Shown here one piece after another: positions 1 to 64,000 of a stretch of DNA of 64,000 nucleotides (its first letter is position 1; every line of letters begins with the position of its first letter). The DNA is taken from positions 67,480,676-67,544,675 of the forward strand of contig CM049316.1 in assembly GCA_026874595.1 (NCBI GenBank), read 5' to 3'. A program made the position numbers and the translations under genes. The stretch is from Sipunculus nudus. Lineage: Eukaryota; Annelida; Sipuncula; Golfingiida; Sipunculidae. The notes under the pieces are model-generated. The model saw only the letters and a list, made by a program, of their open reading frames with translations. It was not told the DNA's origin and did no database searches.

Positions 1-1418
1 CTTCCCATGAAGTTATCGTAGTTTTTAATTCAGTTGGTTCAGAAATTCATTATATTTCAGAAGCAGATCTAGAGTGGTCCGGAGATCCCCCTTTTCAATC
101 GCCCCAACCTTTTTTAAAAGGTCCCAGACCAATTTTTTGTGGCCTGAATCCCCAACCTTTTCATGACCTTGGGACCTTTTACTCAGGATTCATCATTAGT
201 CCTCCCGGGTTGGACCCCTCCTTTTCCGAATCATTGATTCGCCTTTGTATATTTAGCCATTACTTAAGTGAAAGCCTATTTGTGTCTTGCATGTTTAAGG
301 ATACAAACGTGGGTTATTAAATTGCATTTATATTTGTTAGATCTCCACCTGTCCCGTAACAAGTAAATTATTCAAAGTCACCAAAGAAATAATGATAATT
401 GAAAAAAATGGCTATTTATTTTTTCATGAGACCTTTGCTCCTGTTTATATAGACACGGTGTATTTGACATTTTATTTTATAATCCTTGTGTCCTAGTATT
501 ATAAAAACCTGGATCCGCTACTTCATATTATATCTCTTACCTATACGGTGAAATAGTGTGAGCATTGTTCATATTTATGATATATGTAATTATTTTTAGA
601 ATAATTTATGATTTACATGTGTATAGTAATTTTATTAGTCGAGCAGAATGTCCTCTTAATTATATTTGCCCATTTAAATTTGCTCATGACAATTTATCAG
701 TTCTGTCATACATTATTATATTTACCTTCAGGCTGAACCTTCGGGATGTCTCTCTTTTCCTATAACTTCTTATGCTTTAACATGTCTATGAACTTAGTCC
801 AGAAGTATATAAAAATTATTTTTCTGTGATTTTGTTCCATATATATCATTCTCCTATATACAGTAAAATTTAAAAAGAATGTTTAAACTTTATTTATTTT
901 ATATGGATTGTACAAATGGTTATACTAACTGATCAAGACTTTCTCTATGGCTCAGGTGGTTGCGTGCAATAGTGTCTAGATGTAGAGAAAACCGGAAAAA
1001 AACACCGGCCTTGGCGGGTCACCACCACCACTCACAAACCTACTCCGGGGATCGACAACGGGTCGCCATCGGAAAGAGCCGAGTGTTTTACCACGCTATT
1101 TTGCACGACAAAGTGTTGAACATTTCAATCCTAGAATATATATTACATTTTCATTATAAATTCTCATTTTCATAATTTAACTTCAAATAATTGTTTTTTT
1201 TTCGCCCAAATTTCAAAATAAGGCCGCAGGGAAGTCATGTTTTAATTTTTAATACCATCAGAACGTTTCATTTTTTTTAACTTAGATTGTTGAAACCAAT
1301 AATAAAATGCTTATAATAAAAGATCATAAATACAGCTTTTTTAAATACACAATTATCAGCTTCTGCTATGGAATATAAAACAATACGTAGCATAACGACA
1401 TTGTGAGTAGAACAGGTA
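1..1418. other. AT-rich left flank, no gene seen
   Basis: I see no convincing coding exon here. It contains a copy of a short interspersed repeat at about 70-245 (listed separately). A stretch near 943-985 resembles a tRNA A-box region but has no clear partner B box. The remainder is AT-rich non-coding sequence. It lies outside the segmental duplication, whose left edge is at about 1,419. Confidence 0.5.
70..245 (+). repeat. Copy of a short interspersed repeat ending near 'GGATCC...'-type terminus
   Basis: This stretch shares its order of short blocks with 18,290-18,430 and, in reverse, with 27,420-27,545: a 'ttttgtggcc' block, then 'tcattagtc', then a 'gggttgga/gggttgaa' block followed by 'cctccttttc' or a similar pyrimidine stretch. 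In the other copies the end is 'aatcctggatccgcccctg' or a close variant; here the terminus is diverged. The family looks like a non-autonomous transposon or SINE. I cannot name it. Confidence 0.45.
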
Positions 1419-1547
1419 AACGTATTAACACTTGGGTGTTATGTGTAGGATGCATTGCAATCAGAACAGAGACTGGTCCTAATGTGATCGGCTGGTGCAC
1501 GCCACAAACACAATTTAGAAATAATACATATATATATATATATATCA

Positions 1548-2335
1548 TGTTACGGAACCTAATATAACCTAAGATCACGTATGCGTGATGAACATAAATT
1601 TTGTTAAGGAGATGAAAAAAACAGGTTTTGTAACACATGGCAGCGTGAAATGTCTAGGGGAATGAATGAAAAAGTTAGTGTTTTTTTTGTTAACAAATAA
1701 CTTTAATTTATTCTTAATACAAACTTAACATTACAATACATTGAATCAATACAATGACACAGTATTACAGCAGTATAACAACAAATCAATACAATCACAC
1801 AGAAAAAAAAACAACAAAGTGCACAGTACCTGGATACCACCACTGTCAGAGCGACCAGACCTTTAAAATGTCGGACGAATAGTTCACAAAAATTCTCTCG
1901 GAGAATAACAGTAAAATTTAAAGTAAAATGTAACCATCCCGAAAGTAAACTGAAGACCAAATAAGATTCGTCACGAATCCAGAAGAAAATCTGAAGAAAA
2001 ATCTATAATTGCCGCACTTATCGGAATAGGTCCCACAAACTGACATACACGCTTCTGTGTCCATTGGAATATTCTCTCACCTCTCTCTCGGCTCTAAAAC
2101 GCGGCCTCTATTTATAAGCTTTCCTCCGAAAACTCTAAACATTCCCTTTCACGAACAATCCATAATACACAGTACACACGCTCAAAGAACATACTAGAAC
2201 GGGAACCTTGTCAGGGTTCACACGTTGGCCTGCCCGGCCCGGCCAGGTGATGCTACAATGGCAACGAGCTACGCGAACCAAATGTCAACAACACATGGAA
2301 CATCCGTGTGCCCAATAAAACAATCCTCTGTTATA
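1548..2335 (-). repeat. 3' LTR of the Gmr1-like element
   Basis: It begins 'tgttacgg' and ends 'ctctgttata', and matches 6,494-7,000 over most of that length. It carries about 230-280 bp (around 1,640-1,920) absent from the other LTR, so one copy has an indel. On the minus strand a TATA box (TATAAATAG) lies near 2,110-2,118 in a conserved block. 'atca' flanks the outer edge. The inner edge abuts a polypurine tract. Confidence 0.85.
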
Positions 2336-2349
2336 CTCCCCCCTACTGT
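2336..2349 (-). other. Polypurine tract of the Gmr1-like element
   Basis: On the minus strand this reads CAGTAGGGGGGAG directly against the 3' LTR. That is the expected position and composition of the plus-strand primer of an LTR retrotransposon. Just inside it (about 2,350-2,385) an inverted repeat with GAAAGTTTT / AAAACTTTC arms could form a hairpin. Confidence 0.75.
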
Positions 2350-2536
2350 AAGAAAAAAGAAAGTTTTCTCAAAAAAACTTTCTTTTTGCGATCACAATCA
2401 CTAAATTTTACAACATCTCAACAATCATCTTATTTACATCATTACATGTCAAGCAAACAAAGCTTTAATAACAATCAAACAATTTATCTCAAAATACCAG
2501 CAACTATCTATTTGTAAATCGTTCTTTCTTTTTGAT

Positions 2537-3760
2537 AGAATGGTCCTTCCAATTTTGTGCTATTGTAGTGAACTATGGGGTTTTGAAACATGTGACAATA
2601 TTGAAAGTGTACATACCAAGTTCTGTAAATATTTTCTCAAAGTTAATATGAATACACCAGTTGCTGCAGTACTAGGAGAATGTGGGCGGTTGCCCTTGAA
2701 GATTCATTATATAATAAAAGCTATAACTTATTGGACTAATTTGATAAATATGACAAATAATAGATTACCAAAGCAATTGTATAATAAATTATATCGCTTA
2801 GATGAAGCAGGAAAACAGAACTGGGTAACTAATATAAAGAAAATATTATTTTCGCAAGGATTTGGCTATGTTTGGATTGAACAAGATGTAGGGGATGTTA
2901 AATTATTTATCTCGGTATTGAAACAGAGATTAAATGATTCTTTATTGCAGGATTGGACGAGTAGTATATCTAAAAATCGTCGATTAAACACATACTCAAC
3001 TTTTAAATTAACTTTAAGCACTGAAAAATATTTAACAGTTCTACAGAATGTTAACTTTAGGAAAAGTCTTTCAAGAATAAGATGTTCATCACATAATTTA
3101 GAAGTAGAAAAAGGAAGGCATAGTAATACTCCATGGGATGAAAGGTTTTGTAAATATTGTCTAAGATATGGGGAAGCTGTTGTGGAAGATGAGCATCATT
3201 TTATCATGAAATGTCCATTGTATACAGACTTGAGAATCAAGTATATTGATGATTTAAGTACATTTACATCTCTGATGGCAGATAATAATGCCCATACAAT
3301 AAAATAATTAGCAACCTATGTACACTATGCCTTTATTAGGAGAGATGATGAATTGAAAGCTATCATCTAAGTAATCTATTTGTTTCACTTACTTATTAAT
3401 CTACCAATTAATAAATAGATAAACTGTTTTCTATATATGCATTGTACTACTGTTTGTTTTATATGTTTACTTATTATTATTATTATTATAATTGGTATTA
3501 TTATTGTTATTATTTATGACCTCTAAATGAAATGAAACATGTGATTACAAAATTTTTGCTTGTGTTTAGATATTGCAAACATGGGTTTTTCATACAACTT
3601 TTTCAAACAAGATTGTGTTTTAATGCGTGTTTTGTTAGGTCATGTTATGCAGTTACATTTTGTTATTGTTGAATTTTTGTGATTCTTAACACATGCTCTT
3701 TGTGGAACCATGGGCCTGAGGCCTTTTATTTCAGAATAAATTTCTATTCATTCATTCATT
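2537..3760 (+). mobile_element. 5'-truncated LINE inserted in the Gmr1-like element
   Basis: This is a plus-strand fragment of a non-LTR retrotransposon: the C-terminal part of an RT-encoding ORF, about 450 bp of AT-rich 3' UTR, and an (ATTC)n tail ending near 3,760. It sits between the RNase H end of the host LTR element and its polypurine tract, in opposite orientation, so it is a nested later insertion. Truncation at the 5' end is typical of LINE retrotransposition. I cannot assign the clade firmly. Confidence 0.8.
2540..3307 (+). pseudogene. C-terminal part of a LINE reverse transcriptase
   Basis: This is an open frame of 255 codons with no internal stop. It starts inside the RT C-terminal ('thumb'/connector) region, with a 'LCYCSELWGF' block followed by a conserved 'HTKFCKYFL' segment, both characteristic of the end of LINE ORF2. 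Near the C-terminus (about residues 207-232) is a zinc-finger-like motif, C-x2-C with 'EHHFIMKC' downstream, of the kind found at the end of many LINE proteins. The endonuclease and catalytic RT motifs are absent, so this is a 5'-truncated copy. The apparent start methionine is just the first ATG after the truncation. Confidence 0.8.
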
Positions 3761-3773
3761 ACATTAACATTGT

Positions 3774-6469
3774 TTACAACATTTCATAACCATTTCGATA
3801 AGCAATCACAAGTACATTGTCTTTACCTTTAATGTGTATGATTTCAAGATTTTCATCCTGTAAGAACAAACTCCATCTCAACAATCTTTGATTTTCACCC
3901 TTCAACTTGTCCATGAATGTGAGGGGATTGTGATCACTGAAGACAATGTTAGGCTTGACTGATGAAGTAACATAAACCTCAAAATGTTGCAATGCCAAAT
4001 TCAAAGCCAAACATTCTTTTTCAATAGTGGAGTAGTTTTTTTTCTGGTTTGCATTAAACTTTCTTGAGAAATAACAAATTGGATGATCTATGCCATCATT
4101 GCCTTCCTGTAACAACACGGCACCAGCATCAGTATCACTAGCATCTACAGCTAACTTAAAAGGTACAGAAAAGTCTGGAACTGCTCAAACTTGTGAACTT
4201 TGCAGAATTGCTTCCAAATTCCGAAATTCATTTTCGCACTGAAGATTCCATACAAGCTTTTGTTTCTCCTTTAACAAATTAGTCAAAGGTTCAGCTAAAG
4301 CTGAAAAAATTGGACAGAATTTCATGTTGTATTCAACCATACAAAGAAAACGCATTATTTGTGTTTTTGTTCTCTGGTCTAGGAAATGCAGATATAGCAC
4401 TTATCTTAGCATCAATAGGTTTTACTTGACCCTGCCCTACAATATGACCCAAAAATATTACTTGTGAATGACAAAACTCAGATTTAACTAAGTTGACGGT
4501 CAGACGTGCTTAACTGAGTCTCTCGAAGAGGTCGCAAAGAATTTGCAGATGTTTCTCCCATGTGCCGCTGTACATGACGAGGTCATCAAAATATGCGTCG
4601 CAGCTCTGAATGTCCTTGACAGCCATATGGATGAGGCGCTGGAACGTGGCTGGCGAGTTCTTCATGCCAAACGGCATAACTTTATACTGGTACAGTCCTT
4701 GCAGCGTCACAAATGCGGGCACTTCTTTCGCTCGTTCTGTCAGCGGAACTTGCCAGAATCATTTTAGCAAGTCAAACATGGACACATATCTGGAGCTATC
4801 GAATCTATCAATACAATCATCGATCCTCGGAATCAGGAACATGTCAGTCTTGGTGACAGAGTTCAGTTTTCGATAATCTGTTCACATACGGTAATTTCCA
4901 TCAGGTTTTGGCGAACTCCAGTTACTGCTTCTAGGTTCAATAAAATCATTGTCCAGCAAATATTGAATCTCATTCTGTAGATACTTTTGCTTTTCTTGAT
5001 TCAGTCTATATGGATGCTGTTTGACTGCGCTTGCCTCGCGCACATCGACGTCGTGGCACAATATGTTAGTTCGCGTTTGAATGTCATTAAATATACGCTC
5101 ATAATTCCGAAGCAGGTTCTTGAGGTCTTGTTGTTGTTGTGCGGTAAGGTGTGACAGTTTGGCATCCAGGTTTTTAAGCACGTCTGATTTCTTTAGTGGT
5201 ACTGTTCCACACTGCATGTCTACATCAAAATTAGAATCAGTATCTACTTCAACTGAGTCAGGGTAAGTTTTTACACAATTAACAGCAGTAACATTGTGTA
5301 CAGCATCTGAATTGTTATTTCTGTCATGATATGGTTTCAACATTTTAACATGGCACAGTTGTTTTTTCTTACGCCTATCTGGTGCCAACAGTATGTATTT
5401 TAAATTACTGACTTTCTTGTCAACAATGTTAGGACCAAAAGGTTGCAGACGGCTGCCAGGCAAGGACCTTTTCACCAGGCTCAAACGTCCTGCTTACATA
5501 CTTGTCATACTTTATTTTCATTTTACTTTGTGCAGATTAAGATTTGACTTTGCAATCTCACAAGCACTGTGTAGTTTAGTGCGAAAGTCTGAGACATACT
5601 GCAGTAAACTAAGAGAATCAGGATTTTCACACAAGAGTTTTTCTTTAAGCAGTTTCAATGGAGGTTCAGTTCGCGGTCCATGTCCGAAAACTAGTTCAAA
5701 GGGACTGAAACACAAGGACTCTTGAAAAGATTCTCCGACAGCAAACAGCAATAGGTGGATTCCTTCATCCCAGTCTTTCTGTGTGTCATAGCAATAGGTC
5801 CTGATCATGTTTTTTAATGTCTGGTGAAAACGCTCGAGGGCTCCCTGTCTTTCAGGATGGTATGGCTAAGAACTGTACTGTTTTATACCCAGCGGAAGTA
5901 TAACTTATTGGAATAAGCCAGACATAAAATTAGACCCTTGGTCAGGCTGGACGGAATTTGGTAATCCAAAAGTTGTAGAAAACATGGTCAGAGCTTTGAC
6001 AACACTTTTGGCATTAATTTTGCGCAATGGTATTGCCTCAGGGAACCTGGTAGATGCGCACATAATTGTCAGCAAGTATTCATGTCCAGATTTTGTTTTG
6101 GGCAGTGGTCCAACACAATCAACAATAATCCTACCAAAAGGATCCTCGGAAGCAGGAAGGGGCCTAAGTGGGGCCTTAGGAGGATTCTAATTGGGCTTGC
6201 CTACCATCTGGCATATATTGCATGATTTACAACATTGTACAGCATCTTTACTGAGGTTAGGCCAATAGAAGTGTTTACTAACTTTCGGATAAGTTTTATT
6301 TATACCTAAATGGCCAGACAAAGGAGCCTCATGTGCCATGCTTAGAATTCTATTGCGAAAGTTTTTGGGCATTACCATTTTGATGTTTGATGGCCCACTC
6401 ATCATCGGCGCATACATCATAAAACAATGTGTCAGGGTCAAGGCCTAATAAATTTTCAAAACTATTAAG
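3774..6469 (-). pseudogene. Pol pseudogene: integrase - reverse transcriptase - RNase H
   Basis: Reading leftward, the integrase zinc-binding domain lies at 6,441-6,187 (H..H and the C-x2-C in 'CKSCNIC'). The DDE core is at about 6,180-5,820, with D in 'IIVDCVGPLP', D in 'QPDQGSNF' and E in 'GALERFHQ' all present. The integrase C-terminus is at 5,808-5,350 ('CHVKMLKPYH'). The RT follows, with FIEPRSSNWSSP near 4,910, VMPFGMKNSPATFQ near 4,660 and the catalytic box YFDD near 4,590. RNase H lies at 4,400-3,774. One uninterrupted frame (5,484-4,882) carries both the integrase C-terminus and the RT N-terminus, which proves the order. Lesions include stops after GKPN, two in the DDE core, a TGA in the RT YRM..TDYRK motif, another stop near 4,762, and frameshifts. 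Confidence 0.85.
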
Positions 6470-6487
6470 CGTCCAGACGAGCCCTAA
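6470..6487 (-). other. Primer-binding site, tRNA-Pro-like
   Basis: Reading the minus strand a few nt inside the 5' LTR, the sequence is TTAGGGCTCGTCTGG. It shares the contiguous core GGGCTCGTC with the tRNA-Pro primer site used by many retroelements, and about 12 of 18 positions match overall. Position and core match support the call; the mismatches fit the element's decay. Confidence 0.6.
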
Positions 6488-6493
6488 ATTTTA

Positions 6494-7000
6494 TATAACG
6501 GATCCTAATATCAACAGATCACGTATGCGTGATGAACATAAATTTTGTCAAGGAGATAAAAAAATCAAATTCTGTAACACTTGGAGAATAACAGTCCAAT
6601 GTAAAGCTCTTGTAACAAACCGAAAGTAAAATGAAGACCAAATAAGATTCGTCACAAATCCAGAAGAAAATCTATAATTGCCGCACTTATCGGAATAGGC
6701 CCCACAATCGGACATACACGCTTCTGTGTCCGCTTCTCTCACCTCTCTCTCGGCTCTAAAACACTGCCTTTATTTATAACCTTTCCTCCGAAAACTCTAG
6801 AAAATTCCCTTTCACGAACAATCCATAATACACAGTACACACGCTAAAAGAACATACTAGAACGGGAACGCCGTGTCAGGGTTCAAACGTTGGCAAGCCC
6901 GGCCCGGTCAGGCGATGCTGCCATGGCAACGAGCTCCGCGAACCAAATGTCAACAACACATGGAATATCCGTGTGCACAATAAAACAATCATTTGTTACA
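6494..7000 (-). repeat. 5' LTR of the Gmr1-like element
   Basis: This LTR is homologous to 1,548-2,335 but shorter (507 bp) through loss of an internal block. It ends 'atttgttaca' followed by the target duplication 'atca'. The minus-strand TATA box near 6,771 is conserved. It ends close to the primer-binding site, which identifies it as the 5' LTR. Confidence 0.85.
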
Positions 7001-7512
7001 ATCAATACAAATTGTTTTTATGTTTCCCTGAAAGTGTTGGGCTTATAGTGCCAGATATTCTCAGCTTTTGATCAGATCTGATCTTTTAAGTCTTGGTTTT
7101 CCTTGTGGATGACGTCATTGCGCATAACATATCTATGAATTAAGTCAAGAAGTATATAAGAACTATTAGTTCTGCGCTTTTGTTCCATATGTATCATTCT
7201 CTTATATCAAATAAAATTTAGAAAAGAATTTTACAGTTTACAGTGCGTGTTAATAATAAATTTGCCAATAACTTTTTAACTAATCAAACATCCTTTCGTT
7301 TTTTTTTTCAAGGAAAAGATCAATTTCTTCCAGAAATTGGAATTAAAGTCTATATTTATATTTTTATAAGCAAGTGTATTATATGATAATATAATTAGAT
7401 TAGGAATACGGCTGCTTGACCAGGAAGCCTCGGTCAGGGAATAATGCCTACTGCTGAAACCAAGGGTAAATTTTCAGAACTACTCACAAAAACATTTGCT
7501 TACCGAGAGACG

Positions 7513-7710
7513 ACCCATAATGTAATAACCGGCCCATATTGTAATAACGGCCCATAATGTAATAAAAACGACCCATAATGTAATAATGGCCCATAATGTA
7601 ATAAAAACGGCCCATATTGTAATAACCATACCCTGCCCATATTGTAATAAAATCGCAAGTGGGTAAAACGGCCCATATTGTAATAAAATCGCAGGTGGGT
7701 AAAACGGCCA
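7513..7710 (+). repeat. Left inverted-repeat array of the foldback-like element
   Basis: About eight copies of CCCATA(A/T)TGTAATAA are separated by 3-20 bp spacers. The pattern pairs with the inverted array at 10,490-10,737. The open frames here are artefacts of the repeat. Confidence 0.8.
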
Positions 7711-7934
7711 ATAATTTTATAATTCAAATATCATGCAAATTAACTTAGACAATTCAAATATCGACTTATCATGACACGAATGTGTAAGTGAACATACAAG
7801 TAGGAAAAACCACTGGATAATATAATGACTATCTGTTTAAAACGGTGACCAAGCTAATATGAGCGAGATATGGCCATGGTTCATGTTAATCCTTTAGTTC
7901 AGTGTTCAAATAGGATGATAAAGTATTTAAACAA

Positions 7935-7935
<1 letters not shown>

Positions 7936-8030
<95 letters not shown>
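7936..8030. repeat. (TA)n microsatellite
   Basis: This is an almost pure TA run with short interruptions, grading into (GTAT)n, inside the foldback-like element. Confidence 0.9.
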
Positions 8031-8032
<2 letters not shown>

Positions 8033-8499
8033 TAGCTTTAATGGACCCAGCGCTTAAATAAGTCCTAGAAATATATATATAAAAAATATATATAAAATAT
8101 TAACAGATAAAATATACAAAAACTCTCATTACATTTTAATATATTGAAACTTTAAATTTCAGTGTGTTTTGCTCAATGTATCATATATTATGAATATATT
8201 ATATGATCTCTCAAAACCTCCCGAGATTTAGAAATTACAAATATAGGTACTGCTGCAATTTTTTAGTGCCCATATAAGCATTGGTTAAGATGTCTTAGAT
8301 CAATATGTATAACACGTCGCATAGATAAAGAGCTTTCAACACACATATTTGAAGTTAAAACCTGGATGCGTCATTCGTGCGATTCAAGAGTGACTCTTAT
8401 ACAATTTAATTTTTCAAAAATAACATTACGCCCAAACAACAAAACAACAATTTGAAAATGCCGGTTTCTGTGTTCTAGAGGGAGAGCATAGGCCTCAGA

Positions 8500-8620
8500 G
8501 CTGGGAGATTCAGGGGCGTAGCCAGGATTGAGGGAGGGGAGGGGGCAGTATGATTAGTGGCAGATCGAGAAATTCGAAAGGGGGGGGGGGGGGGCGCTAA
8601 TATTCATATATGGGTACTAT
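8500..8620. repeat. Terminus of a dispersed element beginning 'caggggcgtagccagg'
   Basis: 'caggggcgtagccaggatt' is followed by G-rich sequence and a 15-base G run. The CAGGGGCG start resembles hAT-type termini. It appears to interrupt a tRNA-like segment ('gggagagcataggcctcaga') immediately to its left. Only one end is recognised. Confidence 0.35.
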
Positions 8621-8642
8621 GAAAACTTTTATGTATACATGG

Positions 8643-8677
<35 letters not shown>

Positions 8678-8690
8678 ATATATATATATT
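8643..8690. repeat. (TA)n microsatellite
   Basis: This is a near-pure TA dinucleotide run within the interior of the foldback-like element. Confidence 0.9.
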
Positions 8691-9079
8691 TTATTATCAT
8701 TATTATTATACGTTATATTTTAGTGTATAAAAATATGACTTTTTTATTCAATTATGAACCATGCTTTCATATAGGTTAGTAACAGTTTCATGGGGAGGGT
8801 TCATATTTAGACATTTTTTTAATATGCAATGTAAAGAGGACATTGGAGGCAATTTTCACAAAAAATGAGAATTTCCTGTTCTGAAAAAAAAACTTTTCTT
8901 ATGTCTTTGCGTTATGAATTAAAACTGCAGAGAGGATAAATATTTAATATTTATTTTTCTTCAAAACAGAATATAAAATTTCAATCGTTTCCAACATGTT
9001 AAGGTAAAGGCGCATATACGAATTTACGTAAATAACTTGCAAAATATTATCTTGGTAAACTTTGTATTTTACCGGGGTC

Positions 9080-9165
9080 AATGGGCTCGACAGGACACAT
9101 GACCCCTTAGTGCACATATCGCGGGTTCGAGTACCGGTATCACCAGAGGAGCCGTGAGAGTGTTA
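9080..9165 (+). repeat. tRNA-like (SINE-type) segment
   Basis: This stretch contains a good Pol III B-box match (gggttcgagtacc) near 9,123-9,135, preceded by a tRNA-like stretch with 'gggctcgacagg'. It reads as a tRNA-derived SINE head or tRNA relic. I could not fold a complete cloverleaf by eye. Confidence 0.35.
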
Positions 9166-10489
9166 TCCTTGTCCCCCAACTAATGAATTTGTAAGTAATA
9201 AACTGCAGTTAGAAATTAAAATCTCATTGCTAATTAATAAAAAAAATATGAAAAATGAAAATAAATCACGAAAATTGGGAAATTACACACACACACAAAT
9301 ATATATATATAAACTTGGTATTAGATTAAGTGAAATTCCGAAGGGACGGCGAGTACTGGATGCGACCGGGGCCATGCCGAGGAGCGATGAGATTTTTCAT
9401 GGTAGGTCCCCATCCAGGGTGATCGCTCTGCATAATGCGAAGGCTGTGCCCAACAGCCGTGTATCACATTTATATCACAAACGAATGCAAAATTTGGCGA
9501 GATCCTCCATGTTATGACTCAGTAATGGGGATGATTACACACCCCGGACCTGCAGGTGAGGTAGTTACCTGACACCAGGATAATATATAAATGATACTAA
9601 GCGAGATAGATTTATACAGATGTACAAACAGGTTAAGATTAGTTAAAAAAGCGATTAATTCTACAAACATATATATATATATACTTTATTCCTTCAAACT
9701 TTGAACCATCCTACAGGGAAAGTTTCACTCAGTAGTATAAAAAAAAAAACATTTTTTAATGGAACAGGGTGACAGTATTTTGTCTACCTAAAGGATCGAC
9801 GAACAACTATGAAGACCTATAAAGACTACCGAACGCCACCATCTGAGCCATGGGGGGTGCCTCCAAGTAATTATTACAACTGTTTGTACAATCCATGAAA
9901 AACCAGATGTTTGCAATCGCCCAGCGATCGCAAGGGAAGTCTCCTTCAGCCTTCTGCACCCTACCAAACATACGAGCCCCACCCCCACCCCCACCCTAAC
10001 GGTCTATATATACATATATATATTGCCGTTTTTACAATAATTGACAGTTAATAGATTATGGGTCGTTATTACGACTCATATTGTTATAACGTCCTATATT
10101 GTAACAATGGTCAATATTGCAGAAGAAATTGCCTATTTTGTTGTAAAAACGGCCAATATTATAATAATTGCCAATACCGTAATAATCAATGAGTAACATA
10201 GTAATAACTTATCCTCACCTTTACTGTTAGGAGCATGGTCGGGGCTTAAATGGGCAAAAAGGCCAATATTGTGAAAAAAAATGCAGTTTAGAAGATAATG
10301 ATTAAATTCATGTCAAATTTACGTAGACAGCATAAATGTTAACTGTTTCACTGGATTTCAATTATGACTGCATCTCTTATACAAAATGAGGAACTAAAAT
10401 GGCTGTAATTTTAGAAGGTGTTCTCAAACGACATATCGCCTGTTAGATTTCGGATTCATTCTTGAGTTTAAACATATGTTATTACAATA

Positions 10490-10737
10490 TGGGCCGTTTT
10501 TCCCACTTCCCGTTTTATTACAATATGGGCAGGGTATCATTATTACAATATAGGTTGTTTTTATTACAATATTGGCCGTTATTACAATAAGGGCCGTTTT
10601 TATTACATTATGGGCCGTTATTACAGTATGGGCCAGTTTTATTACAATATTGGCAGTGTATGATTATTACATTATGGGTCGTTTTTATTACAATATGGGC
10701 CGTTATTACATTATGGGCCGGTTATTACATTATTGGT
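10490..10737 (-). repeat. Right inverted-repeat array of the foldback-like element
   Basis: Repeats of TTATTACA(A/T)TATGGGC in inverted orientation relative to 7,513-7,710. The reverse complement begins 'accaataatgtaataacc', close to the left terminus 'acccataatgtaataacc'. Confidence 0.8.
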
Positions 10738-11281
10738 TGTAACATCCACTCGACAAATAGATTTGTTAATTAATATTGTATTTTACCATCACGTTTGGCT
10801 TACTAATAAATATCACAATTACAAGGGCCTGCTAAGATCTGTTGATCACGATATTATCAATATGTTCTTTTTCTGTATATAGAAATGAAGCATATAGAAT
10901 ACAAAGCCGTGGTGTGACTGGATTTCGCATGTTTGTCTAATCGTCCGTCAAATCTCTTCGTTTAGATACGTATGGAGTCACCTACTGCAGATGCCACAGA
11001 TTATATAAACTAGATGTAATCAATAACGCGCAACTGAGCGATAATGGGGATTTGGTTAAGCTGTATACGACCTTCGGAATACGTTCAAGGTCAGGTGTAG
11101 ACCTGTACAAGAAATTAAACATTAAAACAAAGCAGATGAGATGATTCTTTTTGAGAAATACAGAAGATAAAAAATAAAAATAGCTTTTTTCAATAATAAA
11201 CATATAACAACAGTCATACTTATCTAGTATCAAGACCTTGCACCTATAGATAAGTGGAATGAGAAAATGGGTTTCATGTAA

Positions 11282-11282
<1 letters not shown>

Positions 11283-11370
<88 letters not shown>
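11283..11370. repeat. (CT)n(TA)n compound microsatellite
   Basis: A CT run of about 35 bp passes directly into a TA run, 3' of the unit 1 transporter gene. Unit 2 keeps only a CT run at about 34,267-34,295. Confidence 0.9.
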
Positions 11371-11372
<2 letters not shown>

Positions 11373-11644
11373 CTAAAGTGAACTGTAAAAGAATGAATAA
11401 GAAAACATGAATAACGGTCTTATTTAATGTTAAACATGTAAACATTTCCATTTAATGTTATATTTAATGTTATATAAATATATAAAGCTTATGTATATAT
11501 ACACATACACCTGCTGCTGAATACTGTAGCCTCAACAATCAAATTTGCAAAAAATGCCTGGTAGATGTCTTACAAAAATTGTAGCGGTATATACAGTGCT
11601 CCCTGTCTTCATCCGATGACATAAATGGCTGAGGGTTGAAGGCG

Positions 11645-11808
11645 TTATGTTGGCGTGTCGACGTTATCATCCATGTTTTGTTGAGTTTTTCTGACGTTGA
11701 TTTTTATAAATATGTACGTCAATGTGCTCAACACGCCACCAGCGACTTCTACAAGGCCAAAGATCAAGAACGGATCGGCGAAATTTTTGGTGACGTCAAC
11801 GATAGCGC
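11645..11808 (-). CDS. SLC16-like gene 1, coding exon 6 and stop
   Basis: The acceptor is 'atttcttcag'. The exon encodes TM12 and a short charged tail ending in TAA at 11,645-11,647. It pairs with 34,651-34,739 in unit 2, where one base is missing. Confidence 0.82.
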
Positions 11809-14271
11809 CTGAAGAAATATATCACACAGTAAGTTTATGTATAACAGAATTCTATCATAAAAAATACATGCAACGTCATAAACACACAGTTTTTAAGGGT
11901 TTCAGAGTAGAGCACAGGACTCAAAGCCGGAAGATCATGAGTTTGAAACTTAGTCGAGGAGCTGTGAGGTGGCCCCAGCCCAAGGAGACCGCTCTGCATG
12001 CTAAATTGGAAGACTGTATCCCCCGAAAATGTGATTCGCTTAGGAGAGTGCGCCTTTCGGGGGCTAAATTGCGTTACACACGCGGGACCCGCATGTGCGG
12101 TACACATGAACCTGGTTGACGCCAGAATAATCATGTGTTTCCACCCCGTCACATATTCGAAAACTGGAATGGTATTCTTTAGATGTAAATAGATCTATAG
12201 CATTAAATATACGAGGGATGAACACCTTTGCTTTTTATTTGTTTAAACTTGTGTTAACAGTTTCTAATTGTAACTGTCATTGGCTCATGCACATGATTTA
12301 ATTATGAAAATTATATAAATAATTCTAGTTCGATTACACAGTCTCCTATATTTGGTTTCCGAACCAGAAGATATTGAATCATTTAGAACATATCTGGTTG
12401 GATTTTACAGCAATACAGAGGGCAGCGGATATATTTAGACATCCGACCCTTTTGTAAGGAAGAGAATAACATATAAAACGTTAACTGAAGGTATCCCTTA
12501 TAAATATTGATATAAAAAATTAAAAGAGCTATGAGATCACAGAATATTTCTAAGGGGTGTTTATGTATGTTGAGACGTCCCCTTCCTTTAACTATTTTTA
12601 ACTATTTTACCTGTGCAAGAAATAATTTTTTTATCAGCGTTTATCTTGTTTTTCTTTCAGCGACAAATAATTTTCTTCCTTTCTCCCTGTGTTATTATAT
12701 AAAAAGAATTTTTATGTAAGCATAATATCGGTAAGTTATATCAAAAGCATCTTTCGCATCTGTGTAAGTCTGTGTAAACCATTATTTGAGTTTTTCAAGA
12801 GTCTTTGTTACCTGCGATAGGGGGCGAGATCACTGTTGATGTACCAAACGAGAAGCAGAACAATCCAGTCACGTGCTCATATTTATCTCGCGTGACGAGA
12901 TCTCCAAGAACTGCCGTCTGTAGGCTCATATAACCAGCTGAATAAGTGAAAGTATTTTGAGAGGTTATTAATAAATCAAAGTTATGGTGAGATATGTCAC
13001 AATTTGTTAAATTTACAAATCTTTAAAACGTCTTGTTTTGTCTCATTTTTTCACGTGTAATAGACCAATTTCCACGAGCATGCGCACTAAATCACGTCAG
13101 TTGTGTTCTGTTTCTGTGACAAGTTACAACTGACATAGGCAAACAGTAAATTTCATTAGTCCACCTATAGTGTTGAATTAGTGTTGAAGTGTACAATAGG
13201 CATCTGTATTTTATAATTATGACGTGTGTGTATGTGTGGTGTATGTGTGTGTACAAACAAAACAGTTACCTGTCATTCCCCCGGTGAAACCCGCATATAT
13301 ACCAAAGGCCAAATAGCCTTCCAGGACATACGAAACTGTGACTAATATTCCGACGACTAATCCACTCAATCCAAGAACGACAACGCGCCAATATCCAACA
13401 TGATCTCCAATGAAACCGAATATAGGTCGTAAGACAGCACTGGTTATCCCCATTATAGTCACGGCAAACGCCGCCTTTTTCTTTTCTACTCCGACTGACT
13501 CAAGTCTTGCTGGTAAAAACAAATAGGCTATCACGTGACCTGCCAGTATCATAGAGGAGCTGATTAAGAACAGGGGTACCCGGATGTTGTAACAAACTGA
13601 AAAATCGAAAATGCTTCGTATGAAAGACTTGAAAGTGAATTTCATTTTGCTTTGCGAAGCTCCTCCTGTTCCTGGTGTGTAGAATGGTCGCAAGAGGGCA
13701 CCACATACTGCAGCTTGAAGTTGAATGGCGCCGAGAACAAGGACTGCGCCTCTCCACCCGTACTCGTCTATAAATGAAAAATACAGACAGAGAAGCAATA
13801 TATCTCTTCATTTATCTCTACGCACGTACAACAATACCCTCCTAGCCTACCATACACACAGGTCGCACTTTTGTCAGAGACGTAGGAGTGGCACCACATA
13901 CCATGTCAAAAATTATTCTTTAAGCATCACCTGTGCGGTCCGGTGGAAATAAAAATGGTTAAGCGAAAAATAATCTAACAAACCCTGGTGAAAACATTGC
14001 CTCCTTGGCAACCTTACCTATGAGTACGCGGGTGATGAGTGGAAGACCGATAGTACCCAGCCCTATTCCGAACGCTAACAGCCCCATCGCCAGAGAACGA
14101 TGTTTGTTGAAGTACTGGAGAATAACAAGAATCGAGCACATCCCATAACAGCCGATACCAAGACCTGGAAAAGCAAGAAACAGACGGGAAAAGTCTACAG
14201 CTAACCGGAAAGGGGACAATTGAACCCTGATAATTGCATGTTTGTATGTGTGTGTTTGTATGTGTGTTTGT

Positions 14272-14306
<35 letters not shown>

Positions 14307-15108
14307 GGGGCAGAGGGAGAGAGACAGAGACAGATAGGACACAGGAAGACAGAGACAGAGAGGAGACAGGAACAAGGAAAGAGACAGATAAAGAGACACA
14401 GAGAGACAGAGAGGGAGTCAGACGGAGAGACACAGAGAGAGAGAGGGAGGGAGACAGACAGAGAGAGAAAAAGACAGAGAAAGAGAGTCAGAGACAGAGA
14501 GGAGACATGGACAGAAAGAGAGACAGACAGAGACAGAAAGGAGACAGGGACAGAGAGAGACAGAAAGAGAGACACAGAGAGACAGAGAGGAGACAGGGAC
14601 AAAGAGAGAGACAGAGACAGAGAGGAGACAGTGACAGGAAGAGAGAGAGAGAGACAGAAAAAGAGACACAGAGAGACAGAGAGGGAGACAGGCAGAGAGA
14701 AAAAAAGTCAAAGAGAGATAGCGACAGAGAGGAGACAGGGATAGAGAAGAGGGACACAGAGGGGCAGAGTGGGAGACAGACAGAGAGAAAAAAATGAGTG
14801 AGACTAAGACAGAGACAGAGAGGAGATAGGGACAGGGAGAGACAGAAAGAGAAAAAGAGAGAGACAGAGAGGGAGACAGGCAGAGAGAAAAATACAGAGA
14901 GTGACAGACAGAGACAGAGAGGAGACAGGGAACGAGAGAGAGGCAGAGACAAAGACAAGACAGGGTCAGAGAGAGAGACAGAAAGGAGACAAAGAAAGTC
15001 AGAGAATGAGACAAACAGAGAGAAAAAAAACGACAGAGAGAGACAGACAGACCGACAGCAGAAAGACAGACAGAGACACAGCGAGAGATAGAGAGAGGAC
15101 AGAGAGAG

Positions 15109-15174
<66 letters not shown>

Positions 15175-17026
15175 AGAGATGTTACAGGATAGGTGACAGT
15201 TTGAACCCTGATAAGTGTATGATTTTAGGTATCTGTGAGAGAGAGAAAGGCAGAGGGAGACAACACAAATAGAAAGACAGAGAGAGATAAAGGTAGACAG
15301 AGAACCAGATACAGAGAGAAAGAGAGAACAATCAAGGATGGCGATATATATGAATGTGTCAATCGATGAAAGAACACCGATTATCGATGGCTCGTACAAG
15401 TATTGAAATATTATTGATGGCTTCGACCAAGGTTGAAAGATTATCAACGGCCATGTTTAGAATGGACACCATTTTTTATGTAAAAACTTATAATTAACGT
15501 CCGAAACTCGAGGGTGAAGCTTTTTTATCATTCTGTATCACACATGTAAATTAAGCTGTTAAAGAGACTGTGTAACAGAGACTCTGCTAGTCTATCAGGA
15601 GAGTTTAAGAAGTTTGAACATACCAGCTTTTTACTTCCTTCATCAATTCGATGCTATTGGGCTTCGGCTATATTTATGTATGGCATTTATTTTATTAAGA
15701 TACAGTCTATTTTCAAGGAAATTATCAATGGTGAATGCTGTAACTAAGGACTATAAGACCACACCCAAAAATGCATTGGTCTACGGACTCTGAGAATAAA
15801 AAATAAAAAATTGTCTGAGCGAGCGAAATTTTTATTTTTTAAAGTAATCAGTAGAGACACAATACGCAGAAGAACGCCTTAATCCTTGAAATATGTCCAT
15901 TTCCAAAACGTTTTGAATTATTTCATGGAATTAAGGCGCTAGCACAAATAAGCAGCCAGGTCCTTATTTGTAAAAACATTCTGTGCGGATTAAAGGGGCC
16001 CAATCACCTATAAAGCTTGTTGAATCAACAAGAAAAAAAGTGTCTTCTCTTTGAAATAAATTGGTACCTGCAAAATATTGTCTTGAAACTGTGTGCATCG
16101 CGGAGCCAGATCACGTGTCAATCATGAGTTGACTTGGTAAAAAAAATGAAATACATGGTCCTGCTGGCTGACACGCCGCATGTTGAGCCTCACAATCGGA
16201 CCTCCGGTGATGCGGCCTTGTTTTGGTAAACATAACACAGGACTGTGTTTACAAACACGCACAACAATAACAAGGTGTAAATCAGCTATATGTGAGGTAC
16301 TGAGACCGTGTGCTGGGATGGTTTTGCTGGAAAACATTTGTATGATGCAAAATTGAACTGATAGTGTGAAAGAACAGGCATAATATTATTCATGATTATG
16401 TCCCTTTAATATATCTAATGATGGCCAACCAATATTGTTAAAACAATGCCCGGCTATGCAACATGTATTTACCTTGGACAGCTCCAAGGAACAACTGCAC
16501 AAGCGGAAGTCCGGGTGAAAAAGCGGATATGACGTGAGCCACGCAAGCAATGATGGATCCGGCGATCACCACACGGCGAGATCCGAACTGCTTTGTGATT
16601 GTCCCTAGAACGAGTCCTGAAATAACCATATAGAGACATTAATAATTCATGAGTGTAACGTAACTGCAATGAACAAAATATATATGAAATAACCTTTCTG
16701 AATCTCGATATCATAAGAACAGACAGGATATAAAATAACAAAATACTTGAACATGTTCATATTTGAACATGTTTATATTCAGTACACACAGACACATGTT
16801 CCACACATTTTAATGAATAGTTACCTATTATGCCAGAGAAGCCGACATTAAGAGAGCCGATCAAAGCAACTTCGGCTTTTGGTCTTTCGAAGTATTCCAG
16901 CAGCTCCGGATAGAACACACTCTGAGAGATGATTGCTCCGGAAAATAAGATGTTGAGTACGATACTGGCCACAAGGACAACCCAGGCGTAGCCCTTATCC
17001 TGTACGTCCCCACGGCGTGACGTCAT
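11645..17026 (-). CDS. Monocarboxylate-transporter-like protein (SLC16 family), intact copy
   Basis: Six coding exons join to 1,281 nt (426 residues plus stop): 17,026-16,825, 16,616-16,473, 14,164-14,018, 13,767-13,270, 12,937-12,812 and 11,808-11,645. Every junction is GT-AG and every intron is phase 1. Family evidence: the N-terminal 'DKGYAWVVL' matches the SLC16 signature of TM1, and 'YFNKHRSLAMG' matches the second signature between TM4 and TM5. The rest alternates hydrophobic helices as expected for a 12-helix MFS carrier, with a charged 'LRPIFGFIGD' block after the short central loop. The tails and loop are short for the family. Proton-linked transport of a monocarboxylate-type solute across a membrane is the family role; the substrate is unknown. 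A splice acceptor lies 2 nt before the ATG, so at least one 5' untranslated exon lies upstream (higher coordinates). Confidence 0.88.
11895..12140 (+). repeat. tRNA-derived SINE-like repeat in intron 5 of gene 1
   Basis: The A-box-like 'agtagagcacaggactc' and the B-box-like 'gagtttgaaac' are spaced as in a tRNA. A short conserved body follows. The paralogous copy at 34,835-35,070 has a better B box (gagtttgaatctc). Because it is in both units, it predates the duplication. Confidence 0.45.
12812..12937 (-). CDS. SLC16-like gene 1, coding exon 5
   Basis: This exon is 126 nt, from acceptor 'cttattcag' to donor GTAACA. It encodes 'GYMSLQTAVLGDLVTRDKY' and most of TM11 (GLFCFSFGTSTVISPPIAG). Confidence 0.85.
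13270..13767 (-). CDS. SLC16-like gene 1, coding exon 4
   Basis: This exon is 498 nt, from acceptor 'catttatag' to donor GTAACT. It holds TM6 ('DEYGWRGAVLVLGAIQLQAA'), the short central loop, TM7, TM8 with 'VLRPIFGFIGD', and TM9-10. Confidence 0.88.
14018..14164 (-). CDS. SLC16-like gene 1, coding exon 3
   Basis: This exon is 147 nt, from acceptor 'cttttccag' to donor GTAAGG. It encodes 'GLGIGCYGMCSILVILQYF' followed by the KHRSLAMG signature and TM5. The frame reads on into the intron, which makes the open frame look longer. Confidence 0.88.
14273..15345 (+). repeat. 1-kb (GA)/(GACAGA)n purine array in intron 2 of gene 1
   Basis: This stretch is almost entirely purine on the plus strand, built from GAGA and GACAGAGA words with a 12-base G run near 14,298. 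The long open frames on both strands here, rich in S/L or R/E/D, are low-complexity artefacts. A homologous but shorter array lies in the same intron of gene 2 (46,412-47,212). Confidence 0.9.
15875..15938. repeat. Short inverted repeat (hairpin) in intron 2, conserved in both copies
   Basis: 'cgccttaatcc' pairs with 'ggaattaaggcg' across a 40-nt loop. The equivalent at 47,778-47,840 keeps both arms almost unchanged while flanking intron sequence has drifted. Confidence 0.5.
16473..16616 (-). CDS. SLC16-like gene 1, coding exon 2
   Basis: This exon is 144 nt, from acceptor 'ttatttcag' to donor GTAAAT. It encodes 'GLVLGTITKQFGSRRVV', an MFS loop 2-3 pattern, then a transmembrane helix. Confidence 0.88.
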
Positions 17027-17028
17027 CG
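16825..17028 (-). CDS. SLC16-like gene 1, coding exon 1
   Basis: The acceptor 'ttctattacag' is followed by 2 nt and then the ATG (17,026-17,024). The exon encodes the short N-terminus and TM1-TM2, including 'DKGYAW'. The donor is GTAACT at 16,824. It ends in phase 1. Confidence 0.88.
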
Positions 17029-17886
17029 CTGTAATAGAAATATTATAAGTGAGAAAACACTCACAGAGCGCATGCATCCACCGGAACTTATAACGCTCAC
17101 AATAATATTTAAAAGGGAACTATATCTGGAGCTTATTAACCATGACAATCCCCTAAACCCTTAAAACGTTTATAATAATAACCAGGAATGGAGACACAAC
17201 GCACACAGGAATTCGTGTTGTTTATATCCACGGGCTCATTATATATGGGGCATGCACCAGAATAATCCAGACACATCTAACAAGGACATCTGTAAGCAAG
17301 ACACAGTTTCCTCTCAACTTGCGCACATATGCAACCAATCACCCTTACATGTTTTTTTTCCGTTTGTCAACGTTACTTGAGGGTAAAAACTCATACATCT
17401 GTTACAGATACGTTATAAGAACTTTTCTGGAAAGGAATAATATACAATTCATTAATATATACGTATTGAAAACCGTTTGTAGAAACGGCTTGAGTTTTTG
17501 CTTCTTGTCAGCTCAATTAGAAAAACACCTACTCTCAATAATGCTGTCATTTGTCGTCATTTTGGTGGGTGCTTAGACTGGCAGAAAACTATGACGCAAT
17601 TCATGTGCGGCCGATCTAATGTAATTATAACAGCCTTTTGATTGCCTTGTCACGGTCTGATCAATGACAGAAAACATTCAACAGACATGATTGATTCAAT
17701 ACACACTGTACTTCCTTTAACATATCCTACAAATGTAACACAAAGGTTTTTTATAATAAATGTGTTGAGAGAGGTAACAGACGCGGTCATGCGGGACCTC
17801 CCCCGCTCCTATTCTCCAGGAGTATTGATAAATAGCTAATATGCATCATCGTTTTCTAATTAATTTCCATTTTCACACACACACAC

Positions 17887-17946
<60 letters not shown>

Positions 17947-18044
17947 AAGTTGGTCATCACCAAACTATGTTTATCTTTAAGCCGTTTGTAAACACAGCAA
18001 TGTTGACAAACGGAAAGACCATGTCACCTTCGGTGGTTGAGTCC
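17029..18044. other. Upstream region of gene 1, no gene seen
   Basis: This region is collinear with 48,689-49,626 in unit 2. It is probably intron or 5' flank of the transporter gene on the minus strand. I see no recognisable coding exon. It holds a (TA)n run at 17,889-17,943. Confidence 0.5.
17889..17943. repeat. (TA)n microsatellite
   Basis: A pure TA run. The same place in unit 2 (about 49,501-49,520) has only a short TA/TG run. Confidence 0.9.
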
Positions 18045-18289
18045 CTATATGAGAGATTTGAAAGATCAGTCGTTGCAAAATGCTCTTTGCAAAACTTTGG
18101 GGTGCCTCACTTGCCAACAAATATACTTGGCTTTTTTTTGCGGCCCCCACTTGTTATAACTTTGTGGAGATAAACATAAGGACCACCCTGTGTGAGGTGG
18201 GATGGGCGTTTGCAGGTCTACTTCTCATGAAAGGTTCTGGGGATTATCCTATATATCGTAACATTATTGTAGAGTGTGTGTGTGTATGG

Positions 18290-18430
18290 GGGGGGGCGAG
18301 ACCCTCTGGTACCATCCCTTTTTTTTCTTCTGCAAATTTTATAAAGGTTTCACACCCAATTTTGTGGCCTTGACCCTTTCTCATTAGTCTTACAGGGTTG
18401 AACCTCTTTTGCAAAATCCTGGATCCACCC
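18290..18430 (+). repeat. Copy of the dispersed repeat ending 'aaaatcctggatccaccc'
   Basis: This belongs to the same family as 70-245 and 27,420-27,545. A G run and 'cgagaccctctgg' at the left lead through 'ttgtggccttgaccc' and 'tcattagtc' to the terminus 'aaaatcctggatccaccc'. Confidence 0.5.
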
Positions 18431-18662
18431 ATGTTAATTGTGCTCTCAAATAAGTGTCAATGATGATTTCAGGGGCAGGTATATAATACAAGTATATTCG
18501 ATCACTTGGCCATATCATCCTGTTGAAATGTTGCTATTGGTAATATGGGGATCGTGTTATCTGTAGAATTGCAGTTCCACTGTTTATAAATGTTTGGCTA
18601 GGTCACGTGATACATTGAAGTCCTATTCACGGTTCACAGAGCTAGATACAGTGGAACCCAAG

Positions 18663-18666
<4 letters not shown>

Positions 18667-18735
<69 letters not shown>
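18667..18735. repeat. (TA)n microsatellite
   Basis: A near-pure TA run with one GTATAT interruption, within the unit 1-specific insertion. Confidence 0.9.
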
Positions 18736-18742
<7 letters not shown>

Positions 18743-18969
18743 CAGTTGTATTTAGTCATCATTTGTTGCAAAAACTGATGACAGAGTGCGGAGTGCCGGC
18801 ACTCAACAAAGATGGATGACACCACACAGTTCATCCTGACCCCGGTCACTTTACAATAGACCTCCGCAACTGATATTCACATTAGGCTACAATATCTTGA
18901 GAGTGCCATACGCTCTGAGTGTGTGGTACGAAACTAATTAGTCCTGAAATGCCTGCAAAAAGCCTTGTG

Positions 18970-18973
<4 letters not shown>

Positions 18974-19047
<74 letters not shown>
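18974..19047. repeat. (CT)n(TA)n compound microsatellite
   Basis: A CT run of about 28 bp continues into a TA run, within the unit 1-specific insertion. Confidence 0.9.
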
Positions 19048-19050
<3 letters not shown>

Positions 19051-19899
19051 TAATCTTTGGGCCCCCGCTATGCTATGAAATGTTGCTATGGTTAATGTAA
19101 CGTTTTTATGTGTAGAGTTGTAGTTCCACTCATTATAAATGTATTGTAGTTATACAATGGTGTCAAATTCAAGGTTCCAAGGGCCTGACACACACGTAAT
19201 ATATTGGTTTTATTACGCTTTGGGTCGACTTTGCTTGTTTGCGAGGTATTTGATTTATAGCACAGAAAGCGTTCAAGCACTGTCGTGTGAGTTAGTTTAA
19301 ATGTAACATCATTGTGCTCTAACAGAAATCTTGAACCAATTCCACTACACGCTGTACGCTTACCGAGTTAATTCCGACACTAAATAGGCTAATTCAGCTC
19401 AATTGTAAAGGTACATATCATTTTCAATATTATGTGCATTATCCCATGCTATTTGTTCATTTAGGGTGAATACAAAAGTTTCCCAATAAACCATTAAGGT
19501 ACCCAGACATATTGCACATTGTTATGGTTCTGTGTATGAGTAAACGCAGTATACCTGTTTATTTACAATAACAAGCCCGCGTGACCGGAGGCCCATTCTT
19601 GAGCATGCATTCTTTAACAACTCCAAAATATGGAGAATTAACATAAAAAAGAAATAAAGGAAGAAACACGGGTTTAAAGCTTGAAAAAAATCTTGATTAG
19701 TGAAGTTGCTCGGTAAGGTCCCATTCGCATTGTTTATGTTCAACGCCACTGGTCGCGCCCGATACAAGCTTATTTTTACTCTTGTACATGAGTAACCATA
19801 TGGATTAAGAATAAAATATCTGCAGATACCATATTTTAATTAACACTCTATATTGCATGTATAATTAACATAACTGGTGTATGAATAGATCCATTCAAG

Positions 19900-20275
19900 A
19901 GAACTTTGTTTAGCAAGTTGATTTTTCTTCCCTTACGAGGTATGCTAAGATATAATCTGAGTTAAAGGAATGCTATATTTAATGTTTATCACGAGCCGAC
20001 GGGTCTCACATGTTTTTGTGATTGACAATAATACTGAGTTGCCCATGTGGTGAAAATAAGATTCTCGTTTTTTTTTCTTGCTTTTAAGCCGTTTAAGTGA
20101 CTGATTTTAAGTCCATTTTAAAGAACTGTGTTTAGCAAGTCGATTTTTGTTCCATTACGAGGTATGCTATGTTACTGTCTGAGTTATAAAATGCTATATT
20201 TCACGTAAACCACAGGTGAACTGGTTTCATATGTGTTTGTGTCTTAGGGTAATTGCAAATGTAGTGCAATTAAAA
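19900..20275. repeat. Diverged tandem duplication, period about 210 bp
   Basis: 'agaactttgtttagcaagt' followed by 'ttacgaggtatgcta' at about 19,899-19,950 recurs at about 20,121-20,170. The matching tail ('gctatattta...', then 'tcacatgtttttgtg' / 'tcatatgtgtttgtg') also recurs. The copies are diverged, so this is an old event. Confidence 0.6.
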
Positions 20276-22676
20276 TTCTTGTTACTTCGAGGTTTTATAC
20301 CGGACAACGGACTGATATTGACGTTGTTTTCCAGCTGTCTGACAATACCTGAACATGGTTCACTTTTTTAATTACTCCAAACAGATAATTACTGGCAGAA
20401 GCTCTCTTTAATTAAAGGCCACTCGCCGTATATTTTGATTCCACGTACCACTGGCTTCTTAAAAATGACAGTTACAGTTTCCAATCCATGTTAAAGGTCA
20501 TGGTAAAAATGATAAAAAATGTAGCTCTTTAAAGATTAAAACACACTAGTCGACAAAAAAACAAGATAAGCAATTCAATGTTTAAAACTGATGTTCGTTC
20601 TTTGTCATATTTTGTCTAGCAATATGATATAGAAATAAAACCAGTAAAGAAAAACCAATTTCGTAGCGATCATGACAACTCCCCCCCCCCCCGGACAATG
20701 ATCCCCCGGATAATTACCCCCTGATATAATAACACCCCCGAACTATTAACCCTTGCCGGTCAATAACTCTGAGATACAATTACTCGACGGATTAAATTAC
20801 CCCCTGGTAAATCTTATTCAATATATACATAAAATTTACTGTTTAATATATGTAATTATAATCGAATAAATGAATATATTAAGAGAAATTAAATTAGAAA
20901 AGGGTTTAAATTATAAATGGAATTAAATTATGTATCATATTATCATTATTTGTTTGTTTTTATGATGATGCTTGTATATAGCCTTTATAGCGAGTCTCAT
21001 TAGTATCATATAATGTGATGTACCTAGATAAAGGCTGTCTCCAGTACACTGGACCTTAAAGTGTATGGGAAAATGGTTGCGAGGAGGGTATTAATGATGA
21101 GTTCAGACTTACTTTTTAATTAGTTAGTCTTAAAATGATCTTGGGCGATTGGCAAACCATTAACATGTAAAATATCACCCTTCATATTTTTCTCAAATTC
21201 TACCACTACTTTGTAATTTATTTTCCAAACGGGGGGCAATTTTCTGAAGGGGGGGGGGGGCGGGGGGCGGTTATTGTGGAGTAATTGTTTGGGGAGGGGG
21301 GGGGGGGGGGGGTTCGGTTGTAGTTATCCTAGAGCCAACACAACAGAGGTCAAAATAAGTTGGAACCGTCAATGACTTGTATCTGTTTCCCAGTGACATT
21401 ATAAACAGTTTAGATTGAGTCATCTGACAACAGTCATTATGTTTTTTATACAAACAAATTAAATCATCGAATTAAAGTTTCCTTAACAGAAGTTTAAAAT
21501 ACACTTTATACGTACCTATTTAATTTATTTTGATCGGCAGATTATTAATCTTTTCTGACTTCATTACTGAAAATGGAAAAAGAAATATTTCGGCTCACGG
21601 AAATAAATCAACGATGGTGGTGGCACCTGTGAAATATGTGCTGATAGCTTTTAACATTTCTAGGATATTTTTCAGCAGACATAACATTATGTATGCAAGT
21701 ACATCCAATTGCAAAAAGCTTGCGACTGAGCAATTTTCAGTTTCGTGAAGACGCCTTTTTGGAAATAATAAATGAATTCATACTGATGTTATTCTCTTTC
21801 CTCTGATTAATTATTAATCGTATGATTTGAAAGCCAAAATATCAATATCTTTCTACTTTTCTTTAAATTGAGTCAGAAACTTAGAAAGACAAAATGTAGG
21901 TCAACATAGGTGGCGTCACCAAAAACTCATATTTGCATATGTATCACGTGGTCAATAAGTCTCTCATGTTTCATAATGACATTTGCAGAGACCGACGAGA
22001 TATTTGGTAACAGTAGACAAAAGACATTGGGCAGTGGACGACAGACGCTGTGCCAACGCATAATATCACCTAGTCGACAAAGGTCACTCTAGTGAAAGGA
22101 AATTGTTTAATTATTTGAAATGATTTTTTTAAACAGCACACATTTAATGCTATTTGAAGCAATGTCATTCCGAGCCACGAAGATCGGCCGACTGCTATAT
22201 CGGTTATTATCTGTCCAAGCCATCCACTTTTGTGTGGAAAACACTGTTCCACCACATCGAATAATGCTGACCGGAGCTTTATATTTGTTATTACACTAGC
22301 TATGACTTGTTCTTGAGATCTTGAGAATAGCTTGATTTTACATTCAAAAAGTCCTGGTTGTTTTCTAAAAGTATGCCTAGCGAAATTTGGATGCGATATG
22401 ATTTCGTAATTTCCTAAAGCAACGTTTTATCGTAGATATCTCAGATTCGTATCGTATTTTCCCGTACATTTAGAATTTTTGAGCAAACGGGGATGTGATA
22501 ATCAGATAAAATACTGATGAACAACATGGATGCCCATGATAGAGCTGGTTCTATAATTAGCAGAATCTTGGCTTTAAGCACCACAAACAGGAAATAAAAG
22601 AAGGATACTACAAGGAAAAGGACAAAGCCACTTAATTCCAACGTTATAATATTTCGATACAACACGTTAGGAAGCC

Positions 22677-22770
22677 AGGTACGATACGAAATTTTCGACA
22701 TGCCCTAAAAAAAAAGGTACGATACGAAATTGTCGACATGCTCTTAAAAAAAAGGTACGATACGGAGCAA
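22677..22770. repeat. Short tandem repeat with 'ggtacgatacgaaat' core
   Basis: There are three head-to-tail units of about 50 bp containing 'ggtacgatacg(a/g)', 'tcgacatg' and an A run. The inverted form 'ttcgtatcgtatt' occurs at 22,446 and 22,779. Unit 2 has a single 'ttcgtatcgtatt' (51,174) and lacks the array. Confidence 0.6.
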
Positions 22771-25700
22771 AGGACTTCGTATCGTATTTCAACAAACCCG
22801 TTGCGATAGGAACCAAAGAAGCCAGGATTTCCTTCGATCTTGCTTAGTGTCATATCGTTTCCTAGAGCATAAGACGTATACTAGAGGAAAACCTACCCGT
22901 AAGACTGCCTGGCGATGTTGTGCTGTGTCACTCTGTTGTGTCGATATAATTAGCATTTTTATACCGTTGTTAAATGTATGATGGTTTAAACATTTAACTG
23001 TTAATATCCTGTTTTTTAGCCATTGCGCAGGCGTATATCGGCGGTCCTGTACATATGAATGACATGTCTCTTTTATGGATTCACATTACGGTTTCGACAT
23101 AAAAAAATAAAATGTTCATCTTGGTGCAATTTGAAATATATATATATTTATACAAAGTATAATAAAAATTTGTTGATCTAAACATTTGAATTAAATAAAC
23201 TTCTGATTTTTTCAGCACACTTAAATAATTACCAACGGGTTTTTCCATAACCTCGAAAAGAATAAAAATGGACATATTTTCATGTTTTTTTTCATTTTTT
23301 GTGAATAGTATTTTATTAAAAAGGATTTGCGATTCAAATGAATTCATTTCACCAAGGACGCATCTAAAATAAGCCTACCCATGACACACAGTAAATGTTA
23401 ATATCGGGCCATTACTTTCAAGAATAGGGCATCTTTTTTATTTAAAACGTGCATATTCTATAAAACAGTCAACGGAAATGACATTTTAACGGATTTCTGG
23501 ATGTCTTTAATCAGAACACTCTAAATGTAGCTGAAAGCATTCTTTTTACCTGTATACCATTTTATTACAAGAACATCTTAACATTTTGCTTCTAGAACAA
23601 TATTACAAATCTTCATTGTATAACTGGTACATGCCTTTTTAGCATATTCAATGCAAATTCCATCCGTCTTACTTACTTCCCTCTATCTAATTTGGTCATT
23701 TTTTAAATTTTTTTATTCGCATACCGTTTGTCGAATCCACATTTCTTGCATATGGAATCTTAGCGTTCACGCATTCCGCATATTACATGCCAGACCCGCA
23801 TTCTGTGCATATTGAATGTAAGTTTAACCCTTCGATCGACTAACGTACCTGCAAAAGTATGAAAACTAAATATATTAATACAAAGTTAACATGTTATACC
23901 TTTTAATCAGGTGGCTTAGCGTCAGATATGGGCCATATCGATACAGACCGGATAAAAGCACCAAACTTTGTATATGGGTAGAGTACACCAAAACAGAGGA
24001 TTTCAGAAGGGGGTGCCCTTATGGAGTACCCACGAGGTATATATTTAAAAGCCTCAAAACTATCTGCGCCTAAGGTATCACAATACCCTCTTTTCGCATG
24101 AAAATAAAAATGGATAGGGGAGGAAAAATCACCTTAGATTCACTACGGTTAAAACAAGATAGCCTAAAACAAGTAAACTCATTCGCACATTTTTTCCTAT
24201 GTCTTAACAATTTAGTTTTAAAACTTTGTATAAACAACGCAAATCAATAATATTACTTACATTATTTTTATGACATATGTCTATTCTAAAAAAATAAAAT
24301 CCAAGCTGATCTACAAAAATCTTCATTATATAATTTGTACTCAAAAGGTAGATATGAACAAAGCCACAAGCCATATTTGTCCCTTCAATTAAATATTATT
24401 TAGTATAAGTGTTAACAATTGCTGCTTAAGTCACAAATCTGAGAATTGTCTAACTTGCCTGTATATCATATATCGTAACTGAGATCATTAATGCTCAGTC
24501 CTTCAATAATCAAATGTTTAGGAAGCTCAATAAATTGTTCCAGTAATCTGTTTTTGTAACAACGTATTCAGACACAACACACAAATAGATGGTCTTGCAG
24601 GAATAGACGACGAATGTATGATATGATACACATTAAATTCCTAATCAAAATCTGCAGCCACCTATACAGGTGTTGACCAGTAAAAATAATGGTCCAGTGA
24701 CTCCAGTCCATGCAGACTGCGTATGTAAACTCCAATCATACGCTGAGCTGCCCAGATCGCACACTTCACTAGTATGATCTTTATCATCCAAACAATTATG
24801 CAGAATTGATTTATATAAAAATATATATTAATATTTCTTTAAAGCTGAGTTCCAATATTTTAACTTTTAAACATGGGGCCTATTAAGGGATGAACTGATG
24901 GCGTGATCTTCTGACCTGAAGCTGGTTCCATTTTACGCTTCAAACGGGGTTTAGTCATATTTAATGCAACGGATTTTTGATACATTTAAATAATGTTATT
25001 ATTCCAAACATATATAATACCCAACGGATTTTCATGAACCGTCCATTAGCTTATTGTTAACTAATAAGTCGATGGATTTGCTTGTAGCCCTGTTCCCTCC
25101 AGATAGATATTATTTTGGATAAGTGTGAACAAATATTGACACATTTTCATTCTCGCATTTACCATATTTTATAATCGAGATGTATTTGTGCCCTGATAAT
25201 TAATTATTAAAGGTGTTGACAATTGAATAAATGTTTAAATCACCTTGGATCTTCGTGAATACGACTTCAGATATAGCTTTCGAAAGGGGTGGCTTCACTG
25301 AAATTAGTATATATACTAGTATATTCCCTATTTGACTTAAATGGGTGTTTAATCTTTATATTCCTAGCCATTATGCTATTTTAATTTTTTATCAAAATTA
25401 TATATTCTTTGACTTCTCCAAAATTTTCACTTCAGAATATGAGGCCATTAAAACATACTCACAAGATACAGTTTTACTTCAATGAATGCCGTAACCTTTT
25501 GACCTCAAGTGACCTATACTTTAATATGATTTTTGTAACAATTTCTACAATAACTGTTCATGATATTTCATAATGGTGTTCTGATAATGTATATTGATTA
25601 GTTTGAAATGAGTTTTAGAGTCAATCGAGTTTACATCTCCCTTTTGTTGTTGTAAACTTATGAAATTTTATGTAAAATCCTATTATTTTGGATTCGGGCC

Positions 25701-27270
25701 TGCTTAAAGAATCAAAAACCGAGTTCGGGTGGGCACCCCTCAAGACTGATCAGGATTGACCTGTAGATACTTTTATATAAACTATATATAAGAGCCCCAT
25801 GGCCTATCCTTTCGATGGTCGTCGAGAATGACTGACTATAATCGCCGTATGTCAGTTGATAAGTATACATAAACTGCATTTCAATTTGCTTTTAGTGAGA
25901 AATAATTACGCGTTTATCTTTTCTCCTGTCTGCTGCTTTTTTATAATAATAATAAACGGATTTCAAAGGATTGTTGTGGAATAAATGTGGACAGGCGTGT
26001 AGAAAAGTGCATACGGTGGTCCGACTTTTTATGCTAATATTGCAAAGATCCGAAGTCTAACAAAAATCAATGTTTGGTTAAATTTCTTTAATTCGTTAGT
26101 GATGCCTGTAAGTGTGTTATTGCATTAAAGCAAAGGAGATATAAGCTCGCAATTCAATAATTACTGTCAACGTGATTAGTGAATACCAGGACATATTACA
26201 TAAGCAACCTTAATGCAACTGCGTGTAAAGAGATTCAAGATTCATGTCTAAAATCGTCCGACCGCTGGTCCGTGATCAGATTGTCATGCAGGCGTCATGG
26301 ATGAGAGTTTTGAATCAAATGCAATATAATGCGTGAAAAATATGTGTGAACGTTGATATATAGTTCTGTCTGTCTTTCTTCTTTGTCTGACGGGAATGGA
26401 AACCAAAATTTATCATCCAGAAAAAATGCAATCGATAGTTAAAGCTTGAAATTGTATGCTGACGAAATTCTCTAAATCCACAATAATGGATACACAGTTA
26501 TAAATGCATACCTGTAAACAGACGTACACATATACAGGTATACAGACATAACTGACAATAAAATTTAAAACCAACTTTCACTTATGCCTAAGTTAACTTC
26601 TTTGTCTTACCTGTTCAAATTGTGTTCAGAGCACGCCCCACAGACCAAATGCAAAACTTGATGATTCAATTATTTGAATATAAGAATGCAATGCATGTGG
26701 TATTCCTCGATCGAGCGTTCGACCTCGCTTTATACACAGGTAGATATAGTGTACCACAGCCTTGCTTGACCCATATACATCGTGGTAAGCTCATGTATAA
26801 ATGTTACGTACACGACGGGGAAAATAAATATATAACATACAGGCGTGTAAATAAATGTGTTCCGGTCTGTTTATTTTCTCGTATAAAATTCCTTGATTGT
26901 GAAGCCGGCCTTGTCTGTGGACAGATCGTTTTTTGTTCATTCAAGCATTATCGCGACATCAGCGTCTGTTCCATGCGTATATTCTCGACCACTTTGCTGT
27001 TGGTGTTCAACGTTCACTAACATTCGGGCAGTCATTCACTATTACCGTACGACATCCCGATAAAAACAGTTAAAGCATTCATTTCCTTTTAAGTTACAGA
27101 ATAGTGCGTCGTCCCCTATTTCCCATAACGTTCACTGTAGGTCATGAGGTTAGACTGATATTTCCATTATGTCATCAAAAAACCTTAAGAGGGGCTTTTT
27201 CATTTAAATTATTATTGAAATATTATATTTTAAAATAGCAATTAACAGTGATTTACTTATACAATTAGTT

Positions 27271-28270
27271 ATAAAGGATAAGTACAAATAGTTATTCATA
27301 ATGATAAGGTAACGGTATAATTACAGAAATAGTTACGTTAAAAATATAAATAGATTAACAACAGTACCAATAGTAATAATATAGTAAAATGATAATATCA
27401 GTTAAAATAACAGAGATACCCAGGGGCGGATCCAGGATTTAGGAAACTGGGGGGGGGGGGGGGGGGTCCAACCAAGGAGGAAAAATAAAAATCCTGAAAA
27501 AAAAGCTCATCAGGTCCGGAAAGGGGGGGGGGGGGTTCCATGCCGTAAACCCTTAAAAAACGGTTCCAATCAGTAACATTAATGGTAAGGTATGGTATAT
27601 ATGATAGTAAAAACATTTTACAATGAAATAGTACTGGTTTCCATCCTTTTAGAAACTGTATTTAGGTGACCAAAATTGAATAATAAAATTGACTCATATC
27701 ACTGACTTATTCTTAAATCATTCTCCATTTTTACCATCGTAAAAAGTTTACGTGTTTTCAGCCATTAGAATCATATCTTCTCATGACAGGCACGTAATGA
27801 TAGTCAATGTGACTGATTTACAAGTCGTTAACCGCAAAGTCGCAAAAGTTAAAACAGTTCGAAGAAACAGTACAGATAGTTATTCCTAATAGTTACCTTT
27901 TACTTAAAAGGTTAAGTATAATTAAAGAAATAGTTATGTTAAAAATATTAATAGATTAACAAGAGTACCAACAATAAAAAATAGTAAAATGATAATATAA
28001 GTTAAAAAACAGTGATACCAATCAATAGCATTAAAAGTAAGGTATGGTATATATGAAAGTAAAATATTTTACAACGAAATAGTACTGGTTTCCATCCTTT
28101 TAGAAACTGTATTTAGGTGACCAAATTAGATTAATACAAGTGACCCATATCACTGAGTTATTCTCAAATCATTCTCCATTTTGACCTTCGCAAAAGTCCT
28201 TGTTTTTTTCAGGCATTAGGCACGTTAGGAAATTCATTGTGACTGATTTACGAGTCGTTAACTGCAGGTG
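27271..28270. repeat. Local tandem duplication in unit 1
   Basis: Blocks at 27,271-27,843 recur at 27,868-28,270 ('atagattaacaa', 'ggtatggtatatatga', 'tccatccttttagaaactg'). Unit 2 has one copy (about 54,365-54,775). The first copy alone is interrupted by the dispersed repeat at 27,420-27,545. Confidence 0.7.
27420..27545 (-). repeat. Inserted copy of the dispersed 'ggggcggatccaggattt' repeat
   Basis: It begins 'caggggcggatccaggattt' on the plus strand, with two long G runs. It is absent from the duplicated partner at 27,990, so it is a recent insertion. Reversed, it matches 18,290-18,430 and 70-245. Confidence 0.6.
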
Positions 28271-29466
28271 TTCAACAAATTATTTATAGCAGCGTTTCAC
28301 CTTTCATGTAATGTTCACTCGCTGGAGCATATCAAACCATCTCGTGTTGTTATTACATAATGTACCGTTTAACAACCTGGTATGTATTACTTTAACCTCT
28401 TCATCATTTTTATTATTGAAACTTCTTTAAAGACTCATGGACATTCCTCGGTATGTTGACATTGCACTTCTGGCATTAATCACTTGATTCTTAACTATGT
28501 TTAAAATTTAAAAGGTGCCTTGATATAACCTATAAATGCTTTTATTGATACTTTGAATTATAGCATGCATATCCGCATTATGTTTTGTGTTTGAGGGTAG
28601 AGTAACCATTACATTACCGTTCAGTTAACCACAGTTTAAAATGTATATGTTTAAGCATGGATGTAGTTTATGTGATTGCAAACAAATTGCCTCGGCATAA
28701 ATAATATTTAAAGCGGACTAGGATGGGGCTGAACATATCCGTTCGTATTTTGGTAGGGAATATATTGTTGAATGTATTTGTCCTCGCCGATGATGAAAAG
28801 ATAACTTCAAAAAAAGACAGAAAATTAGAAATACCCACAATATTAAATTATATATATTTATATAAATATATGTATATATATATTAATATATATATAATAT
28901 TTGTTTACTAAAGGTGCATAAATATATTATAAATAATTATGAATCATGACATCGAGCATACTCCACAAAGATTTACGTATTACCTTGAGAATAAAGTGAC
29001 GTAAACGCGTGCCTGTAGATTTTCAACCTCCGCACAGATGCAAGATCTATTGAGACATGTATAAGACATAGTGAACCCGGAACTACGCCGATCTACCAAA
29101 CAATGGCTTTAACCGAACGACAAGTGTTATTGTTTGTAGATAAATTCACCGTCACGTCACCGATATCGCGACACAATGTAGTACCCCCGGATTTCCGAAA
29201 TTTGAATCATAAAAGACAATAATATTTCTTATAACCATGATATTTGAAATTAATACATGCTCTATTTTCGCTCGATTTACTTATTTATTGGTATTTTCAA
29301 TTCCTAAACGAAATATCTCGATTTCGGCGTAAAAGTGTGCTTTGCGAATTAATGAGTGCATGAGATCTATCTTGGAACTTCATAGACAGAATTCATGTGT
29401 GGAGAATCGGCGTTTTTGTGTAGGTTTTCGGAGGAGAGCGCTGAATGCACTACCGCACGTCAAGGT

Positions 29467-31868
29467 AAATATTATTTAAAACAATAGGACCATCCATCTT
29501 TGTAGTATATAATAATGAATTTTTTAGCTATATCATATTCTTTTGTGACATGTTTTGTCAATTAAGAGCAGGTATGAGAGAAACGGTGAAGCAGCCAGTA
29601 TGTATTGTGTGTTTTGTTCAGCGCAGTGCTGCAGCATCTAGAGCTTCCATTTTAAACAAGTTAATACTTAGAAAACTTGTAACACGCGCTATAATATTTT
29701 GGGGTGGGTAAAAGGTTGTAAAATGTTCTAGAAGTTAGGAAAATATGAGAAATGTGCCGGAAACAGGGTACAATTTATTCATTTGGAAAGTTTGGATTGC
29801 TATAAGTGGATGGTATATGTAAAGTTGAATTTTAAATAAAAAAGTACGCTCCCGAGCCAGCGGGAATCTTGCGCTTCTAAAGGAGCTACAGATTTTCCCC
29901 CTGCCTGCTTTGACCGTTTATGATGCACGTAAATACAAGGTGATAGGCCTGTCTGCTGAAACACTGCTGATGTGACTAGCAGCCAACCAAATGCCATCAA
30001 CAAACACTCGACAGGCATCAGGCTCCGCCCGGAGACCACGTGTGGGGCCATTCTTTCTGAGCCTGTGGCCTGTTCAAACGGTTGCCGGGGCGATGAGCTG
30101 TCACTCAAAACGATATGAACAACATTAGCTCCGTGTATTCCTCGCCGGGCTGGTAAACCGTTTTTTTCTTCCAGCACAGGGTCTCATCTAATTGGACCAA
30201 AAATACAGTGCTCCCCTCTGGTGTAGAGATTCAGGATACGAGGTCAGAATAAACAGCGCTCACGTTATAGGTAGTTGGCCGACAGGGAAAGCGCTGTGTA
30301 AAGAGCTTAAATGAAAAAGGGAGCTTGAGAACGTGCTTGCTTGGTTATATAACTTGATACAACTGTTGATTCATCTGATTAAGAATCGTCGCAATATTGG
30401 TTATAGAATAATGAAATGGCATGCAACACATTAAGTTTTGGTACGCGTGTGACACACGCGCAGCCGAGGGTCCTGTGATTGATACATGCTGAGCCGAAAC
30501 GTCACGATTTGCATATTTCACTGGGCTACTATTGATTTGTCCCACATGCCCGGCCTCAAAGTCAAAGGCATTTTTATCAGCTGTTTTACTGCAACCCTTA
30601 CCGCGTTGGATCAGTATCATTGGTCAAACGTTCTGTAGCTGTCCAAAAAGACAACAAGTTTTCAGTGTCAGGTGCGCCTGAACGAGAGGATTAATTTCAT
30701 TTACAGTACTGGGGATGACGGCATATGTTACCGCTGTCAGTCTCTCTCTGAATGTCAAAAAGTACAACCCGGAGAACAGTTTAATCTGTTTGATGATATA
30801 TTCATTCAAGTTTTAACGCTACCTGTGCTCGCTCAGTATCATATACACCCCTGCCAGGGATGTAGTATTTATATTTGCCACTCACGTGCATAAAACGAAA
30901 CCTGATTCCATATACAAATAGACGTAACTTAATGCCAGCTCTTATCAGTTAAGCCCTGTAAAGTCTATATGTAGAATCCCTGGTAATTGCATATTAGAGT
31001 AACTGAAGATTCATTCTCATTTGCATACCATGAGGTCAGGCTTTGAGAAAGCCATGAGAAAGTTGGCATAGGCAATCGGCAGATCCATCGGCAGATTATA
31101 TTTGCAGTGATATCATGTATTATGGTAGGTCATGCACATGGGCCTTCATCTCCAATGATATCTCTCCTCTGTATAGACATAATTATCCATGGTCCAAATG
31201 TTAATGCATTGTAGATATTATCGCAACGATTTTCTAATAATAGATCCAGTAGCCTCTCCCGAGATGACAGGCTCAGAATTAGAGTGCATCCTATATTGGG
31301 CCTAAATCATCACCACTGTTTCATCCAGCGGGTACATGTATTTGACTGATAATATAGTAACAAGGATTGTACATCGTCTCCTGTACGCTTGAAAATCTCG
31401 CTTTGAGCCAGGGACATTTTTTATCAATGGTTGGTGTGTAGACCGAGGATTGCATTTGTGAAACTCACTGAATGCCCCTCGGGCTTAAGATGGGAGGGTC
31501 TTATGATATTAAGACTGATTAAGTCTGAATCATAGTAGCTAGAAGCAAGCAATAGCCGATTGCTGAATGAGCCATGCTGATTTGGAGTATATTTCTGAGA
31601 AAGACCTTAAAAACTACTTCGGTCACGTAAAAGTAAGATCTTATTGGTTAGTTTGAGGTGGTTGGAGGTTGGATATCGTGGGTAGCTTGATGCCATCTGT
31701 CATGAAAAATGTAAACAACACCACCAAAGCAATTTATTATTGCATAGATGAACTCCTATATTTAATTAATCTTAGATATTCACAGACCTACCTACAAAAC
31801 CCATATTTATGTACTAAAGAGCACTTTCTGGAATATTTTTTATTAATAAATACTAAAAGATACATCTA
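29467..31868. other. Spacer between duplication units, no gene seen
   Basis: This is single-copy sequence within the window. It includes a somewhat GC-richer patch at 29,860-30,180 without a convincing open frame or motif. Confidence 0.45.
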
Positions 31869-33000
31869 GATTCGTCTGTGTTTAGTGATAACCTCACCGG
31901 GATTGACAATCTGGTAGACACAATATCGGACTATCAACAGTTTTGTGAGGATTTGTGTATTGAAACCAAACAAATCAAAATGTCCTCAAATATTAATCCC
32001 TGCATTACAAAAGAACTTGAAATTCTGTGCAGATGAATTAACATTTATTATCATATATTTAACAGATCATTAATTGAGAAAACTGTGCCAGTCTCATGGA
32101 AAAACAGAAAGAGTACCTATTCCTTAAAATAGTAAACGACTGTGGTTAATGGTTATCGGCCTTTGGCTCTAACACCGGTCGCTATGAAAAGTTTAGCGAA
32201 GTATGTATTTAAATATATATTGAACTTTACTGATTAACATTTGGTGATTACCAATTTGCTTATAGAAAAGATTGTGGAACTAAAGACGCTATTTTATTTT
32301 CCTGGACAGTATATATAAATATTTAGATCAGTCACATACTTATGTTAGAACGCCTTTTATAGATTATAGCTAAGCATTTAATACCATTCAGCCTCACTTA
32401 AAAATTAATAAGTTTCAGCTGTTAAATGTTCCACATGGTATAGGTTTGTGGGTACTAGACTTTCTCACAGGTAGAAATCAGGATATAAAGGTCGGTAATA
32501 GCAATTAATCATTTCTAGGGTTGAACACAGGGGCCCCGCAAGGATGTGTATAACACGAATGTCTAATTATGAAATAGCAGATGATACTCTGGTTGCTAGA
32601 TTCTCCACTTGTGATAAAAATAAATATCGAATTGAAATTGGTCAAGTAATAACTTGATGTAAGAATAATCGTTTGTTACTAAATCCTTTAAAACAAAGGT
32701 ATTGATAATTTACTTTAGAAAAAAAACTTGTCAATATCGTATCTGTTGATTGAACAGAAGTAGAAATTCCAAAAGAGTATAAAGACGTAGGGGTATAGTA
32801 TAAAATGAAAGGCTTGAATGGAATAATAATTTAAACATAGTATACCGTGTAGGGCAGCAGCGCTTATACATCCACAGGAAACTAAAATAGCTTAATATAA
32901 ATATGGTTTGTTTATTCTATTTTTCAATTGTCAAGAGTAAGATATCTTTGATGCTTTGATATGCTGTATGGGAAATCTGACCATTAAGAAATTTGAATGG
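31869..33000 (+). pseudogene. Decayed LINE reverse transcriptase
   Basis: Translating in shifting plus-strand frames gives recognisable RT blocks in the right order. A 'NGYRPLALTPVAMKSLAKY'-like block lies at 32,145-32,205, a 'FAYRKDCGTKDAILF'-like block near 32,255, a 'LNVPHGIGLWVLDFLTGRNQ'-like block at 32,425-32,480, and 'LNTGAPQGCV' near 32,523. Many stops and frameshifts separate them. These are fingers/palm motifs of LINE-type ORF2. It lies just left of unit 2. Confidence 0.7.
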
Positions 33001-34263
33001 ATAAAATTATCCTTTCTATACAAACTATAGCTCATTTTATTAGTCTTTGCATTCCCTATTCTCATGTCTGTCCTGTTCCAATTTCGGCAAGCGCTCGACT
33101 TACGGTCGTCTAGCTCTATTTATTTACTTGAATTACGTGAATATCAGTTCCACAAACAGCACGTTAAGGTCTCTCTAATTGATTAACATGCTTCTACTTT
33201 TACTATGAACGTATTTGCATGTGGGGTTGTTATGTGTGGGGTGAATAGCATTTAGAACAGAGAATGGGCCCTGGTGTGACTGGTAGGTGTAAAGTGTGAT
33301 GTCACAGACAAAATTTAGAAATTACTCATATCTAGCAATACATAATGTTTTAATTTTCCCTGAATGTTCGGCTAATAGTGTCAGATATGCTAAGGTTCTG
33401 ATCAGATCTGATCTTTTAAGTCTTCTGTTTCCCTGTTGCTGACGTCACTACACATCTGACGGTGCGTGTTTATAATAGATTTGACAATAGAATTAGAACT
33501 AAACACACAACTTCACTTTTTTATAAGGAAATCTTTAAATAAAGAAAATCTTTATTTATATATTTTGATAAGCAAGTGAACAATATGATAATATAATGAG
33601 AATTAGAATACGGCTGCTTCACCAGATGGCTTTGGTCAGGGACAAGGCTCACTGCTGACATCCAGGGTAAAGTTTCGGAACTACTCACAGACGTTTGCGC
33701 ACCTAGAGACGAACACATTTGTCCACTCGACAAATAGATTTGTCAATCAATATTTTATATTGCGATCACCTTTAGGCTTGCTTATAAATATCATAATTAC
33801 AAACACCTACTAAGATCTGTTGGTTACCATAATATGTTCTTACTTATAGAAAGGAACTTTATAAAATCCAAAGCCGTGGTGAGACTGGCTTTTGTATGCT
33901 TGTCTAATTGTCCGTCAGATGTCGCTGATCATTTAGAGACGTATAGAGGCACCTTGTTCAGCTTGCACAAAAAGTTTATATATACTAGGGTTATTCAATA
34001 GCGCGCAACTGAGCGATAATGGGTATTCGCTTGTGCTGTAAACGACCTTTTGCAACGTTCAAGGTAAGGTGCAGACCTGTACAAAAGAATAAAAATTAAA
34101 CATTAAAACACAGCAGATGAGATGATTGGACTTTTTGCGGAATACAGAAAATTCACAAATAAAATAGTTTTGTTTAATGATAAACATAAAACAACAGTCA
34201 AATTTTATCTAGTATAAAAACTTTTACCAAATTGGAATTTAAAATAAGTTTTAATGTAAATTC

Positions 34264-34298
<35 letters not shown>

Positions 34299-34650
34299 AT
34301 ATAAATATCTATTCCAAAAGGTGAACGTTAGAATAATGGATAAGAAAACACGCATAACGGTCTTATTTGACGTTAAACATTAAAAATAGCCTTTTGCTGT
34401 CATGTAAATATAAAACGCTTATGTATGTATATACACACATGCACTGCTGAACACTGCAGCCTCAACAAAAAAAAATGTGCATCTAATGCCTAGTAGACGT
34501 CATACAAAGATTGTGCCAGTAAATACAGTACTCCCTGACTTCGTCCGATGAAACTAATAGCTGAGGGTTCAAGGCGTTAAGTTGGCGTGTCGATGTCATC
34601 ATCCATGTCTTGTTGCGTTTTTCTTATGTGGATTTTTATAAATATGTATG

Positions 34651-34739
34651 TCAAGTGCTCAACACTCCACCGATGACTTCTACCAGGCCAAAGACCAGGA
34701 ACGGATCGGCGAAAGTTTTGGTGACGTCAACGATAGCAC
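34651..34739 (-). CDS. SLC16-like copy 2, coding exon 6 with premature stop
   Basis: It is open from 34,739 but frameshifted by a 1-nt deletion immediately before the early TGA. Homology to the gene 1 tail continues beyond the stop to about 34,580 in another frame. Confidence 0.78.
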
Positions 34740-34834
34740 CTGAAGAAGTATACTACACAGTATGTATATATATTACAGAATCCTGCCATAAAAATAACAT
34801 GCAACGTCATAAACACACCGATTTAAGGAGTTTT

Positions 34835-35070
34835 CGGGTAGAGCACAGGACTCAAAGCCGTGAGGTCGTGAGTTTGAATCTCAGCCAAGAAGCTGTGAGA
34901 TTTTGTCATTGGTGGACCCAGCCCAGAGAGACCACACTACAGGCTAAATAGGAAGTGACTTAAATAGGCTAAAATGGAAGACGGTGCCCCCAAAGTTGTG
35001 CTTCACTCACAATCGCGCGACCTACATGTGCGGTACACATGAGCCTGGTTGAAACCAGAATATTCATGTG
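34835..35070 (+). repeat. tRNA-derived SINE-like repeat in intron 5 of copy 2
   Basis: 'gggtagagcacaggactc' (A-box-like) and 'gagtttgaatctc' (B-box-like) are spaced as in tRNA genes, followed by the same body as at 11,895-12,140. Confidence 0.5.
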
Positions 35071-35666
35071 TTTCCGCCCTGTCACTTAGTCCGAAACCGG
35101 AATGGAATTCTTCAGATGTAAATAGTTCTACAGCATTAAAAATTGAGGCTGTCCCCTTCACAATTAAAGCCAAGAACACCTTTGCTTCATTTGTTTAAAC
35201 TTGTTAAGAATTTTAATTGTAACTGTCGTTCGATCATCGTAGCATATACCAATCATTGTAGTTAGATTGCACTCCTCCTATATTTGGTTTCCATTTGGAT
35301 TTTACAGTAGTACAGAGGACAACGAATATATTTCGGTATGTAAATTGAAGGTATCCCTAATTTACATTCAGATAAAAAAATATCAGAGCTATGAGATCAC
35401 AGGATATTTCTAAGGAGTGTTTATGTAAGTTGACATGTCTTCCTTTTGATTTCATTTTTTAAAACTTTTTTACTTTTGCAGGAAGTAAATATTTTCATAA
35501 GCGTTTATCTTGCTTTTCTTTCAGCGACACAGTTTTCGGCCTTTCTCTCTGTGTTATTTACTAAAAAGAATTTTTATGTAAGCATTATATCGTCAAGTTA
35601 TATAAAGAGTATCCTCGCTTTTGGGTAAGCCTCATTTCTTGAGGGCTTATCAATAGTTTTTGTTAC

Positions 35667-35792
35667 CTGCGATAGGGAGCGTGATCACTGTTGATGTACC
35701 AATCGAGAAGCAGAACAATCCAGTCACGTGCTCAAATTTATCTCGCGTGACGAGATCTCCAAGAACTGCTGTCTGTAGGCTCATATAACCAG
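35667..35792 (-). CDS. SLC16-like copy 2, coding exon 5
   Basis: This exon is 126 nt and matches 12,812-12,937. The acceptor changes from 'attcag' to 'atttag'. Only 17 nt of original intron remain between the Gypsy LTR and this exon. Confidence 0.8.
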
Positions 35793-35809
35793 CTAAATAA
35801 GTGAAAGTA

Positions 35810-38038
35810 TGTGGTCGCGTAGACCGAGAATATCACTCGCACAGTCACCCAAATCACGAGACAATGTGAATGTATACGGTTTATTCCTTCCGTCCAGAAG
35901 GTAGAAACTTCCTGGAATATATAAATGTAACAAAGTATATTAATATACTGTTGAATATCGTATCACATAGTATATTCAACATATCATATATATAGTATTC
36001 AACGTATCCTATATAGTATTAAAGTAACAACAAAATATGTTTGGTTCACGCTGTCAACAAAGTACGTTTGTGACCATCAGTTAAAGTTCACGAAATTTAA
36101 TGTTAAAGGTCACAAGGTTTGTTTGACAATAATAGATCAGTGAGTTTAATTCATCAATTTCCTTTATGGCATGTGTGCATCACATTTGCCATTCAAAATT
36201 AATATGTTATAAGAGACCACCAAATAATTAGATACCATCTGATATGGGTATTCACTATTACATAATATGCAGGCTATTATGAGTATAAGAGTATACATAT
36301 ACTCAAGAGCAAGTATCATTAGTGTGCCATTATTTACAAAGTGTTTACGAGCACAGTATCATTGGTGTTCACTTACCAAAGTGTGTTTACACATAAGTAA
36401 TTCTGACACAAACTGAGTCATTATTAAAGGTGTGATTCTAGAGGGGGGTCAACTACAGAATTCTGACGATATCATTGTAACGTGTGTTCTACTATTACAA
36501 AAGATAATCTGCAAGTTATTAAAAGAAAAGATTTCCATTGAAGCTCCTGTTGTTAATCACAGCGTGTAATATTAACAATGTTTACTATCTCTATATGACT
36601 TACTTGTAAACACATTTTTATGTACCTGTTTCATGTATCATTTTTATGTATCTATCATCACAGAAACCAATCATAACTGATACAATGTTCAGTCAACCCA
36701 CTTTATGCTCTATACCCAAAGAAATGCTATTTTTACTTTTTTATAATAAACAATCATACACCAATGTTTTCTTGTGTGTTTTCACCAATCAGGGAGTAAT
36801 TATTTCATTCTCCTCCCTAACATAACATTTGAGAAATTAAACATAACACTCACATCCCAAAAGAGGATGGCATCCAGCCTGGGTGGCTGAGTAGAGATGA
36901 CAGGGTACAGACAAGGGGTCAGGCACATGTAGGTTTTCCTGTGGAATAGCAGTTGTCATGATATATTATGTGAAGACACCAATAATAACTTTATACAGGC
37001 ATTACACACTAGCGCCATCTGTCTTCCAGAAACATAACTAATACTACAAGTATTCAGAAATTACACTAGCGCCATCTGTCTTGTACAGACAAAACAAGTG
37101 ATTCTACATACTTTTCAAGTAGATTCATGGCATAGTGTTTCATAATAATACAATAGTAGTCCAGTCATAAATACAAATGTGACTAATAACATATTTAGCT
37201 GATTTACATGTATATGTTACTATAAAACCTGTATTCAGACATAACATCTCTGATATAACCATCAATGTGAAAACTCCAATTATTTACTTCCTGACAATAT
37301 GTTGGGATTTCCAATACACACAGACATGTAGGAGAATAACACACTAATATATAATGGTATATTCAGGAAAACAATATAATTGAACGTGGTATAATAAAGA
37401 AGTCGTGCGACAATCCTTTCACTATGGTCATCCTGTATACACGTGCCATGGTGCTTTCACTGAAATCATGTCATTATGAGCAATAACACATGAAACTATA
37501 TTTATAGTCTACGGTGGCATCGAGCATCAGGGAAAACAATATTATTCTCACGTACAATTACATATCTTTACACAGTTACAATAAAAAGTATTCTGACTCG
37601 AGAGAAACAACATGTCCGCTCCTTTTTCCAATCACATGGTTTAATGGACTATCAGTTATCGGTAAATAATATAAAATGTAACCAGGTAATCTGCCTGATT
37701 TTAGGGTAAGAAGGGACAATATGAATGATTAATAATGTTTAATCATCCTCCCTGAGTGTCTTGGAACATGAGACAGAAAGATGCTTCTTGATCTGATTCC
37801 TGACGAAATACTGGACTGTCTTTCACATACAGTTGGGCGGAAAAGGAAGTTGATCTTTTACCGTAATGAACCCTTACAGATAAACCATAATTGTTTAAAA
37901 AAAATAACTTTAAATTCACCACCAGGTGGCAGCACATCACCTTTCTTGACATGATCATTATAGATACTATAAAGGCTACCAGATGTCAGCACAGTACAGT
38001 TTATGCTATATGTACACGACCTAATAAACACTATCACA
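35810..38038 (-). repeat. 3' LTR of the Gypsy element (2,229 bp)
   Basis: It runs from 'tgtggtcgcg' to 'ctatcaca'. Positions 36,365-38,038 match 43,484-45,154 at about 98 percent; the outer 555 bp have no match there. Minus-strand signals: a TATA box (TATAAATA) near 37,505 and an AATAAA near 35,880, the latter in the part missing from the 5' LTR. Confidence 0.88.
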
Positions 38039-38040
38039 TT

Positions 38041-38056
38041 CACCCCCCTTTATCAT
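38041..38056 (-). other. Polypurine tract of the Gypsy element
   Basis: On the minus strand it reads AAAGGGGGGTGAATG directly before the 3' LTR start TGTGATAG. This marks the LTR edge and the element's orientation. Confidence 0.8.
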
Positions 38057-38345
38057 TACTCGTCCCTGAGTAATAAAATGAATATCATTGTGTACTCAAC
38101 TACATAAGTGACTACATAAGGAACTGACAATGAAACCTCTCAGTTACATACATTAACATGCATTGGCACAAGTGTATGTAATACAAAAACATCGATCCAT
38201 GATGGTCATGTGTGCAGTGTCATGTGTACAGTGTTCTTAATAAAGGTTTATGCAGTTATGTCAATACAGAACGTGGCAATCTAAATGGGTTAGAGTGTTT
38301 CCCTGCTGTAGACCTTGTGCTCTTTCTTACTGTGTGCACTAGAGA

Positions 38346-41300
38346 TTATGTATCGGAAGTATCTCTGTTGGAGTCACTAGAATCACTAGAGAGAGAACTC
38401 TCAGGCTCGGTGCTAATCTGATTTTCATCTTCCTGGTGAACAATGGCAATAAAGTTTTCCTCACTAGTTTCACTAGAGTTTGTCGAGCTAGTCGAACGAG
38501 ATTTACGATTTCTAAGCTTCATTCGGAATCCTGTTTTGGTTGTTTTTGGACGTTGTACAGGTTTGTTTGAGTATAGAATGGGACATACTTTCAGTTCACA
38601 TCTGTTGACCCATTTATATTTTCCAAATCCATCAGCGGGTTGTATTTGATAAACATTCCTCTCATTCACAACATCCACCACTTTATAGACTTCACTGTGA
38701 TAGGCATTTTGAATTTTGTGGCGTCCTTTGAAACCTCTTTTCCTGTAATACACTCTCTGTCCAATATCAAGTGAGAATTCCTAAGCTCGTTTGTCTGTGT
38801 ACTGTTTTCTCTTTTCTAACGCTTGTGCTAGACGTCTCCTTACTATCTTGTAAGCGTTTTGTAACCTGCTCTGGTGAAAAGCTATCCACTGATTTACACT
38901 GGTGGATGGAGATTCTTGTACTAGGCCCAGAAGGTTATCTATCGGTAGTTTTGGATCTCTCCCATACAAGAGGTAGAAAGGTGAAAAACCTGTGCTTGTG
39001 TGAGGAGTAGTATTGTAAGCATACACAATTTCTGTGAGGTGTTCAGGCCATTTGCGTTTTGCTTGTGCAGGCAAAGTTCTCAAAAGATCATGCATAGTAG
39101 CATTAAATCGTTCACATTGTCCGTTTGATTGCGGATGGTATGCTGTTGTTCTGGTTTTCTTAGTACCATAAAGACGACAAAGTTGTTTTATGACCTGACT
39201 TTCAAAGTCTCTGCCTTGATCAGAGTGTAATCTGGTTGGTGCACCAAAACGAAAGAACCATTCCTGTACTAAGATTCTCGCGACTGTATTAGCGGTTTGA
39301 TCTCTTGTAGGTACAGCAACTGTCCATTTTGTGAATGTGTCAGTCATGACGAGTATATTTTCCATACCATTCGTAGCTTTCTCTAGTACCGTAAAGTCTA
39401 TGGCAAGTACCTCCAGTGGGTGTGTTGCCTCAATAGTACCTAATGGAGTCTTTACTTTGACCTCTTTACCGATTAAACATGGTTCACAATGAGCAATATA
39501 TTCTCTAGTTTCCTTGTCCATACGTGGCCAGTAACAACGTGCCCTGATCAAAGCTAGTGTTCTATCTATGCCTTGATGTCCTTGTTTGTCATGTAATGAC
39601 TGAAGTACCTCTGATTTGAGCTGGCTTGGAAGCAGTACCTGTCTACAAATACCTACATCAGGATTTTGTACAACTCTATAGTATACGTCATCTTGTTCCT
39701 CAATTCGCTCCAACTGTCTAATCAATAATTGGACCTCAGCAGACTCTTTCTGTCTGTCTGCCCTACCTGGCTTTTCTTTATTGTGCAGTTTAAGCTCTAT
39801 GAATCTCCCTATAACCGGATCCTGTCTCTGAAGATCAGAAAGTCCGCCAGGTGTCACTGTTGCTAGGGTTGTAGCAAACATCTGATTGGTTTGTCCTTGT
39901 ACAGGCTTACTGCTGTTTGAGATAGTTACATCCTCCCAAATGCTGTTTTGTAGTGATAGGGATAATGATGTACCTGTTAAGTACTGACTGCAGACATCAG
40001 ATCCACTTACTGTGTTCGGAGTAGAACGTATCTTTCTCGACAATGCGTCAGCGTTCTGGTTATTTTTGCCGGGTTTATATTCCATAGTAAAATCAAATCC
40101 AGCTAATGCGGATGCCCACTGCTGTTCGATGGCCTGAAGTTTTGATTTCTTCATGAGATAAGTCAAGGGGTTGTTATCTGTTTTGACGACAAATCTGGAA
40201 GCCATCAGATAATCTCGCCATTTATCAACAACTGCCCACTTTAAAGCTAGTGTCTCTAACTTCATTGAACTGAAATCACTCATCTTTTTCTCAGAAGGCC
40301 TTAGAGCACGGCTTGCATAGGCAATGACTCTCACTTTGTTTCCTTGGTTCTGACTCAATATGGCCCCTAAACCATCTTTAGATGCATCAATTTCGAGAAT
40401 GAACGGAATAGTGAAGTCTGGGTACCCTAAAACTGGTGTGGTTGTGAGACACTCCTTCAATTGACAAAAAGCTTCTTCATGACAAGTCCTCCATCTGTTT
40501 CCTATTTTAGCTGTTCTCTTCTCTTTTTTCATATCTCCTATTAGTGCATAGAGAGGTTTGGCTACTGTGGCAAATTTGTTAACGAACCGTCTATAATAGG
40601 CTGCCAATCCCATGAATTGTCTGAGAGTTTTTAGAGTTTGTGGTCTTTCCCATTCCCGGACAGCTGCAAATTTATCAGGGTCCGTCTTGACGCCCTCGGG
40701 GGTCACGATGTGTCCTAAAAACTTTACCTCAGACACAAAAAATGTACACTTCTTTGGTTCAAGTTTTAGATTGTGCTGACGCAACCTAGCGAAAGTGGTT
40801 TCTAGTCTTTGCAAGTGTTCATCTATGGTTCGGCTAAACACTAACACATCATCTAAATATACCAACAAAATGCGTAGGATTTCCTCTCGAAATACTCTTC
40901 CCATCAGGCGTTGGAATGTCGCGGGGCTGTTCGATAATCCGAATGGCATCCTTAAATATTCAAATAAACCCATTGGTGTGGTAAACGCAGTACGATAACG
41001 ATGTTCTGGAGTTAACTCAACTTGGTTGTATGCTGCGGTTAGATCAAGACTGGAGAAATACTTAGCTCCACTCATGGATTCTAGCGATTCCTCGATTCTG
41101 GGTAGAGGATAGACATCTCGGCGCACTTTCTGATTAACCTTTCGAAAATCTACACACAGTCTGATCCCGCCTGTCTTTTTGTGTACTATGACAATCGGTG
41201 ACGCGAAATCTGAGCTACTCTCAGTAATGATGCCTTTTCGAAGAAGTTCCTCTAAGTGTGCCTTAAATTCATTCCACAAGTGTGGAGGTACTCTCCTATA

Positions 41301-41462
41301 AGGTTGACATATAGGTGTAGAATCTTCCATGTTGATTTTGTGTTGAATTGTTGGTATAACACCAAGTGGCTCCCTCTCCTGATAAAAGATATCAGCATAC
41401 TGCTGTAAGAGATGTTCCATCTGTTTTTTTCTGTCTGGGATTACCTTGAAAATTGGTAACAT
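38346..41462 (-). pseudogene. Gypsy Pol: RT, RNase H, integrase (one in-frame stop)
   Basis: The main frame (41,462-38,781) gives 893 residues. RT: 'FSSLDL' with the first catalytic Asp near residue 140, 'MPFGLSNSPATFQ' at 172-183, and the catalytic box YLDD at 202-205. RNase H: Asp in 'LEIDAS' (359), Glu in 'LETL' (403), Asp in 'KTDNN' (429) and the end motif 'ADALSR'. Integrase: zinc finger H624, H629, C659, C662 and DDE residues D689 ('AIDF'), D748 ('HSDQG') and E784 ('QCERF'). A TAG at 38,783-38,781 interrupts the frame, which continues to 38,346 with the integrase C-terminal domain ('GFKGRHKIQNAY') and an acidic Ser-rich tail. All catalytic residues are present. Upstream, the frame differs by one base from the protease frame. 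Confidence 0.9.
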
Positions 41463-41556
41463 CTGGAAGGTGTACAGTAGTCTTTGGAATCTCTGTTGAT
41501 GAACGTGCTATCTTGAGTCGTTCTGCATCCTCGAATATCTCAAGATTATGCTTGAC

Positions 41557-42291
41557 CTATTGGATAGCTGAAACAGTTGCTATTCGCGTTCTGGGCTTAA
41601 GAGTGACTTCCCTGTCTAAAAAGTTAGCAACTCTTAGGATAGTATTACCCTTATCTGTTATAAGATATGGTGTAACAGCAACCCCTGGAATACCACAATT
41701 AATTCCTTCTATCAGTCCAACACCTGTGTCTAGCTTTTTGAATGTTGTTCTTATGTGAGATATACTCCCTTGAGGAAGATTCGCTCCATCAGTAGATACT
41801 CTGACAAAACCAGTTTGGCTGTTGTTATTCTGTGCCTGTGTATCACTTAGGATAGCTTGAAATGATGGCATAAACTTCAGTATGTTAGTACCTATAATTC
41901 CTCGGAATTGAGACTGTCCTGTTGGTTTAGTGATAATGATGCCTCTCTCTGGTATTTTTATTCCTTCAATTTCTATGTCCATCACAGCTATTCCTTCATA
42001 TGGGATTTCCAGACCGTTTGAAGCCGTTAAGTCTAGCCAATCAGTTGTAGGGAGAAATGTTACTTGATCTCTGAGCTTTTCTTTGAACAAATCCATAGGC
42101 AAAGTGGAAACATCAGATCCAGTATCTACCAAGCATTCGATTACTGTTCCTGCAAAGGAGACTGAAATGGTAGGTCTTGATCCAACAGTTTTATTAAGTA
42201 ACTGAGCTAGTTGACTGCTATCTGGTTTTGAAGTATCTGTTGTCGATCTGGCGGCCTGTGTTACCTTGGCTGCCTCTTCCAAGTCTTTTTT
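41557..42291 (-). CDS. Gypsy retropepsin-like protease
   Basis: This frame overlaps the end of gag and would be entered by -1 ribosomal slippage at 42,285-42,291. The active site 'CLVDTGSDVSTLP' lies about 55 residues in, and the flap and 'GIIGTNIL' motif are as in aspartyl proteases of Gypsy elements. It ends at a TAG (41,559-41,557). Homologous sequence continues past this stop toward RT but then needs a frame change, so this copy would not make a joined protease-RT product without recoding. Confidence 0.85.
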   Translation of the reverse strand, partial: KKDLEEAAKVTQAARSTTDTSKPDSSQLAQLLNKTVGSRPTISVSFAGTVIECLVDTGSDVSTLPMDLFKEKLRDQVTFLPTTDWLDLTASNGLEIPYEGIAVMDIEIEGIKIPERGIIITKPTGQSQFRGIIGTNILKFMPSFQAILSDTQAQNNNSQTGFVRVSTDGANLPQGSISHIRTTFKKLDTGVGLIEGINCGIPGVAVTPYLITDKGNTILRVANFLDREVTLKPRTRIATVSAIQ

Positions 42292-43169
42292 TTCTTCTTA
42301 CGGCAATTCACTTCCTTATGATAAGGTTTATGACAATAATTACATATGAATTTTGGTCTTGCTCCTATGAATCTGTCACTAGGTGGGGCTGCAGCAGCGC
42401 TAGCTAGAGACGCAAAACCCTGAGTCATAACCTTCATAAGTTCTTCCTGCTGTTTGGCTAGTAGCTGTTGTTGTTCCTGTTGTTGCTCTAAAACTTTGGT
42501 CAAAGTGACTTGAGCCTGGACCAATTCTGACAAACCAGCTGGGACTTGTTGTGCATGAGATTTACCACCGGGTGTGTTTTTGTAGATCTTTATCGCATAA
42601 TCACGGAGATCTTTGAAAGTAATATCAGGTTGAGTCTCAATCTTGTTGCACATATCCGTATACAAACGATGATCTTCTATCCCATCCACGAATCGGCTCC
42701 TGAGCGTTTTATCTTTGTTCGTAATGCAGGTATGATCCACCTTAATCGCACGATCTGCCAATTCCAATAACGCATGCGAAAATTCTCTGAGCGTTTCTCC
42801 TTTCCGTCTCTTCCTGCCATGGAATTCACTGACTAGTTGTGAAGACGATAGCCTTTCTCCAAATTCACATTCCAGTAGCTTGAAAATCTCCTCTGGATTT
42901 GCTCGTTCAGAATCGGTTAGGAGTCTGATCTCTTTCTTGGCATCACCTTCAAGATGTGTAATTATAAATTCACTAGCAACTTCTCCTGTCAAGTCCATAT
43001 TGGTGATCCAGCTGCTAGCTTCTTGTAACCAGTCCTCGAGCTTATCCGGGTCCCCATCATATTTGGCAAGTTTTTTTGCAGAGTACAACAGTTTGGATGG
43101 TTGTGACTTACCAGCCATTAATTTCTGGAGAGACTCGATCTGACTCTTGAGCTCCTCTACTTCCCCCAT
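42261..43169 (-). CDS. Gypsy Gag
   Basis: From the ATG at 43,169 this gives 302 residues: a short N-terminal coiled-coil-like segment, a capsid-like region with the retrotransposon gag pattern ('LEDWLQEASSWI', 'FHGRKRRKGETLREF'), a Gln-rich stretch, and a C-terminal CCHC zinc knuckle ('CNYCHKPYHKEVNC', C-x2-C-x4-H-x4-C) followed by a Lys run. The frame stays open 53 codons further upstream to 43,328. That extension starts with a hydrophobic, signal-like segment, but the internal start gives the usual gag layout. The stop overlaps the protease frame. Confidence 0.85.
   Translation of the reverse strand: MGEVEELKSQIESLQKLMAGKSQPSKLLYSAKKLAKYDGDPDKLEDWLQEASSWITNMDLTGEVASEFIITHLEGDAKKEIRLLTDSERANPEEIFKLLECEFGERLSSSQLVSEFHGRKRRKGETLREFSHALLELADRAIKVDHTCITNKDKTLRSRFVDGIEDHRLYTDMCNKIETQPDITFKDLRDYAIKIYKNTPGGKSHAQQVPAGLSELVQAQVTLTKVLEQQQEQQQLLAKQQEELMKVMTQGFASLASAAAAPPSDRFIGARPKFICNYCHKPYHKEVNCRKKKKKTWKRQPR
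42285..42291 (-). promoter_or_regulatory. -1 ribosomal frameshift slippery site (A AAA AAG)
   Basis: In the gag frame the minus strand reads ...AAA AAA AAG ACT. The heptamer A AAA AAG is a canonical -1 slippery sequence, and shifting back one base enters the protease frame directly. It lies 22 nt before the gag stop. Confidence 0.75.
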
Positions 43170-43483
43170 GATGTAACGGGTTCTCAGGTCACAAGTATTG
43201 ATAACAACTGGTGAAAGTTTAAAGACGCCCTGACTGTTATGGAGTACAATTACATCACTCAGTATTGTACATGTCCCACAATGTACAGTGGGAAAACATA
43301 ATATAACATATAGGACTATGGGTATCATATCAGTGTGTGTGGTGTGAGGAGTACAGTATCTGAAAAATCTGTTTTCACACCGTGATGTGTATACTAACCA
43401 GTATAGTCATCAAGTATCAACGTACATGTGAACATCAAAAGTATATGAAATATTCTCAAAGTGTCACTCTGATGCATATACAT

Positions 43484-45154
43484 GTGTTCACTTACCAAAG
43501 TGTGTTTACCCATAAGTAATTCTGACACAAACTGAGTCATTATTAAAGGTGTGATTCTAAAGGTGGTCAACTACAGAATTCTGAGGATTTCATTGTAACG
43601 TGTGTTCTACTATTACAAAAGATAATCTGCAAGTTATTAAAAGAAAAGAATTCAATTGAAGCTCCTGTTGTTAATCACAGCGTGTAATATTAACAATGTT
43701 TACTATCTCTATATGACTTACTTGTAAACACATTTTTATGTACCTGTTTCATGTATCATTTTTATGTATCTGTCATCACAGAAACAAATCATAACTGATA
43801 CAATGTTCAGTCAACCCACTTTATGCTCTATACCCAAAGAAATGCTATTTTTTCTTGTTATAATAAACAATCATACACCGATGTTTTCTTGTGTGTTTTC
43901 ACCAATCAGGGAGTAATTATTTCATTCTCCTCCCTAACATAACATTTGAGAAATTAAACATAACACTCACATCCCAAAAGAGGATGGCATCCAGCCTGGG
44001 TGGCTGGGTAGAGATGACAGGGTACAGACAAGGGGTCTGGCACATGTAGGTTTTCCTGTGGAATAGCAGTTGTCATGATATATTATGTGAAGACACCAAT
44101 AATAACTTTATACAGGCATTACACACTAGCGCCATATGTCTTCCAGAGACATAACTAATACTACAAGTATTCAGAAATTACACTAGCGCCATCTGTCTTG
44201 TACAGACAAAACAAGTGATTCTACATACTTTTCAAGTAGATTCATGGCATAGTGTTTCATAATAATACAATAGTAGTCTAGTCATAAATACAAATGTGAC
44301 TAATAACATATTTAGCTGATTTACATGTATATGTTACTATAAAACCTGTATTCAGACATAACATCTCTGATATAACCATCAATGTGAAAACTCCAATTAT
44401 TTACTTCCTGACAATATGTTGGGATTTCCAATACATACAGACATGTAGGAGAATAACACACTAATATATAATGGTGTATTCAGGAAAACAATATAATTGA
44501 ACGTGGTATAATAAACAAGTCGTGCGACAATCCTTTCACTATGGTCATCCTGTATACACGTGCCATGGTGCTTTCACCGAAATCATGTCATTATGAGCAA
44601 TAACACATGAAACTATATTTATAGTCTACGGTGGCATCGAGCATCAGGGAAAACAATATTATTCTCACGTACAATTACATATCTTTACACAGTTACAATA
44701 AAAAGTATTCTGACTCGAGAGAAACAACATGTCCGCTCCTTTTTCCAATCACATGGTTTAATGGACTATCAGTTATCGGTAAATAATATAAAATGTAACC
44801 AAGTAATCTGCCTGATTAAGGGTAAGAAGGGACAATATGAATGATTAATAATGTTTAATCATCCTCCCTGAGTGTCTTGGAACATGAGACAGAAAGATGC
44901 TTCTTGATCTGATTCCTGACGAAATACTGGACTGTCTTTCACATACAGTTGGGCGGAAAAGGAAGTTAAACTTTTACCGTAATGAACCCTTACAGATAAA
45001 CCATAATTGTTTTAAAAAAATAACTTTAAATTCACCACCAGGTGGCAGCACATCACCTTTCTTGACATGATCATTATAGATACTATAAAGGCTACCAGAT
45101 GTCAGCACAGTACAGTTTATGCTATATGTACACGACCTAATAAACACTATCACA
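43484..45154 (-). repeat. 5' LTR of the Gypsy element (matching part)
   Basis: This matches 36,365-38,038. The outer end 'ctatcaca' abuts the target duplication 'agta'. The inner 555 bp of the other LTR is not present; between 43,339 ('tgtggtgtgagg') and 43,483 the sequence is unrelated or strongly diverged. I could not find a clear tRNA primer site. Confidence 0.85.
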
Positions 45155-45464
45155 AGTATTTTGAGAGGTTATTAATAAATCAAATTAATGATGAGATATG
45201 TCACAATTTGTTATATTTACAAATCCTATAAACGTCTTGTTTCGTCTCATTTTTTTAACGTTATATAAACAATTTCCACGAGCATCCGCACTAAATCACG
45301 TTAGCTGTGTTCCGTTTCTGTGATCAAGTTACAACTTAATAGGCTAACAGTAAATTTCATTAGTCCACCTTTAGTGTTGAATTAGTGTTGAAGTGTACAA
45401 TAGGCATCTGTATAGTTTATAGTTAAGACGTGTGTATTTGTGTGTGTGCAAACAAAACAGTTAC

Positions 45465-45962
45465 TTGTCATTCCCCCGGTGAAACCAGCATATATACCAA
45501 AGGCCAAACAGCCTTCCAGGACATGCGAAACTGGGACTAATATTCCGACGACAAATCCACTAAATCCCAGAACGACCACCCACCAATATCCAACATTATC
45601 TCCAATGGAACCGTATATAGGTCGTAAGACAGCACTGGTTATTCTCATTATAGTCACAGCAAACGCCGCCTTTTTCTTTTCTACTCCGACTGACTCAAGT
45701 CTTGCTGAAAAAAAGAAATAAGCTATCACGTGACCTGCCAGTATCATAGCGGAGCTGATTAAGAACAGGGGTACCCGGATGTTGCAACAAACTGTAAAAT
45801 CGAAAATGCCTCGTATGAAAGATTTGAAAGTGAATTTTATTTTGCTATGCGAGGCTCCTTCCTTTCCTGGTGTGTAGAATGGTCGCAAGATGGCACCACA
45901 TACTGCAGCTTGAAGTTGAATTGCGCCGAGAAAAAGGACTGCCCCTCTCCACCCGTACTCGT
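45465..45962 (-). CDS. SLC16-like copy 2, coding exon 4
   Basis: This exon is 498 nt and open throughout, encoding TM6 to TM10. Its last bases are CAA before GTAACT, where gene 1 has CAG. Confidence 0.82.
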
Positions 45963-46165
45963 CTATATATGAAAAATACAGACAGAGAAGCATTATATCT
46001 CTTCGTATATCTCCACGCACGTACAAACTAACCCCCTTACCCTTCATACACGTAGAAAGCTCTTTTGTCAGAGATGCAGGAATGACACAACATACCATGT
46101 CAAAAGTGTGTCTTTAAGCGTCAAATTTCGTGCGGACCGTTGGAAATAAAAACGGCAAACCTGAC

Positions 46166-46312
46166 CAATGAGTACGCGGGTGATGAGTGGCAAACCGATG
46201 GTACCCAGCCCTAATCCGAACGCAAACAGCCCCATCGCCAGAGAACGACGTTTGCTGAAGTACTGGAGAACAACAAGAATCGAACACATTGCATAACATC
46301 CGATACCAAGAC
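46166..46312 (-). CDS. SLC16-like copy 2, coding exon 3
   Basis: This exon is 147 nt and carries the 'YFSKRRSLAMG' signature. Its donor is GTCAGG, weaker than GTAAGG in gene 1. Confidence 0.8.
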
Positions 46313-46411
46313 CTGGAAACAGCAAGAAACAGACGAGAAAAGTCTACAGCTAACCGGAAAGTGGACATTTGAACCCTGATAGTTGCATGTTTGTATGTTT
46401 ATGTTTTTGTG

Positions 46412-46435
46412 TGAAAGAGAGAGACAGACAGACAT

Positions 46436-46470
<35 letters not shown>

Positions 46471-46763
46471 AAAAGAGAGAGAGCCAGAGAGACAGAAAGG
46501 GTGACAAAGACAGAAAAAAGAGGGACAGAGATACAGAGAGAGAGAGAGAGGGGGGGGGGAGACAAAGGGAGAGACAGCGACAGGTACACACAGAGGGACA
46601 GAGAGAGAGAGAGACTTTGAGACAGAATGAGGGAGACATTGAGACAGAGAGAAAGAGACAGAGAGAGGACAGAGAGAGAGAGAGGGGGGAAACAGAGACA
46701 GATACAGAGAGCGAGAGAGAGAGAGAGACTGAGATCTAAAGACAGACAGGCAGAGACACAGAG

Positions 46764-46809
<46 letters not shown>

Positions 46810-47212
46810 TGTGTGTGAGAGAGAGAGAGAGACAGCGACAGGACACAAAGAGAGACAGAAGGAGACACAGACTTTGAGACATAGAGAGACATTGTGACAT
46901 AGAGACAGAGAGACAGATAGAAAGAGAGAGAAAGGTTACAGGTTAGGTGACAGTTTGAACCCTGATAATTGTATGATCTGTTTGAGAGAAAGAGAGAGAA
47001 AGAGAGAGAAACACAGAGAGAGACAGAGACAGACAGAGAAACATGTTGACAGAGAGAGAACGATCAAGGCAAGAAAGGTTACAGGTTAGGTGACAGTTTG
47101 AACCCTGATAATTGTATGATCTGTTTGAGAGAAAGAGAGAGAAAGAGAGAGAATCACAGAGAGAGACAGAGACAGACAGAGAAACATGTTGACAGAGAGA
47201 GAACGATCAAGG
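46412..47212 (+). repeat. Purine-rich (GA)n array in intron 2 of transporter copy 2
   Basis: This is homologous to 14,273-15,345 and built from GAGA, GACAGACA and GAAAGAGA words with a short G run at 46,552. Open frames on either strand here are low-complexity artefacts. It ends in a recent 139-bp tandem duplication. Confidence 0.9.
46931..47212. repeat. Near-perfect 139-bp tandem duplication
   Basis: 46,931-47,069 and 47,074-47,212 start 'aaaggttacaggttaggtg' and end 'gaacgatcaagg'. By eye they differ at one position (cacagag in 'gaaacac' versus 'gaatcac'). Unit 1 has a single counterpart (about 15,180-15,335). Confidence 0.9.
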
Positions 47213-47777
47213 ATGTCGCCGTTTGTGGGTGTGTCAGTTGATGAAAGAACACGAAATATCGATAGCTCTTACAAGAATTGATTGATTACTGATACCTGTG
47301 ACCGGAGTTGATAGATTATCGATGAGCATGTTATCAATGGACACGATTATTTTAATGTAAAATCTAATGATTAACTTCCGAGGGTGAAGCTTTTATATCC
47401 TTCTTTATCTGTCGGACACATATAAAATGTAACAGAGATTGTGTAACAGAGACTGTGTAACAGAGACTCAGCGAGTCTATCTGGAAAGATTAAGAAGTTT
47501 AAACATGTTCACCTGTAACTTCCTTCATCAATTGAATGCTACTGGGATACGGCGACATTTATGTATGGCATTTACATTTATTGAGATACAGTCTCTTCTC
47601 AGGGGAATTCTCATTGGCGAATGCTGTAAATAAGGATTAAAAGACCACACCCAAAAATGAATTGGTATACGGACTCTGAGAATAAAAATGTAGTGAGAGC
47701 GAGCGAATTTTTTATTTTTTTTTTAAAGTAATAGGTAAAGACACAAACGCAGAATTTTGTGAGATTGCCAGGGAAAA

Positions 47778-47840
47778 CGCCTTAATCCTTGAAATATGTC
47801 CATTTCCAAAATTTTTAAAATTATTTCATGGAATTAAGGC
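47778..47840. repeat. Conserved intronic hairpin, copy 2 partner
   Basis: The arms 'cgccttaatcc' and 'ggaattaaggc' match those at 15,875-15,938. Confidence 0.5.
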
Positions 47841-47991
47841 ACTAGCAGAAATAAGCAACCTAGTCCGTATTTGCAAAAAAAATTCGTTGCGGCCTGATTG
47901 ATATTAGAATTTCTCATGCTGGCCAGCCTCTATTGTTACAAACAATTAACCCTGCTCGGCCAAACAACATGTCAGTCGTTCTTGTATTTAC

Positions 47992-48135
47992 CTTGGACAG
48001 TTCCAAAGAACAACTGCAAAAGCGGAAGTCCGGATGAGAAAGCTGATATAACGTGAGCAACCCAAGCTATGATGGATCCGACAATCACCACACGGCGAGA
48101 TCCGAACTGTTTGGTGATTGTACCCAGAACGAGTC
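47992..48135 (-). CDS. SLC16-like copy 2, coding exon 2
   Basis: This exon is 144 nt, bounded by an AG acceptor and donor GTAAAT, and encodes 'GLVLGTITKQFGSRRVV'. Confidence 0.82.
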
Positions 48136-48484
48136 CTGAAATAAGCATATAGAGACATTAATAATTCATGAGTGTAACGTAACTGCAATGAACAAAATAT
48201 CCATGAAATAACTCAATCTCGATAAGATAAGACGAGACAGGATACAATAAGATAAATAAGTTTATGGATAAGGACCCTTTTTCTTAATAAATCTTGGTGT
48301 TATTGAAAAAAAAGTATTCTCTCTCTCAGACAATTTTATGATTCTTAAGGCCTTAGATTTCCGAAAAATAAAATTCGCATAAGCCAACAAAAAAACTTGA
48401 ACATGTTCATATTTGAACTTCTTCATGTTCAGCACACAGAGACACAAGTGCCACACATATTTTAATAAATAGTTACATTAATAC

Positions 48485-48688
48485 CTATCATGCCAGAGAA
48501 GCCGACATTAAGAGAGCCAATCAAAGCAACTTCAGCTTTTGGTCTTTGGAAGTATTCCAACAGTTCCGGAAATAACACACTCTGAGAGATGATTGCTCCG
48601 GCATATAAGACGTTGAGTACGATACTAGCCACCAGAACAACCCAAGCGTAGCCCTTGTCCTGTACGTCCCCGCGGCGTGACGTCATCT
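48485..48688 (-). CDS. SLC16-like copy 2, coding exon 1
   Basis: The acceptor 'ccattatag' is followed by 2 nt and the ATG (48,686-48,684). Length (204 nt) and phase equal gene 1 exon 1. The donor is GTATTA. Confidence 0.82.
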
Positions 48689-49879
48689 CTATAATGGAAA
48701 TTACAGAGCGCATAAACCCAACGGAACTTACAACGCTCAAATCATATTGAAAGGGACCTATTTCCGACGTTTATTTATCAAGACAATCCCTTAAGCCCTT
48801 GACACTTTTATAATATTAACCATTTAACAGAAATTACAACGCACACAACATTCACGTGTTTAATACATGTGGACACAAAAAATAATTTAAACTCATTCAG
48901 TAAGGGCATCAGCCAGCAAGTCAAGACGAACCGAAATGTCCTCTCAACTTCTGCACATATGCAGCCAATCACCTTCACATGTTTGTTTTTCATTTGTCAA
49001 CTTTACTTGAGGGTAAACAATCTCATACATCTGTTACAGATACGTTATAAGAACTTTTCTGGAAAGGAATTGTCTACAATTCATTAATATTTACGTATCA
49101 ATACCGTGTGTAGATAACGCTACTGGAGAAACGTACTAGACACGCTTATACTGTGACAACGGCTTGAGTTAACATTTTGGTGCGTACTAAGACTGGCAGA
49201 AAACTAGTACGGAATTTATGTGCGGCCGATCTAATGTATTTAAAACAGCCTTTTGATTGCCTTGTCACAGTCTGAATAATGACTGAAAAATTCAACAGGC
49301 ATGATTGATTCAATACACACTGAGTTTCTTTTAACATATCCTGCAAATTTAACGCCAAGCTTATTCAAGCTTAATAATTGTGTTCAGAGAGGTAACAGTC
49401 GCGGTCATGCGGGACTTTCCGAGCTCGAGGACTATGGATAAATAGCTTATAAGCAATATCGTTTTCTAGTTCACTTATTAATTTCCATGTTCACACACAC
49501 ACATATATGTACATATATATGATTGAATGATTGGTCACCAAGCTATGTTCATCTTCAAGCCGTGTGTTTTGAACACAGCAATGTTGACAAACAGAAAAAC
49601 CATGTCACATATGGTGGTCGAGTCCATGTTAACGGTCAAGGTGATCACCACTGAGAAACCACCAAGATTGGCAATTCAGTTTTAAAAAAAAACTGATTTT
49701 TTTCTTTGCCATATTGAGTATATGAATATGATACTAAAATATAGGCGGTAAAGAAAATACCATTTCATCAGCCAACAGGACAACTGCCCTCCACCGGACA
49801 ATGGTCCCCATGATAATTGACCCCCCTTCCCTCGGACCAATAATCCCACGCATGACACCCGTTACAAATGCCTCCCCCG

Positions 49880-49910
<31 letters not shown>

Positions 49911-52900
49911 AAATATTCCGAGGTCCTTTTTTGTGCAACACATATAATAAATCTCATAGAAATTGCTCCTCCTTAAAGGCCTTTAAAGGTCCGTGAGTCT
50001 AATTAGTACCATATAATGTAAGATACTTAGATAAAGGCTAGCTGTCTCCAGTGAACTGGACCTTATAGTGTATGCATGAATGGCTGCGAAGGTATTATTT
50101 ATTAGTCCAAACTTACTATTTAATAAGTTTGTCTTGAGATGATCTGGTCTGGTGTGCAACCCATCAACATGTAAAAATGTCTCCCATCATATTTTTCTTA
50201 AATTCAACTTTACTTAATTTCTATTGATCTGCAGAAAATTAACCTTTTCAGACCTCAATACTGAAAATGGAAATAGAAATATGTCGGGTCACGGATATAA
50301 ACCAACATTTGTAGTGCTATCTGTGAAATATTGGGCTGATAGCTGTTGACATTTCCGAGATATTTGTCAGCAGACATTACATTATGTATGCAAGTACATC
50401 CAATTGCGAAACGCTCGTGGCTTAGCAATTTTTCAGTTCCGTGAAGACGCCATTTTGGAAATAATTTGCATGAATTCATACTCATTTTATTCTCTTTCCT
50501 CTGGTGAATTAATAACTGGATGACTTGAAAGCCAAATATTAATTGCTTTTAACTTAGCTTGAGAGTAGGTTAAAAACTTTGAGAGACAGAAAGTAGTTCA
50601 ACATAGGTGGCGTCACCAAAAACTCATATTGCATGTTCATCTCGTGATCAATAAGTCTCTCATGTTTCTCATGATGATAGTTACAGAGGCCGTTGAGCAG
50701 TTGGTAACAGATGTTTGTACAGTGAATGAAAGAGGCTGTGCCAACGCAAAATATCATATAGTCGACTAGGAATGTCATTTTACAGAATGAGGTATTTAGT
50801 TAGGAGAAAAAGTCAAATTATATGATATGAAAAAAAAAAAATTGTAACAGCTCAACATTTAGGCTACTTCGTCAATGCTATATAAAGTCATGTCAAACCA
50901 AGCCAAAAATGATCGGCTGACTGCTATATCGGTCATGATCTGTCCAAGCCATTCACTATTGCGTGGAAAACACTGTTCCGCTATATCTAATAATGCTGGC
51001 CGGGGCTATATATCGTTTATTATACTAGCTATGGCTTGTTTTTGAGATCTTGAGAATAGACAGGTCATACATTTAAAAGTTCATGTTTATTTTCTGAACG
51101 TATGCCTAACAAAATTTGGAAATGAAACGCTTTGGAACTTAATATAGCAACGTTTTATTGTTAATATATAATATTCGTATCGTATTTTCCCGTACATTAT
51201 ACAATTTGTACAATTTGGGCGATAGGAAGCCAAGAAGCCAGGTTTTCCTGTCGTATCCTGCCTGGTGTCATATCTTTTTGCTGGGCATAAGACGTACATG
51301 CCACAGGACAACCTACCCGTAGGATTGCATGGCGATGTGATGCTGTGCCACTGTGTCGTTAAACTAATGGTGTAATAAGCATTGTTTATGAAGATGTTAC
51401 ATGTATGATGGTTAAACAATTAAATGTTAACATCCTGTTGTTTCAGCATATTGTGCAGGCGTATATCGGCGGTTCTGTACATATTGAATTATTGAATGAG
51501 ATGTCTCTTTTATGGATACACATAACGGTTTCGACATAAAAAAAACATATAATGTTTATCATGGTGCCATTTGAAATACATATACATTTAAACAAAGTAA
51601 AATCAAAAATTTAATTATCAAAACATTTAATTCAAATAAATTCCTGATGTATTCAACACACTTAGATAATTACCAATGGGCTTTTCCATATCCCCGAAAA
51701 GAATGAAAATGGACATATGTTCATGTGTTTTTATTTGATTGTGAATAGTATTTTATGATAAAGAAATTACGATTAAAATGAATTCACTTCACCAAGGACG
51801 CATCTAAAATAAGCCTACCCATGAAACGCAGTGTGGGTGTATACTTTCAAGAACAGGACAACTTTGTTTTTATTTAAAATGTGAAACATCTACAAAATAA
51901 TTAAGAAAGTGGTATTTAGCGGATTTCTTGATGTCTTTCATGCGAACTCTCCTAATGCAACTTGAGCATTCTTTTTACCTGCATACAATTTTATTTCAAG
52001 AACATCTTAACGTTTTGCTCGTAGAACAATTTTATTATATAGAAATTCTCATTTTATAACTGGCATATGCCTTTTCAGCATATTGTTTGCATTTTACATT
52101 TAAAAAGTTATGAATTTTATTAAAAATGTAAATGCCGGTACGCTCCTTGAGCATGCGACCCGAAGTATATAGGTGTATGCTTTTATGGCCGCCACGTCAC
52201 GTTCGAGACAACTAACTGTTGTAACAGAGTCATTCACTTATGATAGCAAGAACTTGTTGTGGGTGTACCTTTTCTTTCTTGCTTTAGACCCGTGAGGCAT
52301 TGAATTTATCTGACGTCTGTTTTTTTTTAATATTCACTTTGAACGTTGACAAAGTCTCCCTAGTATGCAGTTTGAGCCTTTGCACATATGATTATGTCAT
52401 CTGAAGCTAAGATTCCAAAGAATGCGGAATGCGAAACGCATGTTGAGAAGTTCCATAAGTACCGGCACAATACCATGCGTATGTTCGTTGTTTCGCGCTG
52501 GGATACTATGATGAATATGTTTAGCGATTCTTACTTGATTTATTTAGTCAACATTGATTTTTTATACGCTTTCCGTTTGTCGGACCCGAACTTCTTGAAT
52601 ATGGAACCTTAGCGTACCGACATTCCACATATAACATGCCAGACCCCATTCATTACATGTTGATTGTTAGCTAAACCGTTCGATCGAATAACGTTCCTGC
52701 AAAAGTATGAAAAAGAAATATATAAAGAAAAAGTAAACATTTATATATAACTAAAGCCATGAATATACTGCAGCTAAAAGAAAAGGGCACGTCATTAAAG
52801 AAGGTGTATTGTAATTAGGCAAATATCTGTCTGATCTTTGTCTCTGCAAACATTATATAAGGGCCCCATGGCCTATCCGTCCGAAGGTGGACGTGAATGA

Positions 52901-55450
52901 CTGAGTTGATTTGTATACATAAAATTAATTTCAATTTGCTTTTAATGAAAAAAAGGTTGCGCGTCAATCTGTACTCCTGCATGCTGCTTTAAAATAACAA
53001 TAATAAACGGATTTTAAAGGAATATTGTAGAATAAATGTGGATAGGCGTGTAGAACACTGCATACGGTTGTCCAACTTTTTATGAAAATATTGCAACGAT
53101 TCAAAGCCTATAAAAATAATGTTTGTAGGAATTTCTTTAAATCGTTAGGGATGCCTGTCATAGTGTTATTGCAATAAAGCAAAGGAGATATCAGCGCGCA
53201 TTTTCAATAATTACTATCAACGTGATTAGCAAAAACAATGACATATTATATAAGCTACCTTGATGCAACTGCGTGTAAAGAGATTCAAGATTAATGTCGA
53301 AAATCGCCCGATCGATGGTCCGAGATCAGATTGTGATCTGAGATTGCCATGGGCCATATACCAAGTCTACCGACATTACATGGCCCGAGATCGTCGATTT
53401 CTATGACGATCTCCGGCGTCATGCAGGCGTCATGGATGAGATTTTTAAATAGAATGCATTATAATGCGTGAACAATATGTAAAAACGTTGAAGGATAGTT
53501 GTGTCTGTCTTTCTACTTTGTCTGACGGGAATGGAAAGCCAAGATTTATCATCCAGACAAAATGCAATTGATAGTTAAAGCTTGGTATTGTATGCTGACG
53601 AAGTTCCCTGAATTCACAAACATGCATATACAATTATAAACACATATTTATAAACAGACAGACACATATAGGGGCATACAGACATAACTGGCAATTAAAT
53701 TTAAAACCAACTTTCTCTTTTGTCCAAGTACACTTGTTTGTCTTACCTGTTCAAATTGGGTACAGAGTAAGCCCCACAGACTGAATGCAAAGCTTGATGA
53801 TTCAAATATTTGAATATAAAAATGCAATGTTTGTGGTATTCCTCAATATAACCTGGCTCAAAACGAGCAAATCGCTCGAACGGTCGACAAGCTTTATACA
53901 CAGGCACATACTGTATACCAGGGCCTTGCTTGACACATTTACGTCATGGCGATCTCATGTATATACGTTGCGTACACGTGGGGTGTAAAAAAATGTAACC
54001 ATATAGGCGTTTAATGTGTTCCGGTCGGTTTATTTTCTCGTTTAAAAAGAGTCCTTGAATGTAGAGCTGGCCTTGTCTGTGGACAGATCGTTTGTTGTTC
54101 ATTCAAGCGATATCGCGTCAACAGCGTCTTGTCTTTTGCATGCGTATATTCCTAACCACTTTGCTGTTGCTGTTTCCCGTTCACTAGCATTCGGGCAGAC
54201 ATTCACTATTGCCTTGGAACATCCCGATAAAAAATAGTGAAAGCATTAATTCCATTTAAAGGTCTAGACTGGTGCTTTGTCCCATTTTGTCCATGCCCAT
54301 AACCAATAGGTTAGATTGATATATCATCATGTCATCAACAAACCTTAAGACCATAAGTTATAACGAAACAGTTCAAACGGTTATCCATAACAGAAAGTCA
54401 TAAGATAAAAATATAGTTAAAGAAATAGTACATTTAATAATATTTAAAGATCAACAGTTTTACCAATAATAATAATATAATAAAATGATAATAACAGTTA
54501 GACCTGTCACTAGCACTAATATTAAGGTATTGTTTATAATATAGTAATAATATTTAATTTGGTTGAATTACAGGATGCCATCCTTTTAGAAACTGTATTT
54601 AGGTGACCAAAATTAGAATAATACAAGTGACCCATATCACTGAGTTGGTCTTAAATCATTCTAATTTTGACCTTTGCAAAAGAGAATGTTTTTAAGCCTT
54701 TAGAATCATATCCTTCAATGACAACCGGTACGTAAGGATATTCATTGTGACTGATTTACGAGTCGTTAACTGCAGGTGCTCATCAAATTACTTATAGCTG
54801 CGTTTCACCTTTCATGTATTGTTCCCTCGCTGAAGCATATCAAACAGTCTCGTGTTGTAATTACGTTATGTTCCGTTCAACAACCTGGTATGTATTACTA
54901 TAACACCTTCATTATTGTATTTATAAAAGAATTTTGATAGAAAACAAAAACTCTGGGTTATTACTCGGCATGTCGGCTTTGCACATCTTGCATTAATCTT
55001 CTGATTCTAATCTATGTAAATAAATTAAAAGATGCCTTGATAAAACCCATGTATGCATTAATTGATGCTTTGATTTATAGCATGCATACCAGCTATATTT
55101 GTATGTGTTTGAGGCGAGAGGGACCATTGTATAACCGTTCAGGCAGAGGCAAACAGTGTATGCATATGCGTAGACTTTGTCTTTTTTATGATTTGAGAGG
55201 GACCATTGTATAACCGTTCAGGCAGAGACAAACAGTGTATGCGTATGCATAGATGATTTCATAAGTATACGCAAACGTAATGCCTCGGCATAAATAACAT
55301 TTAAAACGGACTAGGATTGGGCTGTACACATCCGTTTAAATTTCCGTAAAGGAACGATATTGTTGAACGTATTTGTCCTCGCCGATGATGAAGATATATT
55401 TAACTTTTAATGACAGGAAAATTAAATATCCCCAAAATATTAAATAATTA

Positions 55451-55507
<57 letters not shown>
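48689..55507. other. Upstream half of unit 2, no gene seen
   Basis: This is collinear with 17,029-28,860. A C run followed by an A run at about 49,872-49,912 is a long homopolymer. No exon is supported. A minus-strand donor-like site at 53,748 is shared with unit 1. Confidence 0.45.
55452..55507. repeat. (TA)n microsatellite, left of the Tigger remnant
   Basis: A pure TA run that, together with 56,553-56,602, represents one array split by a transposon. Unit 1 has a TA-rich tract at the same place (about 28,845-28,900). Confidence 0.9.
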
Positions 55508-55510
<3 letters not shown>

Positions 55511-56549
55511 TAGAATGCCTGTATTACGGTCACCATCGGGACTGGATGAAAGTGGCCTTAATACAGGAGTGGCCGTTATACAGGACTTGACAAGGATAGG
55601 AGGGTTAAACCACTGCCACATGACATCGTTCATTTTATCATTCCTTGTAGATACACACTGTCTTTCTCTACTGGCATTTGCGTTTTCTTCATACTGTTAC
55701 ATGATCTCTCGCTTCCTCTTGAGTATGTTTTGAACTTGAGTTCGGCCGACACCATGGATATCTGCTGGCTGTCCGCTGCTTTTCCCTTCACTCTTCCTGA
55801 TCAGATCTACCTTTTTCTTTGACAGCAATTTCATGTCTTTTATTGGTCGCCATAATGGTCAAAGTGATTGGGACAGAGTATGCGTAACATTTAATACATG
55901 TGACTATGTTTATTTTGCATTCATAATTATTCATGTATGAGTAAATTGTACGATGTTTGCCACTCTGTTTTCGTTTGATGTACGTGTTCACAAGGCCATT
56001 AAAGAAAGTTTAAAGATCAACAGTTTGTCCGACATTTTTCTGATGACATAATCATCGGGACCCGCTTGGTGTCATTCGTTAATTAAATGATAAACACCCT
56101 GATTAAGATCCGGCTCGCACGACTGATTCCCAAACATACACGCATGGGAACACATGCCTTACTATTGTGCATACTAATGAGGCTGAGTAGGGTAGTACGA
56201 CGCTGGCCACGTATAAAAAAACTCAGCCATGGTCGAGTGGTCACCTTTATCAAGGCACACATTAACAGACCGGAATATGTGAGAGCGGACACTTGTGTAA
56301 TGATATTAAGGTCAGAAGTGGCCGCTCGATTTGTAATGCCCATGTCACGGACTCACTGCCCCTGACCCTAATTGAGGCGTTTCCCGGCCTGCGGGACCGA
56401 GAGACTTTGCCGTTATACGGAATACAGGAGTGACCGTAATCGACAACAAAATAATTATGAAATAAAACGCTCGAAAATTCGGGACCGGATCTCTGATCGT
56501 AATAGATGTATTGACCGTTTTTGAGGCGTGGCCGTTAGCAGGCGTTCTA

Positions 56550-56552
<3 letters not shown>
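55508..56552 (-). mobile_element. Tigger/pogo-type DNA transposon remnant
   Basis: The terminal inverted repeats are 'cagtagaatgcctg' at the left and the reverse complement of 'caggcgttctactg' at the right, flanked by TA on both sides. CAGTA-starting termini with TA target sites fit pogo/Tigger elements. The 1,045-bp interior carries the start of a transposase on the minus strand (55,640-55,853) but no DDE catalytic domain, so it is an internally deleted copy. It split a (TA)n tract and is absent from unit 1. Confidence 0.8.
55640..55853 (-). pseudogene. Tigger transposase N-terminus (CENP-B-type HTH), frameshifted
   Basis: The ATG at 55,853 opens 'MATNKRHEIAVKEK'. After a one-base frame change the next block reads 'GKSSGQPADIHGVGRTQVQ' and a basic 'KRKREI', then TAA/TAG-type stops. 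This is the helix-turn-helix pattern of CENP-B/Tigger DNA-binding domains (Lys/Glu-rich helix, 'G(V)GR(T)' turn). The frameshift and the missing catalytic domain make it non-functional. Confidence 0.7.

Positions 56553-56602
<50 letters not shown>
56553..56602. repeat. (TA)n microsatellite, right of the Tigger remnant
   Basis: A pure TA run, the right half of the split array. Confidence 0.9.
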
Positions 56603-56606
<4 letters not shown>

Positions 56607-57289
56607 GTATTTACCTACGGTAAGCAAATGTGTCAGAAGATTATGGTACGTGGCACCGGTCTAACAAAATGGAATCATGACATCGTGCATACTCAACAAA
56701 GATTTATGTAATAACTTGAGGTAACACTGATGTAAACGCGTCCCTGTAGATTTCCAGCCTCCGCACAGATGTAAGATCTAATGAGAAAATGAACCCTGCT
56801 ATTGGTTCTTCACCCGGCACAGTACTTCAGCGGCCTTGACTGACAATGACCTAGACTTCAGGGGCAACACTGCACACAAATATGGCGGACGTCGCCCCAG
56901 AATCATGCCCATTAACCAAACAAGTGCTTAAACCGAGTGACCTGTATTATTGTTTGTATACAAACTCACCGTCACGTCACCAATATCGCCCGGGATTTCA
57001 GAAATTTCTATCATAAAAGACAATAATATTCTTTATAACCGTGATATTTGGCGTTTATGCATGCCCTATATATGCTCCATTTACTTATTTATTGTAATTT
57101 TCAAATCCTACGCGAAATAGCTCGATTTCGGCATAGAAGCGTGCCGTGCGAATCAATGAGTGCATGAGATCTATCATGGAACTGGATATACACATCTCAT
57201 GTGTGGAGTATCGGTGTTTTGTGACAGAAGAGCGTGGAATGCAATACCGCACTTCAAGGTATCAAATTTTTCATTATTCTTAGGCGTAC

Positions 57290-58110
57290 TTATAAGCTTC
57301 ATATAGCTCGGAAAATTTAGGACCTAAATACAGGCCTTATGTCAAGTTTTCAAGGAGACTTTTAATGGATATCCCAGGATATCAAGTTAGAAGTTTCTAG
57401 GACTAGTGGTTCCGATTTGTGCCCTGTTAACGGAGGACCGCATTTTTAAGGTCTCACAAATTGAGAAAACAATGCGTAAAAATTCGAAAAATTCTAGGTG
57501 GAGCAACCAGTCTGCAAGAACTTATGAAACATTGCATGGTCTATATGCATGCACAGAATCATGGTAGAATCATTAGTTGTTCAGATACTGTAGCCTTTGT
57601 ATAACATTTTTATTTATTTATTTATTTTTTTTTGGGGGGGGGGGGGTTACTCTTGAGCCCCATAGCTCAGAGGAAATTGGTAACAAGGACTTAATTTCAG
57701 GTTTCCTAGGAGACTTTTCATAGACATCCGAGGATGTCAGGTTAGAAGATTCAAGGTCCATTGATAACGATGTGTGCTCTGTTAACGAACGACCACATTT
57801 TTCAAGATCTCAAAATAGAGTAAAGCGTAAAAAATCGAGAAAAAAATTCCAGATGGCACCACCTGTCTTCAGAAACTGATGAAACACTCCATCTTTGCAT
57901 GCACAGAATCATGGTGATCAATGCATTAGTTGTAAATACTTGAGCAAATTTTTAATTATTCTAAGGGTTCTTCTGAGCCCCAAAGCTAAGAGGATATGGG
58001 TAACTGAGACTCAATTTCAGGTTTCCAGGGAGATTTCTCACGGATCTCCCTGGTTGTTAAGTAAGATGATTCTAGGTCCAGTGGTACGCTCTGAACACGG
58101 AGCGTGACCT
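57290..58110 (+). repeat. Tandem array, period about 320-340 bp
   Basis: There are two full units (about 57,290-57,640 and 57,641-57,960) and a partial third. Each has 'tgttaacg', 'gcatgcacagaatcatgg', 'gagccccaaagct' and 'tcaggtttcc' type blocks in the same order. A further fragment ('gtccagtggttacgatttg', 58,669-58,700) follows after about 560 bp of other sequence. It begins just past the right edge of the duplication. Confidence 0.7.
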
Positions 58111-58889
58111 CCTGGTAACCTTCCATTCACACGCTGTGAGAAATAGCAGGATTCTTCAACTTTGGCAACACCCTGTCAGTTTGCGCTGGATAAATTGAAG
58201 TCTGATTGCCTCTGCGTTTAAAAAAACAGCAGAAATGGTAAAAGAAATCAGATTGGCTTAGCGTGTAAACATACACGGCTTCGCCCGTGACAAACTCGTG
58301 TAGCACTGCAAGAAAGGAAATATGCAGAGAATGAGGGAATACTGACCTCAGGTCATACCGGCAAGTCAGTATAGAGACTGTGTTGAAAGTTGGCGATTGC
58401 ATCGTGTGTATTCCAACGGGGGGGGGGGGGGGGGGGGTTGAAAAAGTCTGTGCTACCTAGCGCTTTCCATCGCAGTGCAAAGTGACCGATACCTCAAAGA
58501 ACATACGATGTGCTGGTGATATCTGCAAAGTGATAAATTAAATATTACGCTGGTGGATTCCACAGAGCACCTGCCTGGTTGCCAAACCTGGCCGGCAGCC
58601 GCGGTTTTATGCAGCGGGAAGTGTAGCGACTAGTTTAGCATACCGTAACTGCTGCTAATGGAGCGTATGTCCAGTGGTTACGATTTGTGCTCTGTTAACG
58701 GACAGACAGACGGAAGAACGGAAAAAGGGTGATTGCTATAGCTAAGATGACTACAAGTCAGCTGAGCTAAAATCTTGATAGCGAGTTAACTAAGAAAATA
58801 ATAGTCATATTTTCAAGAACATTTAGTTAAGAAAGGTTAAAAGGAAAGTAATTGCTAAAGTAGCATATTTTAACCATGAATTGTAACAT

Positions 58890-59060
58890 AATATTGTAGT
58901 TTCTGGTTTAGAATATATATAAATGGAAAAGAGACACCTTCTAAAAATTGTAATAAATGTGCAACCAGGAAGAATATAGAACACATGATTTACTCATGTC
59001 TTATGGGAAGACACATATGGCAATACTTTTATTACATGTTTTCAGTGTAAATTAGACTTG
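58890..59060 (+). pseudogene. LINE C-terminal zinc-finger remnant
   Basis: One plus-strand frame reads 'NCNKCATRKNIEHMIYSC' and then 'GRHIWQYFYYMF' before a stop at about 59,048. The C-x2-C-x7-H-x4-C pattern and following aromatic segment are typical of the end of LINE ORF2 proteins. No RT domain precedes it. Confidence 0.5.
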
Positions 59061-62060
59061 AGAACCATTGTTATGGGATTGAACAGGAAGGGGAATCTTT
59101 AAAGTATGTAGAAGAACCTATATCGATAACAGCATTGTAAGTTTATAATAACAAAATTAAGTGTAAAATGAAAAACGAAAATTTGATGACAGTTTCAAGA
59201 GCTCATGTAAAATAATAGGAAATATTATTTAGCCATGGTAAAATAGAAATCATCGTATTGCAACAGACAAGACACATTGATTCAGTGTTTGATTTGATGT
59301 AGTTTATTTTGAAGCATAGAACCTACCTGCAGGGATCACCGCTTAATATGTATTTGGCAGTTTCTTTTCCTGAATAAACTTGTAAAAGTTCAAGTCTAGA
59401 ATTGCTGTGCTAATTGAATTCCAATGCTGCAATCACTGCTATGCCTGAAGATTCCAGCGCTTCTGTGACAGTTCAAGTCCAGCCCCGCGGTGCCAGTGTA
59501 TTCCAGGTGCTGTCAGCCTTTTGGTGCCTGCTGAGTCAAGCCCCTACCAATGGTGATGATTTAAATATAAGTCTGTATTTTTAAGCAAGCAAACGTGGGA
59601 ACAATTATCCTGAAATGCCACGCACTTCATACGGGATACGCTGACGTGATTGGTGTCTTTGAAGAAGTAACTATATTCTTCAGAGGACATTTCCACGTTA
59701 CACATGATGAAGGCCTTGGTGAGATGGCACAATGTCTCCTCCGTTCTATGTAGCAGGTGGTGAGTTTTGATTTTGTGAACCATTTAAGATAATATTGGGA
59801 AAATTATGCTTAAGAGTTAGACTCAATGTCTTAAGAAAGACTCAACAAAACACCTGAGCTCATTTCAAAATGCATGCATAATCATAATCAACATACGTTC
59901 CCACCTTACCATGGCTGAGTACATCAACGCATAATTACATGACAACATCAACAGTCAAGATTCCGAGAAGGAATTGTTATAAGTTATAAATGAACACACT
60001 ATGCGGGATTAAGACTGATTGTTAAATTTATCAGGGTCGATGCAATGGATATCAATAGGTGAGGGACTTGCATTTCCGGTAGGCGGTGCTACGCACGTAT
60101 GTAACGCTGGTCGGGCATAAAGAATTGTGACCGGCACCTTGCTTGCAGTACCTGTTTGACGCCGCATATAGCGCTTTTGCGCATGCTCTGATTTTAATTT
60201 CCTGTTTACCGCTCGAAAAACAAAGTCAAGACAAACTTGTGCTGGTGAGGTTTTTTTTTAAGTTATATCAATATTTAGCAACCACAATATGAATCCAAAC
60301 TTTTCAAATTCGAATTAGGCAAAGTTATGAGAATGATACAAAGTTCAGACAGAATTTTGTCAGATGCGGTACAATGAACATGTCCAATTTGTAAACTTTG
60401 TAATATATGTCGGCCCAGGTGCTAAATATTGAGTATTTTTTTGTCAGTGTGGTTTCACTGTCTAGTAACTGTCAGGATGTGGTTTCATCTGCTATCACCC
60501 GTCAGAATGCCAGCTGGTTATAACGTAACAGCCTGGCTTTTGACAGTTCTGTGACGGATCGTGTCGCGATCTCTGCGGGACGCTTAACATAGTGTATTTG
60601 ACAGTGTCAGTGGACGAAAATAATAATAATGCCATAGTTGATCGTGCGCGTTTTTGTTATTAGTTACTCTGTTACTAAAAGTAATTTGTTTATGGTATAT
60701 ATGCCTGATATTATTATTTCATATTTATAACACTTTGTGTACATACTACGTAGCTGGTGTTTATAAATTGTAAACTACCTCTAAAGTCGAAGCTTAGTTA
60801 ATAAATATAATTCACACACTGAAATATGTCGAATCACCTGTTTAATTTTTTATATTAAATTATCTGTATTTTATTTCCGGTACATTGTGCCAGAGCAGGA
60901 GATAGGTCCAGCCCGTTTAGCCCGTGGAATAACATACAACAATAAAACGTCCACATTGTCTGAATATATGTAGCTGTATATGTATTTTTTATTGAACATG
61001 GTAACATTGTGTACATTTTTGTTCTATATTTCACATTTTTCTACATTCCAACATTCATTTATGAACAGTCAGAATACAGTATTAATATTATTATTCATCT
61101 ATTTCCTTCATTTTTCCATCATACATATGGACACTTTTGTATAAATGTTTTATATATGTTTTAAAACTTATAAAAACATTCTTAGGTAATCCTTCCCTCC
61201 TTACTTCTCAAAATGGGTAAAATCTTTGTATAGCTTATGTATGCATGCACTTTTATGCGCGCTGTTTAGGGGTATGAGTCAATATAATTATGAATAACAA
61301 TATATTTGACATATAATCTATTTTCAAATAGAGTGATTCGATCTTTAAACCTCGTATCTTTCGTGGTTTATATAAATAATATGTCAAAATTTGAAAGCGT
61401 TAGTATTTTTCATTTAATAAAATGTGCAAGGGGGTAATACAAACATTGGGGGTTACCTGGAGATACGTACAGACTACAATTTCATAAATTTCAGAAATCA
61501 GGGGTAATCTGAAATGGGGTAACCTGAACCCTTTGCATCTCGTTCCATAGTCAGTGTGTCTTTCCGGAGAGCCGCAAGAATATGGTACACCAAAATAAAA
61601 ACTGATCAATAAAAATTTACGACCATGCAGGTCAGGATAAAAAAAATAAATGCGGAATCTCCCCAGAGCTTCATCATAATGAAGTTTGCAATAATTTATT
61701 TTCGTTTTCATTATAAATTCATTCGTTAATAATTACGACACAAATTCCTGTGATTGGTCTACCCAAGGTACCCGTCATTATTTACTGCCTATATCATTAA
61801 TGAGCCCACCTGAGGCCAGGCAGTAATGACTAATTTTTCATCCAATTCAAAAACCACCAATTGGACCTGATGATATCTTCTGGTGTGACGATAGAGTAAT
61901 CGTGAAAGTTATGTTACAAGATGCGAAGGATAACATATATTATTGAAAAAAAAAAAAACAGGTCGAGTATTAATGGAAAGTTTTAAATACATTTTCCTTG
62001 ACTATTTGTCTTTCCCTATATAGCGGCATACATCTCACTTCTGTTTTGTTCCATAACCAG
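59061..62060. other. No gene seen
   Basis: This is AT-rich, single-copy-looking sequence. I could not support any exon. Short open frames here lack recognisable motifs or good splice sites on both sides. Confidence 0.4.
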
Positions 62061-62243
62061 CAGACACGACCTTATAGTCCTGATATGCTACAGAGGATAA
62101 ATAAGACTATTTGGCATCATCGCTGCCGTAGTTTGAAACCGGACCTTGACAATGAAGCTAAACTAAATCACATATTCCTTAAAAGCGAGCTCATCTATGG
62201 AAATATTGATCCAAAGGATAGGTATTTTTTAAAACTCTTAAGG
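62061..62243 (+). CDS. Possible exon of an unrecognised gene
   Basis: The acceptor-like 'gttccataaccag' precedes a 61-codon open stretch beginning 'QTRPYSPDMLQRINKTIWHH' and ending 'DRYFLKLLR'. It then meets either a TGA or a donor-like AG|GTGAAA. Composition is balanced and charged, unlike neighbouring AT-rich noise. I do not recognise the protein. It could be a true internal or terminal exon, an old transposon piece, or chance. Confidence 0.3.
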
Positions 62244-62885
62244 TGAAAAAAAAGAATATGGTGTCTTTCAAGTTTTTTAAATTCTTACTTTACCCGATAC
62301 AATTTACCCAGGTAAAATATGAATGAAAAGTTGATGACTGTATGGCATTGATTGGTTACATAAATACATTAAATGAAAAGAGAACTTTAATAAATTATAT
62401 GAAAGAGAACTCAACGTCTATATAGATGAGGTCAGGGTGATCTATTTTATTTGTTATAGATTCGTAGAAAACTGTATATAAAATCGGAGCTTCGTAGCTG
62501 CACATCTCTCTACGAGCGGAATACGAAGGGTTAAAGTATTTTCATAAATGATAACTTTATTTTCTGGATATACCATAAGCTTTGTTCAATTTGTCCAATG
62601 ATGGATAGAGGCTTATTTTCCTGTTTTTATTCTAAAGTCAGCATATTGGAGTATCAGGTGGTCAACTTATAAGAACTTCTCATTGCCAGTTAATTTTTTC
62701 ACCATCACATTATTATATATAGACGACAATAAATTTCATTAAAAAAAAATTCTTCCATGTGAAGAATCAAAGGTCTATTAGATTTCTTCTTATTGAAAGC
62801 TCACATTGATTAATGTTATTTATATATCTTTCTTGAAAGGTCAACTGATGTCAAAACGCCTCATGTCACGTGGATCAGGATGTCA

Positions 62886-62951
62886 TTAGACTTTTCCCAT
62901 TAGACCATCAACTCCACCTGGCCAGACTGCCAACGATATGATCTTCACGTT
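62886..62951 (-). pseudogene. Possible next exon of the cystathionine gamma-lyase-like gene, with stop
   Basis: A strong acceptor ('ccttttctttctcag') leads into 'NVKIISLAVWPGGVDGLMGK'. This aligns with the conserved segment that follows the previous exon in cystathionine gamma-lyases (Lys, Leu-Ala and Gly-Gly positions). TAA occurs at 62,888-62,886, where the enzyme would continue. Either the exon is broken (pseudogene or 1-nt error) or the alignment is fortuitous. Confidence 0.4.
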
Positions 62952-63652
62952 CTGAGAAAGAAAAGGAACGTAAAAACTCGAAAAAATATGACTTCTGGTC
63001 TAAACGAGGGGGTTATCGTTATCTGTGCCATCCGGGGTTGCCTATGTTTACCAGGTAAAACATATTTGAGTTGTTCCCGATATACCGCATACATAAACGG
63101 AGTATATATTGCATAAAATTTGATTAAAGAAAATAAGATATAAAGAAAATAAAGTCGTACTCTACAGATCTGAATTGAATTTTAATGTTATCATTAAAAA
63201 CGACAATTCTTAATAGAATTTGCATTTTGCTAAACAAAATGTTACAAATGCTGTTTACAAACTAGAAACAGTCTATGTTTCAATGACAATATTCATTATT
63301 TAAAAAAAAATATGACAGAATTACATCTCTCCCTTAATCTCTATCTCCAGGCAGAGTAACATAAATATAGATATTCCCAGAATAATGAATATAAATGATT
63401 AACCATCATAGCAAACCAAATGGTTATTGGGTCATACCTCTTTTTAAATAAAACATTATATTCAAGCTGCTCTTCTTTTACTTTCAACATATCAGATTGT
63501 AGATTTCCAAATGTAGGGAATATCTTTCCTATTTTCTCCGGTTGGTAAGTCTTGGAAATAGTTTAGACTACATTTTTCCGGACATGTGGACATTTGGTTC
63601 ACTAAAAAATCTGTTAAAATATGTAATATATTCGTGTTTGCATAATACTAAC

Positions 63653-63787
63653 CCCAATAAGTGTTTTAGCTGGATTGAGTCCCACCTTGACGATGAAGAA
63701 AGTAATACCGCTGAAATCTGACATCTGTTTCTTGGCAATTACATGACAAGGGTGAGAGGTCAGGCCGGGGTAAGATACTTTCTCAAT
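63653..63787 (-). CDS. Cystathionine gamma-lyase-like exon (partial gene)
   Basis: This is a 45-codon phase-0 exon with acceptor 'tttcttgttacag' and donor GTTAGT. The translation starts 'IEKVSYPGLTSHPCHVIAKK' and continues 'SGITFFIVK'. The V-x-YPGL-x-SHP motif, followed after a short spacer by a hydrophobic 'G(I/M)(T/V)(F)F' strand, is a hallmark of the C-terminal part of PLP-dependent Cys/Met metabolism enzymes (cystathionine gamma-lyase/synthase). In that family the enzyme cleaves cystathionine to cysteine in transsulfuration. The PLP lysine and N-terminal domain would lie on exons beyond the right edge of the window. The downstream exon looks damaged, so the locus may be a pseudogene. Confidence 0.7.
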
Positions 63788-64000
63788 CTGTAACAAGAAA
63801 TTAAACTTTAAATTTTAAATTCAAATATTTTTAATAATTTTAATTTTTTAATTAAAGTATTAAGATGTTTTTTAGAGTAACCATAACAATAATATTTGAA
63901 TCCAGTGGAAAAAGCCGGCCGCAGATAAAACTGCCAATCCTGCAAATGTTTTGTGTAGGCTAAAGTAATCATTGTAAAGTGTTTGCTTTTGTTAATTAAT

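What the first reader, a model, noticed from the sequence alone, without database searches (positions are those of the whole stretch)
1548..7000. Gypsy-type element with integrase encoded before reverse transcriptase
The uninterrupted frame at 5,484-4,882 contains the integrase C-terminus followed by the RT N-terminus, so the inverted domain order is read directly from sequence rather than inferred from fragments. Ty3/Gypsy elements normally have RT-RNase H-integrase. The copia-like order in a Gypsy lineage is known as Gmr1-like. A copy with tRNA-Pro-like priming and about 0.5-0.8 kb LTRs here would extend the known diversity.
Basis: partly seen in the sequence, partly recalled or inferred. 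Interest (0 to 1): 0.75.

Follow-up and report, generated by a model that had tools for sequence, protein, structure and literature searches.

The report
Broken Gmr1-type Gypsy retrotransposon copy
This is a decayed copy of an LTR retrotransposon whose integrase is encoded before its reverse transcriptase, the unusual order already known as the Gmr1 clade, and it belongs to a large family in the same genome.

Summary
A Ty3/Gypsy-type LTR element lies on the minus strand at exactly 1548-7000, bounded by a 4-bp target duplication (ATCA) and two LTRs (507 and 788 bp). It reads integrase zinc domain, core and C-terminus, then reverse transcriptase (RT), RNase H, 3' LTR. Integrase C-terminus and RT fingers share one open frame (5493-4885).

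The order belongs to the family, not to a rearrangement of this copy. In the same 1.43-Gb genome, 29 of 29 fetched relatives have it. Of 20 loci found by their integrase zinc domain, 14 have RT or RNase H downstream, 4 show neither within the ~1.5 kb held, and 2 are ordinary Gypsy with RT upstream. A second Gypsy element in the window (36365-45154) has the ordinary order.

Three longer relatives also carry Gag with a SCAN-type capsid domain, which the literature ties to Gmr1-like elements. The window copy lacks gag-protease, has stops and frame changes in pol, a shortened 5' LTR and a LINE-like insertion.

The Gmr1-like call is supported. Gmr1 elements are already reported from fish, tunicates, frogs, crustaceans and an annelid, so this is a new member of a known kind. 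A tree against Gmr1 references could not be built.

The parts
1548..7000 (-). LTR retrotransposon, Gmr1-like Ty3/Gypsy, defective copy
   Evidence: LTRs, TSD and domain order
1544..1547 (.). target-site duplication, left copy (ATCA)
   Evidence: read from sequence
7001..7004 (.). target-site duplication, right copy (ATCA)
   Evidence: read from sequence
6494..7000 (-). 5' LTR, 507 bp, lacks about 256-281 bp present in the 3' LTR and in LTRs of relatives (785-818 bp where complete)
1548..2335 (-). 3' LTR, 788 bp
6472..6487 (-). probable primer binding site next to the 5' LTR (tRNA-Pro-like, tRNA identity not verified)
   Evidence: tRNA sequence recalled
2336..2347 (-). polypurine tract before the 3' LTR
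   Evidence: same place in L031, L032, L034, L035, L036
6199..6369 (-). integrase H2C2 zinc-binding domain
   Evidence: Pfam PF17921 E 3.4e-21
5521..6186 (-). integrase catalytic core in two open pieces (5905-6186 and 5521-5865), broken by stops; D-35-E spacing
   Evidence: Pfam rve E 6e-7 for the first piece; solved integrase match E 4e-8; second piece matches the integrase of the window's other Gypsy, E 2e-14; spacing is my own count
4885..5493 (-). single open frame: integrase C-terminus (about 5332-5424), linker, RT fingers (about 4888-5067)
4513..4878 (-). RT middle and palm (YFDD) in two open pieces
   Evidence: Pfam RVT_1 E 2.5e-15 for the palm piece; Ty3 RT best in PDB, E 2.7e-13; middle piece matches the RT of the window's other Gypsy, E 3e-8
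3777..4184 (-). RNase H
   Evidence: Pfam RT_RNaseH E 1.5e-30
2417..3772 (+). LINE-like fragment inserted between RNase H and the 3' LTR, with (ATTC)n tail and 10-bp repeat TTTACAACAT at 2407-2416 and 3773-3782
   Evidence: ORF 2405-3307 has no Pfam match; LINE identity inferred from tail, TSD and recalled resemblance
36365..45154 (-). control, not part of the element: ordinary Gypsy element with RT-RNase H-integrase order, LTRs 36365-38038 and 43484-45154

Best explanation
This is an old, inactivated copy of a high-copy Gmr1-like Ty3/Gypsy LTR retrotransposon family. Longer family members encode Gag (with a SCAN-type capsid domain), a protease region, integrase, RT and RNase H in that order, followed by polypurine tract and 3' LTR. 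Shown here: the order in this copy and in relatives, LTRs, TSD, and the SCAN-type Gag in relatives. Inferred from general knowledge of LTR elements: Gag packages the RNA; a polyprotein is cut by the protease; a tRNA primes minus-strand synthesis next to the 5' LTR; RT/RNase H make the double-stranded DNA; integrase inserts it with a 4-bp duplication. The pol domain order changes only where the proteins are cut out of the precursor, not the cycle. This copy lost gag-protease (about 2.3 kb) and about 256-281 bp of the 5' LTR, gained stops and frame changes in pol, and received a LINE-like insertion, so it cannot move by its own proteins.
For: Domain order and boundaries. Same-window control with ordinary order, onto which the pieces of this element map in permuted order. 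Relatives: 39 further copies scored at 85-87% identity out of 1592 first-look candidates. 29 of 29 fetched relatives have the integrase-RT-RNase H order among the pieces detected, 24 with all seven pieces; one alignment in a single frame spans the junction in 19 of 29, with no stop in 8 of those. Six 10-kb relatives have LTRs around IN-RT-RH; the RNase H frame or match ends about 125-141 bp before the 3' LTR in five of six. Gag SCAN domain: E 2.5e-12 (L033) and 5.5e-9 (L034) in two of three gag-region ORFs scanned, and a genome-scan hit inside L031. 8 of 39 relatives have one of the 150 scored SCAN hits within 7 kb upstream on the same strand, none downstream or opposite, 0.014 expected. Of 10 SCAN-seeded loci, 8 have this family's H2C2 within 1.5 kb downstream and none of the 10 has an RT match. 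Of 20 H2C2-seeded loci, 14 have RT/RH downstream, 2 upstream (ordinary Gypsy), 4 neither.
Against: No phylogeny with named Gmr1 references. No Pfam protease match at E 0.1 or better in the four protease-region ORFs scanned, of which only L034's was seen to begin before the DTG motif; DTG was read by eye in L034 and L035. 31 of 39 relatives have no top-150 SCAN hit within 7 kb upstream (only 150 of 2198 candidates were scored). TSDs match in the window copy, L031, L035 and L036 but not in L032 and L034, and not determinable in L033. The primer tRNA is not identified. The Ty3 entry is not among the 8 solved matches of the integrase core piece. Scans of viral contigs and genome contigs found no relatives elsewhere.
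Confidence: 0.95

Rival explanations
1. An ordinary Gypsy element (RT-RNase H-integrase) rearranged in this one copy, so that the integrase came to lie before RT.
For: The copy is degraded, with large deletions and a LINE-like insertion.
Against: 29 of 29 fetched relatives share the order; the junction is in one frame in 19 of 29; integrase-seeded and SCAN-seeded scans give the same order.
Confidence: 0.01
2. A chimera made in an ancestor by template switching between two Gypsy families, one giving integrase and one giving RT, and then amplified as a new family unrelated to Gmr1.
For: Integrase and RT could not be placed on a tree with Gmr1 references. Pairwise identities to two ordinary families of the genome differ by domain (to the window's second Gypsy and to L047: RT 37 and 39%, RNase H 29 and 38%, integrase 29 and 38%).
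Against: Neither domain is close to either ordinary family in hand; Gag carries the SCAN-type capsid that the literature ties to Gmr1-like elements.
Confidence: 0.04
3. A Ty1/Copia element, for which integrase before RT is normal.
For: Domain order only.
Against: RT hits RVT_1, RNase H hits RT_RNaseH, integrase has the H2C2 zinc domain and an integrase p58-type C-terminus; the best solved relatives of the RT palm are Ty3 and then 8r0s, an 'Enzymatic polyprotein' of caulimovirus type (virus type recalled).
Confidence: 0.005

Closest known systems
Gmr1 clade of Ty3/Gypsy (Goodwin and Poulter 2002; not read, seen as cited and described in passages of PMC3587641, PMC6238403, PMC8220671)
   Same: Gypsy-type RT, RNase H and integrase with the integrase upstream of RT; SCAN-type Gag capsid.
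   Different: Nothing categorical found. LTRs are longer (785-818 bp where complete) than the 337-518 bp tabled for four Gmr elements of Tetraodontiformes (passage of PMC11117352). This copy lacks gag-protease. Sequence distance to named Gmr1 elements not measured.
LGF3 family of the annelid Lamellibrachia luymesi and GyRex4-like elements of crustaceans (passages of PMC8220671 and PMC3587641)
   Same: Reported as Gmr1-clade members in protostomes, so the clade is not confined to deuterostomes.
   Different: A later annelid study notes the L. luymesi Gmr1 clade as not found in its own analysis (passage of PMC8556966).
SCAN domain of vertebrate zinc-finger proteins
   Same: The Gag of this family matches the Pfam SCAN model above its curated cut-off; SCAN is described as derived from the capsid C-terminus of Gmr1-like elements (passages of PMC4592553 and PMC3406341).
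   Different: Here it is part of a retrotransposon Gag. Zinc-finger fusions were not searched for.
Ordinary Ty3/Gypsy element in the same window (36365-45154)
   Same: Homologous RT (42-43% in the palm), RNase H (31-32%) and integrase (26-31%).
   Different: RT-RNase H-integrase order; no SCAN match in its two Gag-protease-region ORFs.

Membership tests
Gmr1 clade of Ty3/Gypsy | integrase encoded upstream of RT-RNase H | tested here: met
   29 of 29 fetched relatives
Gmr1 clade of Ty3/Gypsy | Gypsy-type, not Copia-type, RT, RNase H and integrase | tested here: met
   RVT_1, RT_RNaseH, Integrase_H2C2; Ty3 RT best solved match of the RT palm
Gmr1 clade of Ty3/Gypsy | SCAN-related capsid in Gag | tested here: met
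   in relatives only: PF02023 in 2 of 3 gag-region ORFs; 8 of 39 relatives have a top-150 SCAN hit within 7 kb upstream; the window copy has no gag left
Gmr1 clade of Ty3/Gypsy | RT and integrase group with Gmr1 references in phylogeny | not testable with these tools
   no named Gmr1 sequences came to hand; scans found nothing
Gmr1 clade of Ty3/Gypsy | aspartic protease between Gag and integrase | tested here: inconclusive
   no Pfam match at E 0.1 or better in four ORFs; DTG motif read in ORFs of L034 and L035
LTR retrotransposon | paired LTRs, TSD, PBS and polypurine tract | tested here: met
   primer tRNA not identified
Ty1/Copia | Copia-type RT (RVT_2) and integrase | tested here: not met
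   one search lists no such family for any of the six pol pieces scanned

The most novel reading that the evidence does not exclude
The genome carries a very large Gmr1-like family (1592 first-look candidates of the junction; 2198 of SCAN; these counts are not verified) whose Gag matches the SCAN model, best known from vertebrate zinc-finger proteins, above its curated cut-off. If the host is an invertebrate, the SCAN-type capsid would be an old feature of Gmr1 Gags outside vertebrates, and some of the long open SCAN frames could be host genes domesticated independently of those of vertebrates.
Probability: 0.15. Interest if true: 0.45.

Novelty: new member of a known kind. Interest (0 to 1): 0.2.

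Why it matters
It settles that the odd domain order in this window is a family trait and not an artefact, with an ordinary Gypsy element about 29 kb away as internal control. It adds one more host genome, with many copies, to the Gmr1 clade, and shows that the SCAN-type Gag and the integrase-first order occur together in it. It opens no new mechanism.

Tried and rejected
Relatives outside the host genome: viral contigs with three pieces and genome contigs with one gave no confirmed match.

tRNA-Pro as primer: the pattern search of the host genome was sent eleven times and never answered, so the primer tRNA is left open; relatives' primer sites fit the recalled tRNA-Pro end only in part.

A tree of RT and integrase against Gmr1, Gypsy and Copia references was not made, because no references came to hand; pairwise identities to two ordinary families only show that the family is far from both. 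An alignment of two RT palms was made for a wider scan that was not run.

Considered and rejected: rearranged copy, Copia element. A PDB search of the Gag ORF of L033 found nothing at E 0.01. The Emerson and Thomas paper itself is not held; its claim is taken from passages of two other papers.

Full report
What is there. On the minus strand, 1548-7000 is an LTR retrotransposon. The two ends carry the same 4 bases outside the element (ATCA at 1544-1547 and 7001-7004). The LTRs are 507 bp (6494-7000, 5') and 788 bp (1548-2335, 3'); they align in two pieces, 86% over 440 positions and 83% over 102, gaps counted. A primer-site-like stretch lies just inside the 5' LTR and a polypurine tract just before the 3' LTR.

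Domains, each searched as its own open piece: integrase zinc domain H2C2 (6187-6444, E 3.4e-21), integrase core (5905-6186, rve E 6.2e-7, 30.1 bits against a cut-off of 32.6; 5518-5865, rve_3 only at E 0.019), integrase C-terminus plus RT fingers in one frame (4885-5493), RT palm (4510-4758, RVT_1 E 2.5e-15), RNase H (3774-4184, E 1.5e-30). In the junction frame, residues 24-54 match Integrase_p58_C weakly (E 6e-4, below its cut-off), and residues 143-202 match the fingers of Ty3 RT (E 0.0023). The catalytic D and E of the integrase are 35 residues apart, counted through two in-frame stops (my reading). Among solved structures the RT palm is nearest to Ty3 RT (E 2.7e-13), RNase H to 8r0s (an 'Enzymatic polyprotein', E 9.8e-6) and then Ty3 (4.7e-4). 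The integrase core is nearest to an entry named only 'Integrase' (3dlr, E 3.7e-8), with PFV integrase at 1.7e-7, and the Ty3 entry is not among the 8 matches. No Copia-type model was listed for any piece.

Internal control. The window holds a second Gypsy element, 36365-45154, with LTRs 98.3% identical. Its 908-aa frame reads RT 108-268, RNase H 364-471, H2C2 627-678, rve 695-792. The pieces of the first element map onto it at 623-681, 686-770, 790-893 (integrase) and 120-156, 162-242, 363-483 (RT, RNase H). The domains are homologous and their order is permuted.

No room for a second integrase behind RNase H. Between RNase H and the 3' LTR lies a LINE-like fragment (2417-3772, + strand) with an (ATTC)n tail, flanked by the 10-bp repeat TTTACAACAT (2407-2416, 3773-3782). 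In 5000 draws of two 50-base stretches of the window (near pairs skipped), 23 shared any 10-mer. The right copy of the repeat overlaps the end of the RNase H frame; between the left copy and the polypurine tract only 59 bp remain (2348-2406).

Is it this copy or the family? The host genome is held (1.43 Gb, 153 contigs, unnamed). The junction piece finds 40 scored matches including itself, the others 85-87% identical, of 1592 first-look candidates. I examined the 29 other fetched copies (29 of 39 scored relatives). All 29 have the order integrase, RT, RNase H among the pieces detected; 24 have all seven pieces; L006 and L008 lack RNase H, L028 the zinc domain, L007 and L018 the zinc domain and the first core piece. 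One alignment in a single frame spans the junction in 19 of 29, with no stop in 8 of the 19.

Six relatives were fetched at 10 kb each. L031, L034 and L035 have complete paired LTRs of 785-818 bp; L032, L033 and L036 have paired LTRs that are shorter or align in part. About 2.4 kb of gag and protease region lie between 5' LTR and integrase in L031 and about 2.5 kb in L034; in L032 about 1.6 kb. In L036 only the second core piece of the integrase was detected before the junction. The RNase H frame or match ends about 125-141 bp before the 3' LTR in L031, L032, L034, L035 and L036; L033 is not delimited. Natural single ORFs of L031 (378 aa), L032 (465 aa) and L034 (565 aa) contain Integrase_p58_C followed by RVT_1, both above their cut-offs. 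TSDs of 4 bp match in L031, L035 and L036, not in L032 and L034, and L033 could not be judged.

Gag. Of three gag-region ORFs scanned, two match the Pfam SCAN domain (L033 E 2.5e-12, L034 E 5.5e-9); the third, from L032, has no match. A genome-scan SCAN hit (with one stop) lies inside L031. L035 and L036 were not scanned by Pfam. So the series LTR, SCAN Gag, integrase, RT, RNase H, LTR is seen in three of the six. The two Gag-protease-region ORFs of the ordinary Gypsy in the window have no SCAN match. Passages of PMC4592553 and PMC3406341 state that SCAN derives from the capsid of Gmr1-like elements (the original paper is not held). A scan of the host genome with the SCAN model scored 150 of 2198 candidates, the 150 rows all above the cut-off. 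8 of the 39 relatives have one of these 150 within 7 kb upstream on the same strand, none on the other side or strand, against 0.014 expected; 31 of 39 have none. Of 10 SCAN-seeded loci, 8 show this family's H2C2 within 1.5 kb downstream, L037 and L044 do not, and none of the 10 shows an RT match; one of them, L040, belongs to a copy already among the 39.

A scan seeded only by the integrase zinc domain scored 150 of 6033 candidates. Of the 20 loci fetched, 14 have RT or RNase H downstream (L054 and L056 RNase H only), 2 (L047, L048) have RT and RNase H upstream as in ordinary Gypsy, and 4 (L052, L053, L057, L060) show neither within the stretch held. The 18 loci other than L047 and L048 are 75-92% identical to the window's first integrase core piece, those two 35%. 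In these 20, order and integrase type go together.

State of this copy. Compared with relatives it lacks about 2.3 kb of gag-protease and about 256-281 bp of the 5' LTR; pol has in-frame stops and frame changes. Its LTRs differ by K2P 0.092 over the 416 sites of the longer aligned piece, against 0.034-0.077 in the six relatives (506-814 sites), so it is probably an older insertion than those six. No substitution rate is known for the host, so no date is given.

How it works. Standard LTR retrotransposition (established knowledge, not tested): tRNA-primed reverse transcription in Gag particles, then integrase-made insertion. The order affects where the protease must cut, not the steps. The window copy could move only if proteins of other copies acted on it; I think it is dead.

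What is known. Gmr1 elements are defined by integrase upstream of RT (passages of PMC3587641, PMC8220671, PMC6238403; also PMC2774666). They are reported from fish and a tunicate (PMC8220671), frogs with about 200 copies (PMC4131045), crustaceans as the first in protostomes (PMC3587641) and an annelid (PMC8220671), though a later annelid study did not find that clade in its own analysis (PMC8556966). Of these papers I saw passages only. Paper searches. In these searches I saw no report of Gmr1 elements in molluscs beyond a background mention in PMC6238403; the host here is not identified, so nothing is claimed from that.

Verdict. Observation confirmed; Gmr1-like reading supported on order, domain types and SCAN-type Gag; tree not done. 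New member of a known kind, low interest.

Noticed in passing
window 36365-45154: Young ordinary Gypsy element (minus strand) with 1.67-kb LTRs 98.3% identical and a 908-aa RT-RNase H-integrase frame; its Gag-region ORF has a weak PNMA-like match (E 0.055).
   Followed up: partly
window about 10745-29467 and 33722-57261: Diverged tandem duplication (about 70-89% identical in blocks) that carries an MFS-type transporter gene twice (13220-13807 and 45385-46113, minus strand); the young Gypsy element lies within the second copy.
   Followed up: no
G000, genome-wide: 150 scored stretches above the SCAN cut-off in the host genome, some in open frames of 445-728 aa; whether any is a host gene and not Gag was not tested.
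   Followed up: partly
window 2354-2387: Short inverted repeat (34 bp, 88%) just before the polypurine tract; its CTTTCTTTTTTCTTACAG part is kept before the 3' LTR in several relatives.
   Followed up: no
window 7510-7689 and 10476-10740: Arrays of a short TTATTACAATATGGGCC-like repeat in opposite orientations about 2.8 kb apart.
   Followed up: no
window 1641-1896: Stretch of the 3' LTR missing from the 5' LTR; LTRs of relatives such as L031 align through it and are 785-818 bp where complete, so it is a deletion in the 5' LTR and not an insertion in the 3' LTR.
   Followed up: yes
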